A stretch of 64,000 nt of DNA from a virus. Below are positions 1 to 64,000 of this stretch, in pieces. The notes beneath the pieces were generated by a model. The model did not search any database and was not told the origin of the DNA. It worked only from the letters and a program-made list of their open reading frames with translations. A program made the translations under genes and the position numbers. Every line of letters starts with the position of its first letter. Position 1 is the stretch's first letter. The stretch is from IMG/VR virus record IMGVR_UViG_3300028840_008180, positions 28,083 through 92,082 of that record; one strand, 5' to 3'.

Positions 1-1092
1 TTCCACGCCACGGCAGTCAAAACCACCGGGAACAATCGCACCGGACAAACCTTCAATGTAAGGTCGCACACTTCGCATGTCTTTGGCCGATTCGAGTGCT
101 TCTGCTGCTATCCATCTTATCTTCACCTTCACGTCGTTAGAAACGCCCGCATGATATAAGGCTTCCTTCAATGAAATGTACGCCTCATCACAATTCTCAT
201 ACTTACCAATGATACCTACTTCGATTTCTGGTAGGTCCACGGCGCTCATGTACTTCTCAACCAGATCACGGTACTTATGAATCCTTACGCCTTGCCGACG
301 CATGTGAAACTTGTCAGCAATAAGATCATCGATGTGCCGATTATAGAACTCGATGGGTACTTGGTAGATTGAGTCGACATCCGGTGCTTCGCAAACAAAG
401 TCACGGGGTAGGTTGGTTAGATGCGAGATTTTATCAAGGATTTTCTCAGGTACCGGGCGGTCGACACGACAGAGTAGTATGTCGGGATTGATACCGAAAC
501 CTTGTAATGATTTCACAGAGTTTTGGAGCGGTTTGGTCTTGAACTCCTTAATAGTCGGTATCCAAAGGATCGGTGCAACCATCAGTACAAGTACGTCATC
601 AGGGTTCTTTTGCTTATATTGCCTAATCGCCTCCAGATAAGGACCTGATTCGAGGTCACCAATCGTGCCACCGATTTCACAGATACAAACGTCACAATCG
701 GCACCCACGGTTTTGAATCGTTCTTGAATTTTATCAGTACAGTGTGGGATGATTTGTACCGTTTGACCTAGATAGTGACCTTCCTCTTCCTCATCCAGTA
801 TTTCTTTGTAAAGCCGACCGCTGGTAAAGATGTTATCAGAGGAGACTTCGATACCCGCAATTCGTTCATAATGCCCTAGGTCTAAGTCGGCTTCGGTACC
901 GTCATTACAAAGAAACACCTCGCCGTGTTGGCGAGGGTTCATGGTTCCAGCGTTGATATTGAGGTAAGGATCGAACTTGACTACCTGGACAGTCGCTCCC
1001 CGCATTTTCAAGAGAAGCCCTATGCTGGCGGAAGAGATACCCTTACCAGTTCCACTGATCACCCCACCGACAACGATAACATACTTGGCCAT
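1..1092 (-). CDS. pyrG: CTP synthase, 3' part outside the window
   Basis: Converts UTP to CTP with ATP and glutamine; in a phage it boosts cytidine nucleotides for DNA synthesis. The 364 visible codons cover the amidoligase domain and the start of the glutamine amidotransferase domain. Visible signatures are the GGVISGTGKG P-loop (about residues 9-18), FDPYLN (40-45), EIGGTIGD (139-146) and, at the truncated end, VPGGF of the glutaminase domain. The family is about 540 residues, so roughly one third is missing only because the window ends. Ribonucleotide reductase nearby fits a nucleotide-supply block. Confidence 0.95.
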   Translation of the reverse strand, partial: MAKYVIVVGGVISGTGKGISSASIGLLLKMRGATVQVVKFDPYLNINAGTMNPRQHGEVFLCNDGTEADLDLGHYERIAGIEVSSDNIFTSGRLYKEILDEEEEGHYLGQTVQIIPHCTDKIQERFKTVGADCDVCICEIGGTIGDLESGPYLEAIRQYKQKNPDDVLVLMVAPILWIPTIKEFKTKPLQNSVKSLQGFGINPDILLCRVDRPVPEKILDKISHLTNLPRDFVCEAPDVDSIYQVPIEFYNRHIDDLIADKFHMRRQGVRIHKYRDLVEKYMSAVDLPEIEVGIIGKYENCDEAYISLKEALYHAGVSNDVKVKIRWIAAEALESAKDMRSVRPYIEGLSGAIVPGGFDCRGVE

Positions 1093-1104
1093 AAGATATC
1101 AGAG

Positions 1105-1302
1105 CTAGTCTTCCCCCAATGCTTCCTTAATTTCTACGAGTGGTATAATCCCCGACTGTGGCTTCCCGTTTTCATCAAGCCAAACACCTTTGTAGTGGCT
1201 TTCATTACCTTGCTTGTGAAGAAACACCTCCACTCGTCGGCCAAACCGCTTAAGCTGTATGGTTCGTCCGGTATAATCATTACTCTTCTTCTTCGTCATC
1301 AT
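1105..1302 (-). CDS. small conserved-looking basic protein
   Basis: Unrecognised 65-residue protein; basic N-terminus (MMTKKKSNDYTGR) followed by a compact beta-like stretch (VEVFLHKQ, YKGVWLDENGKP). AGGAGAG lies directly before two adjacent ATGs; spacing favours the second, at 1299. It overlaps the end of the upstream minus gene and sits 12 bases before pyrG, so it is probably co-transcribed. Confidence 0.6.
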   Translation of the reverse strand: MMTKKKSNDYTGRTIQLKRFGRRVEVFLHKQGNESHYKGVWLDENGKPQSGIIPLVEIKEALGED

Positions 1303-1480
1303 CTCTCCTGGGTTTGCGTAATACAACAACGAGACCGTTGTATTGGCCGCCCTCTGTCTTCTCTGGGTGTGAGAAGATGTTGAAGATTGTCCAATCGGTC
1401 TTTTCTTCGATCTCATTCAGTGTTTCGGTAAGCTCAATTCCGGTCGTCCGGATAGCTTTCCAGAGATACTTCGTTTTCAT
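1280..1480 (-). CDS. hypothetical protein with acidic tail
   Basis: 66 residues of unknown function. It begins MKTKYLWKAIRTTG after a GGGAG ribosome site and ends in a run DDDEEEE. Its 3' end overlaps the next minus gene by about 20 bases, typical of the packed operon here. Nothing in the sequence indicates a specific activity. Confidence 0.6.
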   Translation of the reverse strand: MKTKYLWKAIRTTGIELTETLNEIEEKTDWTIFNIFSHPEKTEGGQYNGLVVVLRKPRRDDDEEEE

Positions 1481-1492
1481 GGTATCTCCCTT

Positions 1493-1813
1493 CTATTGGT
1501 AGCCAAGCTGATCCCATATGAAATCTTCGTTGACGGCCTCGGGTGGCGCATCAACGTCCTGGGGTATCGGCAATGAGCTAATTCTTCCGGCTCGCTTATC
1601 TTTCAGAATGTCTCGCAGATCAGCGGTGTGGAAGATCATGTTCCATCTTATGGTAAGGTCGGCAACAGGTTCCTTCTCGTTGAAAATCTGTGCTTGTAGT
1701 GGTTCGATCATCTTCCTAAGTCGATCCTTGACATGAATGCCTATGAACTCCCGTGCCCGCATGGACATTTCGTCCAAGATGACCTCCAGTTCCTCATTGG
1801 TCAATTCTTTCAT
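1493..1813 (-). CDS. hypothetical helical protein
   Basis: 106 residues, unknown. The start at MKELTNEELEV is preferred to a longer reading because AAGAGGTG precedes it by a suitable distance. The N-terminal half is charged and helical (LEVILDEMSMRAREF), the C-terminus Pro-rich and acidic. It follows the ribonucleotide reductase gene closely, the longer alternative overlapping the reductase stop, so the two are likely co-expressed. Confidence 0.65.
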   Translation of the reverse strand: MKELTNEELEVILDEMSMRAREFIGIHVKDRLRKMIEPLQAQIFNEKEPVADLTIRWNMIFHTADLRDILKDKRAGRISSLPIPQDVDAPPEAVNEDFIWDQLGYQ

Positions 1814-1824
1814 TCGTACACCTC

Positions 1825-4020
1825 TTAGATCAGTTCGCATGTCCCGCCTGAGCAGGCAACCTCCTCAAGCGGCTTAGTGTTGTCTTCGAGTTCAACTAAC
1901 CCCATATAATCTACATCGACATAACTGCGTCTCAAATCCAGCCATTTTTTCCAATTATTGACTTCCTTCATCAAATAGGTGCATCGTCGCACGTCTCCAT
2001 CGCAATATCTGTCGGCGAATTGTTTGACTCGTCTGATCCACTCTTCCTTGCGTTTTTGGTGTTCTTCGGTCTCCCCGTGCATCAATTTGCCGTTCAAACC
2101 TAATGCGGCATCACAGGCTGCCCAGAGGTTATCACGAAAGGCAGCTAACCCGTCCACAATGAGACCACTCGCTAGTAACGCTCCATCGCCATAGCGACTC
2201 AAAATTTCTCTCGGTGTATGTACATTTACCATTGGAGCCTGGGGATAGTCCAGATCACCTGAAACCGGTAGGAGACTAACACCGGCGAACCACTTGCGAT
2301 TTTTGTAGATAAAGTCGCAAATGTCGTCCCATTCGTCCTCATGTACGTTGATAGTGTTGCTCACATTATGTGTTAGCCACTCTTGGGTGCAAAGTTCCTT
2401 TCTCTTTCCGCCAGCCACCCAGTTCTGCTGGGTTGATTTAACGTTCTCTAGTAGTTCAACCGCTGACAGATCGTTCTTCGTCTTCGCTCCGTCAGGCACC
2501 TCCACACAAAACGTAATGATTTGATCGGTGTCGTTTGCACTCCATACACTCTTCTCACAAGCCTTTGGGTTGTAACCCTCGAAGTGCGTGAAGACCTCCT
2601 CCATTTCATTGGCCTGAACTCGTCGAAAGTAACGACGGGCGTGGTGCGGGTGAACACCACTAGCCGAACCTAAGATGCAACTGGCGGTGCCTGAGGGCTT
2701 GATGCAAGTACACCGTGCAGCAGGGTTAATACCAATTTTCTTCGCCATCCATTCATTCGTTTCAATGACAAGCTGCGCCATCTCACGTTGTAGTCTGGGG
2801 TTGAATGTTACATGGGGATTATCTTGCATGCCTGTAACGGATACGCCTAGTAACGCTTCCTTTTGAACAATCTCTTCAGTGACCTCCCCGAGGTATGGGA
2901 AAGAAGTGTAACCGGCTTGAAGTGTTCCTAAGATGGCGGCAGCACGGGCGGCTAGTGCAAAGTCTTCCTTGCATTTCACTTTCTTGCCGTTGATCTCTGA
3001 AAGGTTACACATTTGCACGCCGCTTTCACCGGTCTTCCAATGCACGGGCCAACCGCCAATTTCAACACACGGGTTCGGCAACTGCTCAGTTGAGTCGCTC
3101 CAATAGAACGCAGGTTCGCCAAACTGCTTGACAGAGTCAATCAGTTTGGCGAACTGCTCCTTCGTCACCTCGCCCCGCACCAACATAGCTGAGTTGTTAG
3201 ATCGCCCACGTTGTGGATTTTCTCTAAACCAGTTCCCCGTCTTGGCTTGGATCATCTCCTCGTCATCGAGTGAGAAGATGCAAATCGAAGCGGAACGTCG
3301 CACTCCACCCGACAGTACAGCGTCGGACGCATGCATCGTAATGTCGTAAGCGTCGATTGGCCGCAAGTGACTTTGCTTGGTCATGCGATCATCGAGAAGC
3401 TCCCGAATAATTTCCAATGATCTCTTCAATGGTTCTGGTCCTGGTGCTTTACCTGCGCATGAAGAGAGTGGTGAGCCTGCGGGTCGGATTAACGAGTAAT
3501 CAAACTTGACTTCACAATGTCGAAATTCTGGAAACTCTGGATGGTTGAAGTAACTTGCTAGAAGGACGCCAAGTGCATCAGCCCAACCTTCAATCGAGTC
3601 AGGGACTTTGAAGGTTTTTACTTTTTTCTTTTTAGAAACAAGATCGAATGGTGGTAGCTTTACAACGTGGTGCTTCTGGACGGAAAACCCAACACCAGAC
3701 CCGCAAAGGAGAAGCCAGAATGCTTCTTGAAAGAAACGGATGCGGTCGCAAAACGACATTGTACAATTATACAACCTAGCTGGATTTTTCTCGATGGGTC
3801 GGCCACCAAACTGTAGTGCTCGTTGCGAACCGAGTACCCTCTTCTCTTTCATCAACGGTCGTACCCATTCTATTTCCTCTTCAGCTTGTGGGTACCGCCG
3901 CAAGTGCATATCCATAACTCGATCAACTGCTTCATGCCATGTTTCTCGTCGTCGTTCATCGGAGTTGTATCTTGCGTATTTGCTGTAGTACGTATATTCC
4001 TGTAGCGCACGAATTGACAT
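1825..4020 (-). CDS. nrdJ: adenosylcobalamin-dependent (class II) ribonucleotide reductase
   Basis: Reduces ribonucleotides to deoxyribonucleotides using a B12-derived radical, independent of oxygen. At 731 residues it matches the monomeric RTPR type. Visible residues: first active-site Cys in LYNCTMSF (C86), the thiyl-radical loop NPCVEI (N316, C318, E320), the second disulfide Cys in MCNL (C338), and the C-terminal shuttle pair C723/C728 in ACSGGTC. No NrdB-like partner is visible, as expected for class II. GGATAGAAAGAG precedes the ATG. The phage therefore depends on host or environmental cobalamin. Confidence 0.93.
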   Translation of the reverse strand: MSIRALQEYTYYSKYARYNSDERRRETWHEAVDRVMDMHLRRYPQAEEEIEWVRPLMKEKRVLGSQRALQFGGRPIEKNPARLYNCTMSFCDRIRFFQEAFWLLLCGSGVGFSVQKHHVVKLPPFDLVSKKKKVKTFKVPDSIEGWADALGVLLASYFNHPEFPEFRHCEVKFDYSLIRPAGSPLSSCAGKAPGPEPLKRSLEIIRELLDDRMTKQSHLRPIDAYDITMHASDAVLSGGVRRSASICIFSLDDEEMIQAKTGNWFRENPQRGRSNNSAMLVRGEVTKEQFAKLIDSVKQFGEPAFYWSDSTEQLPNPCVEIGGWPVHWKTGESGVQMCNLSEINGKKVKCKEDFALAARAAAILGTLQAGYTSFPYLGEVTEEIVQKEALLGVSVTGMQDNPHVTFNPRLQREMAQLVIETNEWMAKKIGINPAARCTCIKPSGTASCILGSASGVHPHHARRYFRRVQANEMEEVFTHFEGYNPKACEKSVWSANDTDQIITFCVEVPDGAKTKNDLSAVELLENVKSTQQNWVAGGKRKELCTQEWLTHNVSNTINVHEDEWDDICDFIYKNRKWFAGVSLLPVSGDLDYPQAPMVNVHTPREILSRYGDGALLASGLIVDGLAAFRDNLWAACDAALGLNGKLMHGETEEHQKRKEEWIRRVKQFADRYCDGDVRRCTYLMKEVNNWKKWLDLRRSYVDVDYMGLVELEDNTKPLEEVACSGGTCELI

Positions 4021-4108
4021 CTCTTTCTATCCTTCTAATTCTTGTGTGATCCCATTGAAGCGTAGAGATATGTAACAAATTCCATCCAAAAAATTGCACT
4101 TATTATGC

Positions 4109-4134
4109 GGTTAATTTTAGGTTAATAGGTTAAT
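4109..4134. repeat. three GGTTAAT repeats
   Basis: GGTTAAT occurs three times (starts 4109, 4120, 4128) in the AT-rich gap about 90-110 bases upstream of the nrdJ start. This could be a regulator-binding array or simple AT-rich chance; no factor can be named. Confidence 0.35.
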
Positions 4135-4141
4135 ACAAAAA

Positions 4142-4168
4142 TGTGGCTAAAACAGGTAAAAAAAGCCA
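4142..4168 (-). terminator. terminator after gp46 operon
   Basis: On the minus strand, directly after the gp46 stop, GTGGCT and AGCCAC form a stem followed by ATTTTTG. The loop is long and U-rich, so it is a modest intrinsic terminator that would separate gp46 from nrdJ. Confidence 0.45.
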
Positions 4169-7100
4169 CTAACCGATCCTTCTGGTGAAGCCATTTTGCT
4201 TCTGTACCATGATGGTTCTGACACCATCAAGCATCTGTCGAAGATGGGTGTTGTGAGTAACAACAAAGACTTGTTTTTCCTTCGCCAACTCACAGATAGT
4301 TTGGTAGATGCTTCTCACTCCTCGCTGGTCGATACTGTCAGAAACCTCGTCAAGGAAAACGAGGGATGGCCATGTTCCACTAGAGAACATCATTACATGA
4401 GCAAACGCCTGGGAGATAGCTAGGTTGATCCGTTTTCGCTCACCACCACATGTGACAGAGTAGCTGTAAGCTTTGCCCTTAATAGGCTTGATGGTGGCAT
4501 CTAAATGTCCATCGAAACTGACCTCCATGCGGCCATCCATCAGGTGTTCCATCCAGTAAGCAATCCTTGCGTTCAATGCCGGTGTAATACCTTCGATGAT
4601 ATAAGAGCGAATACCATTTGGGCCGAATACTTTGATTGCATACTTGTAGTAGGGAATGATTTCTTCTGTCGCCTTTACCTTGACATCTTGATCTTCCTTC
4701 TTCTCGATGATTTCGATAAGGTCTTTGCGAGCTTGTTTCAGAATCTCTACGTAAGGACCACCATCAACTAGTTCATCCTCCTTAGCTTGAATGCTTCTTT
4801 CTGTTTGAGACAGCTTTTCCTTCAGCACCAGTTCTGTTGAGGTGAGGTCAGGTCGTTGCACGCCCCCAAGCTCTTCCAGTCGACTCTTGTCGTTTTGAAT
4901 CGATTTCTTGATTGCATTCAGTTTGATACCAGCAATCCTCTTGAGTTCAGCTAGTTTGGCTAACGTTCCTTCATACTTTGCGATCTCAAGTTTGATGCTA
5001 TCCTTCCGGACTTCATTAGCATTGATCTTTGGTTCCAAATGGTCGATCTTATTGTTGTGAAGTTTGATCACATGCTTGTAGTGTTGTTTGTTAATAGGTC
5101 CATAACAGTGCGGGCACTTGGCACCTTCGGGAAGCTTATTGAGTTTAGCGATCTCTCCCTTGCACTTCTCACGTTCCTTTATCATGTCCCGCATTTCACG
5201 ATCTAGCGATTTGTAGCTAAGTTTCAACTCGTGAATCTTCAAGGAGACCTTGTTGTGATTCTCTTTGGTTTTCTGGAGCGCCTCATCCATGTTGGTCTCT
5301 TTAACGTCCTTATCAGCCAACCCATCTTGAATCGCCACAATTTCATTTTGTGCCCCTTCGTATTCGAGCAACGCCGAGCCGATATCCGTATTTCCGATTT
5401 GACCTTTGAGGACTTCGATTTGACCTTTGAGGGTCTCAATATCTTTGAGACAGTTAGCACGCCACGCTTTGTTTTGTTGCTCAACTTGCGAAATACGATC
5501 AAGGCACGACGCTTCCGATTCCTTGATCTGTTCGTAGGCGGTCATAAGCGATTTCAATTCCGCCTCGGTTGCTTTCAACTCCTTCTTAGCGGTCTCCAAG
5601 TAGTCGTTGTAGACTTCAAGTGACAGAAGGTTCTCGGCAATCGCTCGCTGCTCTTTTGAATCACACTCCAGAAAGTTGTATTCGTTGTGCTGTCCAAAGC
5701 AGACGACGTTCACAAATGCTTTGTGATTCATCTTGAGGATTTCTTCAATTCGCTTCTGCGTGGGTATCTGCCCACCACGACTATCCTCGTTGTTGTTCTT
5801 GGCTGGAGCATCAATCCATGGTGGGCCTCCTTGCCACAATCGGACAGTGTCGGGTTGTCGGGTGCGGACAATCCGGTACCGTACATCGTCGATGCTGAAG
5901 ATGATCTCAACCTCAAGCTTCTTACCTGTCCGGTTGTGGATGGCATCTGTATGCTTAACCTTCTTCCTAATGGTGTTACCATACAAACCGTAGACAACCA
6001 TTTCGGCTATGGTGGAGTTATGTACAACAGTAAAATCGGCCAAGAGAAACAAGTGGTTACCGTCAGTTTGGAAACCATAGTAATTTCCGGTGCCTATTGG
6101 TTGTACCGAAATACCTACCGTTAGCGGGTCTTTGGATTTAGATGTAGGTTGACAAGTTTTACGTGGTACTCTGGTTGGTATTTTTGAACAGTCGCCGCCA
6201 ATATGAACTCGCCAGTAAGTTCCGGTTGCTCCCGTTTGACATTTTTTTTGACATTCTTTGGGGTAAGCTGAGAAGCCTAATGATCTAGCGAGGTAAGCGA
6301 CATCAAATACTAACTTCTTGTTCTTATTTACAAACTCGAAACAGCCGCCGTTAAGGTGCCCATCCGAGTCCATGAGTCCAGCTAAAAGCTCCAAACGTAC
6401 TTGTCTTGAATTAGCCTTGTATTGTAAGGGCACATGTTTGTTGTCTATTAGCTGGTAAGACTTAAGGTCTTTTAGTAAAGAGTTACAATTACGTGGGAAG
6501 CAATCTTTGGGTGATGTGGCTTTATGCTCCATTTGAAGCCATTTACGAACTCTGTCTATCGACCGCCACACAGCGGCAACACTCGGTTTCTCCTCTTGGT
6601 ACCTAGAACAGTACTTCGGATATGATTTTCCAGCCTTCGTGGCAATTTCACTATAACACGCACCATTGAGATGTTGGTTGTAAATGAAAAACTCCGGAGG
6701 GTCGGGGCGAGCATCTAAATTATCACTATGAATGGCTAGGTGCGGAACATCTTTTGAGTTCTTAAATTCACGAACTTGTAAGTTGCGTGATGCTGCCTCG
6801 GTCTTCACCACTTCGTGTACCACCGAGTCAATGTTTGTAATAATGGTTCCGGTCGAATTTCCGTCCCCCAACCAAATACCCAAAAAATACGGATCGATTC
6901 TTATTGGAGCCTTAGGAAAATCTACTGCTGTTCTGTAACCGCCCATTAAGTGCTTAAACGTCTTTGATTGTTTGAGGTAATCCTTGACGCTGATATTGAA
7001 TATTGAAGAGTCCTCTTTGCTTGCGAATTTCGATTTGCTATACCGGTTGTACTTTTTGTCCTTAGTTTTCAACGTTAATATATGAGATTCGTTCACTACA

Positions 7101-7465
7101 TACGAGTCTCCTTTGTTAGGAATGACCCGGTATAGTGGTTCTCGACCACGAGCTAACTTAAGCACTTTGCGGGGTGACGAATCATTTCCCATCACCTCAT
7201 CGCCCACGACTATATCCTCTACCTTTTTGATAGTTCCATCATACATTAAGATGGGTGTGCCCTTACCAAAACATTTCCCCGCAGCATTCGAGTGGTACTC
7301 ATTGCCTGATTCGCTACACTCAAGTTCGTCCCACTCATCTTCATCGTGTAGGTCGAGATTACGACCTTTGATAAGAACGATGTTACCCAGTTCTGTGAAA
7401 TTTATTTCGATAGGTTCTTCGCCGATGCAAAAGAAGTTCTTTGCACGGATGTATTCAATTCTCAT
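4169..7465 (-). CDS. gp46/SbcC-type recombination ATPase with an inserted intein
   Basis: Large subunit of the gp46/gp47 (SbcC/SbcD, Rad50/Mre11) complex that resects DNA ends for recombination-dependent replication. The 1098-residue reading frame is a ~679-residue host protein split by a 419-residue intein (residues 65-483). Extein parts: start MRIEYIRAKNFFCIG, P-loop S-N-A-A-G-K / S-T split exactly after GK, FGQH Q-loop near 590, coiled coils, CPHC zinc hook (784-787), CGGER signature and Walker B LVFLDE near the C-terminus. The ATPase cannot work until the intein splices out. It overlaps gp47 by four bases. Confidence 0.93.
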   Translation of the reverse strand: MRIEYIRAKNFFCIGEEPIEINFTELGNIVLIKGRNLDLHDEDEWDELECSESGNEYHSNAAGKCFGKGTPILMYDGTIKKVEDIVVGDEVMGNDSSPRKVLKLARGREPLYRVIPNKGDSYVVNESHILTLKTKDKKYNRYSKSKFASKEDSSIFNISVKDYLKQSKTFKHLMGGYRTAVDFPKAPIRIDPYFLGIWLGDGNSTGTIITNIDSVVHEVVKTEAASRNLQVREFKNSKDVPHLAIHSDNLDARPDPPEFFIYNQHLNGACYSEIATKAGKSYPKYCSRYQEEKPSVAAVWRSIDRVRKWLQMEHKATSPKDCFPRNCNSLLKDLKSYQLIDNKHVPLQYKANSRQVRLELLAGLMDSDGHLNGGCFEFVNKNKKLVFDVAYLARSLGFSAYPKECQKKCQTGATGTYWRVHIGGDCSKIPTRVPRKTCQPTSKSKDPLTVGISVQPIGTGNYYGFQTDGNHLFLLADFTVVHNSTIAEMVVYGLYGNTIRKKVKHTDAIHNRTGKKLEVEIIFSIDDVRYRIVRTRQPDTVRLWQGGPPWIDAPAKNNNEDSRGGQIPTQKRIEEILKMNHKAFVNVVCFGQHNEYNFLECDSKEQRAIAENLLSLEVYNDYLETAKKELKATEAELKSLMTAYEQIKESEASCLDRISQVEQQNKAWRANCLKDIETLKGQIEVLKGQIGNTDIGSALLEYEGAQNEIVAIQDGLADKDVKETNMDEALQKTKENHNKVSLKIHELKLSYKSLDREMRDMIKEREKCKGEIAKLNKLPEGAKCPHCYGPINKQHYKHVIKLHNNKIDHLEPKINANEVRKDSIKLEIAKYEGTLAKLAELKRIAGIKLNAIKKSIQNDKSRLEELGGVQRPDLTSTELVLKEKLSQTERSIQAKEDELVDGGPYVEILKQARKDLIEIIEKKEDQDVKVKATEEIIPYYKYAIKVFGPNGIRSYIIEGITPALNARIAYWMEHLMDGRMEVSFDGHLDATIKPIKGKAYSYSVTCGGERKRINLAISQAFAHVMMFSSGTWPSLVFLDEVSDSIDQRGVRSIYQTICELAKEKQVFVVTHNTHLRQMLDGVRTIMVQKQNGFTRRIG
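6017..7273 (-). mobile_element. intein with LAGLIDADG homing endonuclease in the gp46 P-loop
   Basis: Codons 65-483 of the gp46 gene. Splice junctions are G-K/C at the N side and H-N/S at the C side: Cys1, penultimate His, terminal Asn, Ser+1. Hint blocks are visible: CFGKGTPILM at the start, a block B-like NESHILTL, and YYGFQTDGNHLFLL followed by VVHN at the end. Two LAGLIDADG-type motifs (FLGIWLGDG near 194-202 and LLAGLMDSDG near 360-368) mark a dodecapeptide homing endonuclease, so the element is probably mobile. Insertion in the most conserved ATPase motif is typical intein behaviour. Confidence 0.93.
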
Positions 7466-8541
7466 TCAACTTGACTCTTTTCGCAAATGTTCTTCAAAGT
7501 TGCCAGTAACTTATCAAAGTCAAGTCCTTTTGGAACTCCCTTCTCTTTGATGTATTCTTCTAGCATTTCTTCTTGGCCGCACGCAACAATGCGTTGTACG
7601 TCCTCAATCTTGTGCCTCGTTTTTACATCCTCTTTTCCCTTGGGTGAAGAAAACTCGAATGTGAGGATGTTGTGACTCTCCATCAAATCCTTTTTGAGGT
7701 CAACAAGATTTGTTGCAGAGATATCCTTTGGTTCCAACTTGATGAACGTGTTATCAAGGTCAAACGTCTCAAGTTCACTCTCCTTGACGATGAGATGCTT
7801 TGGTGAAAAGTCGTTGATCACATAATCCGTCTCTAACGTTTCTGTGTCCAACAATACCAAGTGCTTCTCTTGGAAGGCTTCTGCGAAATTGATCTCTAGT
7901 GGAGACCCAACATATTCGATGTTGTCGATTCGTTGGGCAGCGTGGTAGTGACCGAGGAAAACTCGTCTCCACGGTCGGAACTTCTCCGCATCAACATTCA
8001 CCATGTCTCCCTCATATTCCACTGACACATCTGCGTGTGTTTTGTAGAACGTATTCAACTGGGCTCCGTGCAATGCAATGTGACCGCACAATACAGGAGA
8101 CTGGCTATATGCGAAATGCTCTAGTTCGTCGAGGGGATTCAACGTGAATGGTAGGAAGTCAATGTCCAGACCTTCAATGTTGATCGTTTCACATTTAGTG
8201 ATGATGTTAACGTTGGGGATCGATCCGAGAGGGATGATGCTACTGATGTCAAGCTTGTCAGCGAACCACATATCATGGTTGCCGATTAACATGTGAAGCT
8301 TGAGAGGGGACCCTTCTTCGCCAACATACTTTTTGATGATTTCGTACGTGCGTTGATAAGGTAAGACCTGAATCTTTTCACGGTCTTGAAAAAGGTCACC
8401 AAGAAAGATGATGTGATGCGCTTCTTTTTCGAGCGCAGTTTCAAAAACCCATTTCAGAGCATCGAGACAGTGCTGCAAACGTCTGAGACTGTCTTTGTGT
8501 GCGGCAACATGAATGTCACCTGTCAGTAAAACCTTTGCCAT
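7462..8541 (-). CDS. gp47/SbcD/Mre11-type nuclease subunit
   Basis: Mn-dependent calcineurin-like phosphoesterase that with gp46 processes double-strand ends. 359 residues with all metal motifs visible: GDIHV near the start, GDLF, GNHD, and the two late GH motifs (CGHIALHG and GHYHAAQ). A C-terminal region of about 100 residues is likely the partner-binding part. The stop codon overlaps the gp46 ATG, so the two are translationally coupled. Confidence 0.93.
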   Translation of the reverse strand: MAKVLLTGDIHVAAHKDSLRRLQHCLDALKWVFETALEKEAHHIIFLGDLFQDREKIQVLPYQRTYEIIKKYVGEEGSPLKLHMLIGNHDMWFADKLDISSIIPLGSIPNVNIITKCETINIEGLDIDFLPFTLNPLDELEHFAYSQSPVLCGHIALHGAQLNTFYKTHADVSVEYEGDMVNVDAEKFRPWRRVFLGHYHAAQRIDNIEYVGSPLEINFAEAFQEKHLVLLDTETLETDYVINDFSPKHLIVKESELETFDLDNTFIKLEPKDISATNLVDLKKDLMESHNILTFEFSSPKGKEDVKTRHKIEDVQRIVACGQEEMLEEYIKEKGVPKGLDFDKLLATLKNICEKSQVE

Positions 8542-9080
8542 TAGAATCCTGGGCCAATACCTGGAGGTCCACCCATCCCAGGTCCTGCCGCAGGTCCGCC
8601 CATCGGGGCAGGTCCCATCGGTGCTCCACCCATCGGCGGTGCGCCGGGCGGTGTTGGCGGTGGTGCCATACCCGGCTGCTCTGCACCAGGGGCAGGAGCT
8701 TGGGGAGGAGGAGTTTCTCCACTATCTTTAGTATCGGCAATAGGCTCCCCAGACAATAGTTTTTCTAACAAAGACCAGACATCTTTTGCATTGAGTTCTT
8801 GCTGTGGTGCTGCGGCCTGTCCTGGGGCCCCAGGAGGCCCGCCTAAGCCCGGTCCACCAAGCGGAGGTCCACCTAGTCCGCCGCCGCCCATTGGCGGTGG
8901 AGGGCCTCCTAAGCCGCCTAATGGCCTTCCTCCAAGACCACCACCCATTGGTTTCGGTCCACCAAGTCCTCCCGGTGGTGCGCCAGGGGGTGGTAAAGGA
9001 GCGCCAGCACCAAGACCCCCCGGAGGAGGTCCGCCTAGCGGCTGTTCGTTGATCTGTTTTATGAACGCTTTGAATCGCAT
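8541..9080 (-). CDS. Pro/Gly-rich protein with putative capsid-targeting leader
   Basis: 179 residues. The start at MRFKAFIKQINEQ is chosen because it matches the leader shared by many small proteins in this window. The rest is low complexity: GGPPPGG/LGG/MGG runs, one short helical island (ELNAKDVWSLLEKLLSG), then more Pro/Gly/Met. No enzymatic motif is present; a structural or packaged role is inference from the leader. A TATATA box lies only 4 bases upstream, so any transcript from it would be near-leaderless and a longer N-terminus remains possible. Confidence 0.6.
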   Translation of the reverse strand: MRFKAFIKQINEQPLGGPPPGGLGAGAPLPPPGAPPGGLGGPKPMGGGLGGRPLGGLGGPPPPMGGGGLGGPPLGGPGLGGPPGAPGQAAAPQQELNAKDVWSLLEKLLSGEPIADTKDSGETPPPQAPAPGAEQPGMAPPPTPPGAPPMGGAPMGPAPMGGPAAGPGMGGPPGIGPGF

Positions 9081-9084
9081 GTCG

Positions 9085-9091
9085 TATATAT
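9085..9091 (-). promoter_or_regulatory. TATATA box, candidate late promoter
   Basis: Minus-strand GCATATATACGAC immediately before the MRFKAFI start. It matches the TATATA boxes found before other accessory genes; the very short distance to the ATG lowers confidence. Confidence 0.3.
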
Positions 9092-9239
9092 GCAAAGAAT
9101 TTTCGATATTCGAGCGAACATTTTGGGTCCGAGGAGCGTCTATGATAGTACTCCGGTGTAAAAGTGCGACAACTGACGGTTGTCTTAACATCGAGAGGAA
9201 AAATACTTCCCGGCGTTCCAGTGGGATGTCGGGCCAAAA

Positions 9240-9332
9240 ATGAGGAATACGATGAGAACTCTATTGTCCAGTTTGTTTAGTCTCAGCCTGTTATCATCGC
9301 TCTATAGCGATGGAATTGGAGGGTCTGTCTAA
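9240..9332 (+). CDS. possible 30-residue signal-like peptide
   Basis: Begins MRNTMRTLLSSLFSLSLL, a basic start followed by a hydrophobic core, and ends after SDGIGGSV. The ribosome site is weak (GTCGGG). It lies between a divergent gene and a strong terminator, so it could be a tiny membrane peptide or chance. Confidence 0.25.
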   Translation: MRNTMRTLLSSLFSLSLLSSLYSDGIGGSV

Positions 9333-9354
9333 GCAGTCTTGGACATACGGGGAA

Positions 9355-9402
9355 CAAAAAACCCCTTCGGCCCTCTCAGGAGAGCCGAAGGGGTTTTTTT
9401 AT
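9355..9402 (+). terminator. strong intrinsic terminator
   Basis: AACCCCTTCGG and CCGAAGGGGTT form a long GC stem followed by a run of seven T. The A-run on the other side makes it able to act in both directions, isolating the gp46/47 block from the tRNA island. Confidence 0.85.
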
Positions 9403-9509
9403 TGGTGTGATATGAAGCCGAAAGCGACAAAACCGAAGCGAAAGCGAAAAAAGAAGTCGTTGGATCACAAAGAGGCTGCGGAGACAGCCGATTGGTCGGC
9501 AGACAAAAA

Positions 9510-9583
9510 GGTACGGTAGCTCAGTCCGGTAGAGCACTTGGTTGAAGCCCAGGGTGTCGTCGGTTCAATTCCGACCCGTGCCA
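9510..9583 (+). tRNA. tRNA-Phe (GAA)
   Basis: Cloverleaf: acceptor GGTACGG/CCGTGCC, anticodon stem CTTGG/CCAGG with loop TTGAAGC, T arm GTCGG-TTCAATT-CCGAC, discriminator A. CCA is not encoded; CTT follows. Confidence 0.92.
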
Positions 9584-9733
9584 CTTGCGGGAATGCCCGA
9601 AGGGATTACATTTCCAGAAAAGATGGTGACAGTCTCTTCATTGTTTTGTCCCGCACAAGTTTGATCTTTGACAATTTGGTAAACTCAGTGATCTTCGTGC
9701 CAAATCCAGGGCGTGCGAAAGTGCGCCCTATTT

Positions 9734-9815
9734 GGGTCGGCATCCCATTGGTGAGGGAAGCAGTCTGTAAAACTGTGGTCTAACGACTTTGGTGGTTCAA
9801 TTCCACCCCGGCCCA
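9734..9815 (+). tRNA. tRNA-Tyr (GTA)
   Basis: Acceptor GGGTCGG/CCGGCCC, anticodon loop CTGTAAA, long variable arm GGTC-TAAC-GACT as in bacterial tRNA-Tyr, T arm GGTGG-TTCAATT-CCACC, discriminator A followed by CTT rather than CCA. Confidence 0.92.
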
Positions 9816-9821
9816 CTTAAG

Positions 9822-10187
9822 CTATGATTGATCGGCTTGCCACGGCATGCCGGTGTATTTGGCAAACTCCTCATCGGACATTTGGTCACCCAGCTTGGTC
9901 GGATTGTAGCCGAGGGACTTGAGACGCCACATTTCGGCCTCTACGTCTTCGGCACCATGACGGGCCATATCGTCCCAGTGAAGTGTTTTGAGTTCGGGAG
10001 ATTCGCTAGCGTTCATTACGTCGCCGCCGAAATCGTCTGCTGCGTTGTGAAGCTGGTACTCGGGTGGGGGAACATCACCAAGAGAGCGATTTGTTTGATC
10101 TACGGTGTTTATCTCACCGGTGTTATCATCCGGCTCCGAGTCGGACTGATTTTCCATTCGGTCGTGGTAACTTTGAAAACTGAACAT
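9822..10187 (-). CDS. hypothetical acidic protein
   Basis: 121 residues, hydrophilic and acidic (SDSEPDDNTGE near the start), with a helical C-terminal half ending near YTGMPWQADQS. No known domain is recognised. The start at MFSFQSYHD lies 5 bases from a TATATA box, so expression late in infection from a short-leader mRNA is plausible. A competing plus-strand reading frame has less protein-like composition. Confidence 0.5.
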   Translation of the reverse strand: MFSFQSYHDRMENQSDSEPDDNTGEINTVDQTNRSLGDVPPPEYQLHNAADDFGGDVMNASESPELKTLHWDDMARHGAEDVEAEMWRLKSLGYNPTKLGDQMSDEEFAKYTGMPWQADQS

Positions 10188-10192
10188 GGGGG

Positions 10193-10198
10193 TATATA
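10193..10198. promoter_or_regulatory. TATATA box between divergent genes
   Basis: GGTATATAGC lies between a minus-strand gene and the FkbM gene. Being self-complementary it could serve either side; a GATAAATAGA sequence 10 bases on is a second late-promoter-like element for the plus strand. Confidence 0.4.
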
Positions 10199-10222
10199 GC
10201 TGCTAGCTCGATAAATAGATCG

Positions 10223-10822
10223 ATGCGATACAGCCAATTTGGACAAGATGAGTGGGTTCTGAAGACCATCCCTGATGGGAAGTACTTCGTGGATATCGGC
10301 GCAGGCGACGGCATTAGATTCAGCAACACGTTTGCCCTTGAGCGGGCCGGTTGGAAAGGTATCTGCGTCGAACCCCACTTGGCACAATACAGAAAGCTGC
10401 GGCAAAACAGGAGATGCCACCGGTGCCGCTACGCAGTAGCGGCACGAAGCAACACGATGGTGCCCTTTTGGGAAGGCTTGGGTGGCCTCAACGGACTGTC
10501 GGGAATAGTGGGATATTTTCAAGATGACCATCGGCGAAACCCATCAAAGGGCCGAATAGTAGCCAGGAAGACAATATCGCTGGTTGATCTTTTGAAGAAG
10601 TTCGGCGCACCTGAGGCAATCGACTATCTAAGCATCGACACAGAGAACTCTGAATACATGATCTTGAAGGCTTTCGATTTCTCATACACCTTCAAGAGTA
10701 TCACGATTGAGCACAACAACCTCGAAAAGAAGCGTGAGGCAACGAAGAGGTTGCTCGAATCTCACGGTTACAAACGAGTTGGTATACTTGAGGTCGACGA
10801 CCTATATCTTTACGATCACTAG
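10223..10822 (+). CDS. FkbM-family methyltransferase
   Basis: SAM-dependent O-methyltransferase family often acting on sugars or polyketides. 199 residues: SQFGQDEW start typical of the family, SAM-binding VDIGAGDG near residues 23-30, acidic VEP, then DYLSIDTEN and a C-terminal sheet. It ends where tRNA-Leu begins (one shared base). With the sulfotransferase and the glycosyltransferases further on it suggests glycan decoration; the substrate is unknown. Confidence 0.85.
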   Translation: MRYSQFGQDEWVLKTIPDGKYFVDIGAGDGIRFSNTFALERAGWKGICVEPHLAQYRKLRQNRRCHRCRYAVAARSNTMVPFWEGLGGLNGLSGIVGYFQDDHRRNPSKGRIVARKTISLVDLLKKFGAPEAIDYLSIDTENSEYMILKAFDFSYTFKSITIEHNNLEKKREATKRLLESHGYKRVGILEVDDLYLYDH

Positions 10823-10904
10823 GCCCTGTGGTGGAATGCTAGACACGGCTGGCTTAAACCCAGTTGCCCGTATGGGCGTGCAGGTTGGAATCCTGCCAGG
10901 GCTA
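10822..10904 (+). tRNA. tRNA-Leu (TAA)
   Basis: Acceptor GGCCCTG/CAGGGCT with a G1-U72 wobble, anticodon loop CTTAAAC, variable stem GCCC/GGGC, T arm GCAGG-TTGGAAT-CCTGC, discriminator A followed by CTT. Class II. Confidence 0.88.
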
Positions 10905-11035
10905 CTTGTTTTCACACGAAATCACTAACGAAAGGAGAAACACTCGGTTCCTGATGCTCTGGCGGCTGCGTAGGCCGAAAAGATCAGAGATTGGGCAGAC
11001 GGGCCGATTCACCCCCAACACTGTTGGAGGTTATC

Positions 11036-12205
11036 ATGAGCGAGAAAACTCATGTAAACGTCGGTACCATCGGTCACATCGACCATGGTAAAACAACTCT
11101 TACGGCTGCGATCTTGGCGGTCCAGGCAAGTAAGGGTCTAGCAATTAAGGTTCCCTATGGCAAGATTGCTACTGGCGGAATCGTCCGTGACGATCAGAAG
11201 GTTGTTACGGTAATCACGAGTCACGTTGAGTATGAGACAGAGGACAGGCATTACGCCCATATCGACTGTCCAGGCCACGCAGATTACGTCAAGAACATGA
11301 TCACGGGTGCGGCCCAGATGGACGGGGCAATTTTGCTCGTCTCTGCCGCAGATGGGCCGGAACCCCAGACTCGGGAACACGTTCTGTTGGCAAGACAGGT
11401 CGACGTTCCGAACATCGTTGTCTTCCTGAACAAGTGCGATCTTGTGGAGGACGAGGAATTGATCGAACTGGTCGAGTTGGAAGTCAGAGACCTGTTGACC
11501 GAGTACGGATTCGATGGCGACAATGCCACGGTTGTCCGAGGTAACGCCAAGGGCGCAATGGATGACCCAGAGAACCAGGGTGAGTGCATCACAGAGTTGA
11601 TGAACGCCTTGGGCAAGAACATCCCAGAGCCAATCCGGCAACTCGACAAGCCGTTTATGATGGCTATTGAAGGAGTCTACTCCATCGTTGGCCGAGGAAC
11701 GGTAGTCACTGGTAAGATCGAGCAGGGCAAAGTACAGCCCGGTGATAAGGTGGAGGTCGTAGGTCTGCAAGATAGATCAGAAACGGTCTGCACAAGCATC
11801 GAGCAGTTCAACAAGCAACTGCCTGAAGGGAAAGCTGGTCAGAATGTTGGATGCCTGCTTCGGGGTGTCAAGCATGACGAGGTCCAGCGAGGGCAAGTGC
11901 TGTCGGCTATCAACGCCATACAGCCCTACACTCGATTCAAGGCAGAGACCTATGTTCTGGGTAAGGAAGAGGGCGGAAGGCATACACCGTTCTTCGGTGG
12001 TTACAAGCCCCAGTTCTTCTTCCGAACAACAGACGTGACAGGCATAGTCAATCTGGTGGACGCCGAAATGGTGATGCCAGGAGACCATGTTACGGTAGAA
12101 GTTGAGCTAGATAAACCCGTTGCCCTTTACAAGGGGAACAGATTCGCTGTCCGTGAGGGCGGCAGGACGGTTGGCTCCGGTCGTGTGATCGAAGTCCTAG
12201 CGTGA
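11036..12205 (+). CDS. tuf: phage-encoded translation elongation factor Tu
   Basis: GTPase that delivers aminoacyl-tRNA to the ribosome; 389 residues, full length with all three domains. GHIDHGKT P-loop (13-20), [12 protein letters not shown] switch [14 protein letters not shown] and a C-terminal GGRTVGSG are intact. The switch I region differs: the near-universal RGITI is KVVTV here and the preceding segment is unlike cellular EF-Tu. GGAGG precedes the ATG. It lies among 14 tRNA genes, so the phage supplies both tRNAs and their carrier. Sharing of the domain 2/3 motifs argues for a functional protein rather than a relic. Confidence 0.95.
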
Positions 12206-12209
12206 GATT

Positions 12210-12234
12210 ACGAGCCTTAGCTTCGGCTAGGGCT
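12210..12234 (+). terminator. UUCG-loop hairpin after tuf
   Basis: GAGCCTTAGC-TTCG-GCTAGGGCTC forms a 10-bp stem with one G-U and a UUCG loop just after the tuf stop. There is no T-run, so it may be a processing or stability element between tuf mRNA and the tRNAs rather than a terminator. Confidence 0.5.
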
Positions 12235-12238
12235 CTAC

Positions 12239-12327
12239 GGAAGCGAGGCAAATAATGGTTCGTTGCGGCACTCTGCTAAAGTGTTCCGGGGTAACAGCCG
12301 GTGCTGGTTCAATTCCAGTCGCTTCCG
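12239..12327 (+). tRNA. tRNA-Ser (GCT)
   Basis: Acceptor GGAAGCG/CGCTTCC, anticodon loop CTGCTAA in stem GCACT/AGTGT, long variable arm, discriminator G as in tRNA-Ser, followed by CTT. Confidence 0.9.
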
Positions 12328-12331
12328 CTTT

Positions 12332-12413
12332 GGATAGGATGGTGGTTGGCTCACCAAACGGTCCCGAAAACTGTACCTCGTAAGAGGCCAGAGTTCGATT
12401 CTCTGCCTATCCG
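12332..12413 (+). tRNA. tRNA-Ser (CGA) with C33
   Basis: Acceptor GGATAGG/CCTATCC, variable stem CCTC/GAGG, discriminator G then CTT. The anticodon loop reads CCCGAAA, giving C at position 33 where almost all tRNAs have U. A second tRNA-Ser(CGA) with normal U33 lies at 16044. Confidence 0.82.
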
Positions 12414-12418
12414 CTTAC

Positions 12419-12502
12419 GGAAGTGATCCGGCTGGATGAGGAGCGAATTTTGAAAGTTCGTGGGTGTAAAAAGCCTTTAGGGTTCGAGTCCCTACGCTTC
12501 CG
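12419..12502 (+). tRNA. tRNA-Ser (TGA)
   Basis: Acceptor GGAAGTG/CGCTTCC, anticodon loop TTTGAAA in stem CGAAT/GTTCG, long variable arm, T arm AGGG-TTCGAGT-CCCT, discriminator G then CTT. Confidence 0.9.
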
Positions 12503-12513
12503 CTTGGAGGAAA

Positions 12514-12687
12514 ATGGAACTAGAAGAACACAAAAAAATGCTAATCAAGAACGTTGAGTGTCTTAGAGACAAGTGGCACCGTGTCGATATGGGTCACAAC
12601 AAGATGATCGAAAACATCAAAAAAGCCCAAGCTCTCGAAGAGCTACAAGCTATCGAAACGATTTACAGTACTTGGTTAGATGCTTAG
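12514..12687 (+). CDS. small protein, paralogue A inside the tRNA array
   Basis: 57 residues, charged and helical. GGAGG precedes the ATG. It shares a core with the next gene: LRDKWHRVDMGHNKMIENIK here against YRDKWHKGDFGHTEMIEKIK there, and both end in WLD plus one residue. The pair is a recent duplication set between tRNA genes; function unknown, possibly tRNA- or ribosome-related by position only. Confidence 0.7.
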   Translation: MELEEHKKMLIKNVECLRDKWHRVDMGHNKMIENIKKAQALEELQAIETIYSTWLDA

Positions 12688-12694
12688 GAGGAAC

Positions 12695-12868
12695 ATGACA
12701 TTTGAAGAGGATAAGAAGCCGCTGATCGATTTGATTACATGGTATCGAGACAAATGGCATAAGGGTGACTTCGGTCACACTGAAATGATCGAGAAGATCA
12801 AGGAAACCGACGATCCGAAATTACTGGAATTGTATTGGAAGATTACGGATGGTTGGTTAGATTACTAA
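12695..12868 (+). CDS. small protein, paralogue B inside the tRNA array
   Basis: 57 residues starting MTFEEDKKPLIDL behind AGGAGG; the first bases of its ribosome site overlap the stop of paralogue A, so the two are translated together. Core DKWHKGDFGH matches A. Its stop is followed after one base by tRNA-Leu(GAG). Confidence 0.72.
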   Translation: MTFEEDKKPLIDLITWYRDKWHKGDFGHTEMIEKIKETDDPKLLELYWKITDGWLDY

Positions 12869-12869
12869 T

Positions 12870-12955
12870 GGCCTCGTGCCGGAACAAGGTAGACGGACCA
12901 GACTGAGATTCTGGGGAGCGTTACGCTCGTGCAGGTTCGATTCCTGTCGAGGCCA
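12870..12955 (+). tRNA. tRNA-Leu (GAG)
   Basis: Acceptor GGCCTCG/CGAGGCC, anticodon stem CCAGA/TCTGG with loop CTGAGAT, long variable arm, T arm GCAGG-TTCGATT-CCTGT, discriminator A then CTT. Confidence 0.9.
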
Positions 12956-12960
12956 CTTAT

Positions 12961-13040
12961 GGCGGTGTACGCAAAATGGTAAAGCGGCAGTACTCAAAAT
13001 GCTGTGATGTTGTTTGTCGGTTCGAGTCCGACCACCGCTA
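12961..13040 (+). tRNA. tRNA-Leu (CAA), reduced variable arm
   Basis: Acceptor GGCGGTG/CACCGCT (G1-U72), anticodon loop CTCAAAA in stem CAGTA/TGCTG, T arm GTCGG-TTCGAGT-CCGAC. The variable region is only about 11 nt without an evident stem. Discriminator A, then CTT. Confidence 0.82.
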
Positions 13041-13044
13041 CTTT

Positions 13045-13119
13045 GGCGAGGTAGCCCAATAGGTAGAAGGCGGTAGTTTCAAGAACTACAGGTTGCGGGT
13101 TCGACTCCCGCCCTCGCTA
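13045..13119 (+). tRNA. tRNA with Leu anticodon CAA and short variable loop
   Basis: Acceptor GGCGAGG/CCTCGCT (G1-U72), anticodon stem GTAGT/ACTAC with loop TTCAAGA, variable loop AGGTT (5 nt, class I), T arm GCGGG-TTCGACT-CCCGC, discriminator A then CTC. Leucine identity is inferred from the anticodon; bacterial tRNA-Leu normally has a long arm. Confidence 0.8.
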
Positions 13120-13124
13120 CTCAC

Positions 13125-13199
13125 GCCGGGGTAGCCCAACTGGCAGAAGGCGCATGATTTAGGATCATGAGGTTGAGGGTTCGACTCCCTCCCCCGGTA
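13125..13199 (+). tRNA. tRNA with Leu anticodon TAG and short variable loop
   Basis: Acceptor GCCGGGG/CCCCGGT, anticodon stem CATGA/TCATG with loop TTTAGGA, variable loop AGGTT (5 nt), T arm GAGGG-TTCGACT-CCCTC, discriminator A then CTT. A class II tRNA-Leu(TAG) also exists at 14772. Confidence 0.8.
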
Positions 13200-13204
13200 C
13201 TTAT

Positions 13205-13290
13205 GGCCTTGTGTCGGAATAGGTAGACGAGTGGCGCTCAGACCGCCATGGGTGTAATTGCCCGTGCAGGTTCGATTCCTGTCAAGGCCA
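13205..13290 (+). tRNA. tRNA-Leu (CAG)
   Basis: Acceptor GGCCTTG/CAAGGCC, anticodon stem TGGCG/CGCCA with loop CTCAGAC, long variable arm, discriminator A then CTT. Very similar to tRNA-Leu(GAG) in acceptor and T arm. Confidence 0.9.
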
Positions 13291-13292
13291 CT

Positions 13293-13712
13293 TTATCGTT
13301 TGATAGGAATAGCCCACGGAGTTTCTGGGATTTCTTCAGCGGCAGCAAGAGCGTCTTCAACGGCTTGTCGCATGTCGGGGCCGATGCCCTTCATGACCCA
13401 TTCCTTTTTGCTTGGGTCAGCTTTGATTCGCTTGACGTACTCCGCTACTTTGTCTCGTTTGATAGGAATAGCCCACGGAGTTTCTGGGATTTCTTCAGCG
13501 GCAGCAAGAGCGTCTTCAACGGCTTGTCGCATGGCGGGGCCTAAGCCCTGCATGACCCATTCCTTTTTGCTTGGGTCAGCTTTGATTCGCTTGACGTACT
13601 CCGCTACTTTGTCTCGTGCTCCAGCAGCGATGCCCGCACCCATGTCTCCAAATGCTCCTTTGATATCCCCGTAGCTGCGAGTTTCTAACCATTCATTGAA
13701 TGAGCGTCTCAT
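13293..13712 (-). CDS. tandem-repeat protein with putative capsid-targeting leader
   Basis: 139 residues. It starts MRRSFNEWLETRSYGD (leader motif) behind GGAGGT at the right spacing. The remainder is mostly two nearly identical 53-residue repeats, DKVAEYVKRIKADPSKKEW through AIPIKR, predicted helical. The few differences between the copies (Q/K, L/I, A/D) indicate a recent in-frame duplication. Function unknown; packaging in the virion is inferred from the leader and from a TATATA box 16 bases upstream. Confidence 0.75.
   Translation of the reverse strand: MRRSFNEWLETRSYGDIKGAFGDMGAGIAAGARDKVAEYVKRIKADPSKKEWVMQGLGPAMRQAVEDALAAAEEIPETPWAIPIKRDKVAEYVKRIKADPSKKEWVMKGIGPDMRQAVEDALAAAEEIPETPWAIPIKR
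13297..13614. repeat. 159-bp tandem direct repeat within a gene
   Basis: Copies 13297-13455 and 13456-13614 differ at only a few positions and encode the two 53-residue repeats of the overlapping minus-strand gene. The unit length keeps the frame. Confidence 0.9.
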
Positions 13713-13727
13713 TTCATACCTCCACGG

Positions 13728-13733
13728 TATATA
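13728..13733 (-). promoter_or_regulatory. TATATA box, candidate late promoter
   Basis: Minus-strand CCATATATACCG, 16 bases before the start of the tandem-repeat protein and upstream of its GGAGGT site. Spacing is right for a -10-like late element. Confidence 0.45.
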
Positions 13734-13749
13734 TGGCCTTGCGTCGGGA

Positions 13750-14319
13750 TTAGTAGTACCTGAAATCATTCGCATGCCTCTTGCGAATGATTTCTTTCAA
13801 CTGAGGTGTGAGAAGTTTTTTGAATATCGCTGATCGGGTTGTATTCTTTCTCCTAATCGCCTTAGGTGGTGGTAACCCAATACGTTTGAAGACCTGGGGG
13901 ATGGCATCTTCTATGTTCTCCAAACGTATGACAACATCAACAAGCGATCTCCCCTGCTTATCACATGTGAAAGCTTTGATGTCTACGAAGTGCTTGTAAC
14001 GCTTATTGCGAACATAGGTGTCGAAATCACACCGGGCGGACGCCATGTTTCGCTTTTTCTCAAAAGCGAAACATGACAGAATGCGGTCGAAGGGGTTTCG
14101 GATCGTTGTAAAGACGAAATAGTCGCCCCATCTCCGTCCGGTTTTCTCAATAAATTGCTTTACCTTGTAGGCAGCATCGTGCCGACCCACCGGTTTTGCC
14201 CGCAAACCCTGGTCGTAGACCCGACATTTATAGGCTCGAAAGTGCGAGTGCAGGCTGCTAGAGCCGCATTTCTGATTGGCCAGAAAGATGAACTTGTGAG
14301 TGTGAGATATAACGGTCAT
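13750..14319 (-). CDS. sulfotransferase-family protein
   Basis: Transfers sulfate from PAPS to a hydroxyl or amine, usually on a glycan. 189 residues from MTVISHTHKF. Visible PAPS motifs: 5' phosphosulfate loop NQKCGSSSLHSHF near residues 15-27 and the 3' phosphate motif TIRNPFDRILSCF near 90-100. A longer start at 14343 is possible. It belongs with the methyltransferase and glycosyltransferase genes; acceptor unknown. TAAATACT lies just before the start. Confidence 0.85.
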   Translation of the reverse strand: MTVISHTHKFIFLANQKCGSSSLHSHFRAYKCRVYDQGLRAKPVGRHDAAYKVKQFIEKTGRRWGDYFVFTTIRNPFDRILSCFAFEKKRNMASARCDFDTYVRNKRYKHFVDIKAFTCDKQGRSLVDVVIRLENIEDAIPQVFKRIGLPPPKAIRRKNTTRSAIFKKLLTPQLKEIIRKRHANDFRYY

Positions 14320-14379
14320 ATCAGTATTTACCCCAGACGGCATATCCGTTAGGATATTAAGGGGTAAAAGGAGGATGGT

Positions 14380-14772
14380 ATGATCATCAAAGAAGTCGAA
14401 GTCGTCATCAATGTGGAATACGGAGGTTTCTCTCTTGATACAGAGATGGCCCTCTGGTTGATGGAGAACAAGGGGTGGACGAGCACAAACGTCGACAGTG
14501 GTGAGGATGAGACCGAGTTCGATTTGATATCACTCGGTGATATGTTCCTCCGCTCGAAGAAATACGACGAGGTCGGGTTCAGAATGAACCCCGACCTCGT
14601 CGAGTGCGTTAAAACCCTCCAAAAGAAACACGAAGGTACGAATTGGTCTGGTGTTGCATACAACGACATCCCAAAGGTCTTGCAATTAAATGTCGTTCAT
14701 GTAGAGGTTCACCTTACCGTCGAGCCTGTGTATGACGGCATTGAGAATATAGCATGTTGGTCCAAGATGTAG
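14380..14772 (+). CDS. hypothetical protein
   Basis: 130 residues, unrecognised. AAGGAGG precedes the ATG. Beta-like N-terminus (KEVEVVINVEYGGFSL), acidic middle, and the C-terminal strand VHVEVHLTVEPVYDG. The stop codon touches the first base of tRNA-Leu(TAG), showing how tightly tRNA and protein genes are packed. A near-perfect hairpin lies inside the coding sequence. Confidence 0.75.
   Translation: MIIKEVEVVINVEYGGFSLDTEMALWLMENKGWTSTNVDSGEDETEFDLISLGDMFLRSKKYDEVGFRMNPDLVECVKTLQKKHEGTNWSGVAYNDIPKVLQLNVVHVEVHLTVEPVYDGIENIACWSKM
14565..14602. repeat. coding-region hairpin, 16-bp arms with one bulge
   Basis: CGACGAGGTCGGGTTC, loop AGAAT, then the complementary arm with one extra C. It lies inside the gene at 14380-14772, where a perfect fold is not needed for the protein. 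Confidence 0.8.
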
Positions 14773-14855
14773 CCAGGATGACGGAATTGGTAGACGACAA
14801 TCGCTTAGAACGATTGGTCCGTAAGGGCGTGCGAGTTCGAGTCTCGCTCCTGGCA
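14772..14855 (+). tRNA. tRNA-Leu (TAG), class II
   Basis: Acceptor GCCAGGA/TCCTGGC, anticodon stem AATCG/CGATT with loop CTTAGAA, long variable arm, discriminator A then CTT. Second gene with this anticodon. Confidence 0.9.
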
Positions 14856-14859
14856 CTTA

Positions 14860-15000
14860 CTAGATAAACCCGAATACTCTGAGAAATACAAGGGTACTGA
14901 ATAAAGCTGCTGCGGCTGAACCAATGGTTCGGATTAGTTCCATTGTGTGGTTGTGCTTGTTCAACCACGTCTCGACTCGATTTCTACGATGGTCTGTCAT
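14860..15000 (-). CDS. small single-span membrane protein
   Basis: 46 residues: hydrophilic start MTDHRRNRVETWLNKHNH then one hydrophobic helix through FSTLVFLRVFGFI. A strong AGGAGGTGT site lies at good spacing. Unknown role; tiny membrane proteins in phages often act in lysis or membrane takeover, which is only a possibility here. Confidence 0.65.
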   Translation of the reverse strand: MTDHRRNRVETWLNKHNHTMELIRTIGSAAAALFSTLVFLRVFGFI

Positions 15001-15064
15001 AAACACCTCCTACTAGTATTATACTGTCGTTGTTAATAAAACTTAAGGGTGCAAGGAGAGGGAA

Positions 15065-15487
15065 ATGTCAGTGAAGAAGATTACGGTAAAGAGATTGGAG
15101 TGGTCGGAACTGAAGGATAGTCAAAGACATCGAATCAGGAAAAAGGTCGCTCGCCACGCTTCTGAAGTACAGGCTAAGCACAACTACATGAAGCGACTGA
15201 AGCGATCCCGAACAACCAGTGATGCTCCCTATGTACTTCTTCCTAAGAGTGTGATCAAGCCGAAGAACGGCTTTTGGGTTGTCTGGCGGCGGTTAGGCAC
15301 CGAGGCTGTTGTCACTCGTCGGACATTGGTTCACAAGGTGACGTGGGAGTTATACGGCCCACGGGAGAATGGTGTCCGATTTGTTCTAAAGGCACCCTTT
15401 CCAGTGAATGTCACCTGTACTCAGGATAGGAAGGTTTGGGAGGATTTTGCCGCTTCGTTGTCGGTAGGTCATCGATTGGGAAACTAG
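15065..15487 (+). CDS. hypothetical basic protein
   Basis: 140 residues, very Lys/Arg-rich in the first third (MSVKKITVKRLEW, RIRKKVARH, MKRLKRSR), then a beta-like half (GFWVVWRRLG, VTWELYGP). AAGGAGAGGG precedes the ATG. The composition suggests nucleic-acid binding but no family is recognised. Confidence 0.75.
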   Translation: MSVKKITVKRLEWSELKDSQRHRIRKKVARHASEVQAKHNYMKRLKRSRTTSDAPYVLLPKSVIKPKNGFWVVWRRLGTEAVVTRRTLVHKVTWELYGPRENGVRFVLKAPFPVNVTCTQDRKVWEDFAASLSVGHRLGN

Positions 15488-15497
15488 CGAATTTACG

Positions 15498-15526
15498 CTA
15501 AAGTCTCGTAAACTATCTGCCGATAC
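15498..15526 (+). promoter_or_regulatory. CTAAAG-N14-TGCCGATAC promoter
   Basis: Exact match to the bipartite element seen before the replication genes: CTAAAG, 14 bases, TGCCGATAC. It sits 19 bases before the ATG of the next gene with GATAGGAG between. Confidence 0.7.
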
Positions 15527-15545
15527 AAGCGATAGGAGAAAAGTT

Positions 15546-15830
15546 ATGGGAATACCAGCTTACGGAGACGTACTGACTCGTAAAGTGACTTTGCCCAACA
15601 AGCAAGTCCTGAGTATCGGTGTTTTGACAGCCCATGTTGGGGTCGGCGCAGTGCCGGAATTGACGGTCTCACTTCAAGACGAAGGTGGAATTGCTACCGC
15701 TTCACTGAAGACCGCCCTCAATTCAACCAATGATCTTCGATACGTTGCCAACATGTTGAATCAGGTGGCAACACGTATCGATCAGGTCAACGAAGAGGCC
15801 AAGGACGATTACTACGAAGAAGATGAGTGA
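15546..15830 (+). CDS. hypothetical protein
   Basis: 94 residues; a beta-like first half (VLTRKVTLPNKQVLSIGVLT) and a helical, acidic tail ending DDYYEEDE. GATAGGAG is the ribosome site, and a GATAC-type promoter lies immediately upstream, putting it in the same expression class as uvsW, polA and dnaB. Confidence 0.75.
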   Translation: MGIPAYGDVLTRKVTLPNKQVLSIGVLTAHVGVGAVPELTVSLQDEGGIATASLKTALNSTNDLRYVANMLNQVATRIDQVNEEAKDDYYEEDE

Positions 15831-15951
15831 TCCCAATAGCGACAATACTGACAGTACTTGCTATAGTACCACGTCTGTCGCTTACAAATTGGGCAAATAC
15901 GTGTCCTGTCAGCGATCCGTTTTGCACGTCGTCGTAGTAGTATCCGTTTAA
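15823..15951 (+). pseudogene. small membrane-protein frame broken by an in-frame stop
   Basis: From an ATG overlapping the previous stop, 42 residues end in SVLHVVVVVSV and TAA. The same frame continues ATGALGISAFIAIYNRHKK, which together would make a normal membrane helix plus basic tail. Either a degraded small gene, a sequencing error at 15949-15951, or coincidence. Confidence 0.35.
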
Positions 15952-16043
15952 GCCACCGGAGCATTGGGCATCTCAGCCTTCATTGCTATCTATAATCGGC
16001 ACAAGAAAGTGAAACGGAGTAGAAGAAAAACGTTAGGAAATAC

Positions 16044-16127
16044 GGAATCGAAGCGAATTGGCTAAGCAGCCTATCTCGAAAGTAGGTGCGGGTAACACCG
16101 TTGGGAGTTCGAGTCTCCCCGATTCCG
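16044..16127 (+). tRNA. tRNA-Ser (CGA)
   Basis: Acceptor GGAATCG/CGATTCC, anticodon stem CCTAT/GTAGG with loop CTCGAAA (normal U33), long variable arm, discriminator G then CTT. Confidence 0.9.
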
Positions 16128-16175
16128 CTTAAAGGTTAAGGTGAGATTGGTAGGAAATTATCGGGAGAATGAAAA

Positions 16176-16316
16176 ATGGAATGGCTTGGTAATTGGATCG
16201 CCGCTTGGTTAGACATGATCTGTGGTTTCATCTCGGTGGTTACCTTGTGCATCTGGCGTCCGTGGTGGGATTTCCAGTTTCGTGCGTATTGGGCAAATAA
16301 AATACTCCGGAAGTGA
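16176..16316 (+). CDS. small Trp-rich membrane protein
   Basis: 46 residues with seven Trp: MEWLGNWIAAWLDMICG then a hydrophobic helix and a basic end ANKILRK. CGGGAGAATG lies upstream, though a short competing ATG sits between. It overlaps the start of tRNA-Ser(GGA) by eight bases. Unknown function. Confidence 0.55.
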   Translation: MEWLGNWIAAWLDMICGFISVVTLCIWRPWWDFQFRAYWANKILRK

Positions 16317-16388
16317 AGCGAATGGTTAGCAAGCCGGTTGGAAGCCGGTCGCCCTCACGGGTTGCAGGTTCGACTCCTGTCACTTCCG
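16309..16388 (+). tRNA. tRNA-Ser (GGA)
   Basis: Acceptor GGAAGTG/CACTTCC, anticodon stem GCCGG/CCGGT with loop TTGGAAG, long variable arm, T arm GCAGG-TTCGACT-CCTGT, discriminator G then CTT. Completes the serine set. Confidence 0.9.
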
Positions 16389-16391
16389 CTT

Positions 16392-16793
16392 ATGATCTCC
16401 ATGAAAGGCAATTTGAAGTACAGTGATATCGCTGCGGGGCACCGCCCGCAAGCGGCGGTCTATCTCCCTAAAGAATTTGGAGACTACTACCGTGCGTTGG
16501 TACCTAAAGCGAAGGACATACAACCACAAACCTACCCTCCGCACGTTACCGTTGTGAGGACTGGGCTTGAGACGCCGCCAAACATGGAGCCGTGGGGAAA
16601 GTACGAAGGTGAAATCATTGAGTTTACCTACAACCCAGTGGTAGTGACAGACGGTATGTACTACTACTTGGATGTAGAATCGGAAAGGATCGCCGAAATC
16701 CGAAAGGAGTTAGGGCTTCCACGCTACCGTTTCGGCGATAACAAGAAGTACCACATTACGATTGGGAATGTCAAACATCATGCCACTTCCTAA
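16392..16793 (+). CDS. 2H phosphoesterase-fold protein
   Basis: 133 residues with the two catalytic motifs of the 2H family: HVTVV (His about 51) and HITIG (His about 122), spaced as in small single-domain members. Such enzymes cleave 2',5' or cyclic phosphodiester bonds. Size and motif spacing resemble T4 Acb1, which destroys CBASS cyclic nucleotides, and 2',5'-RNA ligase-like proteins; sequence alone does not separate these. The start codon follows tRNA-Ser(GGA) by three bases. Confidence 0.75.
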   Translation: MISMKGNLKYSDIAAGHRPQAAVYLPKEFGDYYRALVPKAKDIQPQTYPPHVTVVRTGLETPPNMEPWGKYEGEIIEFTYNPVVVTDGMYYYLDVESERIAEIRKELGLPRYRFGDNKKYHITIGNVKHHATS

Positions 16794-17112
16794 AGCATGT
16801 GACCGAGCCACCCAGGACCTGATTGTGGACTTGTACGAAAACTACGAGTACCCAATCCAGACCATCTCTAAAATGACGGACGTATCGAGATACTATGTCC
16901 GCCAAGTCTTAGACCAACGACGTGTTGAGCGTCGACCGCAAGCAAGCTGGCTTCGCACCTCTAAAGAGCGAGAGGACGAGGTTGTGCGACTCTATGTTGA
17001 AGAGCGGCTACCGATGCGTCTCGTGGGAGAGGAACTGTCGATGTCTGATTTCACAGTTCAGAGAGTTCTAAAACGTCGAAACGTTCAGACCCGCAAACGG
17101 AAAGACTACTGA
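16768..17112 (+). CDS. double helix-turn-helix DNA-binding protein
   Basis: About 114 residues with two similar HTH units: TQDLIVDLYENYEYPIQTIS followed by DVSRYYVRQVL, and EDEVVRLYVEERLPMRLVGE followed by MSDFTVQRVLKRR. This twin resolvase/transposase-type HTH is common in small phage regulators. It overlaps the phosphoesterase end by about 25 bases; ATGs at 16768 and 16780 are both possible. Confidence 0.7.
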   Translation: MSNIMPLPKACDRATQDLIVDLYENYEYPIQTISKMTDVSRYYVRQVLDQRRVERRPQASWLRTSKEREDEVVRLYVEERLPMRLVGEELSMSDFTVQRVLKRRNVQTRKRKDY

Positions 17113-17117
17113 GTGTT

Positions 17118-17501
17118 TTACTTGTAGAACCTTGAGTTCCCGTTGCTGTCGATCTCCCAATGGATTCCGAACTTGTTCTCCAGGTCCGAAACCATGTCTG
17201 ACCGAGCTTTCCGGAGGGCGGGGATAACGTAGCGACCGTAGACATTATCCATTGCCTTGTACTCACCTATCGTCTGGGTTATTTGCCGGATCATCCGGAT
17301 GAATTGACTGGGGTCAATCTCAAAATTCTCTCCCATTACCCTAACGACGGCTGTGGATCGTCTTACCTCTACCATTTGCGTCCGTTGCTCGATCACGACG
17401 GGTGGCGTCTGTTTTGCGGGCGCAGGTACGGGCGCACGAGTGGATTTTGCCGTGTCTTTGAGTTGCCAGCGTGGCGACGGTATCATGTTTCCGCTACTCA
17501 T
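17118..17501 (-). CDS. hypothetical protein
   Basis: 127 residues: Pro-rich disordered start (APVPAPAKQTPP) and a folded helical C-terminal half (FEIDPSQFIRMIRQITQTIGEY, then DLENKFGIHWE). AAAGGAG precedes the ATG and a GATAC-type promoter lies just upstream. Not recognised. Confidence 0.7.
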   Translation of the reverse strand: MSSGNMIPSPRWQLKDTAKSTRAPVPAPAKQTPPVVIEQRTQMVEVRRSTAVVRVMGENFEIDPSQFIRMIRQITQTIGEYKAMDNVYGRYVIPALRKARSDMVSDLENKFGIHWEIDSNGNSRFYK

Positions 17502-17522
17502 GACGTTATCTCCTTTATCTTG

Positions 17523-17551
17523 GTATCGGCATTATAGCTGCTTTTCTTTAG
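17523..17551 (-). promoter_or_regulatory. CTAAAG-N14-TGCCGATAC promoter
   Basis: Perfect match on the minus strand, 22 bases before the ATG of the hypothetical gene ending at 17118. Confidence 0.7.
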
Positions 17552-17666
17552 TTCGTAAATGTCAAATGTGTTAGGCAGGGTGTGAGAAATTCGCTCAAGT
17601 TTCCCATGTTAGATGTCGATACCATTATTAGGGCCCAAAACATGGGCGATTTGCCTCCTGTGATCA

Positions 17667-17700
17667 GCCCGCCCCCGAAATTGCAGCACCGGGGGCGGGC
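17667..17700. repeat. GC-rich inverted repeat
   Basis: GCCCGCCCCC and GGGGGCGGGC form a perfect 10-bp stem around 14 bases. No T-run follows on either strand, so it may be a weak terminator or a transcript-end stabiliser between convergent and downstream genes. Confidence 0.6.
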
Positions 17701-17720
17701 TAAAGGGTATAGGAAGAACA

Positions 17721-18068
17721 ATGGAAGAAGACAGAATAATATGCGACGAACTGGCTTTGGACCTCATGATCAACATGGAGTTACCGAGGCGAGAAAGGAA
17801 AAAGAAGGCAAAAAGGCGTTTCAGCAGGGCTCCGAGGGTAGCGGCGGTGATGTCTTCGCATTCGTCTGTAGAGACGGTAACAAGTGAGTGGCCTGACACC
17901 ATAGATCACTTCGAGACACAGAAAGCTCTAATAAGAGAACTAGATCGGGCGGCAATGGAATTATCGGAAGCAGAGCGGAAGTTAGATGTGCAGAAGCCGC
18001 AAAAGGTATCGGGCTTCAAGAAATTCAAATCAGGCTTCAAAAAGATCAAATCAAATCGAGCGTCTTGA
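17721..18068 (+). CDS. hypothetical charged protein
   Basis: 115 residues: acidic start (MEEDRIICDELALDLM), a basic patch (RRERKKKAKRRF), a helical middle, and a basic C-terminus with repeated FKKFKSGFKKIKS. ATAGGAAG precedes the ATG. Overlapping frames exist on both strands, but this one has the best ribosome site and composition. Confidence 0.5.
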   Translation: MEEDRIICDELALDLMINMELPRRERKKKAKRRFSRAPRVAAVMSSHSSVETVTSEWPDTIDHFETQKALIRELDRAAMELSEAERKLDVQKPQKVSGFKKFKSGFKKIKSNRAS

Positions 18069-18507
18069 AAAGGAGTCGCCTCTCAAGTGGACCTAATGGT
18101 TTACCGTTAAGGTCTTTAAGTTGGTAGAATAGGAATGAATCTGTGCCGGTGTCTACCATTTCATAGAACTTTGAGTCAACGGCATTGTCCCATGTTGGGG
18201 TAGCTGGATGTAGCCGAAGGTCCGCTACTTTCTCATCGAACTCACGGAATGTCCATTCTTTTTCATCAACGACGATCTGTTTGTTAGGTGACCAATACTC
18301 TGACTTTGTCTTTAGAAATGGCACATCCTTCTCAAGCATGTTAAAGATGAAAGTCATGTCATGACCTTGCTCTTTAAGGTAGTTGGCTAGAGCGGTGGTG
18401 TGCTCCCACACATCACGCTCGTTACTTGCCTCCTTCACACCTTGAACCAACCCTCGGATCGTTTCGGGTACGGTGCCGTAGACTTCTAGCCACTGTTTGA
18501 ATCTCAC
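18046..18507 (-). CDS. hypothetical protein with putative capsid-targeting leader
   Basis: 153 residues beginning MRFKQWLEVYGT, the clearest form of the recurring leader. The body is helical then mixed, with no recognised motif. Its ATG overlaps the stop of the upstream gene by four bases, so both are translated from one mRNA. Packaging and injection with the genome is inferred from the leader. Confidence 0.75.
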   Translation of the reverse strand: MRFKQWLEVYGTVPETIRGLVQGVKEASNERDVWEHTTALANYLKEQGHDMTFIFNMLEKDVPFLKTKSEYWSPNKQIVVDEKEWTFREFDEKVADLRLHPATPTWDNAVDSKFYEMVDTGTDSFLFYQLKDLNGKPLGPLERRLLFKTLDLI

Positions 18508-18719
18508 ACGAACTCCGCAGCCTCTTCAGGTTCTAGGTACATGTCTGTCCGAGAGTCGTAGTACTTACCCTCTTTGGGGTCGTAGTAGACTACTCTTCCG
18601 TTCTTCATTCTGAATGGCCCTTCCAAACCGGGCCTCTCTGGATACTCTTCGGGGTCAATAGGCGGCATCGCTTGCCAGTCTTCTTTCATTTGGACCCATT
18701 TGATGAATTTGATATGCAT
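18504..18719 (-). CDS. small protein with leader-like start
   Basis: 71 residues. MHIKFIKWVQMKED resembles the recurring leader. The rest is Pro/Tyr-rich (GRVVYYDPKEGKYYDS). GAAGGGAGTG precedes this ATG; a longer reading upstream has no better support. Coupled by ATGA to the next gene. Confidence 0.65.
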   Translation of the reverse strand: MHIKFIKWVQMKEDWQAMPPIDPEEYPERPGLEGPFRMKNGRVVYYDPKEGKYYDSRTDMYLEPEEAAEFV

Positions 18720-18782
18720 AAGCACTCCCTTCTTCGACAAGCTATCTATGACGTTTGGGTTCCAATATACTCTCCATCGCCA

Positions 18783-18789
18783 TATATAT
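18783..18789 (+). promoter_or_regulatory. TATATA box, candidate late promoter
   Basis: CCATATATATCC stands 3-6 bases before the ATG pair of the next gene; a transcript from it would be nearly leaderless. Confidence 0.35.
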
Positions 18790-18794
18790 CCATG

Positions 18795-19220
18795 ATGAAG
18801 AGCTTCAAAGAATACAAAGCCACCCGTGATTTCCAGCAGGAGTGGCACGACAATTTGAGATTTGCCAAGAGAATCTACAAGGACTACCTCGTCGACAAGG
18901 TGAATCCGTTTGAAAGACTTGAGGACCACAATCTGATTGTCGGTGCATTTCGTGCCCTCAACCATCCGAAGATTAACCACCACCTAAAGCGAGTTGAAGA
19001 GATGCGACCAAACTATCAGGATTTGGAGGTCGCCCAACTAGGTCCGCCATCGGCAATAATGATGGACAACGAAGGAATAATGCTGCACCCGTCGACAGAA
19101 CACCAGGATGCTCAGGGTCAACTGGAGCGGAAGGCTCGACGGTATTACTACCGAATGAGAGACTTAGGAGATTGGCTTAGCTCTCGCTCACTAGAACCGA
19201 CACCGGCGATATCGACTTAG
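18795..19220 (+). CDS. hypothetical protein with putative capsid-targeting leader
   Basis: 141 residues from MKSFKEYKATRDF, a leader-like start. Helical and charged (EWHDNLRFAKRIYKDYL), no enzyme motif. An ATG three bases earlier adds one Met. Followed after 11 bases by another leader-bearing gene, so they probably form a small operon. Confidence 0.65.
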   Translation: MKSFKEYKATRDFQQEWHDNLRFAKRIYKDYLVDKVNPFERLEDHNLIVGAFRALNHPKINHHLKRVEEMRPNYQDLEVAQLGPPSAIMMDNEGIMLHPSTEHQDAQGQLERKARRYYYRMRDLGDWLSSRSLEPTPAIST

Positions 19221-19231
19221 CGGAGAGAATC

Positions 19232-19654
19232 ATGCGATTCGGCCAATGGCTCCTACTCAACGAAGTTCCGCACAAGACACTCAGAGTGCCTATCGAATAC
19301 GAGGGTAACTTCATCATGATCATTGATCTGAAAGTGGAGGATTGGCGGATTGATGAAGAGGATGAAGAGACAAAGCTTATCCAACGCCGGTTGATGATGG
19401 CCCTACCGCCACCACCACCATACTACGGCTTCATACCCGATTCCGGTGGCCGCTATCTTTATTATGACGGAAACGAGGAGTATCGCTTTGAGCTTACCAG
19501 AACCGAACCATCTAGGGGAATCAACCTAGACGAGTTGAATATCGGAGGCTCCTGGTGGGATTATGTCGAGGGAGTAGACCAGGACAATAACATGGTTAAG
19601 AAACCGTCACCACCAATACCCTCTCGTATCCCTCAAAGGGTCCGTACCCAGTAG
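19232..19654 (+). CDS. hypothetical protein with putative capsid-targeting leader
   Basis: 140 residues beginning MRFGQWLLLNEV. GGAGAGAATC precedes the ATG. The middle contains a Pro run in ALPPPPPYYGF and a Tyr-rich segment (GRYLYYDGNEEY) like that of the 18504 gene product, suggesting distant relationship. Its 3' end overlaps the convergent glycosyltransferase-like gene by 22 bases. Confidence 0.72.
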   Translation: MRFGQWLLLNEVPHKTLRVPIEYEGNFIMIIDLKVEDWRIDEEDEETKLIQRRLMMALPPPPPYYGFIPDSGGRYLYYDGNEEYRFELTRTEPSRGINLDELNIGGSWWDYVEGVDQDNNMVKKPSPPIPSRIPQRVRTQ

Positions 19655-20661
19655 TGGTTCTTCCGATATCCGTCGTCATCACGTAGCCTGTGTCGGTACG
19701 CTTGTCGCTCTAAAAGCCGGTTGATGAATGCTCTGGCGTCTTTTGGTGGCTCGCACCTCAAAAGAGAAGCAAACTGCGCCCGATCCGCCACCTTCTCAAA
19801 GGTTAAACCCTTCTGGGTGAAGATGTCTTCTCCATAAGTGAAAACGGGTCTCTCAACCAACATCGCCTCCAGAACACTTGTGGAGTTGATAGCCACCATC
19901 GCTTTCATGTGTTGGTACAAGTCTAGCTTATTGATCTTCGCTTTAGAAATGTCTACCATGCCTGACGGCACCCGTGTTGGCTTGTTATTTGCCGGGTGAT
20001 TCTTGACTAGGATTTTGATGCCAGGGGGCACAACCTTCCTAATGTGCTCAAGAAATTGATGGTTGTTTTTGAATGGGGTGAAACGGAACTTGAAGTCTGG
20101 CTTCCCGTCACTCGTAGGCGTATCCACTTGTAGCGGCACGTAAATATAGTCTCTGTAACCTACAGCGCTGCCCACGTTCCACTTGTTCTTGATGTACTTG
20201 TACTCCACTGGATTGTCAGGAGCGCCTCGTAACTCTGTTATTCCCGCCTGTCGGATGGAGGATAACGGCCCTGCACCTTGGTCGTCAATGTAGAAACACT
20301 CGTTCCACGGCAACCAACCGTACTCGGAGAAGAGAAATTTGGCCTTAATCTTGTTCTGCAACCACTTACCCGTGTCGTCATTGCCGTTTCCCAGACAGAT
20401 GTAATCGGAATCGAGCTTGCCAATTTGGTCGGCTAACTGGCTATGACTAGACCACGACCGGTTCGGAAGGTCGGTGAGTTTCGTGACAATGCTGTTCCTG
20501 ACAGATGGTTTGTACTTACCTGTCTTAAACCACCCTTTTCTGGCAATAGAGGAGTGCCAGAGCACACCCACGACCTCATGTTCCGTGGAACGGAACATGA
20601 GGTCGAAATCGCATGCGTTGATGCTATATCGTTTCGTTGCAATGATGATTATTTTAGACAT
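19633..20661 (-). CDS. glycosyltransferase-like protein (capsule Kdo/KpsS-type)
   Basis: 342 residues. The C-terminal half has the GT-B-type pattern of capsule glycosyltransferases: IKILVKNHPANNK near 225, then AINSTSVLEAMLVERPVFTYG near 268-288. The N-terminal half lacks clear motifs. It heads the minus-strand glycan cluster; the acceptor could be a surface polysaccharide or virion glycoprotein. A perfect 15-bp hairpin lies near its 5' end. Confidence 0.65.
   Translation of the reverse strand: MSKIIIIATKRYSINACDFDLMFRSTEHEVVGVLWHSSIARKGWFKTGKYKPSVRNSIVTKLTDLPNRSWSSHSQLADQIGKLDSDYICLGNGNDDTGKWLQNKIKAKFLFSEYGWLPWNECFYIDDQGAGPLSSIRQAGITELRGAPDNPVEYKYIKNKWNVGSAVGYRDYIYVPLQVDTPTSDGKPDFKFRFTPFKNNHQFLEHIRKVVPPGIKILVKNHPANNKPTRVPSGMVDISKAKINKLDLYQHMKAMVAINSTSVLEAMLVERPVFTYGEDIFTQKGLTFEKVADRAQFASLLRCEPPKDARAFINRLLERQAYRHRLRDDDGYRKNHYWVRTL
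20571..20605. repeat. coding-region hairpin, perfect 15-bp arms
   Basis: CGACCTCATGTTCCG, loop TGGAA, then its exact complement, inside the glycosyltransferase-like gene. Chance occurrence of such an arm length with a short loop is very unlikely. Confidence 0.9.
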
Positions 20662-20673
20662 AGGAGATTTCTT

Positions 20674-21342
20674 CTACGCAACAGCCACGATATCCATAAG
20701 TGTGTAATCAAACAAAACATTGATGAAATCGCATGGCTCGGAAGCATCGCCTGCCCAGCCAACGCTGTCACAACCACTACCACCCGTGTTGAAATTGGTT
20801 ACACAATTACCATTAGAGCCCGATGTATAGATTTGGAAATCGAGACGGGCGTATGTTAGGTCTGGGTAACAAATTGTCGTTGCCCCAAGGGCTGTACCGG
20901 TTGATCCATTGCTAAGCAATTCTACAACAATGGCAGATGTTCCACACGGTAAACCACTAGTTGATCCATAGTAACACCCTGCTGTGGGAGGTTGGTTGGT
21001 GAAGGCTCCGGACCACGAGGCGTTGAGTGTATCGACTTGCGTTTGGGTTAGTTGTGGGCATGCCCAAGCGGCGGCAAAGTCGTCACAGTTGCCACTGCAA
21101 CCGTTGCCGCTTCCGCCGAGGTTTGTGCCGGTACCGAAGGTAACTGTTATACTTGATGGCGTCGTATCTGTATCGCAAAGACCACATGTAAGGCCAGCCG
21201 GTGGTGGTGCTGGTCCTGTTGGGCACGTACATTCTGCGCAACAATGCCCACAACAGCAGCACTCAAGAAATGCCTGTGAGCCGCAGATACAGTCCTGAAG
21301 CTGCTGCGCAAACCCACTCATATCAAATCTCATGCCAACCAT
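20674..21342 (-). CDS. cysteine-rich, low-complexity protein
   Basis: 222 residues with about 20 Cys, dense near the N-terminus (CICGSQAFLECCCCGHCC), then Gly/Thr/Ser-rich beta-type sequence (GTGTNLGGSGNGCSGNC). It looks like a disulfide- or metal-stabilised structural or surface protein such as a fibre or decoration domain, but no family is recognised. AGGAG precedes the ATG at 21342 and overlaps the upstream stop. A later ATG gives MRFDMSGF, partly like the leader motif. Confidence 0.65.
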   Translation of the reverse strand: MVGMRFDMSGFAQQLQDCICGSQAFLECCCCGHCCAECTCPTGPAPPPAGLTCGLCDTDTTPSSITVTFGTGTNLGGSGNGCSGNCDDFAAAWACPQLTQTQVDTLNASWSGAFTNQPPTAGCYYGSTSGLPCGTSAIVVELLSNGSTGTALGATTICYPDLTYARLDFQIYTSGSNGNCVTNFNTGGSGCDSVGWAGDASEPCDFINVLFDYTLMDIVAVA

Positions 21343-21344
21343 AA

Positions 21345-22037
21345 TCAACTCCTAGCTAAGTACTTATGCCAAACTTCTTCAAATTCCTCGTACCCCCTTT
21401 CACCGCCCAACCATGGTTTTTTTCCGACAAAGTGCAGCCCAATGTAATCCCGGTTCCTTTTGGCGAGACGTTTCGTCGTATTCCATTTCATTGGTAATCG
21501 GGTGAGGGTGAAACATTTTCGGCGTATCGCCTGCATCAGAACCGTTTGGTCTGCGAGGTGTGCCCTCTTCATAGTACTCATTAACTTGATGATCTTGTCA
21601 TAAACGGTGGGTTTGAGTTTGTTTAAGAGGATCAACCCGCTGTTGTATTCCCGATGGCTTGCGTGGTAGACAAACCCCGCTTCTGTTCGGAGCTTCATAT
21701 CCAGCAACGGTTGAATCGAATCCACAAACACCATATCCGAGTCGATGAAGAGGAGTCGGTCGTAACTGCACACTAATCTAAAAATCTCCAACTTGAAGAA
21801 TGCATTTTTCAGTGGTGGTGTGTGCTTTGGAAGTTGCCTATACTTTGATCGGTCGGGTTGAATGAATTGACATCGTGGATAGGTCTTGAGGCAGAGATTT
21901 CGATCCTTCTCGGTCAGGTCGATATCCAAACACAACATGGTTTCATCAAAACCCTTAGTGTGCATCTGGATGCTGTTCATCAGGGCTCGAAACCCAGGAA
22001 GGAATTTACTTGTAAGTACGGTGCAAACACACTTCAT
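21345..22037 (-). CDS. family 8-like glycosyltransferase
   Basis: 230 residues from MKCVCTVLTSKFLPG. GT-A fold signs: DxD motif in LLFIDSDMVF near residue 97, a substrate loop YNSGLILLN, and the late metal-binding HFVGKKPW. These are typical of GT8/glycogenin-like enzymes that move a hexose from a nucleotide sugar. It overlaps the upstream pyruvyl transferase by four bases. Confidence 0.8.
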   Translation of the reverse strand: MKCVCTVLTSKFLPGFRALMNSIQMHTKGFDETMLCLDIDLTEKDRNLCLKTYPRCQFIQPDRSKYRQLPKHTPPLKNAFFKLEIFRLVCSYDRLLFIDSDMVFVDSIQPLLDMKLRTEAGFVYHASHREYNSGLILLNKLKPTVYDKIIKLMSTMKRAHLADQTVLMQAIRRKCFTLTRLPMKWNTTKRLAKRNRDYIGLHFVGKKPWLGGERGYEEFEEVWHKYLARS

Positions 22038-23113
22038 AAACCTACCGTCTCGTGCCAAATTTGCCTAATATGCCCATCGAAATACGGCTTAAGTTCCGTG
22101 TATCGATGTTGTATCTGTTCTCCCAACTCTCCGATGCGGGCAACATGATCCTCAACTTGATCTTCGATATCCCTATCGGTAAGCTTCAATACTCTTCCGC
22201 CTCCCCTGTAAAGGAGATTATCACCGTCCACTTTACAACTCTTTGAGGCGATTGGGAGGAATGGGCATCCAGAAAGGAAGGACATGACTGTTCCGTGGTG
22301 TCGGCCTGTGATGTTCAGAGATGCTTGTGAGCACAGCCGGATATAGTCTTTGAAGTAGACCACATTGACACGCTCCACCGGTAATTTGTATCGTTTCATG
22401 AACTCGTTGAAAAACACATCATCGCCCTTGATCATGCTGGGCCAGCCAACCAGAACAATTTCGTATTGGTGCTTGTACTGTAGCAACTGATCAACGATTC
22501 TCTTGTATCCCTTCATCGCCACGTCAGTGGACACGGTTTTCAAACATGTCCCACCACCAACCATAATGATATTATCTCGCCACGTATCAGCTTTTTTGTG
22601 CGTGCAGGTAAGGTCGGGGAAGAGCTTAACTTTGGGGAATAGGGGTTTCACTCGGTCGAATGACATGGGCTCCCGCACGCTTACGCCGACGCAGTCGGCG
22701 TAAGCGTGCTGTGCTTGCCTGTTGTTCCCCTTACTGTGGATATTGTGCGTGTAGTTCACCATGTAGGTTTTTACGCCTGCGTTTTTTGCCTTGTGGATGA
22801 GTGAGAAGATTCCCTTCGAGACGTTGGAAAGGCGATCTTTGCTATACTCGCCCATTCCGCCCTCACCGTTGATGATCATGAAGTCGTAATTCTGAATACT
22901 CAATCCACCGGTGGTACGGGTGATGCTTTTCCCGCCACGGTAAACACGTTCTCTCATTGTGATCCGCCGCCCGTTGAGGAGCGACCGGAGGGTGATACAG
23001 TCTATGTCTGTTTCTGGCTGGTATTTCAGGATGTTCTCGTACAACGCCGCCGTGTTTGCTTGGCAGCCCAGATTTGGGTTGGTAGAAGTATCACAAGTAA
23101 GCAAAATTCGCAT
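22034..23113 (-). CDS. polysaccharide pyruvyl transferase-family protein
   Basis: 359 residues. Family features: start MRILLTCDTSTNPNLGCQAN, NGEGGMG near 80, and the C-terminal ITGRHHGTVMSFLSGCPFLP near 283-302. Members attach ketal pyruvate to sugars of exopolysaccharide or secondary wall polymers. AAGGAGTT precedes the ATG and a TATATA box lies 16 bases up. A perfect 16-bp hairpin lies within the gene. Confidence 0.83.
   Translation of the reverse strand: MRILLTCDTSTNPNLGCQANTAALYENILKYQPETDIDCITLRSLLNGRRITMRERVYRGGKSITRTTGGLSIQNYDFMIINGEGGMGEYSKDRLSNVSKGIFSLIHKAKNAGVKTYMVNYTHNIHSKGNNRQAQHAYADCVGVSVREPMSFDRVKPLFPKVKLFPDLTCTHKKADTWRDNIIMVGGGTCLKTVSTDVAMKGYKRIVDQLLQYKHQYEIVLVGWPSMIKGDDVFFNEFMKRYKLPVERVNVVYFKDYIRLCSQASLNITGRHHGTVMSFLSGCPFLPIASKSCKVDGDNLLYRGGGRVLKLTDRDIEDQVEDHVARIGELGEQIQHRYTELKPYFDGHIRQIWHETVGL
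22675..22709. repeat. coding-region hairpin, perfect 16-bp arms
   Basis: GCACGCTTACGCCGAC, loop GCA, exact complement, inside the pyruvyl transferase gene. Confidence 0.9.
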
Positions 23114-23128
23114 TGATAACTCCTTCTG

Positions 23129-23134
23129 TATATA
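23129..23134. promoter_or_regulatory. TATATA box between divergent genes
   Basis: CTGTATATAGCC between the pyruvyl transferase (minus) and methyltransferase (plus) starts, 16 and 17 bases away. Its symmetry would let one element drive both. Confidence 0.45.
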
Positions 23135-23151
23135 GCCAGGAGATTTGAACA

Positions 23152-23781
23152 ATGGGATTTGATTACAGCCAACCTTACAAGTATTGGAACAATCGTTTCG
23201 AGGAACAGGGGCAGGAGTATGTAGCTCACCGCCAGCTTCGGAACTACGACAAGCAGAAGGAGATCATCGGTAATGCCGTGAGGCCATTCCTGGTGAAGCG
23301 GTCTAAGACCTTGGACTTTGGTAGTGGTGTTGGTCGCTTCCAAGACATGTTGTGGCGGCATTCGGATGAGGTCTACGCATTGGATTATGTCAAAGGTGCT
23401 TTGGGAATCTTGAAGGAGAGTTGGCCTCAGACGGAGACGGTATGCCATGGTCACTTACCGCTCCCGTTTAGCACCGGGACATTTGACCTCATTTGGACGT
23501 GTACGGTGTTGCAGCATATTGTGGAGCAGGATTACTTCGAGGGGACGTGCAGAGAACTCTACCGTATCGCTGCTCCTGGTGGGAATTTCCTGATGGTTGA
23601 GAATGTCTCAGATGATGCGCCGCATGTTAAGCCGAGGGCCGCTCTCGATTACGCAGAAGCGATAGGTTTCGATCCGATGCACATTGAGAAGATATCGGTC
23701 GACCACAAGGATAGTCACTGGGTGATTTACGGTCGCAAACCTATACCCGCATGCATCTCCAACAATTCGACTTGCTTATGA
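23152..23781 (+). CDS. class I SAM-dependent methyltransferase
   Basis: 209 residues. Rossmann motif I TLDFGSGVGRFQD near 53-65, acidic motif after strand 2 (YALDYVKG), motif IV FDLIWTCTVLQHI near 110-122. CAGGAGA precedes the ATG. In the glycan cluster it probably methylates a sugar, but the substrate cannot be read. Its 3' end overlaps the convergent gene by 55 bases. Confidence 0.82.
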   Translation: MGFDYSQPYKYWNNRFEEQGQEYVAHRQLRNYDKQKEIIGNAVRPFLVKRSKTLDFGSGVGRFQDMLWRHSDEVYALDYVKGALGILKESWPQTETVCHGHLPLPFSTGTFDLIWTCTVLQHIVEQDYFEGTCRELYRIAAPGGNFLMVENVSDDAPHVKPRAALDYAEAIGFDPMHIEKISVDHKDSHWVIYGRKPIPACISNNSTCL

Positions 23782-24749
23782 ACGGGTTGTCTCTCTTGGA
23801 TCATGTACTTGTCTAACCACCAGAGCATCCGGAGTTGTTGTAGCTTCATCTCCTTGGCGTCATAGTCCTTTTTGAGCATCTTCGTTAAGCCTCGCTCGAC
23901 ATTCGGGTCGTAGACAACGGTCCCCGAGTTAGAGAAGAACGATTTGCCGCAACAATAGACTGGTGTTAGAGAGACAATGTTGTCGATGATCGAGCCAGAG
24001 TTGACACATGACGTGAATACTGCCTTCTGCATGAGGTTAAAGACTGAGTTGTTAACAACATGGAAGTTCTTATGGCTCTTGAGAGTCTTCTTCTGGAACC
24101 TTTCTAACTCTCGCTTTCCGTGGGCGGGCGAGTCACCGATACCGGGGTGTGGCTTATATACGACATGTAACTTGTGTTGGGTGGCGAAATCAAGCGTTCT
24201 CTGGATTAGTTCCTTCAATCCGATTTTACTGTAAAATACCACAGAGGCGTCGTAAAGTACCTGTCCTGGGACGAAAATGTATGGTACGTCCGGAATCTTG
24301 TCGCTCTGGGGCTGCGCTCTCTTTGAAAGGTGGCTCTTCATCATGCTCCTCCGAAGACCTTCTACGGAGGTTCGAGATGGACATTCCTTGATGAGGTTTC
24401 GGATGGTATCGTAGTAGTGCGAATCACCGAAGAGCTTCTTACGGTCCACCACAATGGATTTAGGGAGCCATCCGTGATCGTAGCATGTGACCGGCTTTCC
24501 AGCCTTACGGTGTTGCTTGTATCTCGCTGTTCGCTTCTCGTGGCCGTAAGGGCTAAGGCAGATGTAGTAGTCGAAAACCCCATTCTTGTACGTCTTGAAG
24601 CCCGTATTCTTCACACGGTGGTTTGCAGACCAAATCTGATGGCCACATTTGACAAGCTCTTTGCAAATTCCTTGCCAAATCTTGTATCGCCAATCGTATG
24701 TCGAACCACCGGCATGAGGGTAGTTAATGAGGTCAATGAGAATCTTCAT
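23727..24749 (-). CDS. glycosyltransferase-like protein (capsule type)
   Basis: 340 residues. VVYKPHPGIGDSP near 197-210 and SCVNSGSIIDNIVSLTPVYCCG near 250 match the nucleotide-sugar-binding half of capsule polysaccharide transferases and resemble the protein at 19633-20661. The N-terminus is a Rossmann-like start (MKILIDLINYPHAGG). The most upstream minus gene of the cluster; its own promoter is not clear. Confidence 0.65.
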   Translation of the reverse strand: MKILIDLINYPHAGGSTYDWRYKIWQGICKELVKCGHQIWSANHRVKNTGFKTYKNGVFDYYICLSPYGHEKRTARYKQHRKAGKPVTCYDHGWLPKSIVVDRKKLFGDSHYYDTIRNLIKECPSRTSVEGLRRSMMKSHLSKRAQPQSDKIPDVPYIFVPGQVLYDASVVFYSKIGLKELIQRTLDFATQHKLHVVYKPHPGIGDSPAHGKRELERFQKKTLKSHKNFHVVNNSVFNLMQKAVFTSCVNSGSIIDNIVSLTPVYCCGKSFFSNSGTVVYDPNVERGLTKMLKKDYDAKEMKLQQLRMLWWLDKYMIQERQPVHKQVELLEMHAGIGLRP

Positions 24750-24770
24750 ACAGTTTAGTTAGTACTGCCA

Positions 24771-24800
24771 TTGACAAAATCGGGTCCTATCATCTATCGT
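24771..24800 (+). promoter_or_regulatory. sigma70-like promoter
   Basis: TTGACA, 18 bases, TATCGT, followed 29 bases later by a gene with a strong AGGAGG. A good -35 and a weaker -10 suggest host-polymerase early transcription. Confidence 0.45.
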
Positions 24801-24828
24801 ATAAGAGTCTCGTTTTAGGAGGAAAACC

Positions 24829-25107
24829 ATGAGAGTGGCCGTACACTTCGAGGTCTCAGAGGGAGGTAGTGTCTACCACAAGACCAAGATTGTGGAGACG
24901 GACTTTCTTGAAGAGGAGATGGATGCGATAGAGTTTGCCCACCGCAAGGATGAGACATTCTGTTGGTTACCGTTTCGAGACCTCCAGATCAAGTTGATCA
25001 AAACTGCTCTACCTGACATGTTCGTCGATCCGCTCCATTTCTCATACGACTTCCGACGTGCTGTGATCAATCAAAAGGGCGTCAGTAACGCCAAGCTAAA
25101 GAAATAG
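24829..25107 (+). CDS. hypothetical protein
   Basis: 92 residues, unrecognised; N-terminal beta stretch (MRVAVHFEVSEGG) and helical remainder with basic end. Strong TTAGGAGG site. Small size and a host-like promoter are compatible with an early host-takeover protein, which is only inference. Confidence 0.75.
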   Translation: MRVAVHFEVSEGGSVYHKTKIVETDFLEEEMDAIEFAHRKDETFCWLPFRDLQIKLIKTALPDMFVDPLHFSYDFRRAVINQKGVSNAKLKK

Positions 25108-25108
25108 C

Positions 25109-25141
25109 CCTCCCCCAGATTCAAGGTCTGGGGCAGGGCCA
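25109..25141. terminator. hairpin terminator between convergent genes
   Basis: GCCCT-C-CCCCAGA, loop TTCAAGG, TCTGGGG-C-AGGGC. On the minus strand it is followed by TATTTCTTT, so it mainly ends transcription from the right; it also lies just after the stop of the plus gene. Confidence 0.6.
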
Positions 25142-25325
25142 AGCACGTCGCTTCTAGCCCGAGCCCAGGCAAAATCAGCACCTGTACTCCTTGGAGAGAG
25201 AGTTGCCACGGTGGGACTCTAACCCACGTCCTCGAAAATGATCGAGGTGTTCACCGACACTTCATGACGACTCTGGGCCAAGCGGAAACTAAATTGTCAG
25301 CGCACCATGTAGGGGTGCGCACGAG

Positions 25326-25463
25326 CTATTGGTTGATGACATGTTCGATCATCTTCATAGCCCTTTCATACCCTCTAATTGTACCTACTTGATAGCCTAT
25401 GTAAAGACCAATCAGGGTGCCTATGACAAACATCCAAAAAACCGCACGCTTGAAAATTCCCAT
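25326..25463 (-). CDS. small single-span membrane protein
   Basis: 45 residues: MGIFKRAVF then a hydrophobic helix (WMFVIGTLIGLYIGYQVG) and a charged tail ending EHVINQ. TTGAGGAA precedes the ATG. It follows the 25472 gene after a nine-base gap and is likely co-transcribed. Unknown function. The 185 bases downstream contain no convincing gene. Confidence 0.65.
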   Translation of the reverse strand: MGIFKRAVFWMFVIGTLIGLYIGYQVGTIRGYERAMKMIEHVINQ

Positions 25464-25471
25464 TGTATTCC

Positions 25472-25918
25472 TCAAATTCGATATTCTAGTTCATCTGGGT
25501 CTTCCTTCCAATAGTTCCAACGGGCGTACTCTTCGGCGTATTGATCGTCGACTTCCTGCATCTTCCACCGGGCCATCTGCTCAATGGCGTCGGTTTTACT
25601 GATAAATGGTCGGGGCATAAACGACTGCCACTCGTTTGGGATAGGGCGGGATTCCAACGCCACGCCGTCTCTCGTCCACGATAGGGCTTTTCCATACTCC
25701 TCGTAGTCTGGATACGTGGTTAGTTTGGGGAAGACGTAAGCCCAAAATAATGCGAATCGCTTCAGGGCTAACTTCCTACCGCTATACTCAGCCCAATAGA
25801 TATTGTGGCGATCTAACGACTCGATGAAGCGATATTTCCCTTGCTGGAGATCGTAAGCGAGGATACGATATTCCTCGTATTTGGCGACAACCATTGATGA
25901 TGTCGAACTGTGTAACAT
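25472..25918 (-). CDS. hypothetical Tyr/Trp-rich protein
   Basis: 148 residues rich in aromatics (YWAEYSGRKL, FWAYVFPKL, ARWNYWKEDP). ATAGGAGG precedes the ATG and a GATAC-type promoter lies directly upstream. No family recognised. Confidence 0.7.
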   Translation of the reverse strand: MLHSSTSSMVVAKYEEYRILAYDLQQGKYRFIESLDRHNIYWAEYSGRKLALKRFALFWAYVFPKLTTYPDYEEYGKALSWTRDGVALESRPIPNEWQSFMPRPFISKTDAIEQMARWKMQEVDDQYAEEYARWNYWKEDPDELEYRI

Positions 25919-25936
25919 AACTACCTCCTATCTCGT

Positions 25937-25965
25937 TATCGGCATATTGAGGGCTTTCCTTTAGG
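25937..25965 (-). promoter_or_regulatory. CTAAAG-N14-TGCCGATAA promoter
   Basis: Minus-strand match to the bipartite promoter, 19 bases from the ATG of the Tyr/Trp-rich gene. Eight bases beyond, a TATATA box faces the other way. Confidence 0.68.
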
Positions 25966-25973
25966 AGAAACGT

Positions 25974-25979
25974 ATATAA
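25974..25979 (+). promoter_or_regulatory. TATATA box, candidate late promoter
   Basis: AACGTATATAATC followed by AGGAGG and the ATG at 25996; spacing fits a short-leader late mRNA. Confidence 0.5.
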
Positions 25980-25995
25980 TCACACAGGAGGAATT

Positions 25996-26418
25996 ATGGC
26001 CATAGTCGTCCCTAACGAGGGTGAGCTAGAACTGCTCGAAAAGATGATCAAAGAAGCCTTAGGCACTGATGAGAACTACAGTCTGAAGCTCTACGGCAAC
26101 AACTACACGCCCGTCGCAACAAGCACCTCGGCGGACTTCATTGAACCGGTATTTACCAATTATGCGGCAAAAACACTTACCAGGGCCGGATGGGACAGCC
26201 CCATTACCTTAGCCAATGGTGAAGCGTATATCGAGTACGCAACCGAACAGGTCTGGACGTGTGGGGTCGTGGGAGACACGGTCTACGGCTACTTCATTGA
26301 GGGATCAACTTCTGGAAAGGTCTTGTGGGCTGAGAGATTAGAGTCGGCGGTGGTACTTACGAGCGGAGATGACCTCAAGATAACACCCTCCTTCACACTT
26401 CGTAGTCGGGAGGGTTAA
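25996..26418 (+). CDS. probable small virion protein
   Basis: 140 residues starting MAIVVPNEGELELLEKMIKEAL, a start style seen in small tail-region proteins of marine phages, followed by a beta-rich domain. The family is not certain. It has a late-type TATATA box and AGGAGG, and its stop overlaps the next ATG, so two likely structural proteins are coupled. Confidence 0.6.
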   Translation: MAIVVPNEGELELLEKMIKEALGTDENYSLKLYGNNYTPVATSTSADFIEPVFTNYAAKTLTRAGWDSPITLANGEAYIEYATEQVWTCGVVGDTVYGYFIEGSTSGKVLWAERLESAVVLTSGDDLKITPSFTLRSREG

Positions 26419-26882
26419 TGGCAACGTACATAATCGTACCAGACGGTGGTGCTGATGTTGATGGTTGTGCCGAGGCATACCATGTGAAGACGTTTGACTA
26501 TGAGTTCGGAGAGAACGATTACGCATTCGTCAAACGTAAGGCTGAGGGTGGCTACCTTGAAGAGGTGGTCATTGAAGAGGTCCAGGTCGGCCAGGATCAG
26601 TATGGTCACGACTTCATTACGTATAAGGATACGTGGCACTCCATCTGGAATGAGAATGAATTGGTCGCCGAACAAGATGCTATCGATGTTGCTATCGATT
26701 ACTGGGAGACCCAGATTGTAAGATTAGAGGCGGTCCCATTGTGCGAGGGTGATAACGAAGACCTCTTATTCAGTGACGTTTTGGAACGAATTGAAGCAAT
26801 GATTGAAAGGTTGCAGAATATAACAGATATCAAGATTCCCTTGGGTGGATATTATCAAAGAACCGTCAGTGTAGGGCGGTAA
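26418..26882 (+). CDS. hypothetical acidic protein
   Basis: 154 residues, beta-like N-terminus (MATYIIVPDGGADVDG) and a helical C-terminus (LERIEAMIERLQNIT). It begins on the last base of the previous stop codon (TAATGG). Co-expression with the preceding late-type gene suggests a virion component; unconfirmed. Confidence 0.6.
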   Translation: MATYIIVPDGGADVDGCAEAYHVKTFDYEFGENDYAFVKRKAEGGYLEEVVIEEVQVGQDQYGHDFITYKDTWHSIWNENELVAEQDAIDVAIDYWETQIVRLEAVPLCEGDNEDLLFSDVLERIEAMIERLQNITDIKIPLGGYYQRTVSVGR

Positions 26883-26885
26883 TTT

Positions 26886-26914
26886 CTCAACTTTCGTACC
26901 CGAAATGCCGATAC
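26886..26914 (+). promoter_or_regulatory. CTCAAC-N14-TGCCGATAC promoter of uvsW
   Basis: One-or-two-base variant of the bipartite element. The -10-like CGATAC ends only 7 bases before the uvsW ATG, so the transcript should start at or next to the start codon. Confidence 0.65.
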
Positions 26915-26921
26915 ATAGAGT

Positions 26922-28340
26922 ATGGAGACTCTTCTTAAGATCGGGACAGTTTACTCCCGTTTACACACAAGCGACGATTGGTTGAAAGAAAAGTTCTGGC
27001 GTGCCTTCAGGAAACGTGAACTGAACTACTATCACAACCCTCTGTATAAAGCGAAGAAGTGGGATGGCTTTCGGGATTTCTTCACCAGAAAGGCCGGTCA
27101 ATTTCTAACAGGGCTTCTGCCTGAAGTTGTTTACAACCTCAGACGATGTAAAACGAATTATAAGGTAGTGGATACCCGCCAGCCAATCGACTTCCTGCGG
27201 AAGTCGATTGGCGAGGACTTCATCTGGTGCCGGGACCATGAGAAGCCGATCATTTTGCGTGACTATCAAGTAGACTACACCAACCAGATACTGAAGTACA
27301 AGCGGGGTCTTGTCTACGCTCCCACCTCATCGGGTAAGACCTATTGTATGATTAGTGCTTTGAAGTGCCTTCCCCCGAAGACACATGCGCTTGTTCTGGT
27401 GGATCGAAAAGAGCTTGTTTGGCAAAACTACGAGGAGATTAGGAAGTTTGGGTTTGATGATGTCGGTGTCTTCTACGGCGAAAAGAAGGACCCTAATTAC
27501 ATCACCGTATGCCTCATCAACAGCGCACCTAAACTAAGCAAGTATTACCCTGAGATTCGGGCGGTCATTGTTGATGAAATACACGACATGATTTCGGATC
27601 GGTGTATTGCTCTCTACAAGCAACTCCGCAGCGCTGATATCCGTATCGGGTTCTCTGCTACTCCGTTTCGCTCTGGTGGTAAAGATCATTGCCATAAAAT
27701 GAAGGTGAAGGGACATATGGGTGGCGTTTTGAAGACGGATGCGGTAGAAAGTGGCCGCTTGACTACTGCTGATCTTCAAGATCGAGGCGTCTTATCCTCA
27801 TCAGACTGCACGTTCTTCATGGTTGAAGAACCTCAGAGGCAGTATGACATCTATCAGGATGCTGTTACTTTCGGCATTGCCCAGAATGATTACCTTCACC
27901 ACAAAGTGGTGAAGTTGATGGAAACCCTTAAAGGTCGGACACTTCTGGTTGTCGAGCGGATCGAGCACGGCGAGAAGCTTAAGGAGATGATACCCGGATC
28001 ATTTTGGCTACATGGTAGTCAGAAGAAAGGGATTCGTCAGCAAACCGTGGAGGAACTGAAGTTCCATGAAGGCGATTTTGTTGGTATTGCTGTTGATAGT
28101 ATTGTCAATAAGGGTGTAAACGTCTTTATTCATAACCTCGTAAACTGTGCTGGGGGAAAAGCCGAGCATCTGGTGATTCAACGTATGGGTCGTGGCCTTC
28201 GCACGGCGGATGACAAAGAGGGCCTCAATTACTACGACTTCTTCTTCACAATCAACCCCTACCTCGAAAAGCACTCCGAAGAACGCATCAGAATCCTCAA
28301 AGCTGAGGGTCACAACGTGAAAATTGTCGACTCTCTCTAA
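26922..28340 (+). CDS. uvsW: UvsW-like SF2 DNA helicase
   Basis: Unwinds branched recombination intermediates and R-loops, shifting T4-like phages from origin- to recombination-dependent replication. 472 residues: N-terminal domain, Walker A APTSSGKT (133-140), DEIH box (218-221), FSATPF, and motif VI QRMGRGLR. No Shine-Dalgarno is present between the promoter and ATG, in line with a leaderless mRNA. A perfect 14-bp hairpin lies within the gene. Confidence 0.88.
   Translation: METLLKIGTVYSRLHTSDDWLKEKFWRAFRKRELNYYHNPLYKAKKWDGFRDFFTRKAGQFLTGLLPEVVYNLRRCKTNYKVVDTRQPIDFLRKSIGEDFIWCRDHEKPIILRDYQVDYTNQILKYKRGLVYAPTSSGKTYCMISALKCLPPKTHALVLVDRKELVWQNYEEIRKFGFDDVGVFYGEKKDPNYITVCLINSAPKLSKYYPEIRAVIVDEIHDMISDRCIALYKQLRSADIRIGFSATPFRSGGKDHCHKMKVKGHMGGVLKTDAVESGRLTTADLQDRGVLSSSDCTFFMVEEPQRQYDIYQDAVTFGIAQNDYLHHKVVKLMETLKGRTLLVVERIEHGEKLKEMIPGSFWLHGSQKKGIRQQTVEELKFHEGDFVGIAVDSIVNKGVNVFIHNLVNCAGGKAEHLVIQRMGRGLRTADDKEGLNYYDFFFTINPYLEKHSEERIRILKAEGHNVKIVDSL
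27182..27212. repeat. coding-region hairpin, perfect 14-bp arms
   Basis: GCCAATCGACTTCC, loop TGC, exact complement, inside uvsW. Confidence 0.9.
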
Positions 28341-28350
28341 TACCTACTGT

Positions 28351-28767
28351 ATGCGATTCGAGGAATACTACAAACGACGGCTAGACGAGGATAAAGCAGG
28401 TCCACATAAACCCGCCCGTTCCAATGTAGCCTACGAGTTGGGTGTGGCGGCAGCTACTGGTACGTTGGCGGGGAGTAAGATACAGGGTAAGAACATCATA
28501 GTCCAGAAACTCCGTCCGGTGGTAATGGATGCTTTCAGGATATTCCGCCGAAAGGGTTTCCACCCACAGGATATCGAAGAGATGCTTTTGGATAGCTTGC
28601 GATTGGCCATTCTCTACACGAGTGCTGAAGGTGGCATCCGAGGTGGTTACAAGAGCAGCATGCCAGTTGCGGAGTTCATGCGTCGTAGCAAAAAGAAACA
28701 CGCTGGTTATAAATCGCTAGATAAAGACGAAGATACGCCAGAAGAACCCGAACCCGATCTTGAATGA
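28351..28767 (+). CDS. hypothetical protein with leader-like start
   Basis: 138 residues from MRFEEYYKRRLDEDKAG, a variant of the recurring leader. A Gly/Ala-rich segment (VAAATGTLAGSKIQG) follows, then a helical part and an acidic tail. It starts 10 bases after the uvsW stop without an obvious ribosome site, and overlaps the next gene by ATGA. Confidence 0.65.
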   Translation: MRFEEYYKRRLDEDKAGPHKPARSNVAYELGVAAATGTLAGSKIQGKNIIVQKLRPVVMDAFRIFRRKGFHPQDIEEMLLDSLRLAILYTSAEGGIRGGYKSSMPVAEFMRRSKKKHAGYKSLDKDEDTPEEPEPDLE

Positions 28768-29552
28768 TTACGTACAGCAGCATTGGTCACATGGGTCGCT
28801 TGGGAAACCAACTATTTGAATTTGCTGCGACTATTGGTACGGCCATCAAGAACGACATGCCCTACATGTTTCGCCCGTGGTACTACAACCAGTTCCTTCA
28901 AAACCCAATCCCCACCGACAAGAACCTGAAAGTGCCTGCTAAGAGGTTTAGAGAGCAGCATTATTACTACCAGGATATCCGGTTAACGGAACCGACTGAT
29001 CTCGTGGGCTTTTTCCAGAGCGAGAAGTACTTTAAGCATTGTGAGTCACTCATCCGATATCACTTTGAGCTTAGACATGACTTACGAGATTACCTAAAGA
29101 AGAAGTACAAGCGGATGCTTGATCAAAAGCCTTGTTCCCTCCATGTGCGGCTGACAGATTATCTCGTCCGTGGTAACTTTGCGAACCTTACGAAGGACTA
29201 TTACAAAAAGGCAATACGCCATGTGACGGAACACTTCAATAATGACCCAATATTCTTAATCTTCTCAGATGACATCAAATTGGCTAAGCGATTGTATCGG
29301 AGTAAGCGATTCGTTTATATCCACGAAGAGCTTGATATACTTGACATGTTCTTGATGTCGATGTGTGACTCACACATTATCGCTAATTCGAGTTTTTCGT
29401 GGTGGGGCGCATGGCTTGCCAACAACCAAAAGGTGGTTGCGCCTGAGCGTTGGTATAAAGGTAGGAAAATGAATCCAAACGTACCCTTCATAAAGGGCGG
29501 TTGGCACGAGATGCGGGACTTGCGGCCCGAACCTTGGGTGATCATCGACTAG
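28764..29552 (+). CDS. family 11-like fucosyltransferase
   Basis: 262 residues resembling alpha-1,2-fucosyltransferases: HMGRLGNQLFEFA at the N-terminus, the GDP-binding HVRLTDYL where the family has HxRxxDY, IFSDD, and ANSSFSWWGAWL near 210-221. These transfer fucose from GDP-fucose to a sugar. It starts inside the stop of the previous gene. Separated by only a few genes from the glycan island. Confidence 0.87.
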   Translation: MITYSSIGHMGRLGNQLFEFAATIGTAIKNDMPYMFRPWYYNQFLQNPIPTDKNLKVPAKRFREQHYYYQDIRLTEPTDLVGFFQSEKYFKHCESLIRYHFELRHDLRDYLKKKYKRMLDQKPCSLHVRLTDYLVRGNFANLTKDYYKKAIRHVTEHFNNDPIFLIFSDDIKLAKRLYRSKRFVYIHEELDILDMFLMSMCDSHIIANSSFSWWGAWLANNQKVVAPERWYKGRKMNPNVPFIKGGWHEMRDLRPEPWVIID

Positions 29553-30403
29553 AACTTTAGGGTTAGGCATTTGCATGCCCCACCGGCCTTGATAAACTCG
29601 CTCATATCAATAGGATGGCAGGTGTAACCCTCGTTTCTCAGTAACCTCATTGTGTTTTCACAATGTGTGGGGATGATGACATCTTTACCCAGGATGACGG
29701 AGTTGCATGCGAAATTGTTGGCGTCGGCTTGGCTGACACGGATAGTTTTGAAGGTACTTTCAATTTCGTGCTGCTCGTGGTCAGCGAAAGCGCCTGGGTA
29801 GTACATAACCTTTTCGTCGTCTAGCGGACAGAAGCATGTATCCAGGTGGTAGAATTGCTTGTTGGAAAGCTTCAGTGGGAGTGTATTAACACCCAGTAAT
29901 TTACCGATCAAATCGATGGCAGCGTAATCCGTGCGGAAACCGTACCCACAACACAGTAGATCGCCTGCGAATAAGGCGTCACCTGCACCTTCAAAGGAGT
30001 GCTGATTGAGGATATGGATGAACTTGAATCGACGTTGAAACATGTTCCAGCTATTCTTTCGGGTCCGAGCCCAACAAAGCCAATACTCTTCTTCTGGTTG
30101 CCTTTCCTTGTGTTTGAAACTCGCCAGCACAAAATGGTCACCGTACACCAAACCTGAATTTGCTGAAAAGACGCCATCAGGACAACCAGGAAGCTTCACT
30201 TTGATGGTAAAGGCACCGAGTCTAGCTAACGTATTAACAAGCTCCACCCATTGTGAACACGCCTTCTCTTTGTTCACATTGTTCTTTTCAGGATGCATCC
30301 AAGGATTGATTTTGTATGTCACGTCATACGTGGAGAACGGTGTAGAAACCAAGACGCAGCCGTGCGGAAACAGTTGTTTGTGCAGATACTCTTGTTCGTG
30401 CAT
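29549..30403 (-). CDS. amidinotransferase / DDAH-fold enzyme
   Basis: 284 residues of the arginine-modifying pentein fold. Visible: FEGAGDALF near 140 (substrate acid), HLDTCFCPL near 187 (catalytic His and Asp), and the C-terminal nucleophile loop KAGGACKCLTL. Members hydrolyse methylarginine or arginine or transfer an amidino group. In this DDAH-like arrangement the substrate cannot be fixed from sequence. It has its own GATAC-type promoter and AGGAGG site, so it is expressed with the replication class. Confidence 0.75.
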   Translation of the reverse strand: MHEQEYLHKQLFPHGCVLVSTPFSTYDVTYKINPWMHPEKNNVNKEKACSQWVELVNTLARLGAFTIKVKLPGCPDGVFSANSGLVYGDHFVLASFKHKERQPEEEYWLCWARTRKNSWNMFQRRFKFIHILNQHSFEGAGDALFAGDLLCCGYGFRTDYAAIDLIGKLLGVNTLPLKLSNKQFYHLDTCFCPLDDEKVMYYPGAFADHEQHEIESTFKTIRVSQADANNFACNSVILGKDVIIPTHCENTMRLLRNEGYTCHPIDMSEFIKAGGACKCLTLKF

Positions 30404-30422
30404 AGCGATCCTCCTATTTAAG

Positions 30423-30451
30423 GTATCGTCACTAATCGCACGAAACTTTAG
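30423..30451 (-). promoter_or_regulatory. CTAAAG-N14-TGACGATAC promoter
   Basis: Minus-strand bipartite element with one change (A for C), 20 bases from the amidinotransferase ATG; the -35-like part overlaps the end of the upstream gene. Confidence 0.65.
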
Positions 30452-30804
30452 CCTTCTGGGCTGATATCCTCAGGTTCGGGGGTAGAATCACCTAATCCTG
30501 GTAGTTCAGGAGGGGTTGCCGCCTTGCCTACTTTTGTGAGCCCATCGAGCCTATCCACCTCATTGATAAGCTCTTGTATGGATTTCTGACCATGGCTGCC
30601 GATCCAACCCTGAATTTCTGAGAGGTAACTCCGTAATTCGGAGTACTTTTCAAGGTCTTTGGGCAGTCGGGGGTATTGGTCTATCCGAGCGGAAAGAACG
30701 TTGTTCACGGTTTCATCATCTGCGCCTGCTGCGCCAACGGCGTCAAGCACAATCCGCCTCGCCTCGCCATGAGTGATTTCTTCTAGCCAGAGCTTGAACC
30801 TCAT
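30448..30804 (-). CDS. hypothetical protein with putative capsid-targeting leader
   Basis: 118 residues starting MRFKLWLEEITHGEA, a textbook copy of the leader. The body is helical, ending in a Pro/Glu-rich tail (PGLGDSTPEPED). Coupled by ATGA to the upstream secreted protein gene. Function unknown; virion packaging inferred. Confidence 0.75.
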   Translation of the reverse strand: MRFKLWLEEITHGEARRIVLDAVGAAGADDETVNNVLSARIDQYPRLPKDLEKYSELRSYLSEIQGWIGSHGQKSIQELINEVDRLDGLTKVGKAATPPELPGLGDSTPEPEDISPEG

Positions 30805-31559
30805 TCATCCTCCACTATAATTGGTATTGGTAGATACTTAGGTGGTACCGCCAATAATTTCCCGTTCCTTTCGATGGGAATCTTGTTCCATGGGTTGTTT
30901 TTCTGGGGAATGATATCCGGATCACCATAGATCATGAAAGCCCAACCCCTCCAAACCTTGTGGAATTTCTCCCAAGACCACGTCTGGATAGATAAGCTAC
31001 GGTCTGCGTTATCAATAACCTTGATAATCTTCTTATTTGGGTCATAGTGAACGAGAACAAGCATATGTCCCTTGATATCAAAGGCAACGCCCCGTCGCTC
31101 AATCTTACAACCCCGTATGAGTAAATCGGTACGTGTCGTATCCTGCGGCCAGACGACTCGATATTTGATCTTCTTTTCATCTAAGAGAGCCTTAACCGGT
31201 GGCCACCAAGCTCCGTCTTGGCATCTAGGGTCACCACCATCTTCCGGGTCCTTCGTGATATCGTAAAGGCTTTTGATTTCTGCGTAGCGTGCCAACATTT
31301 CCAGACTACACCAAACGCAGTTGCCATTTTCGTTAAGTACCCTATCTTTACGTGGTATAGGAACTTGAACGCCTCTTAACTCTTTGTTCTCAGGGACTTT
31401 TTTTGTTTGATAGAAGTTATTAAGTGGCCCTGGCGCTCCATCTAGCCCTGAAGAAACTGAGTAAACGCATTGATCCAGTGCGACTGCTTGGATGTGAGAG
31501 GTGGGAACTCCCAGCAGTACACTTAGGATCATGATAACCGAAACGAGTCGGTGTAACAT
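30801..31559 (-). CDS. secreted cysteine-protease-like protein
   Basis: 252 residues. N-terminal signal peptide (MLHRLVSVIMILSVLLG). A papain/C39-like arrangement can be seen: NENGNCVWCSLEMLARY (Cys about 81), GHMLVLVHYD (His about 164) and KVIDNADR (Asn/Asp about 179). Secreted phage peptidases may act in lysis or in modifying the envelope; the target is unknown. AGGGGGTG precedes the ATG and a TATATA box lies about 32 bases up. Confidence 0.6.
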   Translation of the reverse strand: MLHRLVSVIMILSVLLGVPTSHIQAVALDQCVYSVSSGLDGAPGPLNNFYQTKKVPENKELRGVQVPIPRKDRVLNENGNCVWCSLEMLARYAEIKSLYDITKDPEDGGDPRCQDGAWWPPVKALLDEKKIKYRVVWPQDTTRTDLLIRGCKIERRGVAFDIKGHMLVLVHYDPNKKIIKVIDNADRSLSIQTWSWEKFHKVWRGWAFMIYGDPDIIPQKNNPWNKIPIERNGKLLAVPPKYLPIPIIVEDE

Positions 31560-31590
31560 ATTCACCCCCTAAATTGCTGTTTCCACTACG

Positions 31591-31596
31591 TATATA
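31591..31596. promoter_or_regulatory. TATATA box between divergent genes
   Basis: ACGTATATACCG between the secreted protein (minus) and the gene at 31618 (plus), 32 and 22 bases from the starts. Confidence 0.48.
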
Positions 31597-31617
31597 CCGC
31601 ATCAAGATGAGAAAGCT

Positions 31618-32418
31618 ATGAACCCATACCTAGAAGCAAAATTTGCCAATTTTGGATTTGGTGACGAAGAATCCGAACAAAGCATTAAAGACCGGAGTCC
31701 AAATTTCCCAAGTGAGGATGGAGATGGTAACCTTCCGCTTCATAGTTTCGACCTGGATTACGCTACGGACCTTATTAGTGAACATCCAGTTGGTATGAAA
31801 CAACCACGTAAACTCTTTATCGATAAAGTGATATGGGGAGAAGACGTTGGCGCACTACGTTTGACCTTCGGTACCGTGAACGACATAATCATTGACCGCC
31901 TTTCAACCGACCTTGAAGGTATGCCAGTTTGGATCACGAAGAGGATCATGAACATCAACCGAGAGTTCTTTTCGCAACGAGAGCAAGAGGTGGTGCAGGA
32001 GATTTTCAAGAATCTGGAAGAGATCGATGAGACGCAGATCGATAGCCCTCTACGCAACTATCAAGACTTCGAGAAGCTGGTAACGGCTGTTGCCTATCGC
32101 ACAGGAATGGTAGCAAATGATCCGCTCTTCATAGACGGGGTCACAAAGATAAGCGACGAGCGGTACTTGGTTGTATTCGGCGTGCGAGGCATGGGTCAGG
32201 GAGCACCAGAACAAAGCCGGGTGAATGAAGTCTTAATCGACATGAACTTTGATCCTAAAACTGGTGTCATCAAGATCATTGAGGGTAACATCGAGTCGAT
32301 GCATAAGAAAGGAATGGAATGGGCTCTGGTACCTTCGGACTTCATTATTCACTTCATGCCATCACAACCTAAAGATGAGATTGTGTCATCGATTTCAACC
32401 ATCATGAAATGGTTTTAA
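31618..32418 (+). CDS. hypothetical protein
   Basis: 266 residues, no recognised family. A disordered start (MNPYLEAKFANFGFG) is followed by an alpha/beta body with segments such as LRLTFGTVNDIIIDRL and RYLVVFGVRGMGQG. Preceded by a late-type TATATA box; convergent with the next minus gene, overlapping its stop by four bases. Confidence 0.72.
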   Translation: MNPYLEAKFANFGFGDEESEQSIKDRSPNFPSEDGDGNLPLHSFDLDYATDLISEHPVGMKQPRKLFIDKVIWGEDVGALRLTFGTVNDIIIDRLSTDLEGMPVWITKRIMNINREFFSQREQEVVQEIFKNLEEIDETQIDSPLRNYQDFEKLVTAVAYRTGMVANDPLFIDGVTKISDERYLVVFGVRGMGQGAPEQSRVNEVLIDMNFDPKTGVIKIIEGNIESMHKKGMEWALVPSDFIIHFMPSQPKDEIVSSISTIMKWF

Positions 32419-32660
32419 GATTGGAATAAGACACCGCCGTTGTTTCCACCATCACCAAGATACTTGCACTCATAGCTCTTTGGCTTCGGTGAACTACGCC
32501 CGTGCTTTCTGGATAGCTGCTTCAATGCGCAGTTCAGCTTATCCCGTAGCATCACCGCTTCTTCGTGAGAAAGTGAAACTGTTTGGGTGAATTTACCCTC
32601 CACTTGGTTGACTTCAAAAACAAGATCGCCCAAGGACGCTTTGACATGTATTCCTACCAT
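32415..32660 (-). CDS. hypothetical small protein
   Basis: 81 residues beginning MVGIHVKASLGDLVFEV; a beta strand then the helix SHEEAVMLRDKLNCALKQL, basic tail. TTAGGAG precedes the ATG. Last gene of the minus operon that carries the paralogue array. Confidence 0.7.
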   Translation of the reverse strand: MVGIHVKASLGDLVFEVNQVEGKFTQTVSLSHEEAVMLRDKLNCALKQLSRKHGRSSPKPKSYECKYLGDGGNNGGVLFQS

Positions 32661-32670
32661 GGTTTTACTC

Positions 32671-33129
32671 CTAAATCCAAGGTGGTGCTTTCTCTGGGGG
32701 TTTATAGAGTGGTAATTTGCCCTCTCGAAGAATCTGTTTGACGTGGTCGATGGCTTGACCTATGTTATAAATGGTCTCTAATAGGTCGGGATCATCCTCT
32801 TCAGAACGAACACCCACCTTGAGGTCCTCATATTGTTCGGTGGCAGCATCAACCAGCATCTCTAACACTGCCTTCGGAATCATGGGGTCGGGAACGCTAT
32901 CGCAGATGGTTGCGTTAACGATATTGCCGCAAAGCCGTTCTTCCACCAGCGGGTCTATCCAGTACATTTCGCCGCACTTCCAACACTTGATGATCTCGAC
33001 TTCTTGATGTTGTTGGCCTGGGTAGAATCCGACGATCCAGTTCATAGCACAGCAGTCGGGGCACTCTCGACATTCATAGGGTATGTCTTCCCTACCGAGC
33101 CACTTCAAATTCATATTGATATTCGACAT
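32671..33129 (-). CDS. zinc-ribbon protein
   Basis: 152 residues with two Cys pairs, CRECPDCC near 20-27 and CWKCG near 49-53, expected to bind one zinc, followed by a helical C-terminal region. AAGGAG precedes the ATG. Possibly a nucleic-acid or protein-binding adaptor; not further assignable. Confidence 0.72.
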   Translation of the reverse strand: MSNINMNLKWLGREDIPYECRECPDCCAMNWIVGFYPGQQHQEVEIIKCWKCGEMYWIDPLVEERLCGNIVNATICDSVPDPMIPKAVLEMLVDAATEQYEDLKVGVRSEEDDPDLLETIYNIGQAIDHVKQILREGKLPLYKPPEKAPPWI

Positions 33130-33832
33130 GGAAGAACTCCTTAATCCCTTCCGTTAGGCCCGGTTCATAGAGCCCGAAGTCGATGTGGAAGATCGAGTCA
33201 ACCGTTAGTTTATGATCTTTCAACCACTCATGCAAGACCGGTGACAAAAGGGCGTAGTACGGGCTGAGTTGACCGTTAGCTACCCACCGTAGCAATGCAC
33301 GTCCCTCTACCGCTTTTTCCACGTTCTCCCGTGTTAATTCCTTCAATCGGGTTGTGAGAAACTCCTTATCATCCATGAGTAGCCCCGTGACACGTTTTTC
33401 GTCGTTCCGGTCAACTCCCCGCTCCTCGGCGGTAAGTGGTTGGGCTATTTGGTAATCGTACAGTTTCTTCCAAAGATACCACCTCTTCCAAGCCCTCTCA
33501 CCTAACAAGCAACTTGGGGTGACACACAGGAGGTAATCTTTGTTCTTCTTCGTCATGGACTTTAGTATGTCGAACTGCGCCCGGACGTATAACGGATAAT
33601 CACTATCCTCTATCTGCCTGTCCTTTTCACGCAACAGTTTGTAACAACATTTGAACAGGTAGGTCTTGCGAGGGTCGCCACGATTCGCCCTTCCCATCTG
33701 GTCAGGGCATGCCCGGCGCATGTTGTCCTTGAACAAACAAGCAATCTTGTATGCCTTCGCTTCCATTGAAGTCATCTCATAGTTGAGAATCGTTTCAAGG
33801 CATCTTATTTCCATTGACATAGATTCTGACAT
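33092..33832 (-). CDS. hypothetical helical protein
   Basis: 246 residues from MSESMSMEIRCLE (starts at 33820 or 33814 also possible). Mostly helical, with Cys and basic residues (IACLFKDNMRRACPDQMGR, LFKCCYKLLREK). Its start overlaps the end of the last array paralogue and its end overlaps the zinc-ribbon gene, so it is part of the same operon. Not recognised. Confidence 0.65.
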   Translation of the reverse strand: MSESMSMEIRCLETILNYEMTSMEAKAYKIACLFKDNMRRACPDQMGRANRGDPRKTYLFKCCYKLLREKDRQIEDSDYPLYVRAQFDILKSMTKKNKDYLLCVTPSCLLGERAWKRWYLWKKLYDYQIAQPLTAEERGVDRNDEKRVTGLLMDDKEFLTTRLKELTRENVEKAVEGRALLRWVANGQLSPYYALLSPVLHEWLKDHKLTVDSIFHIDFGLYEPGLTEGIKEFFHVEYQYEFEVAR

Positions 33833-34148
33833 TGTCGGCGGTCCAATAAGCACTACCAAGTTTTTTCTTGCCGGTAATATAGATGGCAATCATGCCGTTT
33901 CCCACTTTGAAGTTGATCCTAAAATTGGCCTCATATGAGCTAGCTGAATCGTTTCCAAGTAAGTAACTGTTGAAAGCCCCTTTCTCCTTAAAGAACTCCA
34001 GTACCATCTTCAATCGGCACGACCTAACGAAGGTGCAAGACAGATTCACATCGACCGATTCGATGGACTTCTTGAGACACTTTCCCAAGAACCTCAACAT
34101 CATGGCCCTATGAGCATTATTCAGTCGTGGGAACTCTTCGTAAATCAT
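33795..34148 (-). CDS. YEEFP-family array protein 6
   Basis: 117 residues beginning MIYEEFPRLNNAHRAM. Shares the array pattern: N-terminal M-x-Y-E-(D/E)-F-P-x-L, a helical middle leading to (F/L)-F-x-x-K-x-A-F (here FFKEKGAF), then a beta-rich end. Last of six coupled paralogues and the most divergent at the C-terminus. Family not recognised. Confidence 0.78.
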   Translation of the reverse strand: MIYEEFPRLNNAHRAMMLRFLGKCLKKSIESVDVNLSCTFVRSCRLKMVLEFFKEKGAFNSYLLGNDSASSYEANFRINFKVGNGMIAIYITGKKKLGSAYWTADNVRIYVNGNKMP

Positions 34149-34483
34149 CCGACCATCGTTCCATCTCGGTAAATCCAGAAACAGTGGTAACCATTACAAT
34201 TAAACAACTTCGTGTAGACTCTTATCTTTATACGAGGTTGCAACCCGTGCCCAGTTATCTCTTCTATCTCAATGGTGTGGCTTTCCAACCCGTTCTTATT
34301 CATAAAAAACTTACAGACGCACGCAAGGTCATTTTCTATACAACGCCTCACCAAACCAAACCCGACGCCACCACCGTACAAGTTCCGAAATCTCTTCACC
34401 ACATTCCTACACGTTGCGTCTATCAACTTCAGCAACGTCGTTGTCGCTACATCTTTCAAGTCTGGGAACTCTTCGTACCTCAT
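34145..34483 (-). CDS. YEEFP-family array protein 5
   Basis: 112 residues beginning MRYEEFPDLKDVATTTL, then a helix, FFMNKNGLES and a beta-rich tail. Overlaps both neighbours by ATGA, so it can only be translated efficiently as part of the chain. Confidence 0.78.
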   Translation of the reverse strand: MRYEEFPDLKDVATTTLLKLIDATCRNVVKRFRNLYGGGVGFGLVRRCIENDLACVCKFFMNKNGLESHTIEIEEITGHGLQPRIKIRVYTKLFNCNGYHCFWIYRDGTMVG

Positions 34484-34818
34484 GCAACTACCCTTCGCTC
34501 TACCGCCATCTGCCCGTCTGGCACCAGTAGAAAATCCAGGTTCTGTAGGTTCTTCTGAAACCCCAGGTAGACACTAACCTCAATATCACCACGATCATTT
34601 CTCTTTACAAAGTACGATGAAACAAGCATTGCACTCTTACTCTTGAAAAACCGTAGGACCTCCCTAATACCTAGGTCGATGGCACTTACCAACCTCTCCG
34701 ACTCAAATATCCAGACACCGTAGTGCTCGAAAATCGCATTCGTACAAGAGGATTTGATTAACTTTACAACCACGTCCTCGCTACCACCTCTCAGATTCGG
34801 AAACTCTTCGTATCTCAT
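34480..34818 (-). CDS. YEEFP-family array protein 4
   Basis: 112 residues beginning MRYEEFPNLRGGSEDVV, with FFKSKSAMLVSS and a C-terminal strand LDFLLVPDGQ. The start is chosen by alignment with its paralogues and by the ATGA overlap with the upstream gene; a longer in-frame reading exists but lacks support. Confidence 0.78.
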   Translation of the reverse strand: MRYEEFPNLRGGSEDVVVKLIKSSCTNAIFEHYGVWIFESERLVSAIDLGIREVLRFFKSKSAMLVSSYFVKRNDRGDIEVSVYLGFQKNLQNLDFLLVPDGQMAVERRVVA

Positions 34819-35180
34819 CCCACGATCCTCCATCGACCATCCGACACGCAAACAATATATGGAAAGATGCGGGGGTAACCCTTCCGCATGTCGAAACTTA
34901 CCAACCAATGATCCGGTGTGCCTAGTGCTTCTATAGTAATACCACTAGCCTCGAAGGCGTGCTTAGAGTTGAAGAATTGTTGCAGTCGTTCCAAGTCTAT
35001 CCGCACGTACCTCAAATGTGTCCGTCTCGCCGAGTCGAGGTGATGCTGCTCCACCATACCAAAGAAACTGTAACTGATAAGTAGCGAATCTCTGATCGAA
35101 TTGCGTATAGATTGCTCCACCAACTTGCTAAGTGGTATAGGTCTCGCATTCTTCAAGTTTGGGAAGTCTTCGTATTTCAT
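34815..35180 (-). CDS. YEEFP-family array protein 3
   Basis: 121 residues beginning MKYEDFPNLKNARPIPL, with FFNSKHAFEASG and a C-terminus ending VCVSDGRWRIVG. The aromatic-rich end resembles arrays 1 and 2 (NNQWVVE, NMRWVVTR), supporting common ancestry over the full length. Confidence 0.8.
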   Translation of the reverse strand: MKYEDFPNLKNARPIPLSKLVEQSIRNSIRDSLLISYSFFGMVEQHHLDSARRTHLRYVRIDLERLQQFFNSKHAFEASGITIEALGTPDHWLVSFDMRKGYPRIFPYIVCVSDGRWRIVG

Positions 35181-35545
35181 CTCGTTACAACCCATCTCAT
35201 GTTGTCGATCCTAATTCCAAATACGAGACAACCATGCTTCGGCCCAAAAGTACCGAATCTTTCGTAGGTAAAGTATAACCGCCACTTCTTCCCTGCAACC
35301 CTTGTTACTTGTGTAGCCGAAGACTTAAACGCACGTTTATTTTTGAAGAAACGACGCACCTCATTTAAGCCGTTTTGCACCTTGGTCAACTCTGGATTGA
35401 GGTTCGCAAGCTCTACAACTGTTGGCCCCTCAGTGTACCAATATCTAAGTGACTTTTCAATGGCACGTTGAAACGATTTACCCATCAACGATACCACCCG
35501 AGTTCGGTTAGCCGTTAAGAGGTCTGGGAAGTCTTCGTAATTCAT
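35177..35545 (-). CDS. YEEFP-family array protein 2
   Basis: 122 residues beginning MNYEDFPDLLTANRTRV, with FFKNKRAFKSSATQV and the end IDNMRWVVTR. ATGA overlaps at both ends. Confidence 0.8.
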   Translation of the reverse strand: MNYEDFPDLLTANRTRVVSLMGKSFQRAIEKSLRYWYTEGPTVVELANLNPELTKVQNGLNEVRRFFKNKRAFKSSATQVTRVAGKKWRLYFTYERFGTFGPKHGCLVFGIRIDNMRWVVTR

Positions 35546-35898
35546 TCCACCACCCATTGGTTATTTTTGAGAAGAACGCTGAAGGTTACTCTACATGTAC
35601 TTGAACGTCTTAGAAAGCTAACATTGATACTCCACCTGGGCCCGGTTCCCTTATGCGTACTAACATACGAATGCTGAAAGGCATCTTTTTTCTCAAAAAA
35701 GCGACAGATGCTTTCCAAATCCCGACGCAAATCAAGCATATCTTCGAGCAAAGCCCGCATAGATGATGGGTGGCCGTTTACGTCGGTGTACAACCTCTTA
35801 AGCGATGCGGCTGTCGCCTTCATGAATACCACCTTCAAGAAAATCGCCAGCTTAGTCCCGTCCGCCGTTTGTAGGTTTGGGAAATCTTCGTACAACAT
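35542..35898 (-). CDS. YEEFP-family array protein 1
   Basis: 118 residues beginning MLYEDFPNLQTADGTKL, with FFEKKDAFQHSYV and the end LLKNNQWVVE. First gene of the six-member chain; a long hairpin lies 20 bases before its start. No family is recognised, and nothing suggests catalysis or membrane insertion; a small alpha/beta binding protein is the most neutral description. Confidence 0.8.
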   Translation of the reverse strand: MLYEDFPNLQTADGTKLAIFLKVVFMKATAASLKRLYTDVNGHPSSMRALLEDMLDLRRDLESICRFFEKKDAFQHSYVSTHKGTGPRWSINVSFLRRSSTCRVTFSVLLKNNQWVVE

Positions 35899-35918
35899 AT
35901 CACCACCTGTAGTATCTT

Positions 35919-35958
35919 CCACCACCACTCTCCTGCGGGTGCAGGAGAGTGGTGGTGG
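35919..35958. repeat. 18-bp perfect hairpin in the leader of the array operon
   Basis: CCACCACCACTCTCCTGC, loop GGGT, exact complement. It lies in the presumed 5' leader of the six-gene operon and lacks a T-run, so it may protect or regulate the mRNA. Confidence 0.85.
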
Positions 35959-36063
35959 TGCCGTACCATTGGTTCTATCTCTTTTATCGGATTTTGGTTA
36001 AAGATTGTTGAGGCTTTCTTCCGATACCAAGAAAATACCACTATCGATACTACCTTAAGCGCA

Positions 36064-36162
36064 ATGTTAATACAAGATTACTTTCGAGATGACTTACGTT
36101 TTACCGTCCTTCACACATCTGACACTGACCTGAAACAATCACGTAGTCGGAAACCTGACTAG
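36064..36162 (+). CDS. possible 32-residue peptide in the divergent gap
   Basis: MLIQDYFRDDLRFTVLHTSD continuing to KPD. No good ribosome site. A near match to the bipartite promoter (TTAAAG, 18 bases, CGATAC, 36007-36036) lies upstream. The surrounding 460-base gap between the array operon and the PrimPol gene holds no other gene but several symmetric sites, and is a candidate early control region or origin. Confidence 0.25.
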   Translation: MLIQDYFRDDLRFTVLHTSDTDLKQSRSRKPD

Positions 36163-36166
36163 GGCC

Positions 36167-36189
36167 AGTATACATTACAGGCGTATACT
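36167..36189. promoter_or_regulatory. AGTATAC inverted repeat, operator-like
   Basis: AGTATAC, nine bases, GTATACT in the divergent gap upstream of the PrimPol gene. Symmetry and position suit a dimeric regulator. Confidence 0.45.
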
Positions 36190-36210
36190 TTCGTGAGTCG
36201 TTGTAGTTTC

Positions 36211-36248
36211 CTAACGCCCTCCAATGGCCATAGGGCGTTAGCTGTTTT
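36211..36248 (+). terminator. weak terminator or leader hairpin
   Basis: CTAACGCCCT and AGGGCGTTAG form a 10-bp stem followed by CTGTTTT. It could attenuate transcription entering the PrimPol/polymerase block. Confidence 0.45.
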
Positions 36249-36362
36249 ACAATGAAGCCTCAAACAAACATGTATGGATCATGTTTGTAATGGTATTGAA
36301 CTTAAAGAGTGAGAGTAGTTGTTATTCTCTTGATTACCCCCCTCTAGGGCCAGGAGCCTGTT

Positions 36363-37574
36363 ATGCGCTGTCAGGACTACTTGAAGAAAGGTTTCAAGGT
36401 CATTCCACTACAAGTGCGAAGTAAGGAACCTTGTTTCAAACAATGGAACAAACAGTGGTACCGGAAGACGGCCCAGATCATCACTTTCTTTCAAAAGCAT
36501 CCTAATGCCAACATCGGCGTACTGCTTGGTGACTTCTTAGACATTGAAGCCGATGATGAAGCGGCAAACGAATTGTTAGATTTACTTGTAAGTGATTACC
36601 CGCACCCAACCTACCAAAGTTCTAAGTCTCGACACCACCTCTTCAGAAACATATACCCGTCATTGACAAGAAAGACATTCAACGGTATCGAGTTCAGGGC
36701 ATTCAAACATCAATCGGTGTTACCGCCGAGTATTCATCCTGATGGAACGGTTTACACTTGGATTGATTTCAACGGTGGTGAAGTTCCTAATCCGCCGTAC
36801 AAAATCATCCAATATCTTCGACAGAGAAAGGTCTTCCCCGCTGGTAAGTATCTCATGCCCTGGTGTTCGGAGTGTGGCCGAAACTTGGTGGTTAAGAAAC
36901 GAAATTTTCAACGAGAGATAGAGGTTTTTCGTAGGTTAGGACAGAAGTGGCAGTGTGTTAATTGTCGTAGTAAGGAGGTTACGGAGCGTTGTAAATCTTT
37001 GAAGTACGCCAAGAGGAAGGTTGAGAGGCAGAAGCGTAGGCATATCCGAAGACAACAGAAGGACGAATTAAAGATTGGTGTTCAAAAGGGTCGTCGAGCC
37101 CGGATTGATATCATACGCAAGAGGCTATTGAAGGTTCCCGGCAAGGGCGAGAAAGAGTTCGGAATCATATTGGACATTCTCACCGAATGCTACGGTAAGA
37201 AACTCTTCAAGTATAAGCGACAGCGGCCATTCATCGTCCCTGAGGCTAAGTATCAAGAGCAATTTTTCTTCATCGACTTCTTCATTTATCCGTTTCGGAT
37301 GTGTATCGAAATAGATGGTAGTTCGCACAACCGGAAATCGCAACAAGCTTGGGATAGGTGGCGCAGTTCGATCTTAGAATCGCACAAGATCAAGGTGGTC
37401 CGTTTTTCTGACAAACTTGTGTTGCGTGATCCTGGGGCCGTTGTTAAAGAGCTTTTGGAAGAGATGTCTTGTTTTGACGGATGGGTTGGTAAGGATTTGA
37501 TCCGCAAGTTTAAGGAATGCCCGGTATACCTTGCCCAAGCGTATATTGAGGGTAAGTTTCGGAAACATCGCTAA
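36363..37574 (+). CDS. PrimPol-type primase fused to zinc finger and Vsr/DUF559-like nuclease
   Basis: 403 residues, three modules. About 1-150: bifunctional primase-polymerase N-terminal domain (GFKVIPLQVRSKEP, WYRKTAQIITFFQKH, NANIGVLLGDFLDIEADD with the metal-binding acids, SKSRHHLF). About 160-200: Cys-pair zinc binding (CSECG ... CVNCRSK). About 260-400: Vsr/DUF559-type nuclease (FIDFFIYPFRMCIEIDGSSH, then WRSSILESHKIKVVRF). PrimPol proteins start DNA chains; joining one to this nuclease fold is unusual. Neighbour of the DNA polymerase. CAGGAG precedes the ATG. Confidence 0.78.
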   Translation: MRCQDYLKKGFKVIPLQVRSKEPCFKQWNKQWYRKTAQIITFFQKHPNANIGVLLGDFLDIEADDEAANELLDLLVSDYPHPTYQSSKSRHHLFRNIYPSLTRKTFNGIEFRAFKHQSVLPPSIHPDGTVYTWIDFNGGEVPNPPYKIIQYLRQRKVFPAGKYLMPWCSECGRNLVVKKRNFQREIEVFRRLGQKWQCVNCRSKEVTERCKSLKYAKRKVERQKRRHIRRQQKDELKIGVQKGRRARIDIIRKRLLKVPGKGEKEFGIILDILTECYGKKLFKYKRQRPFIVPEAKYQEQFFFIDFFIYPFRMCIEIDGSSHNRKSQQAWDRWRSSILESHKIKVVRFSDKLVLRDPGAVVKELLEEMSCFDGWVGKDLIRKFKECPVYLAQAYIEGKFRKHR

Positions 37575-37599
37575 AGTCTTCCCCTCCCTCTGCCGATCT
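37571..37599 (+). promoter_or_regulatory. CTAAAG-N14-TGCCGATCT promoter of polA
   Basis: CTAAAG overlaps the PrimPol stop codon; the -10-like part ends 7 bases before the polymerase ATG, predicting a leaderless transcript. Confidence 0.65.
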
Positions 37600-37606
37600 A
37601 AGAGAT

Positions 37607-38914
37607 ATGTCTATCTCCGATTTCAACGTATTACCAAAGATCGCCAGGGATACCGATATAGGGTACTTCTGTCCGGAGCCATTGATCGGAGATTTCACAA
37701 AACCGTTTGAGGGCAAGTTCATCATTTCGACGGGTGTTGGTCGTATTCGGTGCGACATCTCACAAGTTTCTCTCAAGAGGCTCGTCTACAATTTGGGTGA
37801 GAGTTTCTTCCGGAAAAGTCGCACAATCCTCACTTGGGACATCAAGAGGTTCATCAGTTACCTGAGAATGGTCCAGAAGGGCTCATATAAGCCCCTAGAG
37901 GGCCGTATGATCGATTTGAAATACGGTTTGGCATATCTAGCCCAATCTCATAGGAAGCCACCAGAGAGCCTCATAGAGGCTCTGGCGCTATCTCCTGATA
38001 TCCATACTGACCCTCTATGGAGGAAAGTAAACGCATTAGTTCACACCCCTCTAGCGACAGAGGTTCTTCCGGCGATGGAGACGAGAGGAGTGTTCGACAT
38101 GAGTGTGCCGGAAGTTAAGTACTCAAACTACGAGATCGAAGGCCAGGTGAATGGTCGTCTGTCCACTCCGAAGTTGTCAAACAGATTCCTGACGGTTCAT
38201 TCTCTCACACCCCAGCAGAAGGTACATCTTTCTCCGAGGCGGCGAAATGACCGAGAAACGTACATTTTCATCGAGGTAGATTTCGTTCACATGGAGGTGT
38301 CGATGCTTCAGTGGCTTACTGGAGATGCGGTATTAGGGAGCGATTTGGCGAAATCTACCGACTTTTACGAGACGCTTTTTAACTTCAAAGGAAACGCAGA
38401 GAAGAAGCGAAAGGCGGGAAAGGCGGTCTTTCTGCCTGTGGCTTATGGGCTCCAATCTGCAAATTTGGCAAAAAGGCTAAAGATGTCAGAATTAGCCGCC
38501 GATACCATTATTAGAGAGCTTAAAGATCGGTTCTCAAAATGCTTCTCCTGGCTTGATGAGCGGGAGGAACTTTTGGCCGATAAACCTATTGCCACAGACT
38601 ACCTTGGCCGCAGGCGAGATTTTTCCGGTGAACCATCGCACAAGCGAAGGAATTTCGAGGTTCAATCGCCAGCGGCTACGGTATGTCTGGAGAAGTTAGT
38701 TCATCTTTATCGGGCGTTGCCTGACAATGTGTTATTTCACATTCATGACGGCTACATCCTAACGTGCAAGATGGAAGACTTCATGGAAGTTGCAAAGATA
38801 GCGAAGGACGTACTGGAATCCGAATCGGAGCTTTGTCCTGGTCTTCGGTTCAAAACGAAATGCCGAGTAGGTAGAAACCTCTTCCAATTAAAGGAAGCCA
38901 AACCGAGAGGTTAG
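37607..38914 (+). CDS. compact family A DNA polymerase
   Basis: Replicative or repair polymerase of only 435 residues. Palm motif A is atypical, VDFVHMEVSML (D225) where most have DYSQIELR; motif B is KRKAGKAVFLPVAYG (267-281); motif C is HIHDGYI (D381). The N-terminal part has at most a remnant of the 3'-5' exonuclease (TWDIKRFISYL near 76-86) and lacks the first acidic exo motif, so proofreading is doubtful. A missing exonuclease supplied elsewhere is possible. No Shine-Dalgarno lies before the ATG. Confidence 0.85.
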   Translation: MSISDFNVLPKIARDTDIGYFCPEPLIGDFTKPFEGKFIISTGVGRIRCDISQVSLKRLVYNLGESFFRKSRTILTWDIKRFISYLRMVQKGSYKPLEGRMIDLKYGLAYLAQSHRKPPESLIEALALSPDIHTDPLWRKVNALVHTPLATEVLPAMETRGVFDMSVPEVKYSNYEIEGQVNGRLSTPKLSNRFLTVHSLTPQQKVHLSPRRRNDRETYIFIEVDFVHMEVSMLQWLTGDAVLGSDLAKSTDFYETLFNFKGNAEKKRKAGKAVFLPVAYGLQSANLAKRLKMSELAADTIIRELKDRFSKCFSWLDEREELLADKPIATDYLGRRRDFSGEPSHKRRNFEVQSPAATVCLEKLVHLYRALPDNVLFHIHDGYILTCKMEDFMEVAKIAKDVLESESELCPGLRFKTKCRVGRNLFQLKEAKPRG

Positions 38915-38916
38915 AC

Positions 38917-39246
38917 ATGATTGAATTACGCCCCGCTTCGATGAAACTCGAAATCGGCCCCGGAGCAAGTTTTCCGGAATATCTGGATGACATCACCCAC
39001 CGCTTCATTGATGTTATCGGTGGTGACCCCACCCAGCAGACTCACCCTTGGGTGAACGATCATCAGTCGGTTACGTTCTCAATGCGGCGACCGACGACAC
39101 ACGACCTAGCGAATCTCGCTTGTATTGTAGCGCAAATCAAGCCTGATCGAATCGATTACCTAAACGCCTGCGGAGACCACTGCATTGTGTATTGGATGCA
39201 GTGGGATGCAGAACAAAAGGAGGAGAAAGATGAAAACTCTACTTAG
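38917..39246 (+). CDS. hypothetical protein
   Basis: 109 residues from MIELRPASMKLEIGPG, two bases after the polymerase stop, with GAGAGG upstream. Alpha/beta, includes NACGDHCIVYW near 83-93. Co-transcribed with the polymerase; function unknown. Confidence 0.68.
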   Translation: MIELRPASMKLEIGPGASFPEYLDDITHRFIDVIGGDPTQQTHPWVNDHQSVTFSMRRPTTHDLANLACIVAQIKPDRIDYLNACGDHCIVYWMQWDAEQKEEKDENST

Positions 39247-40261
39247 TCTCAGTTTAGTCTTGGTACTCGCAGCAGCAGCAGTGCAGGCCCAAGAAAGTCC
39301 GAAGAAGATTGCCATCGGCCTAGATGCTGATGCGAATGAACTGTTCCAGGCGCAGCAAGTAGCTGATCCTGTCGAACCGCCTGTTACAACCCCTGTGACA
39401 GACCCGGTACCACCTACACCACCAGCCGATGAAATCATCCAGATAAAAGGTCCGGATGGTGTGAAGACTGTGATTGTCAAACCACAGTCACCTCGCCAAA
39501 GGTACGGCTACGCTGGTCACGGCGGTATCCAGTGGGGTGGCCGAGGTTACAGTGATTGGGGAGATTACAACCACGCCTCAACTGCCGCTGAAGGCTATCT
39601 GAGTGGCGTTGGAAGATTAAGAGAAGGTCAAGCGAGATTCCTTGAAGGTCTCGGTCGTTACCAGAACATGCACCAGGAGGCCAGAACGAAAGCTATCGAG
39701 AACTGGTCTTTCGGCGTGGAGACTTGGTGGTACCTGAAAGATCAGTACCGTGAGCGAAAGTATGGTAAAGACTGGATCGACAAAGAGAACCACCGCCTTG
39801 ACCAGATTGAGCGGCGTAAAATGTTGGAATGGCGGAAGAAGGACTTCATCGCCAAAGGCATGCTTCCTAAACCTCAGCCACAATCTTGTGTCATCCGTGG
39901 TAGGAAGTACAAGACTGTCGATGAGTGGAAAGGGACGGCGGACCATATCCTTCACCAACTGGAGCTACAGGAGAGGGATATCAGGAACGCCCTGAAGAAA
40001 CTCCGCAGCACCGACGCCTTCAGACGAGTGGTTGAGTGGGAGAGGATGTCCGAATACGAAAGGCACCGCTATCGCACGAAGCAGAAAGCTGCTGCCGTTC
40101 TGGGTGAGCCTACCCCCGACCTAATCACCCGTAAAGGTAGGGAGATGGCCGAACTCTCTCTCGAAGAGGCTCAGCGTCAGGTCCTGGCCAAGCAGAAGGC
40201 CGTTAAGGAGTTTATCAAGATCAAAGGGAATGTGGTCATAGACCCAGTAGGAGGTAAGTGA
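39230..40261 (+). CDS. secreted protein of planctomycete-like type
   Basis: 343 residues with a signal peptide (MKTLLSLSLVLVLAAAAVQA) behind AAGGAGGAG. A Pro/Thr spacer (PVTTPVTDPVPPTPP) follows, then a Gly/Tyr segment, STAAEGYLSGVGRLREGQ and a long charged helix. From memory this STAAEGY-type region occurs in secreted planctomycete proteins, which would point to host origin; this was not verified. It overlaps the previous gene by 17 bases. Confidence 0.68.
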   Translation: MKTLLSLSLVLVLAAAAVQAQESPKKIAIGLDADANELFQAQQVADPVEPPVTTPVTDPVPPTPPADEIIQIKGPDGVKTVIVKPQSPRQRYGYAGHGGIQWGGRGYSDWGDYNHASTAAEGYLSGVGRLREGQARFLEGLGRYQNMHQEARTKAIENWSFGVETWWYLKDQYRERKYGKDWIDKENHRLDQIERRKMLEWRKKDFIAKGMLPKPQPQSCVIRGRKYKTVDEWKGTADHILHQLELQERDIRNALKKLRSTDAFRRVVEWERMSEYERHRYRTKQKAAAVLGEPTPDLITRKGREMAELSLEEAQRQVLAKQKAVKEFIKIKGNVVIDPVGGK

Positions 40262-40752
40262 TGAAGAAGAGATTTCACCATAACTTCCAGAATGATAGCG
40301 ATGAAGGATTCTGGATTGTTTTTCTAATCGTAGTGGTGATGCTGATCCTTGCCATGAGCTTTGGATGCGGGAAAACCGTCGAGCCAACAATGACATCGGA
40401 AAGAGTCCAAACCCCACAATTTGGTGAGGAAGTTGTTGGCCCAGCGACATCGTTTGAGCAAGCAATGGAACTTGCTCAACGCCATAATCGTTCCGTTCTC
40501 CTCATTTTCAGTTCTACATGGTGTGATCCTTGTAAGATTATGGAAAATGAGGTCTGGTCCTCGCCAACTGTGCAGCGAAAACTGAAGAAGTTTATCGTCT
40601 ACAAGGTTGATGTGGATCGGCAACGGAGTTTAGCGAACAAGTTTGGTGTCCGTACCGTCCCGACGTACATCATCCTAGATGAGGATGCCAAGCCTGTTCG
40701 CATTGGTTCCGGCCAGCGCAATCACAGCGAGATTATGCGTTGGTTGGATTGA
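40261..40752 (+). CDS. membrane-anchored thioredoxin-like protein
   Basis: 163 residues. One N-terminal membrane helix (FWIVFLIVVVMLILAMSFG) then a thioredoxin-fold domain with the redox motif WCDPC near 93-97 and the cis-Pro loop GVRTVPTYII. Predicted to face outward and reduce or isomerise disulfides, perhaps for the Cys-rich exported proteins. Start shares one base with the previous stop. Ends at a strong terminator. Confidence 0.82.
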   Translation: MKKRFHHNFQNDSDEGFWIVFLIVVVMLILAMSFGCGKTVEPTMTSERVQTPQFGEEVVGPATSFEQAMELAQRHNRSVLLIFSSTWCDPCKIMENEVWSSPTVQRKLKKFIVYKVDVDRQRSLANKFGVRTVPTYIILDEDAKPVRIGSGQRNHSEIMRWLD

Positions 40753-40778
40753 TCTGACCTCTTTAGGTTAGAATGATG

Positions 40779-40822
40779 AAAACCACCCCCTGCGGCTTTG
40801 CCCGCAGGGGGTGGTTTTTTGC
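40779..40822. terminator. bidirectional intrinsic terminator
   Basis: AACCACCCCCTGCGG, loop CTTTGC, complementary arm, then six T on the plus side and A-rich on the other, between convergent thioredoxin and CAP genes. Confidence 0.88.
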
Positions 40823-40823
40823 G

Positions 40824-41273
40824 CTAGTAGCTAGGCGTAGCGAATAAGACGCACCAGTACAACCTACCACTTTTGCTTTTCGCTATAGCGGTTCCGATGT
40901 GCGTGAATTTACCTAGGATGTTCTTCCGGTGCCCCTCTGACTCCATCCAGCCTCTTGTTACGCCGTCGACGCTGTGGTAGCCAGCGGCGATATTCTCGGC
41001 GACCATATAGTAGTCGTACCCTTCTACTTCTACACGGTCTGACGGTCGGCTACCGCCTTTTCCGTAGTGGCTTAGTTGGTCTCTTTTGGCCATGTAGCTG
41101 GCATGTTTTTGAGCGGCGGTGTTGAGTCGCTCGTCAACGACCAGATAGTTGAGCTTGTATTCTTCTCGAATGTTGTTGTGTTCATAGACAAGGCCGTCCA
41201 TTTCGATTGGTGTGTAGGATGCGCAGCCTACGAGTAAACAAAGGCCGAAGAGTAGTGGTAGGAATGGTCTCAT
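40824..41273 (-). CDS. CAP-domain lipoprotein
   Basis: 149 residues. Lipoprotein signal with lipobox LLVGC. CAP/SCP (YkwD-like) motifs: HNNIREEY near 32, SHYGKGG near 68, ENIAAGYHS near 93, GHRKNILG near 113 and YWCVLFA near the end. Exported CAP proteins are envelope-associated; in a phage it might modify the surface after infection. AGGAGAG precedes the ATG. Confidence 0.82.
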   Translation of the reverse strand: MRPFLPLLFGLCLLVGCASYTPIEMDGLVYEHNNIREEYKLNYLVVDERLNTAAQKHASYMAKRDQLSHYGKGGSRPSDRVEVEGYDYYMVAENIAAGYHSVDGVTRGWMESEGHRKNILGKFTHIGTAIAKSKSGRLYWCVLFATPSY

Positions 41274-41476
41274 ATTCTCTCCTAATTTACGGGAGTTTGT
41301 AGGTGAAGATTTTTCCTCCCAGGATAGATAGTGAGAACCTTCCTTTATTTCCTTTTCGTAAGTTCATTGCGATAGCGATCCGTCTCGTGATATTTTTGGG
41401 GAAATCCTAATAAAATCTGTAACTTTTACTAAGGTTTATGAATAGATACTGTCGTTAATAGGATAGGGACCCATTT

Positions 41477-41941
41477 ATGGAGAATGATATGTCAAAGAGA
41501 AAGAGTGGTTGGCCTAAGGGTAAAGAGATTCGTCAGATTTTGTTGCACTATGTGGATGTTGGGAATTTGTCGCCCTTTAAGGCTGATGCGTTTATTGATC
41601 GATGTAAGGATATGATGAGGGACATCATTGAACAACTTCAGGAGCAAGGAGTGGCTCTTATCACAATACCCGTGAGACCCGGTTGTGCTACCCGCATGGA
41701 GGTGATGCCTTTGATCGAGTCGGACTCTTCATTTGATGTCGAACCGCAGTCAATGGTAGAGTGGAGTGAAATCAGCAAGCCACAATGTGAAGAGAGCAAT
41801 CCACCGCAGGACGACCACCCAGATGAAGATCATAAGAGGTGGTTTCAGGAGTTCAAAAAGTCGGTACAGGATGAACACATCAAGGTTACGCTCGATGAGG
41901 AGGAGTTGACACTTGATGTGAAGATTGCCGAAGAGGAATAA
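41477..41941 (+). CDS. hypothetical protein
   Basis: 154 residues; basic start (MSKRKSGWPKGKEIRQ from the alternative ATG at 41489), helical middle (FKADAFIDRCKDMMRDIIEQLQ), acidic C-terminus ending KIAEEE. Not recognised. Upstream ATACTGTCGTTAATA also occurs, slightly altered, before the gene at 15065. Confidence 0.7.
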   Translation: MENDMSKRKSGWPKGKEIRQILLHYVDVGNLSPFKADAFIDRCKDMMRDIIEQLQEQGVALITIPVRPGCATRMEVMPLIESDSSFDVEPQSMVEWSEISKPQCEESNPPQDDHPDEDHKRWFQEFKKSVQDEHIKVTLDEEELTLDVKIAEEE

Positions 41942-41952
41942 GGATATGCCCG

Positions 41953-42059
41953 TGGTCGGAAGCACCTCGGTATCTGTCCAAGGATGGCCTCACGGATGAT
42001 TGGACAGGAGGTTAGGAACGAATCGACGGATCGATTGTGATATCGAGGTATTCCGACCA
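41953..42059 (+). ncRNA. structured RNA, predicted three-way junction in the leader of the next gene
   Basis: The intergenic sequence folds into P1 of about 20 bp (TGGTCGGAA with TTCCGACCA, then ACCTCGGTATC with GATATCGAGGT), P2 CTGTCCA/TGGACAG and P3 AATCGA-CGGA-TCGATT. It begins 11 bases after the preceding stop and ends 46 bases before the downstream ATG, a position typical of a riboswitch-like leader or processed RNA. No known family recognised. Confidence 0.5.
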
Positions 42060-42105
42060 AGACTTATATGCGTACAAACCTGTATTTTTAACCCCTAGGA
42101 GAAAG

Positions 42106-42690
42106 ATGGATTACATCCTTAACACGTTTCCCATCCAAGACATTGAGTACCAAAGGCTGGATGAAGAGTTCGGTGACTTGGTACACTACGCTGCTTGGCA
42201 GCTAGTTCAAAAGAATGTCAAAAACAACCACACAGATGATCAGGAAGATATCGCCCAAGACATACGATGGGCGACCATCCGTGCTGGTTCTTATTTCAAA
42301 CGTCAAGTGTACCTGGAGAGGTGCATGAAGATCGTGCGTGATTATGTTCGAGATGAGGTTGTCGTTACAATCTTGGACGAGCTAGAGAATCTATGGCACA
42401 ATAGAACGAAGCATGGCGCTAACAAGCAGAAGTTTGGTAGGCACCAAGAAATTCTTCTGGATGAACTTGTCAATCGTTATGTTCCATCGAAGGTGCGGCC
42501 TCGTAAAGATGCGCCGTTGGACATTGATAAGAAGTTTACCACATATTGCAAGGCGATTATCTGGAATTGTCAGAAGAGTTTGGGTAAGAAGATTACTCGT
42601 GAGAAATCGATTCGTTCAGGAATCGTAAGTTTATCCGAGTATGATTACCTTGTTTCACAGTCCGGTGAAATATCTGTTGTCAAGAAATGA
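42106..42690 (+). CDS. putative sigma factor, late-type (gp55-like)
   Basis: 194 residues from MDYILNTFPIQD behind CTAGGAG. DDQEDIAQDIRWATIRAGSYF near 47-67 and KFTTYCKAIIWNCQKSLGKKITREK near 146-170 resemble sigma region 2 and its core-binding helix as in T4 gp55, but with a longer insertion between. If right, it would direct late transcription, and the TATATA boxes are the obvious target. A basic helical protein of other function cannot be excluded. Confidence 0.4.
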   Translation: MDYILNTFPIQDIEYQRLDEEFGDLVHYAAWQLVQKNVKNNHTDDQEDIAQDIRWATIRAGSYFKRQVYLERCMKIVRDYVRDEVVVTILDELENLWHNRTKHGANKQKFGRHQEILLDELVNRYVPSKVRPRKDAPLDIDKKFTTYCKAIIWNCQKSLGKKITREKSIRSGIVSLSEYDYLVSQSGEISVVKK

Positions 42691-42696
42691 TTTTCT

Positions 42697-42725
42697 CTTA
42701 ATTCAATTCGTCTTCCTGCCGATAC
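42697..42725 (+). promoter_or_regulatory. CTTAAT-N14-TGCCGATAC promoter of dnaB
   Basis: Bipartite element with a perfect -10 part and a looser -35 part, 19 bases before the helicase ATG. Confidence 0.62.
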
Positions 42726-42744
42726 ATTAGAAAGTGGAGGAAGA

Positions 42745-44214
42745 ATGAATAACGAACATGATGCTGACCGAGCAGAACTTGAGCGTCTCAATCTGCACAA
42801 TCCTGATGATGTTGAAAACGAATATTTTGACTGGCCTGACGAGTTTCTACAAAGGATACTTGGGTCGCTACTATGTGATCCATACTTTCTAATCCAAGGA
42901 ATGGACTTAATCAAGCCCGAATACTTTCGGGAGAACGTCCATCGCTTTCTTTGTAAGACGACCTTAGATCATTACAAGAAGTACAACAAGCAACCCGACG
43001 AACACATTCTTGAAGCTGAAATCCGAGAGCACATTGGTACTGGTTTGAGTTTGGAGTACTATCTCGCTGAAATGCGAATGGTATGTGACGCATACGAACC
43101 GGGCCTTGAGCGTCGGGAGTATTTCTTAGACAAGATCACCGAGTTTGCAAAGACTCAATCACTACGCCTAGCGTATCATAAGACACTCTCGCTCTTTGGT
43201 ACCAAAGATGCTGGGAAGTGGGCGAAGATTAGGGCGCTCCTTGAAGAGGCATTTCTTGTCGAGCGTAACGTCGAGATAGGTCTTGATTATTTCGAGACGA
43301 TTGAAGAGCGTTACAAGCGTGTTATGCAAGGCAAAGAGGAGAAGGAGTATTTCCCAACTGGGTTCCCGTTAATCGATCAGGCATTAGGTGGCGGGATGCT
43401 AAGGGGTGAGGCCGGTGCTTTCGCCGGAATGAGTGGTTCTGGTAAGAGTCTCGCACTCGTCAAGGTGAGCAAGGAGAACCTACTCAGAGGCAAGAACGTT
43501 CTTTACGTCTCATTGGAGTTGGATGAAGACCTCGTTGCGGAACGTTTCGACTCGATGATCACAAATTATCCGATTCGATCATTGTACTTCGATCCGATAC
43601 CACGGAATGTGAAGGTTGCGTTAGACGAAGAGCGTGGTCACTGTGGGTGTCTGGTGATCAAGCAATTCCCCGCTGGTGCCGCCGACGTTTCCACGGTAAG
43701 GGCGTACATCGCACAACTGAACCTGCATGACTTCGTACCCGACCTTGTGATCATTGATTACGTTGGTGAGTGTAGAGATATTCCTGGTATCAAAACATAC
43801 GAAAGTCGCCAACGACTAATTCGTGATATGAGAGGTTTGGCAACCGAGCTTGATATCTGCCTCCTAACAGCCATGCAGGTTAATCGTGGTGGTCGTGATG
43901 CAATGGAGAACAAGGGTTATCTTGATGATGATGTCTTGGCTGATAGTATTGGTCAGGTCCGCCCACTGGATGCCCTTTGGACCATCAGTCAAAACGATAC
44001 AGAACAGAAAGCTGCGGTGGGTACGATTTTCATATCAAAGCACCGTAGAGGTGTTGGTAGGTTAAGGTTTTACTTCGAGCGTGATATCAATACGTTGGAG
44101 ATGAGAGAGATCAGTAAGGAAAAATATGAAAAAGAGTTAAGTAAAGTGAAGGATAAGTCGATAGATGAAATAGAGATGGAGAAGCTATCTGGTGATACCA
44201 AAGGCTTCTTCTAA
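42745..44214 (+). CDS. dnaB: DnaB/gp41-like replicative helicase
   Basis: Hexameric 5'-3' fork helicase. 489 residues: an N-terminal helical domain (1-170), linker, and a RecA-type motor with Walker A GMSGSGKS (228-235), LELDED near 255, Walker B LVIIDYVGE, TAMQVNRGG and an arginine-finger region RRGVGRLRF. GTGGAGG precedes the ATG. Shares the promoter class of polA, uvsW and ssb. Confidence 0.92.
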   Translation: MNNEHDADRAELERLNLHNPDDVENEYFDWPDEFLQRILGSLLCDPYFLIQGMDLIKPEYFRENVHRFLCKTTLDHYKKYNKQPDEHILEAEIREHIGTGLSLEYYLAEMRMVCDAYEPGLERREYFLDKITEFAKTQSLRLAYHKTLSLFGTKDAGKWAKIRALLEEAFLVERNVEIGLDYFETIEERYKRVMQGKEEKEYFPTGFPLIDQALGGGMLRGEAGAFAGMSGSGKSLALVKVSKENLLRGKNVLYVSLELDEDLVAERFDSMITNYPIRSLYFDPIPRNVKVALDEERGHCGCLVIKQFPAGAADVSTVRAYIAQLNLHDFVPDLVIIDYVGECRDIPGIKTYESRQRLIRDMRGLATELDICLLTAMQVNRGGRDAMENKGYLDDDVLADSIGQVRPLDALWTISQNDTEQKAAVGTIFISKHRRGVGRLRFYFERDINTLEMREISKEKYEKELSKVKDKSIDEIEMEKLSGDTKGFF

Positions 44215-44238
44215 TACTTTTAACACAAGGAGAATACG

Positions 44239-44709
44239 ATGAAAGTAAAAGTTGGCGATAACGAGGTCAACCTTGATCCGAAAAACCTTGACGTGGATGA
44301 GGTGAATATGAACGAGTTCCTGAAGGAATTTGCAGGCACCTACAACCACTACGCAACACAGTGGGCGACAGCGCAGTATATTCAGCGCAGCGCCGAAGAT
44401 CGCTATGATATCACTTACGCTGAGCGGTTCCGATTCTATAAGGAGAACGATGGCGGGAGCGATAAGTTGGTCGAGGCTAAAGTGAAAGTTCACGATGCCG
44501 TTGTGGAGGCTAAGAGAAAGGTACAGCAATCGAAGTATGTAACGACGTTGCTTAACAGTTACCTCCGCTCTCTCGACAAAGCTTACGAGAGTGCTTTGAA
44601 TCTAGGTTACAACATCCGAAAGGAAATGGATAAGTTGTATCCGAAAAGCGTGAGTGAATTTCCCAAAAACGTAGATGAAGAGGTCGCAAAGGTATGTGCG
44701 GCTGAATAG
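44239..44709 (+). CDS. helical protein, possible UvsY-like mediator
   Basis: 156 residues, almost wholly helical after MKVKVGDNEVNLDP. Contains long amphipathic stretches and SKYVTTLLNSYLRSLDKAY near 98-116. Position right after the replicative helicase, in a phage with UvsX and gp32, makes a UvsY-type recombination mediator attractive; the sequence match is not decisive. Strong AAGGAGA site. Confidence 0.6.
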   Translation: MKVKVGDNEVNLDPKNLDVDEVNMNEFLKEFAGTYNHYATQWATAQYIQRSAEDRYDITYAERFRFYKENDGGSDKLVEAKVKVHDAVVEAKRKVQQSKYVTTLLNSYLRSLDKAYESALNLGYNIRKEMDKLYPKSVSEFPKNVDEEVAKVCAAE

Positions 44710-44757
44710 TGGGAATATGATGTTTGTATAGACCTTGACGACTATGGGTCTAGTTAA

Positions 44758-44797
44758 GCCGCCCGAGGTTAGAAAACCTCGGGCGGCATTTTTTTTG
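44758..44797 (+). terminator. strong intrinsic terminator
   Basis: GCCGCCCGAGGTT, loop AGAA, complementary arm, then A and nine T; closes the dnaB operon. Confidence 0.9.
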
Positions 44798-44844
44798 CTC
44801 AACTTATGTTTCGTTTATGTCGATGATATGAATAGGAGATAACG

Positions 44845-44937
44845 ATGATTGGTAACATACCATTCATGATATTCTGCGTAATACTCGCAACTAGTTTATT
44901 CGTATCAATAGCGGGAATCTACCATGTGAAAACGTAG
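44845..44937 (+). CDS. 30-residue membrane peptide
   Basis: MIGNIPFMIFCVILATSLFV plus a short end, essentially one membrane helix, behind ATAGGAG. Unknown; short phage membrane peptides are often lysis or superinfection proteins but nothing here proves it. Confidence 0.55.
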   Translation: MIGNIPFMIFCVILATSLFVSIAGIYHVKT

Positions 44938-44954
44938 AAGGATTGGGAAGACGT

Positions 44955-45554
44955 ATGATAGACCCTACCAAGATGACACGGTATGGATTGAACCAACACC
45001 AGCTAGAAGAGACGGCTCTCTTCAGCGTTCTTGCGGTGCAAGCAAATGCCGCATCTTCCGCTAAGCGGTTGGATTGGATACTGAGGTACCTTCGGAAAAT
45101 CTTCAAGAAGGATCGCCGAACTGGCCCATTTGCAATCCTACAGAGGTGGCTTGCTTTCCACTCTATTGCCGAACTTCGTGCCATGATGAAGTCTCTGGGC
45201 ATTGGTAAACACGGCATGAAGAGTCGTGCCTTCTTTGAGTTGGTATACAGCGGTCTTGATCTCAAGACTTGCACTCTGGAAGACCTGGAGAAGATACATG
45301 GTATCGGACGAAAAACCTCACGGTTTTTCGTCCTCCACACTCGCCCTAAGGTACGGGTGGCGGCACTGGATACACATATCTTGGCGTACATGCGTGACCA
45401 GGGGTTTGATGTTCCGCAGTCTGCGCCTGGAAGTGCCAAGCGGTACAACGAGATTGAGCAGCAATTCATTGAGCATGCTGACTCGCTGGGGCGTGACATA
45501 GCTGAGTTTGATCTCGAAATTTGGAATGAGTACTCGAAGAATGGAGCAAAGTGA
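44955..45554 (+). CDS. HhH-GPD DNA glycosylase / endonuclease III-like
   Basis: Base-excision repair enzyme. 199 residues with the helix-hairpin-helix IHGIGRKTSRFF (Lys present, as in bifunctional EndoIII enzymes) near 117-128 and the catalytic Asp in AALDTHIL near 140. The C-terminal Fe-S cluster cysteines of EndoIII are absent. A perfect 12-bp hairpin in the DNA lies exactly over the HhH codons. Overlaps the next gene by one base. Confidence 0.82.
   Translation: MIDPTKMTRYGLNQHQLEETALFSVLAVQANAASSAKRLDWILRYLRKIFKKDRRTGPFAILQRWLAFHSIAELRAMMKSLGIGKHGMKSRAFFELVYSGLDLKTCTLEDLEKIHGIGRKTSRFFVLHTRPKVRVAALDTHILAYMRDQGFDVPQSAPGSAKRYNEIEQQFIEHADSLGRDIAEFDLEIWNEYSKNGAK
45306..45333. repeat. coding-region hairpin, perfect 12-bp arms
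   Basis: GGACGAAAAACC, loop TCAC, exact complement, over the HhH motif codons of the glycosylase gene. Confidence 0.88.
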
Positions 45555-45850
45555 TGGATTACATTAAGTATACCGAGTTCAATGATTGGGAGGGTGAGAC
45601 ATGGCATTTCTACATCCCCATCAAAGGGAATGAAGAGGCCGTTACTGACCTGCGAGGGATATGTGATGGTGAGTGTTACTGCGTAGCTGACGAACTAATT
45701 CCCGAAGAGGAGGTTGATGTTCTCGTTAAGCACTCTGCGGTTGGTTACATGCGTAAGCATAATAAGCTTTCGGGAAAATTAACACCGACTGAAGACCTTT
45801 ACAAAGGTGGTATCGTTAAGATGATGGAGGAAAATGATGGCGGAAAATAG
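45554..45850 (+). CDS. hypothetical acidic protein
   Basis: 98 residues from MDYIKYTEFNDWEGETW, on the last base of the glycosylase stop. Mixed alpha/beta, one Cys pair (CDGECYC). Co-translated with the glycosylase. Not recognised. Confidence 0.68.
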   Translation: MDYIKYTEFNDWEGETWHFYIPIKGNEEAVTDLRGICDGECYCVADELIPEEEVDVLVKHSAVGYMRKHNKLSGKLTPTEDLYKGGIVKMMEENDGGK

Positions 45851-46244
45851 CAAGATTGTCGGAATGGAGCGGGTAGACCTTCCTCTCGACCATCCTGAAC
45901 GGACGCATATCAAACCCAAGAAGAAGACCAAGTGTAAGAACTACAGTCGGTACAAAGGTATTCACAAGCCGCATTGTTTGGGTGGACCTGGGTGTGATGC
46001 CTGCTGGGAGAAGTACCACGCCAACTGTGAGCACCCTTTTGGTGAGTTGTCTTACAAGATTGACGAGTCGTTCATCGGTAAGGGTGAACCAATAAAGCTT
46101 CTGACGTGCAATAGGTGCAAAATGGTTTTCCCCAACTGGCAGTGGGTGCCCTCATCTTTCCTGGTTGAGAAGCTTATCGAAGTCCAGACGAAGATTGAAG
46201 ACCTTGAGTTTACTGTTGCTGAGTTACAACGTAGATTGTACTAG
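45837..46244 (+). CDS. Cys/His-rich metal-binding protein
   Basis: 135 residues (an ATG three bases earlier is also possible). Several Cys/His pairs: CKNYS, HCLGGPGCDACW, CEHPFGE and CNRCKMVF, suggesting one or two zinc sites, then a C-terminal coiled helix. GGAGG precedes the start and overlaps the previous gene. Function unknown. Confidence 0.68.
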   Translation: MAENSKIVGMERVDLPLDHPERTHIKPKKKTKCKNYSRYKGIHKPHCLGGPGCDACWEKYHANCEHPFGELSYKIDESFIGKGEPIKLLTCNRCKMVFPNWQWVPSSFLVEKLIEVQTKIEDLEFTVAELQRRLY

Positions 46245-46248
46245 AACT

Positions 46249-47001
46249 ATGATGAATAGCGATTTCCTATTTCGTGATATTCCGATTCTCCACATAGAGC
46301 CGACGAAGTGGTATGGGTCCGCCAGAGAGCTTTTTACAGACAAGGACTTTCACAAGTACCTTCAGGAGTTTTGGCCGATCTTCGCAGCTAGGGCGAATGA
46401 TCTCTGTCTCCAGAATGGGAAGCTTGGTCAGGAATGTGGGAAGATGCGAGAGCGTGCGCTGATGTATCTCTTCTACCGCTACCTGGGGGAGGACGCCTAC
46501 CGGTGCTACCTGGACGATACCTCGATCAAGGTGAATGAGAGAGGGAAGGACACTCTGTTGTTCAACAGGGATGTGTCGATCAAGACGATTACCTCCAACG
46601 GTAGGGACTTCAGCCAACTGAAGGTTAGTTGGATTGAGGACAAGGAGATGGCGAATGAGGTGGCGAGCACCTGGAAGCCGCTGTACGACCTCCTGCTTTG
46701 TCGCCTGAAGTGGGGTTCGGATGACGAGGGAATCTACTACATCTACCAAAGAACGCAGCAGGAGGTCATAGCGGGCTCTGAGGAGGTTTTGAAGACCTCT
46801 GGCGGGTACGGAAAGGGGACTTCACTCAGCAAAGAGGTGTGCGAAAAGCTCGTCAATCACCCCGACACCTTGAAAATTCCCATCACCATGCCAGAAGAGT
46901 ACCGGGACGAGAATTTTCTCACGAGGCTATTTGACCGTATTTACTTCGAGGTGGATCGTGGCCGGTACGTCGAGCGCTACCGAATAGATGGTCGAAATTG
47001 A
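46249..47001 (+). CDS. hypothetical protein, possible nuclease
   Basis: 250 residues starting MMNSDFLFRDIPIL, four bases after the previous stop; the ribosome site is weak. Mixed alpha/beta with RDVSIKTITSNGRDF near 107-121, which recalls the core strand of restriction-type nucleases but lacks a clean E-x-K. Identity unproven. Ends before a new promoterless gap. Confidence 0.6.
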   Translation: MMNSDFLFRDIPILHIEPTKWYGSARELFTDKDFHKYLQEFWPIFAARANDLCLQNGKLGQECGKMRERALMYLFYRYLGEDAYRCYLDDTSIKVNERGKDTLLFNRDVSIKTITSNGRDFSQLKVSWIEDKEMANEVASTWKPLYDLLLCRLKWGSDDEGIYYIYQRTQQEVIAGSEEVLKTSGGYGKGTSLSKEVCEKLVNHPDTLKIPITMPEEYRDENFLTRLFDRIYFEVDRGRYVERYRIDGRN

Positions 47002-47052
47002 CCTTCAGTCCCCTATATTAAGCTGACACAGTTTATTAGATGGGACTTTTCT

Positions 47053-47577
47053 ATGGTCAAACACATGCTATTTCTTAGGTGGTGGCTTTTCATCGTACTG
47101 GTAAGCCTCGGTGGCTATATTGCTTACTCTTTTGGTGTCTTTCATGAAGCCTGGGAACAGGATCAGACGAAGCTCAGTTTCGTTATCGTCGCTATTTTCA
47201 GCTTCATATCGCTTTGGTGCGGCAGCGCTACCTGGGCGGTGAGTAGAAGCTTTGGGAAGAAGGGCATTCCAGAGGAAGCTTTGAAGAAGATTGAATACGC
47301 TGAAGATACCGGTTGGTTCGTCAGCGATATGCTTCTCAACTTAGGTATGATTGGAACCGTGTGTGGGTTCATTATGATGCTGATGGGTGGCTTTGGCGGC
47401 GTTGATGTAGCAAACCCTGCCTCGGTTCAGACAATGCTGTCGAAGCTGAGTGCTGGTATGGCTACTGCGCTGTACACCACTTTGGCTGGATTGATCACAT
47501 GCGTGTTACTCAAGATGCAATGCTTCAACCTTGGTCAGGGCATTGAGAAACTGAGGGCGGATGAAACGATCAAGTAA
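47053..47577 (+). CDS. MotA/TolQ/ExbB-family proton-channel subunit
   Basis: 174 residues, three membrane helices: about 8-30, 40-60 (FVIVAIFSFISLWCG) and a long C-terminal pair containing LNLGMIGTVCGFIMML and LSAGMATALYTTLAGLITCVL, the ExbB/TolQ signature. Such pentamers harness proton flow to move a partner. The partner is the overlapping next gene. A phage copy is unusual. Confidence 0.85.
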   Translation: MVKHMLFLRWWLFIVLVSLGGYIAYSFGVFHEAWEQDQTKLSFVIVAIFSFISLWCGSATWAVSRSFGKKGIPEEALKKIEYAEDTGWFVSDMLLNLGMIGTVCGFIMMLMGGFGGVDVANPASVQTMLSKLSAGMATALYTTLAGLITCVLLKMQCFNLGQGIEKLRADETIK

Positions 47578-48232
47578 ATATCGACAATACCACTCGTGGA
47601 CAGCGTTTCTGGACTTGCTGTTTAATACGTTGCTCGCTTTTGCAGCGTTTTTTATGTTGGCGTTCCTATTGGTGAACCCAAAGGTCAAGTTTGACAAGAA
47701 CGTTGAAGCGAAAGCCGAGGTCATCATCACGGTGACGTGGCCTAAGGAGAATCACGACGACGTGGACACCTACGTCGAGGACCCAATCGGTGCCCTCGTA
47801 TTCTTCCAACGCAAGGAAGACGGGTTGATGCACCTGGATCGAGATGACCTGGGGCACGATAACGACTACATCAACACCCCCGCTGGTAGATTCAAGTACG
47901 ATGAGAACCGTGAGATAGTGACCCTTCGGGGTCTTATTCCGGGGGAGTACACGATAAATGTCCATATGTACTCGAAGCGAGACCAGGGCCCGGTAGAGGT
48001 TACGGTTATGCTGGAAAAGATCAACCCCTCATTGAAGCTTTATGGTATGCGAGCGGTGACCCTTACGAACCATGGAGATGAAGAGACAGCTTTCCGATTC
48101 ACAATCGACAAAGATGGGGAAATCACGAATATTTCTCACCTGAAGAAGGTGTTGGCTGGTCCTAGAGTGCAACAGTCGCCAATCGATTCGGACCACGGTG
48201 AGGAAAGGTATGAAGGAGAGCCCGGCGAATGA
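47561..48232 (+). CDS. ExbD/TolR-like partner with extracytoplasmic domain
   Basis: 223 residues. One N-terminal membrane helix containing the conserved proton-carrying Asp (WTAFLDLLFNTLLAF, D18), then a periplasmic domain with DVDTYVEDPIG, close to YfaP-type DVDLxVxDPxG sequences. Overlaps the ExbB-like gene by 17 bases and the radical SAM gene by four, so stoichiometric co-production is likely. Confidence 0.8.
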   Translation: MKRSSKYRQYHSWTAFLDLLFNTLLAFAAFFMLAFLLVNPKVKFDKNVEAKAEVIITVTWPKENHDDVDTYVEDPIGALVFFQRKEDGLMHLDRDDLGHDNDYINTPAGRFKYDENREIVTLRGLIPGEYTINVHMYSKRDQGPVEVTVMLEKINPSLKLYGMRAVTLTNHGDEETAFRFTIDKDGEITNISHLKKVLAGPRVQQSPIDSDHGEERYEGEPGE

Positions 48233-49008
48233 TTCCACTGTTTCGAGAACTGATCGTTGAACTCAATTCCGACTGCAATCGGGATTGCTTCTTCTGCCCC
48301 AGACATAGTGACAATACCGGTCACCGAAAGTTCCATGGAAAGAAGATCGTACAATTCATGCCCACTGAATTGGTCCAGAAGATTCTGGGCGAAGCCAAGG
48401 AGATGGGCTTCAAGGGATACGTAACCTTCCATCACTTCAGCGAACCGTTTCTCGATCCTCGACTCATCGAGTTTGCCAAGCTAGCGAAATTGTATGGGAT
48501 GCACCCGTTTGAGCACACCAACGGGGACCTCCTCCGCAAGAACGATGAGTTGTGCGAGCAAGTGAAGGAAACCTTTGCCCACATCGTTGTTGGTCTGTAC
48601 GACCATTGTAGTGAGGAGGAGCGGGAGGAGCAGAAGAAATTTTGGCTTGAGCGACTAGCTGGCATGAAAGTTTTGTTTAGCTGTGTCGATGATGTATTCG
48701 TGCGGTCTCACTACACCGAGAAGAACCTGGATGGTTTCCAGAGTAAGAAGGGTATTCGACCATCCAAGCCCAAATGGCCCAACGGCAAGTGTAGCAACCC
48801 TGGATTGAAGATGCTCATCCACTATACCGGTAAGATGGCACTCTGTTGTGAGGATATGTGTGAGGAGTTCGATCTCGGAAGTGCCCACGACACGTCTATT
48901 TGGGACCTCTGGTACTCAGAGAAGCATGTCAAGATATATCAGAACCTTCAGGAGGGGAAGCGGCACATGTATCCCCTGTGCTCGCAATGCCCGATTACAC
49001 CGTTTTAG
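48229..49008 (+). CDS. radical SAM protein with SPASM-like C-terminus
   Basis: 259 residues. The 4Fe-4S/SAM motif is CNRDCFFC (C16, C20, C23). Late Cys group CSNPG, ALCCEDMCEEF and LCSQCPIT looks like a SPASM auxiliary cluster, as in enzymes modifying peptides, sugars or proteins. Translation coupled to the ExbD-like gene. Its substrate could be a component of the channel complex or a small neighbouring peptide. Confidence 0.85.
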   Translation: MIPLFRELIVELNSDCNRDCFFCPRHSDNTGHRKFHGKKIVQFMPTELVQKILGEAKEMGFKGYVTFHHFSEPFLDPRLIEFAKLAKLYGMHPFEHTNGDLLRKNDELCEQVKETFAHIVVGLYDHCSEEEREEQKKFWLERLAGMKVLFSCVDDVFVRSHYTEKNLDGFQSKKGIRPSKPKWPNGKCSNPGLKMLIHYTGKMALCCEDMCEEFDLGSAHDTSIWDLWYSEKHVKIYQNLQEGKRHMYPLCSQCPITPF

Positions 49009-49016
49009 GAGGAGTG

Positions 49017-49250
49017 ATGTGGAAACCTGATAAGTACGATGATCCTATTGAGCTTACCTTGGTCAAGATGAATGGGACGTATTGGGCACTGAACGACGAT
49101 GATTTCGATCACTGCTCGAACTGCGCCTCGGATTATAGCCACTCCCAGAACGCAGAGATACGAGCATTGGCCGACAAGTTCGAGTACCTAGGAACAATTC
49201 GTATTCCGAAAGCATACTTTGAAGATGAAAGTGGCCCGTATGTGGCCTAA
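49017..49250 (+). CDS. small protein next to the radical SAM gene
   Basis: 77 residues from MWKPDKYDDPIELTL behind TTAGGAGG. Contains DHCSNCASDYSHSQ with two Cys. Size and position allow it to be a substrate of the upstream radical SAM enzyme, which is speculation. Otherwise not recognised. Confidence 0.68.
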   Translation: MWKPDKYDDPIELTLVKMNGTYWALNDDDFDHCSNCASDYSHSQNAEIRALADKFEYLGTIRIPKAYFEDESGPYVA

Positions 49251-49262
49251 GATGGAGGAAGC

Positions 49263-49931
49263 ATGATTAGTGCATTCGACGCTATTGGACTTACAGCGAT
49301 GTTCGTGATTTGCGCATCGTTACTGTTGTGGATCATTATTGGCGCAAAGGGTTGGTGGTGGTTGAAGCTACCCGTCATTGCACTCACGCTCTACTTTGGT
49401 GTTGCTGTGTGGTACAGCGTGGATTCCTACCTTGGCTGGCCGTCGAAACACGATCCGCCACGTCTATTCCAGGTCAACTGGGTGATTGTGGACGAACCCG
49501 CAAAGGGAACTTCCGACCCTGGTGCTATCTACGTTCTCCTAACGAAGCTCGACCACCCCGACGACAAGAAGCAAGCGGAGTCTAGTTGGAGTAAGTATCT
49601 GTCGATCTTAGGCTATGTCGGAAGCAAGGATTCGCCCCGACTCTACCAAGTGCCCTACAGCAGGCCGCTACACGAGAAGATGGCCAAAGTCCAGGGAATG
49701 CTCATGAAGGGTAAGTTCGTTATGGGCGAGTTCACGAAAGGTAAAGGTATGGGCCAACCCGGAAACGGAGACGGTGAAGGTGACGGTAAGGGCAACGGTA
49801 AAGGTGAGGGAGAAGACGGTAAGAAGGGTAAAGGAAAAGGTTACAGAGGTGATAACTGGGGTATGGGAGATTGGCATTTCTATCAGTTACCACCACCAAA
49901 GCACATCCCGAAAATTGATGGGGGTGGATAA
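49263..49931 (+). CDS. two-helix membrane protein with Lys/Gly-rich region
   Basis: 222 residues. Two N-terminal membrane helices (about 5-28 and 33-52), a soluble domain with WVIVDEPAKGTSDPG, then repeats of G-(K/D/N/E) such as KGKGMGQPGNGDGEGDGKGN. The flexible polycation/polyanion tail may bind membranes or nucleic acid. It follows the channel/radical SAM genes and likely belongs to that unit. Confidence 0.68.
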   Translation: MISAFDAIGLTAMFVICASLLLWIIIGAKGWWWLKLPVIALTLYFGVAVWYSVDSYLGWPSKHDPPRLFQVNWVIVDEPAKGTSDPGAIYVLLTKLDHPDDKKQAESSWSKYLSILGYVGSKDSPRLYQVPYSRPLHEKMAKVQGMLMKGKFVMGEFTKGKGMGQPGNGDGEGDGKGNGKGEGEDGKKGKGKGYRGDNWGMGDWHFYQLPPPKHIPKIDGGG

Positions 49932-50021
49932 ATAGAGTACTGGGGATTTTCGGACTCCAAAGAACCTAGGGTATGGGCAAGCAGGTTGACGCCCGGCCCG
50001 CAACGAAAAAGGGAGGTAGAT

Positions 50022-50546
50022 ATGACATCACTTCCAGGTTTTAGGGATGCGTTTTTCGCACCCGTACACGATGAGTTTAATAGGCTCTTTGACCAATTTT
50101 TTGGTCCCGATAGTCTTCACGCAGTCCGGAGCAAGGGCCGCTCCGGTTACCCGAAATTGGACGTTATTGAAACGGATCGAGAGTACGTGGTAGAAGTCGA
50201 GGTGCCAGGAGTTGACCCCGACCAGTTGGCGGTCGAAATCGTTCCTTTCGAGGACGATCAAGAGTTCGTCACAACGTCAGGTCACAAAATGACACTTAGC
50301 GGCAGAAAGGTCCTGAGACTTAGTGGAAAGAAGGATTACAATTATCAGTACCCAGAAGGTACTACGTGGCACATGAAGGAGATGCGTCGATCTAAGTTTA
50401 CAAGGGAAGTGGTCCTTCCTGAGTACCTTTCCGATGCCGAACCGGATGCTACATACGAGAAAGGTGTACTGAAACTCGTATTCGAGAAGCCGGTATCGTT
50501 GAAGAAGCCTGAGCCCAAGACGATTCCTATCACTAAGAAGGCGTAA
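50022..50546 (+). CDS. Hsp20 / alpha-crystallin small heat shock protein
   Basis: ATP-independent chaperone that holds unfolded proteins. 174 residues from MTSLPGFRDAFF behind GGGAGG. Alpha-crystallin domain: PKLDVIETDREYVVEVEVPGVD near 42-63, then REVVLPEYL and YEKGVLKLVF (A-x-x-x-x-G-V-L), with a C-terminal I-x-I-type IPI tail. An insertion of about 30 residues interrupts the usual domain. GATAAATAGAG about 90 bases upstream resembles a T4 late promoter. Confidence 0.9.
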   Translation: MTSLPGFRDAFFAPVHDEFNRLFDQFFGPDSLHAVRSKGRSGYPKLDVIETDREYVVEVEVPGVDPDQLAVEIVPFEDDQEFVTTSGHKMTLSGRKVLRLSGKKDYNYQYPEGTTWHMKEMRRSKFTREVVLPEYLSDAEPDATYEKGVLKLVFEKPVSLKKPEPKTIPITKKA

Positions 50547-50550
50547 AGCC

Positions 50551-50580
50551 TAACTCAAATCCTGCGACCGGAATGAACCA
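50551..50580 (+). repeat. 3' UTR repeat, copy 1
   Basis: TAACTCAAATCCTGCGACCG then GAATGAACCA; 25 of 30 bases match copy 2 at 51278-51307. Each copy follows a stop codon and precedes a terminator, so a 3' UTR has been duplicated. Confidence 0.75.
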
Positions 50581-50582
50581 GC

Positions 50583-50623
50583 AAAACCGCTCTAAGAGAT
50601 GTTATCTTAGAGCGGTTTTTTTT
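50583..50623 (+). terminator. strong intrinsic terminator
   Basis: CCGCTCTAAGA...TCTTAGAGCGG stem and eight T after Hsp20. The core AAGAGATGTTATCTT reappears inverted in the terminator at 51312. Confidence 0.9.
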
Positions 50624-50661
50624 GTATGACCGTGCTAAATACCCCAAGACCAGGAGATATC

Positions 50662-51273
50662 ATGCGAAAGACTTTTTTCGAGTGGATTAGTAATAGGACC
50701 GGTGAGTTGTTAAATGAGGATGAGCGGTATGCGGCAGTTCAACCTATGCGAGCCGCCTCTAAAGGAGTTCAGCAAGCGGTCGAAGCGTTGATGACCGCTC
50801 TCGACACCGCCGCAAAATTTGACCGAACTAATCGAGTGGCGACATTAGTCCAACAGTTTCGGTCCAAGGTATGGGAACAAGACAGTCAGGGTAATTATCT
50901 ATTAGAATTGATAGGTCAATACCCAGAAAATGTCCCCCCAAATTATGTTAATACATTGACAGCAGCGGTGCGTGATATTCTTGCCATGGGTCGTGGGCCT
51001 GCTCAGGGCGGCGCAAGGGGTGGTGAGGAGTTGTGGGGCCTACCCCCGGAACAAGCCCAACCACTTAGAGACGCATTGAAGAATGCCCGACAGGTCCTTA
51101 GTGGTTTCCAGAAAGCTCTCGACGCATTCAATACTGCTTATGGTAGATCGGGAGCAGCGCCTGCCGCACCTGCCGCACCTGCCGCACCTGCCGCACCTGC
51201 CGCCCAAGGCTATCGACCAGCAGGCCAAGCTCAACCTCAAGCCCCAGCTACGCAAGTGGCCCAACAGGCATAA
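50662..51273 (+). CDS. helical Ala/Pro-tailed protein with putative capsid-targeting leader
   Basis: 203 residues from MRKTFFEWISNRTGELL, a leader variant, behind CAGGAGA. Long helical body, then a low-complexity tail of APA repeats (GAAPAAPAAPAAPAAPAA) and Gln/Pro. No enzymatic motif. CTAAATACC just upstream resembles a late promoter. Packaged scaffold-like or internal protein is inference. Confidence 0.72.
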   Translation: MRKTFFEWISNRTGELLNEDERYAAVQPMRAASKGVQQAVEALMTALDTAAKFDRTNRVATLVQQFRSKVWEQDSQGNYLLELIGQYPENVPPNYVNTLTAAVRDILAMGRGPAQGGARGGEELWGLPPEQAQPLRDALKNARQVLSGFQKALDAFNTAYGRSGAAPAAPAAPAAPAAPAAQGYRPAGQAQPQAPATQVAQQA

Positions 51274-51277
51274 GGTT

Positions 51278-51307
51278 TAACTCGAATCCTGTGATCGAAA
51301 TGAATCA
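51278..51307 (+). repeat. 3' UTR repeat, copy 2
   Basis: TAACTCGAATCCTGTGATCG then AAATGAATCA, matching copy 1 after the Hsp20 gene. Confidence 0.75.
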
Positions 51308-51311
51308 CCGC

Positions 51312-51353
51312 CAGCCGCCCAAGATAACATCTCTTGAGCGGCTGGTTTTTTTT
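51312..51353 (+). terminator. strong intrinsic terminator
   Basis: CAGCCGCCCAAGA...TCTTGAGCGGCTG stem with one wobble position, followed by eight T. Confidence 0.88.
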
Positions 51354-51406
51354 GTTCAAGATTCTTTCCTAGGATGTCGATGTAAGTGGTATGGAAGGAG
51401 GTTAAC

Positions 51407-51511
51407 ATGGGATTTGTAGCAGGCGTTCTAGTGACGTTGTTTGTTGTCGGCATCATTGCCGTGATTGCTTACATTTGGATCATCATCAAGATGATGGATA
51501 TGATGCCGTAA
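51407..51511 (+). CDS. 34-residue membrane peptide
   Basis: MGFVAGVLVTLFVVGIIAVI continuing to a short charged end; one membrane helix behind an excellent AAGGAGG. Unknown function. Confidence 0.65.
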   Translation: MGFVAGVLVTLFVVGIIAVIAYIWIIIKMMDMMP

Positions 51512-51513
51512 GA

Positions 51514-51550
51514 ACCACCACCTTCCACGCCTAGCGTGGAAGGTGGTGGT
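51514..51550. repeat. 17-bp perfect hairpin
   Basis: ACCACCACCTTCCACGC, loop CTA, exact complement, immediately after the membrane peptide stop. No T-run; the CACC-rich stem resembles that at 35919. Confidence 0.88.
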
Positions 51551-51607
51551 GGCGTCTTCACCCCCTACTCATCCGGCGCAGGGCCTACCTCAGGGGTGAT
51601 GCCATTC
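51551..51607. ncRNA. duplicated structured element, copy A
   Basis: Stem TCACCCC/GGGGTGA encloses CTACTCATCCGGCG and GCCTACCTCA, with an inner GGC/GCC stem. Copy B at 53546-53597 keeps the loop sequences while two stem pairs change together. Could be a structured RNA on either strand or a DNA-level element. Confidence 0.55.
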
Positions 51608-51681
51608 AAGATAACTGCGGGCCACATAACAAGTTACGTCAAAATGCCCGTACCCTTAAAGGATTTTTGGGTAGGTTGCCC

Positions 51682-51710
51682 TTGACAACCATTGGCAGTT
51701 TGGCTATATT
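51682..51710 (+). promoter_or_regulatory. sigma70-like promoter for the MarR gene
   Basis: TTGACA, 17 bases, TATATT: near-consensus for host housekeeping sigma. A second TTGACA at 51769 lies closer to the gene. Confidence 0.65.
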
Positions 51711-51810
51711 CAGAGATTACCGTCAAAACTGGGTAAATCGCTTAGAAAAAAAAGACGGTAAAGTACTTGACAAGTTTCCCAATATTAACCTAGAATTGGA
51801 GAATACTCTG

Positions 51811-52266
51811 ATGAACTTCTTAGAAGCCGTGGATAGGATTGCGGCGCTGATGGAACAGTACCGTGATCACCAGCATTCTGATGACGGGTATTTGACGAAG
51901 CGGGAGGCGCTGGTTCTTTCGGCCCTTGAAGAGGGCGATTTAGGAATCACGCAGATCGTTGAAAAGTTGAGTGCCACAAGTACGATCAGTGAAGCGGCGG
52001 TTAGTAACATCTTGAAGCGACTTTTTGCGGAAAAGGGTTACGTCAAGAAGTACATCAGTCCGAAGAATCAGCGGATCAAGATGGTTCGTTTGATGAAGAA
52101 GGGCCGTGATGCATTGGAACGTGATCGACAACATCGACAGGAGCGGTTTGAGGCCCTTCGTGCGGCGATGAATTTAACGCCCGACGAGGAGCGATTTGCT
52201 GTTAAGCTCCTTCTGCGGGCGATAAAGGCGTTTGGCAAACTGGGAAAAACCGACGTAGTGAGTTGA
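51811..52266 (+). CDS. MarR-family winged-helix regulator
   Basis: 151 residues from MNFLEAVDRIAALM behind TTGGAGA. Winged HTH: KREALVLSALEEGDLGITQI, SATSTISEAAVSNILKRL (recognition helix about 60-75), wing AEKGYVKKYISPKNQRIKMV, then the dimerisation helices, all typical of MarR. It has a strong host-like promoter, so it may act early to repress or sense something; target unknown. Confidence 0.82.
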   Translation: MNFLEAVDRIAALMEQYRDHQHSDDGYLTKREALVLSALEEGDLGITQIVEKLSATSTISEAAVSNILKRLFAEKGYVKKYISPKNQRIKMVRLMKKGRDALERDRQHRQERFEALRAAMNLTPDEERFAVKLLLRAIKAFGKLGKTDVVS

Positions 52267-52320
52267 GGAATGTTCCTTAGGCTCATTACGTCCTCATTCT
52301 TTATCTTTGGGGAGATCGAA

Positions 52321-53508
52321 ATGAGCCGTCATCTTGCGTGGGTTGCATTGATTGCGTTGGCCCTTGGGTGCAATCAAGAAGAGCCGCCGATTAAACCATC
52401 CGAAAAGGAACCACTGGCTGATATTGTTGAAACCAGTGAACGTGGGCTTCAAGATGTCGCTAGGGTCATTGCAAAGTTTGAAGATGGCAGAGATGCTATC
52501 CTTGACCGGATCGAGTCTTTGGGGGTCAAGAATGCTGCCGATTTGAGTACTAATCCCGATGCTATGATTTTAGCGAGGGAACTTGTAGAACTGGTTGATC
52601 ATCTTGACCAGACCTTGAAGTGCTATGAAGAACTCAAATCAATGGGTTTTGAAGCTGCTTCGGCCAAACGTAGGTTGGCAGCATCCTCTGCTATGAAAAA
52701 CGTGGATACCTGGGCGGGGGTTGTAGACGCAAGTAATACAGAATTGCGAAGAACTATGAAAGATCACGACATCATCATATTTGATGATGAAGTTGGCGAG
52801 ATACTCGAATCGGAGTTAGAAAAGCGTAAAGAGCGACATCAGTTAGAGTTGGAAAAACGTCGTAAAGAGGAAGAGTATCGTCGCCGTAAAGAATTGGCAA
52901 AGCAACGCCAGTTGGAAGAAGATCGCCGCCGAAGGGAGTTGGCTGACCAACGCCAGCGGGAGGAAGAGGATCAACGCCGCAAGGAATTGGCGAAGCAACG
53001 CCAGTTAGAAGATGATCGCCACCGAGCGGTCGGTTTGGACGCCTTTGTTGATTTTTTCCGCCAGTTCCCACCAAGAAAAGCTCACGCCGTCGTTGAAGTG
53101 GGTGAATTAACGAAGCAACAGGAGGAAGGATGCCCCACCAAATGTTGTATCCCTGGTGTATTTGCGATTAACAGAACAAATATCAATATCACCCAAAAAA
53201 ATTCTCCCAATTCAACGATCAACATTAGGGTGGGAGGATCGGCACCTATGGGGTCGCCATATACGGGCGGTGGTCATATCATAGCTGTCGTACCTAGTGA
53301 CGAAACATTTTACTGGGCCGAACAATGTAAGCAACTACAGGGTGCGTATAACGAACTGGTACGGATACAAGTGTACTACCGTAGTAGGGGATATATTGAA
53401 TCGATGTCACATAGGAAAAAACAAAAGGAAGTATGGGATCAATGGAGGCATGCTTACAACAAATATTGTGAGTCGGTCAAACGTCGTACATTGGAGTATA
53501 AGGGGTAA
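52321..53508 (+). CDS. lipoprotein with charged coiled-coil repeats
   Basis: 395 residues. Lipobox LALGC after a signal peptide. Residues about 60-160 are helical; about 165-245 hold repeats of RRKELAKQRQLEEDRRR forming a long charged helix; a C-terminal domain with CPTKCC and Asn-rich NRTNINITQKN follows. Envelope-anchored extended protein, possibly a surface spacer. Follows the MarR gene by 54 bases. Confidence 0.75.
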   Translation: MSRHLAWVALIALALGCNQEEPPIKPSEKEPLADIVETSERGLQDVARVIAKFEDGRDAILDRIESLGVKNAADLSTNPDAMILARELVELVDHLDQTLKCYEELKSMGFEAASAKRRLAASSAMKNVDTWAGVVDASNTELRRTMKDHDIIIFDDEVGEILESELEKRKERHQLELEKRRKEEEYRRRKELAKQRQLEEDRRRRELADQRQREEEDQRRKELAKQRQLEDDRHRAVGLDAFVDFFRQFPPRKAHAVVEVGELTKQQEEGCPTKCCIPGVFAINRTNINITQKNSPNSTINIRVGGSAPMGSPYTGGGHIIAVVPSDETFYWAEQCKQLQGAYNELVRIQVYYRSRGYIESMSHRKKQKEVWDQWRHAYNKYCESVKRRTLEYKG

Positions 53509-53510
53509 AG

Positions 53511-53543
53511 AAACGCCCTTCCGCCTATAGGTGGAAGGGCGTT
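53511..53543. terminator. terminator between convergent genes
   Basis: AACGCCCTTCC/GGAAGGGCGTT around a self-complementary CCTATAGG loop. On the minus strand it is followed by TTTCTTT. Confidence 0.7.
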
Positions 53544-53545
53544 AT

Positions 53546-53597
53546 GCGACCACTCCCTACTCATCCGGCGTGAGCCTACCTCAGGAGTGGTGCCATT
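53546..53597. ncRNA. duplicated structured element, copy B
   Basis: Stem CCACTCC/GGAGTGG around CTACTCATCCGGCG and GCCTACCTCA with inner GGC-GTGA-GCC (a GNRA-type loop). It overlaps the last codons of the convergent minus gene, so constraint on the shared core is not due to that gene alone, since copy A is non-coding. Confidence 0.55.
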
Positions 53598-53943
53598 CGA
53601 GACGACCGCAGCGATCCTTTCGGATTTCGCATGGTTTGAGGGCGTCTTTGGGAACGAAGAGGATTACTTCGTCGCCGATGCCCTCCATATCGCAGGAGAA
53701 CACCCTGATGAGCCATCCGCCATCGGTGGCCTGGACGTTCAGTTCCTGCATGTAGAACCGAGCCTGCCAGCCGAAGGCTCGCAGGTCGTCGTCCGTGACC
53801 TTGGGGTAAAGTTGCTCTCCTCTCCGGTTTTGAGATTCGAGCGTGGTCATGGCGGACCATAGGTTAATGGGCGCAACCATGGTGTAGTTGGGGTCTTTGG
53901 GCTGGGGCTTATCCTCCAGCCACTCGTCAGCGAGCCATTTCAT
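53581..53943 (-). CDS. hypothetical protein
   Basis: 120 residues from MKWLADEWLEDKPQPKD behind CGGAGG. Alpha/beta with KVTDDDLRAFGWQARFYMQE and an ending CGRLEWHHS. Not recognised. Transcribed with the zinc-ribbon gene upstream (17-base gap). Confidence 0.72.
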   Translation of the reverse strand: MKWLADEWLEDKPQPKDPNYTMVAPINLWSAMTTLESQNRRGEQLYPKVTDDDLRAFGWQARFYMQELNVQATDGGWLIRVFSCDMEGIGDEVILFVPKDALKPCEIRKDRCGRLEWHHS

Positions 53944-53960
53944 GTAATGGCCTCCGGGGT

Positions 53961-54587
53961 TTAGCGGTACAGTTGATGCACCGAACAGTATGGTGCAAAC
54001 TCATCGTTATTCTTTCGGGTTACTCTGGCTTCGTAGCTAAGGTCAAACATCGGGTTGGCGTGGTCCTCTGCGAGTTGTTTGCGCACGTTTTGCAACTCCT
54101 TCCACATCCTCACAGCGCCAATCTTTCTGGGGTCGGCCCGCAACTTATCTTGCCACGGGTCGGGTTCGTCCCGATCAGACCAAACCGTCCTCTCTTGAAT
54201 CACCCACCACCAATCGGGATCGTTTCTAGCATGGTAGTCTTCACGCTCTTGAATCGCTTGCTGAATGGTCCAACGACGTGGACCCAACATGCGTTCATTA
54301 TGTTCTTGTACCACGACGGCACCTTCGAGTCGGATTCCGCAGATGGGGCAGAAGTTGAAGTGCGGGTGGTAGATCGGGGTCTCACGATCTTTCATGTAAT
54401 AGGGAACTTTCTTCCCGTCAACGGTTTTGGTGTAAGTCCTCACACCTTCACCAGGGCCGTCAACCTCCTCGAACCACTGGTACCATCCTGGTTCGCTTCG
54501 GCCATCCCATTGGCCTTTGCATTGGAGGCACTGATAGAGGGCACAGCCGTCGTCGGTATATCGCACATATCGCCATAGTGGAGGCAT
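53961..54587 (-). CDS. zinc-ribbon protein
   Basis: 208 residues from MPPLWRYVRYTDDG behind AAGGAAGGG. Two Cys pairs, CLQCKGQW near 20-27 and CPICGIRL near 80-87, make a rubredoxin/zinc-ribbon-like knuckle; the C-terminal half is charged and Trp-rich (DPDWWWVIQERTVW). Unknown role. Confidence 0.72.
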   Translation of the reverse strand: MPPLWRYVRYTDDGCALYQCLQCKGQWDGRSEPGWYQWFEEVDGPGEGVRTYTKTVDGKKVPYYMKDRETPIYHPHFNFCPICGIRLEGAVVVQEHNERMLGPRRWTIQQAIQEREDYHARNDPDWWWVIQERTVWSDRDEPDPWQDKLRADPRKIGAVRMWKELQNVRKQLAEDHANPMFDLSYEARVTRKNNDEFAPYCSVHQLYR

Positions 54588-54741
54588 TTGGTCACCCTTC
54601 CTTTCTGGCGGGGAGTAGAGCAAGTGCCGTGCCAAAAGTCGAAAAACCCTATTTTGGCGTGCAAAAATGTGCAAAATGGGGCATTAGGCGTAACAAATTA
54701 GCCGCAAGCGTAACGAATGTTCCGGAAAACAGAACTGGGGA

Positions 54742-54769
54742 TGTGGAAGCACAAATCGATTTGTCCACA
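54742..54769. promoter_or_regulatory. nested palindrome, operator-like
   Basis: TGTGG, four bases, the 14-bp palindrome ACAAATCGATTTGT, then CCACA in the 216-base gap between two minus genes. Suits a dimeric regulator of the downstream zinc-ribbon operon. No convincing gene lies in this gap. Confidence 0.45.
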
Positions 54770-54803
54770 AGAAATCTTCTCAAAGATACAAACAATCTTG
54801 TGC

Positions 54804-55598
54804 TCATGGCTGGAGATATCTGACGATCCACAGATTCTCGGGGCGGAACCGTAGTTCCTTTTCATAGGGGATATGCTCTGGTTGAGCGTCCTTGCGAGCG
54901 GCGACTTGAATAATAGCGACTTGGCTGGGGTCGATCTCACGCATTTGTTCAAAGCTTCCCGTGAAACCTATCACCCCCATCTCATAAGCAGGTTGATCTC
55001 CACCTTCTGAGCTTGTGATGGTGGTTTCTAACTCTTGGAACAAGCTGTATATCTGTTTGGGTGTTTTAATATATTGGTTGATTAGTGAGGAGTCACCCCA
55101 TTCAATTTTTTCAATTACACTCTTGGGTAAGCCATAGTCTTCTAATATACCGAATAGTTCGCCTTCGAGTTCTTCATCATGTGGATCAATCCGTCCTAGC
55201 ATGCTATCCCACACGGTTGACGCTGGAACTTGTCCTTGAACTAGCTCTGCCACAAATTTGATTTCTTCGTAGATTTGTTGTGCTCGATACCAGTCGTAGG
55301 TTACAGAAATAAGGTCCGGAGCCTCGCTCATTGGACCACCGCCCAGGCCAACTTTTCCTCCAAGTTCCCTTCTACTCTTCAGTCTTCCCGATTGGCGGAC
55401 GGCGTCGATAGCTGTTGTGACATGGTAGAGATTCTGTTCTTCTGGGGGTGCCTCTTCCATTTCGGGATCGATCACGTTGGGGTCGACAAACTCCCCCGCT
55501 TTTCTTTGAACCCCTGGTTCATGGGTGAATGGAAACTCCTTCTGCCTTCCGCCGAGGAGCGACTTCCACTTCGCTTCTAACCACAACTTGAAGTTCAT
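54804..55598 (-). CDS. putative packaged ADP-ribosyltransferase-like protein
   Basis: 264 residues with leader MNFKLWLEAKWKS. NLYHVTTAIDAVRQSGRLKS near 56-75 and LISVTYDWYRAQQIYEEIKF near 94-113 resemble the NAD-binding start and the second motif of ADP-ribosyltransferases; a candidate catalytic Glu lies in the late ELRFRPE region. T4 packages the ADP-ribosyltransferase Alt with a similar type of leader. The enzyme assignment is tentative. Third gene of a three-gene chain with ATGA overlap. Confidence 0.55.
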   Translation of the reverse strand: MNFKLWLEAKWKSLLGGRQKEFPFTHEPGVQRKAGEFVDPNVIDPEMEEAPPEEQNLYHVTTAIDAVRQSGRLKSRRELGGKVGLGGGPMSEAPDLISVTYDWYRAQQIYEEIKFVAELVQGQVPASTVWDSMLGRIDPHDEELEGELFGILEDYGLPKSVIEKIEWGDSSLINQYIKTPKQIYSLFQELETTITSSEGGDQPAYEMGVIGFTGSFEQMREIDPSQVAIIQVAARKDAQPEHIPYEKELRFRPENLWIVRYLQP

Positions 55599-56053
55599 GT
55601 CTCTTCCCTCCAAAAATCAGTAGATCGTCGGTCACGATCCCAAACATAAGCGAATTTTTCGGCTTCATCTTCATCCATTGGCATATCAAACATCTCTTGA
55701 ATGGCATGAGCTAGTTCGTGGACGATTGTGGTTTCGATCCCCACTTTACATTCTGCCCCATACTCCTCGCAGGCTTTTTGGATGTTACCCATATCCAGCA
55801 TGATGACAGGATGGGTGGAAGTACCGCTGGCATATTTGCCTAACTCATCAAGACCAGTAACGTAGGCGATGTCAAAGTCTCTGAAAACTCGGATTTCAGG
55901 CAACAAGTTTGCCTTCAAACCCTTAACAATACCATCTACGAGAACAGTTAGTTGCGGCTCTTCGTCTTCCTCATAGTCCCAACTGGCGTCGTAGTCGTGA
56001 CTGCGGTGCGGTAAGCCATCCTGCCAATCTTCCAACCACTGCTTGAAGTTCAT
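55595..56053 (-). CDS. zincin metalloprotease with putative capsid-targeting leader
   Basis: 152 residues with leader MNFKQWLEDWQDG. The zinc motif is TIVHELAHAIQEMF near 108-121, with an acidic residue cluster (DEDEAEKFA) supplying the third ligand. Small single-domain zincin fold. With its leader it would be delivered into the cell at infection. ATGA overlaps both neighbours. Confidence 0.82.
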   Translation of the reverse strand: MNFKQWLEDWQDGLPHRSHDYDASWDYEEDEEPQLTVLVDGIVKGLKANLLPEIRVFRDFDIAYVTGLDELGKYASGTSTHPVIMLDMGNIQKACEEYGAECKVGIETTIVHELAHAIQEMFDMPMDEDEAEKFAYVWDRDRRSTDFWREET

Positions 56054-56346
56054 ATCTTATTACCCTCATCATCTTCCAATGTGTTAACTAATCCCTTCTC
56101 TCGCATACGAACCCAGTATTTCCACGAAGGGTCGTCGGGCGAGTTGCCGATACCGACAACGTGAATGGGGCCGTGCCGCTTTAGCTCTAGCAACGCTTTC
56201 TCTGTATCACCCATCCCAGGGCTATTAGACCACCACTCGTAGATGGCGACATAATCTTCACCGATATCAATTTCGCCGCCCACCGAGCCATCTTCGCTTC
56301 TCCAATTAGAAATAGACTCGTTGATTAGCCATAGTTTGAAGTTCAT
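56050..56346 (-). CDS. hypothetical protein with putative capsid-targeting leader
   Basis: 98 residues with leader MNFKLWLINES. An alpha/beta remainder has HGPIHVVGIGNSPDDPSWKYW and RMREKGLVNTLEDDEG, a pattern I associate with small phage proteins of unknown role. First of the three-gene chain. Confidence 0.72.
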   Translation of the reverse strand: MNFKLWLINESISNWRSEDGSVGGEIDIGEDYVAIYEWWSNSPGMGDTEKALLELKRHGPIHVVGIGNSPDDPSWKYWVRMREKGLVNTLEDDEGNKI

Positions 56347-56380
56347 GGTGTTATCTAGCTCACTCATACTCATTTAGGTC

Positions 56381-56995
56381 ATGGACGATCTAGTGAAAAG
56401 GGTGAGAGACAGCTTTTCTAAGTCTGCCATTCCGGCGCAGGCGTTGTTGTCGAAGTTCAAGTATCTCAATACGAACTTATCGGAGCGGGCGTTCTTCTAT
56501 GATCCGAAGTATTTTCCGTTTTATTTCCACCTGGGTCGCCACTTGGAGAGCAAGTCGCTACTCGATATGACGTTAGGGGTTGGTATTCCTACGAGTTGTT
56601 TTCTGCTGGGTTGTAAGACAGTTGAGCGTGTATCTGCTTTCCACAGACAGGAGACCGAGCATTATCCTATTCGCTTGGCCAAGCACAATATCAGGACGGT
56701 CTACAAAGGTCCTTCTTCGTATTGGGTTGGGAACATTGATGACCTGGAGTTCCAAAAGAATCTGAAGGCGTGCGAATGGGATGCGGTGATCATATCCATT
56801 CCTTTGTCTTACGACGACTGTCTTTCCTATCTTCGTTTAATCTGGCCCAGCGTCTCTAGGGGCGGGTTACTAATAATGGATCACGTTAACTATGATAAGG
56901 CGATGGAGCAAGCGTTTCATGACTTTGCTCGCACTAATAATCGGAAGACGGAAACTTTCGATACGAAGTACGGTGTTGGGCTCATTTTCAAGTAG
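56381..56995 (+). CDS. SAM-dependent methyltransferase-like protein
   Basis: 204 residues. A Rossmann-like core: SLLDMTLGVGIPTSCFLLG near 60-78 stands where motif I lies (Gly pattern altered), DAVIISIPLSYDDCLSYL near 132 and RGGLLIMDHVNYDKA near 158. The altered motif I leaves activity uncertain. Substrate unknown. Confidence 0.6.
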   Translation: MDDLVKRVRDSFSKSAIPAQALLSKFKYLNTNLSERAFFYDPKYFPFYFHLGRHLESKSLLDMTLGVGIPTSCFLLGCKTVERVSAFHRQETEHYPIRLAKHNIRTVYKGPSSYWVGNIDDLEFQKNLKACEWDAVIISIPLSYDDCLSYLRLIWPSVSRGGLLIMDHVNYDKAMEQAFHDFARTNNRKTETFDTKYGVGLIFK

Positions 56996-57000
56996 GTAAT

Positions 57001-58098
57001 ATGGGATACGAAGTACAAATTAGCTTCTATGAGAAGCAAGCAGATGGCGAAGACTTCAACAGAGATGATTTGAAAGTCAAAATCGCTAAGCTAGGTGACC
57101 CTCTGACGGAGGTTGCTCCCGATCATCTCGCAGCCCACATCATGAAGGAGTTCTCCAGATCAGACATCTGGGTGGACAAGGTCGAGATATTTGAGTGGGT
57201 GAAGAAGTCTGTCTCTTTCAAAGAGGCGAAGGGCGGCGGCGTATTGATTGGCGGCAAGAAGTACAACCCGTCGCTCAATGAGATCATGAAGCTAGCGGCA
57301 GAAGCTGCGCAGCCACAACCTCAACAGCCGCTGCCGCCGCAGCAGCCGCAGCCGCAGCCGCAGCCGCAGTATCAGCAGCAACCGCAACCGCAGCAACAAC
57401 AGTCGCCACTCATTTTACCCGGCCAACAGCAGCAACAACAACAGCAGCCGATGTACGAGCAGCAGCAGCCACAGTACCAACAACCACCACAACAATATCC
57501 GCAACAGCCTGGGCGGAAGGTTTGGCCACACGAGCAGATACAGGCACCAGCATATGTACAAGGCCACCCTACGTATGCCGGGACGCAACAGGAGGCGTAC
57601 CCGGCTGAGAAACAACAGCAGTTAAACCTTCAGAATAAAACTTCGATGGCGGGGTTGCGATATGCGGAAAGGGTTGAGGTATGCGATCCGCCACCGGAGT
57701 TACGAGCGGACATACCGAGTTTAGCGATCACGCCAGGGAAGCAGTATCGCATCATGGATGAAAAGCCAGTAGGGAACCCGAGAGCCCCAGGAGGCCGAGA
57801 TATGGCCTACAAGATCGTGAATGATATGGGGAAGGAGGTCTATGTCGGCTGTCATTACTTTCGACAACCGCAGTATGTTCGTCAAGAAACTTCTTACTTG
57901 GATAACACTGGGTATCTACAAAATACTGTGCAATATGAGGATCACGGCTATGAAGCCCAACAGCATCAGCCTCGACTTCTCTATCAAAACGAACAACCCA
58001 TGTACAGAAGCACCGCAAACCCAGGAGCCCACGACCCCAGAATCAACCAAGCCCTCTCCAGAATGGACGCAGCCGTTAGAAGGAGAACCCACAGATGA
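57001..58098 (+). CDS. Gln/Pro-rich protein with EVCDPP domain
   Basis: 365 residues in three parts: a folded N-terminal domain (MGYEVQISFYEKQ), a low-complexity Gln/Pro region (about 103-175), and a domain from ERVEVCDPPPELR to CHYFRQPQYVR near 220-300. That last domain is shared with the next gene. The Q/P tract suggests a flexible linker in a virion or assembly protein. Overlaps the next gene by four bases. Confidence 0.7.
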   Translation: MGYEVQISFYEKQADGEDFNRDDLKVKIAKLGDPLTEVAPDHLAAHIMKEFSRSDIWVDKVEIFEWVKKSVSFKEAKGGGVLIGGKKYNPSLNEIMKLAAEAAQPQPQQPLPPQQPQPQPQPQYQQQPQPQQQQSPLILPGQQQQQQQQPMYEQQQPQYQQPPQQYPQQPGRKVWPHEQIQAPAYVQGHPTYAGTQQEAYPAEKQQQLNLQNKTSMAGLRYAERVEVCDPPPELRADIPSLAITPGKQYRIMDEKPVGNPRAPGGRDMAYKIVNDMGKEVYVGCHYFRQPQYVRQETSYLDNTGYLQNTVQYEDHGYEAQQHQPRLLYQNEQPMYRSTANPGAHDPRINQALSRMDAAVRRRTHR

Positions 58099-58862
58099 CA
58101 TGGAAGCCACTGAGCAAGGAAGAGATAAGGAAGATGAACGAGAAGTGGAAGGCTCAACAAAGAAGGATGGAGAGGGTTAGGGATTTAGTCTCTCCCGACC
58201 GGCCTAAGACTTCTGAAGAAGCTTATCCGGACGAGTTACCTGAAGACGACTTCGTTAGGATGTCGAATCTCAACGGCATCACACATCGGCCTGAATGGGA
58301 CTCCACGTTGCCTGAGCGGATGTTCGCCCAGGACATGAAATACGCACAACACAAAGAGGTGTGCGATCCGCCCGAGGAATTGGTAGACGATATCACAGAC
58401 TTAGGTTTCACGGGTGGTAAGGAGTATGTCATTTTGGACCAAGTGGTTGTGCCGTCACCTGAGAACTCGGCTGGCGACTTCCTCTACAAAGTCGAGAATG
58501 ATGACGGCAAAGAGGTCTGCGTTTCAATTCATTACTTTCGGCAGAGACAGAGGATACGTCATGAAAGGTGGGATATAGAGACAAGGGACAATATTGTCGA
58601 ATATGGGGAGAGTGATGGACCTCCAGATGACCCAAAGGGTTACCCTCACTACTCCAAGTTCTATGACGCATATTGCGAGAAGAGGGAGAAGGAGTTCAGG
58701 TCTCAGCTAGTAGAAGAGCAATCTGCTAATCCAGAGTTGGTAGAGGCGATCAGGACTTCATTGAGGAATCGAGGAAGATTAGATGAATCACAAACAGCGA
58801 CAAGAAAAGAAAAAGAAGAATCGAGCGAAGAAGGCGAAAGCCAAGGTCCGGAAACGACGTGA
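58095..58862 (+). CDS. EVCDPP-domain protein
   Basis: 255 residues. The domain at about 86-155 (KEVCDPPEELV, GGKEYVILDQ, DDGKEVCVSIHYFRQRQ) is paralogous to that in the preceding gene; flanks are charged and helical. The compact beta-rich domain could be SH3-like. Overlaps the following gene by 80 bases in another frame. Confidence 0.7.
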   Translation: MTWKPLSKEEIRKMNEKWKAQQRRMERVRDLVSPDRPKTSEEAYPDELPEDDFVRMSNLNGITHRPEWDSTLPERMFAQDMKYAQHKEVCDPPEELVDDITDLGFTGGKEYVILDQVVVPSPENSAGDFLYKVENDDGKEVCVSIHYFRQRQRIRHERWDIETRDNIVEYGESDGPPDDPKGYPHYSKFYDAYCEKREKEFRSQLVEEQSANPELVEAIRTSLRNRGRLDESQTATRKEKEESSEEGESQGPETT

Positions 58863-59223
58863 GTGGATTCGTAAGAAAGCTCGTGAGATCAAAGAGGACG
58901 AGAAGTGGCAGAAGCACTTTGAAGTGAAAGGGACTACCATTCGTAACGAACCACAAATAACACCACAGACACAGGTGGACGACCCAGCTAGAGTTGCATA
59001 CGTGCGTAAGAGGTTGGAACACAACATGAAGATTCTCAAAGCTCTCGAAGAGGAAATGGAGAACGAAGAGATGGCAAGGTCGGAGTTGAGTGACAACCTC
59101 GAAGCCGCTGGCGCAGTGACACTAAAAGATAAGATGGAACGAATTGGACGGATAGCAGAACAAGAGGTAGCAGATGGAAAATATGAAACAAAAGGAACAG
59201 ACGAGACACCCACCGAAGCTTGA
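58783..59223 (+). CDS. basic coiled-coil protein
   Basis: 146 residues: extremely basic N-terminus (MNHKQRQEKKKKNRAKKAKA), then a long acidic helix (MKILKALEEEMENEEMAR). Likely nucleic-acid binding at one end. Overlaps the genes on both sides (80 and 50 bases), unusually long overlaps here. Confidence 0.62.
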   Translation: MNHKQRQEKKKKNRAKKAKAKVRKRREWIRKKAREIKEDEKWQKHFEVKGTTIRNEPQITPQTQVDDPARVAYVRKRLEHNMKILKALEEEMENEEMARSELSDNLEAAGAVTLKDKMERIGRIAEQEVADGKYETKGTDETPTEA

Positions 59224-59389
59224 TCTTCGGGGACCTATTGGCGACCCTATTATTCAGCGACTTAACCCCGATGACTTCTCATGTGAGATCGTGATTGACG
59301 ACAAAATTTCGATCACAATGTGGCTTGAACAATGGCAAAAACTTTCAAAGCATTTGAATGAAATTTTCTCAAAAGAAAAACATACATAG
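59174..59389 (+). CDS. hypothetical small protein
   Basis: 71 residues; Pro-rich start (HPPKLDLRGPIGDP) and an amphipathic helix MWLEQWQKLSKHLNEIF. Its start lies inside the previous gene. Unknown. Confidence 0.6.
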   Translation: MENMKQKEQTRHPPKLDLRGPIGDPIIQRLNPDDFSCEIVIDDKISITMWLEQWQKLSKHLNEIFSKEKHT

Positions 59390-59390
59390 A

Positions 59391-59419
59391 CTCAAGTTTT
59401 GACTTTCAAATACCGATAC
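59391..59419 (+). promoter_or_regulatory. CTCAAG-N14-TACCGATAC promoter of ssb
   Basis: Bipartite element with small changes, about 85 bases before the gp32-like gene. Unlike uvsW and polA this gives a long leader, containing CGTCGA...TCGACT repeats that could fold, perhaps for autogenous control as known for T4 gp32. Confidence 0.62.
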
Positions 59420-59503
59420 AACTTATATGTGCTCACCTTTCACGTCGAAAAGTGACACAACGACTACTGTCGACTTTCAATTACTTTTACAGAAGGAGTT
59501 ACT

Positions 59504-60547
59504 ATGACAACTTTCGACAACTTTGATTTCAGTTTTGATGTAGACGTGATGCAACAGGACTTGACTAGGGTTGAACGCAAACCCGGTGAACGGAGCCAAA
59601 AGAACTCTGACAAGTATGTTGTTTTCCCCAAAGGCGAAGGCTCACTTATCGTGAGAATCCTGCCCGCCAACACACCTAAAGGTGCCAAGCTTCCATATGC
59701 TTGTACCCGTCTTCACTACATCAACGGACGTGGCTATCACTGCCTCCGTGAACTAGAAGATGAAAAGTGGCGTGGCGAATGCCCTATTTGCAGCTACTAC
59801 TCGTTCCTCTACAAGATGGCCGATGAGGCTAAGACGAAAGATGACAACGACGCCATTGTCGCACTCGCAAGGAAGATCAAGCCTATTGAGCGTTACTACT
59901 ACAACGTAATTGTTCGAGAGGAGTATGATTCCGAAACCAAGAAGACGAAGACCGATGTGGGTCCGAAAATCCTTGGTGTAGGAAAGACCTTGCATGGACG
60001 TATCTTACAGGCGTTCATCGGGAACAAGAAGTTCAGGAAAAAGGCTATCGGTAACATCGCACATCCGTTGACCGGTAGAGACCTAAACATCGTTAAGTCT
60101 ACTGCCATTGGTCATGATGGGAATGAATATCCCAGCTATGACCAGTCTGAATGGGAAGATGAGACTGTGCTTGGTGATGACAAGCAGATTAAGAAGTGGC
60201 TGGGTGCTCTTTACGATCTCGAAGCGGAGCGCCGTGAGAACATCAACACGGCGGATGAGCTTCAACATCAAGTTGATATCTACATGGGTAAGACCGACGA
60301 TGAAGCGTTGGACTTCAATCCCGCTGAGTTGGAGTTACCGAGTAGCTTGAAACTCTCGACAGATGTTGGAACGAAAACTACCGCTCCCGACCCCGAGACA
60401 GTAATGGAAGAGAGGTCAACCCCTTCACCTGTGGTGGAAACCACTGAGAAGGTGGATACGGACCTACCTTTCGATATTGACCTGGATGACCTTCCAGACA
60501 TCGGTGGCGATTGGGCTGACGACCTTCAAAAGAAGGGTGGCAACTAG
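59504..60547 (+). CDS. gp32-like single-stranded DNA-binding protein
   Basis: 347 residues. Gp32 architecture: N-terminal basic arm, an OB-type core with a zinc site (LHYINGRGYHC ... CPICSYY near 77-102), and a long acidic C-terminal tail (FDIDLDDLPDIGGDWADD) for partner contacts. It coats ssDNA and recruits UvsX/UvsY, helicase and polymerase. AAGGAGTT precedes the ATG; a terminator follows. Confidence 0.88.
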   Translation: MTTFDNFDFSFDVDVMQQDLTRVERKPGERSQKNSDKYVVFPKGEGSLIVRILPANTPKGAKLPYACTRLHYINGRGYHCLRELEDEKWRGECPICSYYSFLYKMADEAKTKDDNDAIVALARKIKPIERYYYNVIVREEYDSETKKTKTDVGPKILGVGKTLHGRILQAFIGNKKFRKKAIGNIAHPLTGRDLNIVKSTAIGHDGNEYPSYDQSEWEDETVLGDDKQIKKWLGALYDLEAERRENINTADELQHQVDIYMGKTDDEALDFNPAELELPSSLKLSTDVGTKTTAPDPETVMEERSTPSPVVETTEKVDTDLPFDIDLDDLPDIGGDWADDLQKKGGN

Positions 60548-60554
60548 TGCCTTT

Positions 60555-60597
60555 AACCACCCGCCCCGGCATCGCCGGGGCGGGTGGTTTTGTTTTT
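60555..60597 (+). terminator. strong intrinsic terminator
   Basis: AACCACCCGCCCCGGC, loop ATC, complementary arm, then TTTTGTTTTT; ends the ssb transcript. Confidence 0.9.
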
Positions 60598-60622
60598 CAC
60601 ATTACTATTTGCAAGAGGAACT

Positions 60623-61801
60623 ATGACGAAGAAGAAATCTACTAAGAAAGAAACAGGGGCAATCGACTGGGCATCTTTGTCCGGTCACTACGGGATGGAA
60701 ATACTTGACAAGGTTGAGAGCATTCCATACTACATCGACACGGGTATCTTATCTTTGAATTACGTATGCTCTGGCAAGTTCATCAATGGTGGGATTCCGC
60801 TGGGTCGCATCGTCGAGATATATGGCGATTCATCTACCGGCAAGACCTTGATAGGCACAAACATACTAAAAGGAGCACAGAAGCGTAATGGTGTCCCGAT
60901 TCTGCTCGACGCTGAGCAATCTATGAGCAAGGAGTTTGCTGTAATTGCATCCAAGGTCGATCCCACCAGATTCCTGATCATGTCGTCACCGACACTGGAG
61001 GGATGTTTCAACAAGATATACGGGAGCATTAAGAAGGTTCGGGAGCAGGCACCTGGAGACTATCCGATTGTGGTTGTGTACGATTCTATCGCTGCGTCAC
61101 CAAGCGAGCGTGAATGGGCCGAAACGGAATTAGATATGGAAACTGCTACGAAAGCTGAAATAAAGACTGCTGGTGCTGGTGCAACCAAACCCGGAGAGCG
61201 TGCAAAGACGTGCTCGAAACACTTTAGGAATCTGCCGAAGTATCTGAGGGATAACAATGCTTCGTTAGTTGTTATCAATCAGTTGCGACAACAGATTGGC
61301 GTGATGTTTGGCGATGACCGAATTGGTGCTGGTGGTGGTCGGTCGCTTGAGTATTACACAGCCGTTAGGTTGTACATGCAAGCGAAGAAGGTACCAAAGG
61401 ATGATAAGGGTAATGTTCTTGGCGTCAACATTACTGTGAGGAATACGAAGAACAAATGCTTCCGACCGTTTGTTGAAGCCGAGCAGATGCGACTCTATTT
61501 CGATCAGGGCATCGATCCGTTTGGTGGCTTGTTGTCGCTATTTATTCGGACTGGAAGAGTGAACACTAAAGGTGGTGGGAACTACTGGGTCGAGGAGCCA
61601 TATGCTAATGGCGAGGAGATCAAGTTCAAGGCCAACAAGGAGAAGAACACGGTTCCGCCTGAGGTCTTGTTGAAGTGCCCGGCTTTGGTAGATGCCGACA
61701 GTTCTGAAGAGGTTCAATACTATATTGACCTATACCAGAGTGCGATCACTGCTACTGAAGAGATTGCTTCTGAAGATGAGTTCAAAGGAGGAGAAGATTG
61801 A
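60623..61801 (+). CDS. uvsX: UvsX/RecA recombinase
   Basis: 392 residues. Strand-exchange ATPase: Walker A GDSSTGKT (68-75), LLDAEQS, Walker B IVVVYDSIA, and NQLRQQIGVMFGD with the GAGGGRSLEYYTAVRLYMQ segment near loop L2. The C-terminal region is shorter than in bacterial RecA. AGAGGAAC precedes the ATG. It works with gp32-like protein, gp46/47 and UvsW encoded in this window. Confidence 0.93.
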   Translation: MTKKKSTKKETGAIDWASLSGHYGMEILDKVESIPYYIDTGILSLNYVCSGKFINGGIPLGRIVEIYGDSSTGKTLIGTNILKGAQKRNGVPILLDAEQSMSKEFAVIASKVDPTRFLIMSSPTLEGCFNKIYGSIKKVREQAPGDYPIVVVYDSIAASPSEREWAETELDMETATKAEIKTAGAGATKPGERAKTCSKHFRNLPKYLRDNNASLVVINQLRQQIGVMFGDDRIGAGGGRSLEYYTAVRLYMQAKKVPKDDKGNVLGVNITVRNTKNKCFRPFVEAEQMRLYFDQGIDPFGGLLSLFIRTGRVNTKGGGNYWVEEPYANGEEIKFKANKEKNTVPPEVLLKCPALVDADSSEEVQYYIDLYQSAITATEEIASEDEFKGGED

Positions 61802-62175
61802 GTGCGATCATTCCCATACTACTGGCGCTAGCTTGCTTCATCATTGGTGGTGCCCACGCTGACTTTCACCGCAAGTTCACCAAGTTGTCATTTGGATTCC
61901 TAACAGCTTCCGTATTGTTGGGGGCCTGGGTGGTAACCGCTGCGTTTGCGCCAGTAGTATGTGTGGATGTGAGATACTATCCTGTTGTGACGGAACAACT
62001 CTCTAATGGTGTTGAACGTGATATCACAATCATAGAAGGTCGTGTCATCAATGTTAACCAAGAACTTGGTCTTAGGGTTCCGGAGGGCGGAAGTGTCTGT
62101 AGGATGTCGTATAAGAAGTCGTGGCTGGGTATCAAGTTCTTTCCGTCATCGAAGTATCAAGTGGTGACCGACTAA
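61798..62175 (+). CDS. two-span membrane protein, TTG start
   Basis: 125 residues. The start is TTG at 61798, overlapping the recA stop (TTGA), behind a perfect AAGGAGGAG; no usable ATG exists. Two hydrophobic helices (about 3-20, 32-52) and a small beta-rich exported domain (RVINVNQELGLRVPEGG). Function unknown. Confidence 0.68.
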   Translation: MSAIIPILLALACFIIGGAHADFHRKFTKLSFGFLTASVLLGAWVVTAAFAPVVCVDVRYYPVVTEQLSNGVERDITIIEGRVINVNQELGLRVPEGGSVCRMSYKKSWLGIKFFPSSKYQVVTD

Positions 62176-62717
62176 ATGAGCTTGTAGTAGCCCGGTCTGA
62201 TCATATAGACTTCATGACCTTCCCGATCTAACTCATTTCGCACTTGTGTGTAGTAGTTGCGAATTGTCGACTCGTTGAGTTTGTGCATCCCGAGTCGAGA
62301 GTATAGCTCTTTAGTTCCCAAAGCTTTCCCAGTCAACAAACGGTTGCGAATCTTTGTACACACGACCTCTTTTCGGTTTGCGGGGGGCTGATTTTTTTTT
62401 TGAGAACGGGCTTGCTTGTGGGGCGTGTTATTCGTTATAACCTCATAGTCGGCATCGTCGTTATATGTGGCATCGCAGAACGCTTTTATGAGATGAGGCA
62501 TCGGTAGAATGGTAACGTTTTTCGCTTTTACTTCTAAAAGCTCTGCGCCAAACGCCCTGGAAAACTCGACGAGGTACCGAAGGTTTTTCCTCTGGGTGAA
62601 GAAGTGCCGGATGTTATCCTTAACCTTACCACTTGAAGCTACCTTCGGTTCGTTCACACGGACCAGGAGGCACAGGGCGCTCTTTCGGAGTTTGGGTTTG
62701 GATTTCTTAGATTTCAT
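62172..62717 (-). CDS. DNA-binding regulator-like protein
   Basis: 181 residues from MKSKKSKPKLRKS. A basic start, an alpha/beta middle, a Lys/Asn linker (SQKKNQPPANRKEV), and a C-terminal winged-helix-like domain (TGKALGTKELYSRLGMHKL, ESTIRNYYTQVRNEL). Its own GATAC-type promoter contains a palindrome, as expected of an autoregulated repressor. The start is uncertain because no ribosome site is obvious. Confidence 0.55.
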   Translation of the reverse strand: MKSKKSKPKLRKSALCLLVRVNEPKVASSGKVKDNIRHFFTQRKNLRYLVEFSRAFGAELLEVKAKNVTILPMPHLIKAFCDATYNDDADYEVITNNTPHKQARSQKKNQPPANRKEVVCTKIRNRLLTGKALGTKELYSRLGMHKLNESTIRNYYTQVRNELDREGHEVYMIRPGYYKLI

Positions 62718-62767
62718 TGCTAAACCAGGGTCGGGTTCTTTCTCGTATGTTCTATCCTCTATTCCTT

Positions 62768-62796
62768 TTATCGGCAAGATCAAATCTGATCTTTAT
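62768..62796 (-). promoter_or_regulatory. ATAAAG-N14-TGCCGATAA promoter
   Basis: Minus-strand bipartite element upstream of the HTH regulator gene. The N14 spacer is almost filled by a palindrome (next entry). Confidence 0.62.
62777..62792. promoter_or_regulatory. AGATCA-AATC-TGATCT operator
   Basis: Perfect 6-bp inverted repeat placed between the -35 and -10 parts of the promoter, where a bound dimer would block transcription. Confidence 0.5.
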
Positions 62797-62884
62797 CTTT
62801 ATCCTTTTGTTGGATATGCTAGGGGTGTTCTGCCGATAAAGTATTTGTAGGCTAGAGCCGCAAAACGCAATAGTGAGGTTAGTC

Positions 62885-64000
62885 ATGGGAGCGCCACCCG
62901 AGAAGAAAAAAAAGGCACAGCACATTAGCTTTACGTCGACCCGTCGATTCGGCGTCGAGCTAGAACTGAATAGCTTTGACGGGGAGAACCGTCCGCCCAA
63001 AGGGGATCAACCTAAGGGGATCGGCGAGATTGCGCAGATTGTTGCGAAAGCCGCCCCAGCGGATGGTTGTGAAATTCGAGCGTGGGAGCACACGCATAAC
63101 AACTCCTGTTGGGTTGCCAAACCCGACTCTAGTTGCGGCCTCGAACTCTGCTCCCCTCCGAAGAAAGGTTGGAAGGGCCTTAAGGATATCCTAACGGTTG
63201 TCAAAGCCTTGCACGCCAATGACAAGATCAGGTCAGACAACCGCTGCTCTCTCCACGTCCATGTTGAGGTAGCGGACCTCGATGAGGAGCAGGTCGCTGC
63301 TATCGTAGCATGGTGGGTGAAGTGTGAACCTGTCATCATGGACGCCATGCCAATGTCCAGAAAGAGAAACAGGTACTGCCAGTTGATAGGTATGAACAAC
63401 ACCTTTCAACACGATGCCGAGTATTCGCACACCGATCTCATCAACCGTGTCGGCGATGTGAAGTACTATAGCATGAACACCAACCAATATAGTCGAGGGG
63501 GACGACGCACGTTGGAGTTCCGAACCATCGAAGGCTCCGGATGTCAGGATGCCTATCTGGTGAAGCAGTGGTGCCGGTTTATCATCCACTTCGTTGAAAT
63601 GTCCGCCAAGCTTCGTAGGCCGCAGCACTACCACGAACCAAAGAACGAAGAGGATCGTTACAACATCACACCTTGGACCGGTTTGGTATGGCTTGACCCG
63701 CAAGACGTACTAACGTTCCTCGGTTTCAACAATATCCCGGCAGCTATTCCCGGTCATCGGAAGACGACCGAGTACACGTTGTCGAAAGGCATGGAACAGA
63801 CCCGTAACTGGTTTGTCGCCAGAATGATGAAGTTCATGTCGAAGCACAAGCCCGGTGGCATGCGACACTACGCCAACCAACAGCTTGCCGAAATTATCAA
63901 ACGAGATGAAGCTAAGGGCCTGAAACTTGACCCGGAGGTGCATCTTTCACCATCAGAACGTGCCGATGACCACATCTTTGGTGAGGATTTTCGGTTCTAA
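62885..64000 (+). CDS. amidoligase-family enzyme
   Basis: 371 residues, ATP-dependent carboxylate-amine ligase fold related to glutamine synthetase. Family marks: RRFGVELELNSF near 22-33, NRCSLHVHVEV near 118-128 and TLEFRTIEGSG near 205-215. Members form isopeptide or amide bonds with peptides or cell-wall stems; the phage version may modify a peptide or protein. TGAGG precedes the ATG; TGCCGATAA lies 45 bases upstream without a good -35 part. The gene is complete at the window edge. Confidence 0.75.
   Translation: MGAPPEKKKKAQHISFTSTRRFGVELELNSFDGENRPPKGDQPKGIGEIAQIVAKAAPADGCEIRAWEHTHNNSCWVAKPDSSCGLELCSPPKKGWKGLKDILTVVKALHANDKIRSDNRCSLHVHVEVADLDEEQVAAIVAWWVKCEPVIMDAMPMSRKRNRYCQLIGMNNTFQHDAEYSHTDLINRVGDVKYYSMNTNQYSRGGRRTLEFRTIEGSGCQDAYLVKQWCRFIIHFVEMSAKLRRPQHYHEPKNEEDRYNITPWTGLVWLDPQDVLTFLGFNNIPAAIPGHRKTTEYTLSKGMEQTRNWFVARMMKFMSKHKPGGMRHYANQQLAEIIKRDEAKGLKLDPEVHLSPSERADDHIFGEDFRF

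Follow-up and report, generated by a model that had tools for sequence, protein, structure and literature searches.

Six diverged tandem paralogues near the polymerase gene of an uncultured T4-like phage

Large phages give much of their DNA to uncharacterised accessory genes. In one such phage, six consecutive small genes encode proteins that begin with a common motif and then diverge, which raises the question of what this family is, how it arose, and why a phage would carry six versions of it. We examined the locus in a window of 64,000 nucleotides, corresponding to bases 28083-92082 of the 92,082-base virus record IMGVR_UViG_3300028840_008180. This record covers part of the genome of a large uncultured T4-like myovirus. 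Its left end encodes the tail sheath, tail tubes, a sheath stabiliser, a neck adaptor, and the baseplate hub, and elsewhere it contains replication and recombination genes, 13 tRNAs, and an EF-Tu gene.

Some other features of the record were observed along the way. To the left of the window, at record 11571-13567, the sheath gene is followed by three consecutive tail-tube-like paralogues. The EF-Tu gene (window 10991-12205), with a homologue in the relative G009 that is 67% identical, sits among the 13 tRNA genes, the majority of which are for Leu and Ser; Tu has already been reported from huge phages (PMC7162821). An SbcC/gp46-like protein of 1098 residues (window 4169-7465) appears to be interrupted in its N-terminal half by an intein (CFGKGTPILMYDG...VVHNS), and the alignment of its relatives begins only at residue 481.

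Organisation, divergence, and predicted fold of the array

The array consists of six head-to-tail ORFs on the minus strand (window 35898-33795), all present where the original prediction had placed them, and each encodes 112-122 residues. They are c1, the first gene (35542..35898, 118 residues, pI 9.5), c2 (35177..35545, 122 residues, pI 10.4), c3 (34815..35180, 121 residues, pI 9.5), c4 (34480..34818, 112 residues, pI 6.6), c5 (34145..34483, 112 residues, pI 8.8), and c6 (33795..34148, 117 residues, pI 9.7). The five internal junctions are all ATGA, in agreement with the 4-base stop/start overlaps described at the outset. Such coupling makes the predicted expression of the six genes linked, not stoichiometric as had been proposed. 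NTGA overlaps are frequent in this phage, with 18 among 65 tight same-strand neighbours counted with an automatic caller that overlooked some of the array junctions, and five ATGA overlaps in a row are unremarkable alone because duplication would copy the junction.

Downstream of the array, in the same direction, lies gpX (33092..33814, minus strand), a conserved unknown gene of 240 codons whose homologues stand beside polA in relatives. The c6/gpX junction is not ATGA; instead, gpX begins within c6, with an overlap of at least 20 nt and alternative upstream ATGs. A gene of 152 codons follows gpX in the same direction (32671..33129, minus strand); its sequence has two Cys pairs (C-x2-C, zinc-ribbon-like) and no family match in the Pfam and PHROGs scans. 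Also beside the array, a gene at 36363-37574 fuses a Prim-Pol domain to a DUF559/MTES_1575 nuclease-like domain. The idea that gpX might be the T4 gp59 helicase loader was rejected (hhalign 0.15%; PF08993 not found).

The six proteins had been proposed to be diverged tandem paralogues, and shuffle tests support real homology, with copies at 15-30% identity. The expected start, M-x-Y-E-[DE]-F-P-x-L, is present in all six. The second proposed motif, FF-x-x-K-x-A-F, stands in part: FFxxK is invariant, but the full form occurs in only four proteins, with FFKSKSAM in c4 and FFMNKNGL in c5. Nine residues are invariant, six of them within the first nine positions and three from FFxxK. Over the full length, all 15 pairs score above 300 of 300 shuffles (z 5-26). 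When the first 10 residues are removed, the real score is reached by at most 1 of 300 shuffles in nine pairs and by 7-23 of 300 in the remaining six. Since nine pairs stay beyond chance without the first ten residues, the bodies are related too. A profile built from the six members matches exactly these six proteins across the entire record.

Synonymous differences between copies are saturated (pS 0.66-0.87), so that dN/dS between them is uninformative. Nevertheless, pN is 0.08-0.30 in the first 10 codons versus 0.50-0.60 overall, which shows clear purifying selection only in the N-terminal tag.

AlphaFold models of c1 (pLDDT 83.8, pTM 0.76) and c4 (pLDDT 86.0, pTM 0.80), which are 21% identical, display the same topology, two helices and then four strands, in line with the original prediction of a common family. 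We predict from these models that each array product is a small, mostly basic single domain in which the two helices pack with a four-stranded antiparallel sheet. Foldseek searches with both models returned nothing below E 0.001. The top PDB match of the c1 model was IraD (E 0.019, TM 0.45), and the same model matched a BFVD 'putative tail lysozyme' (TM 0.50), which would place the array in a gp25-type baseplate or IraD-like anti-adaptor fold family. However, a TM below 0.5 is no fold assignment, and the lead was not repeated with the better c4 model, for which IraD lies outside the top matches. The hhalign probabilities were 0.2% for T4 gp25 and 6.3% for IraD, PF04965 is absent from the record, and no array protein matches it. 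With both the c4 model and the profile comparisons against it, this assignment is largely refuted, and we consider it very improbable. A PIP-box-like reading of the stretch h-x-x-h-x-x-F-F was dropped because the stretch lies within predicted helix 2 and is probably part of the core.

The six proteins could also form an obligate hetero-oligomer, as six non-equivalent subunits of one mixed ring or complex held together via the N-terminal arm and FFxxK. The predicted translational coupling of all six genes, the conservation of these two elements, and the common predicted topology are consistent with such an assembly. Nevertheless, the bodies diverge in an uncoupled way, with insertions that reach about 15 residues and pI values from 6.6 to 10.4, and no relative examined has a partial or single-copy version, all of which makes a mixed complex of this kind doubtful in our view.

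Occurrence of the family in databases and related phages

No phage family of this form had been recognised in the original prediction, and indeed we find no credible match in Pfam, PHROGs, NCBIfam, PADLOC, or a PDB sequence search; the best PADLOC hit, for one member, is at chance level (E 0.027). No relative was found by tblastn of the array in INPHARED phages and in plasmids, or by a scan of IMG/VR with the array profile. Two N-terminal DNA patterns yielded in IMG/VR, among the matches listed, only loci that were unrelated or chance by HMM, and an N-terminal pattern scan of genome_contigs gave no array relative; these pattern scans detect solely relatives that retain the N-terminal motif. 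The array is an orphan family in every library and collection searched.

Relatives of the phage itself were recovered in IMG/VR with sheath and DnaB profiles, the sheath C-terminal domain reaching up to about 70% identity, whereas scanning IMG/VR with polA, Prim-Pol, or UvsX as single proteins recovered none. Searched with the array profile, 43 of these related IMG/VR records give no match. In G010 and G018, the gpX homologue and polA are divergent neighbours across an empty 495-bp gap, with zero array copies. In the 595-kb phage LR756511, gpX adjoins another polymerase-like gene and polA, again with zero array copies there, and the sequence upstream of gpX in G002 is free of array genes. Copy number, which had been named as a point to compare among related phages, is therefore not constant: it is zero at the syntenic site in four phages, which makes the array lineage-specific. 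The Prim-Pol fusion gene is likewise missing from the polA-gpX neighbours of relatives. Given that the gpX-polA neighbourhood exists in relatives without the array, we consider the array and the adjoining Prim-Pol gene to be an insertion or expansion of this lineage. The array looks recently expanded and diversified, and a six-fold diversification in one operon, next to zero copies in relatives, points to strong local selection.

Predicted promoter and leader, and a possible accessory function

The sequence TGCCGATA is enriched upstream of genes, and from it we derived a phage promoter motif, CTNAAG-N14-TGNCGATA, for which we count 16 sites at 14.3 bits or more versus 0.8 expected. Strong sites precede uvsW, polA, dnaB, the gene for the ssDNA-binding protein, and several unknown genes, and none of them precedes the sheath and tail-tube genes. 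Sites occur at window 15498, 17551, 17594, 25964, 26886, 30451, 37571, 42697, 59391, 62796, and other positions. The motif is missing from six relatives, except for two matches in G009.

Upstream of c1 we find a promoter-like site, CTCAAC-N14-ATCCGATA (35985..36012, minus strand, score 14.3), for which 0.002 occurrences are expected on that strand of the 465-bp gap, the threshold being the site's own score. Its CTCAAC and its spacing are identical at uvsW. A weaker element, [CT]TA[AT]ATAC, is present before the sheath, neck, and some other genes without clear genome-wide enrichment (9 found versus 3-10 in shuffles) and was not found in the gap upstream of the array. The T4 late promoter TATAAATA has 0 sites in this phage. 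We infer that the array is expressed early or middle, together with the replication genes, a class that derives solely from the genes downstream of the motif sites.

The predicted 5' leader of the array mRNA contains a perfect 18-bp hairpin (35919..35958, minus strand, z -6.7), placed downstream of the promoter-like site and ahead of c1. It does not look like a terminator; its role might be that of an attenuator or a stabiliser of the mRNA. Perfect hairpins of 16-19 bp with CCACC in their 5' arms are seen at window 35919-35958, 40779-40818, 51514-51550, and 60555-60589, and at record 5462-5500 and 22436-22476; some end in T runs and resemble terminators.

The location and promoter bear on the possibility that the array is a replication accessory family, in which diverged basic proteins would cooperate with gpX and polA, for example by binding DNA or the replisome. 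The genes lie between polA/Prim-Pol and gpX, run in the gpX direction with c6 overlapping gpX, share a promoter class common to replication genes, and encode mostly basic proteins. However, relatives keep the same polA-gpX pair without such genes, and six strongly diverged copies would be unusual for a replisome part. A role of this kind therefore seems to us rather improbable.

We tentatively favour another reading, in which the array is an accessory family that grew by tandem expansion and is expressed alongside the replication genes, its members sharing an N-terminal peptide for docking while their bodies have diversified to meet host targets. Tandem duplication would have expanded an accessory gene between the gpX gene and polA, and a replication-class phage promoter would drive one translationally coupled message carrying all six genes, early or middle in infection and not with the tail and head genes. 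The common part would consist of residues 1-9 and the end of helix 2 that carries FFxxK, serving as folding core, as a dock for one partner, or both. The remainder of each protein has diverged, and different copies may contact different host targets; their most likely use would be as inhibitors of host defence or as takeover proteins.

Several observations are consistent with this accessory family: the homology of all copies, with the same predicted secondary-structure order in the two modelled; the concentration of purifying selection in the first 10 codons; the zero copies at the syntenic site in relatives, with none in the 43 records or INPHARED; and the promoter motif shared with replication genes, together with the missing structural-gene element in the array gap. 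There is also a precedent, since T4 amplifies the counter-defence gene tifA in tandem (PMC9391042). Nevertheless, the array has no anti-defence or takeover homologue, an accessory family does not require a conserved N-terminal nine-mer, and the promoter match of the array, at 14.3 bits, falls short of the strongest sites, at 18-23 bits. In addition, the array could also work in replication, as it runs on into gpX, a gene kept next to polA.

In a more specific and quite improbable version, the array would be a six-member toolkit in which the N-terminal peptide docks on one phage or host hub and each body neutralises a different host defence. A single operon would then hold a multi-valent counter-defence set, able to gain and lose members through tandem duplication. 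If members do block different defences, this would be an unusually compact counter-defence cassette. The array offers six natural variants of one small fold that can be screened against host functions.

Comparison with internal head proteins and other known systems

The main alternative, though an unlikely one, is that the array proteins are ejected internal head proteins, like T4 IPI, IPII, and IPIII or the inner-head paralogues of giant phages, whose N-terminus targets them to the prohead, which are packed and injected with the DNA, and whose bodies block different host nucleases. A conserved N-terminus on diverged small basic bodies is the pattern of the T4 internal proteins, which have a common capsid-targeting sequence and differing bodies (PMC3012670). 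In T4 IPIII, targeting is carried by residues Y4 and F7 (PMC9026906). The Y-E-[DE]-F of the array has this Y4/F7 spacing, and the aromatic pair Y3-x-x-F6 is found in all six proteins. Of 1072 called genes, only 3 start with M-x(1,2)-Y-x-[DE]-F, and T4 ipII and ipIII are two of these, although the Y-x-[DE]-F comparison was chosen with both sequences already seen. The relatives G003 and LR756511 encode a T4-type prohead protease (PF03420), and head paralogue families of giant phages have 2 to 20 members (PMC5694885).

The clade has a dispersed N-terminal tag of its own, M-x(1,2)-F-[KR..]-x-[WF]-[LIVM] (candidate form M-x(1,2)-F-K-x-[WF]-[LI]), on otherwise unrelated proteins. In the window, it starts genes at 30448-30804, 54804-55613, 55595-56053, 56050-56373, 19232-19654, 8541-9191, 13293-13775, and 50626-51273, and to the left of the window one at record 4528-4800; it is also seen in G002, G003, G004, G009, and G018. 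Across this phage and six relatives, 23 genes carry the tag, compared with 3 matches at 3395 internal Met. Among 251 T4 genes, the tag matrix puts ipI in first place and ipII/ipIII in seventh, and a gp21-type [LI]xE site, expected shortly after the tag, occurs in 13 of 26 tagged clade proteins versus 66 of 795 untagged ones (P 9e-8). The dispersed tag is probably a T4-like capsid-targeting signal that marks ejected head cargo. T4 IPI* inhibits a restriction enzyme. Three consecutive tagged genes (window 54804-56373; MNFKLWL, MNFKQWL, MNFKLWL) are joined by ATGA overlaps, and the middle one has a HELAH, zinc-protease-like motif.

The array scores poorly by the same measures. The tag matrix (PSSM) gives its members -4.5 to 2.2, ranks 16-65 of 124 genes, and an [LI]xE cleavage site occurs in none of the six proteins; the PSSM ranks and the absent site rule out the array tag as a copy of the dispersed one. 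A proline directly after the second aromatic residue, the replication-class promoter, and the distance from structural genes also argue against internal head proteins. We do not claim the array as a T4-type internal protein family, and consider a similar mode of working conceivable but on the unlikely side. If array proteins did occur in virions, they would carry a second type of head-targeting tag beside that of the clade. The confidence left over after all these readings belongs to causes not considered here.

Three known systems resemble the array in part. Like it, T4 IPI, IPII, and IPIII are small and basic, with a conserved N-terminus and diverged bodies, and vary among relatives; ipII and ipIII are moreover neighbouring genes with a Y-x-E-F core. 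The array differs in its missing [LI]xE site, the proline after the core, the homologous bodies in all six copies, the number of copies, and the replication-class promoter. The inner-head families A and B of SPN3US and phiKZ are likewise expanded paralogues with a shared N-terminus, whose copy number varies from 2 to 20 among phages (PMC5694885). Unlike the array, they are larger and found in virions, with family A propeptides of more than 100 residues, and in this comparison the array has no sequence match to PHROG and Pfam families. The T4 anti-toxin gene tifA is, like the array genes, a small phage accessory gene expanded in tandem, in its case under host-defence pressure. Its laboratory amplifications are identical copies, whereas the array copies have diverged to 15-30% identity within one operon.
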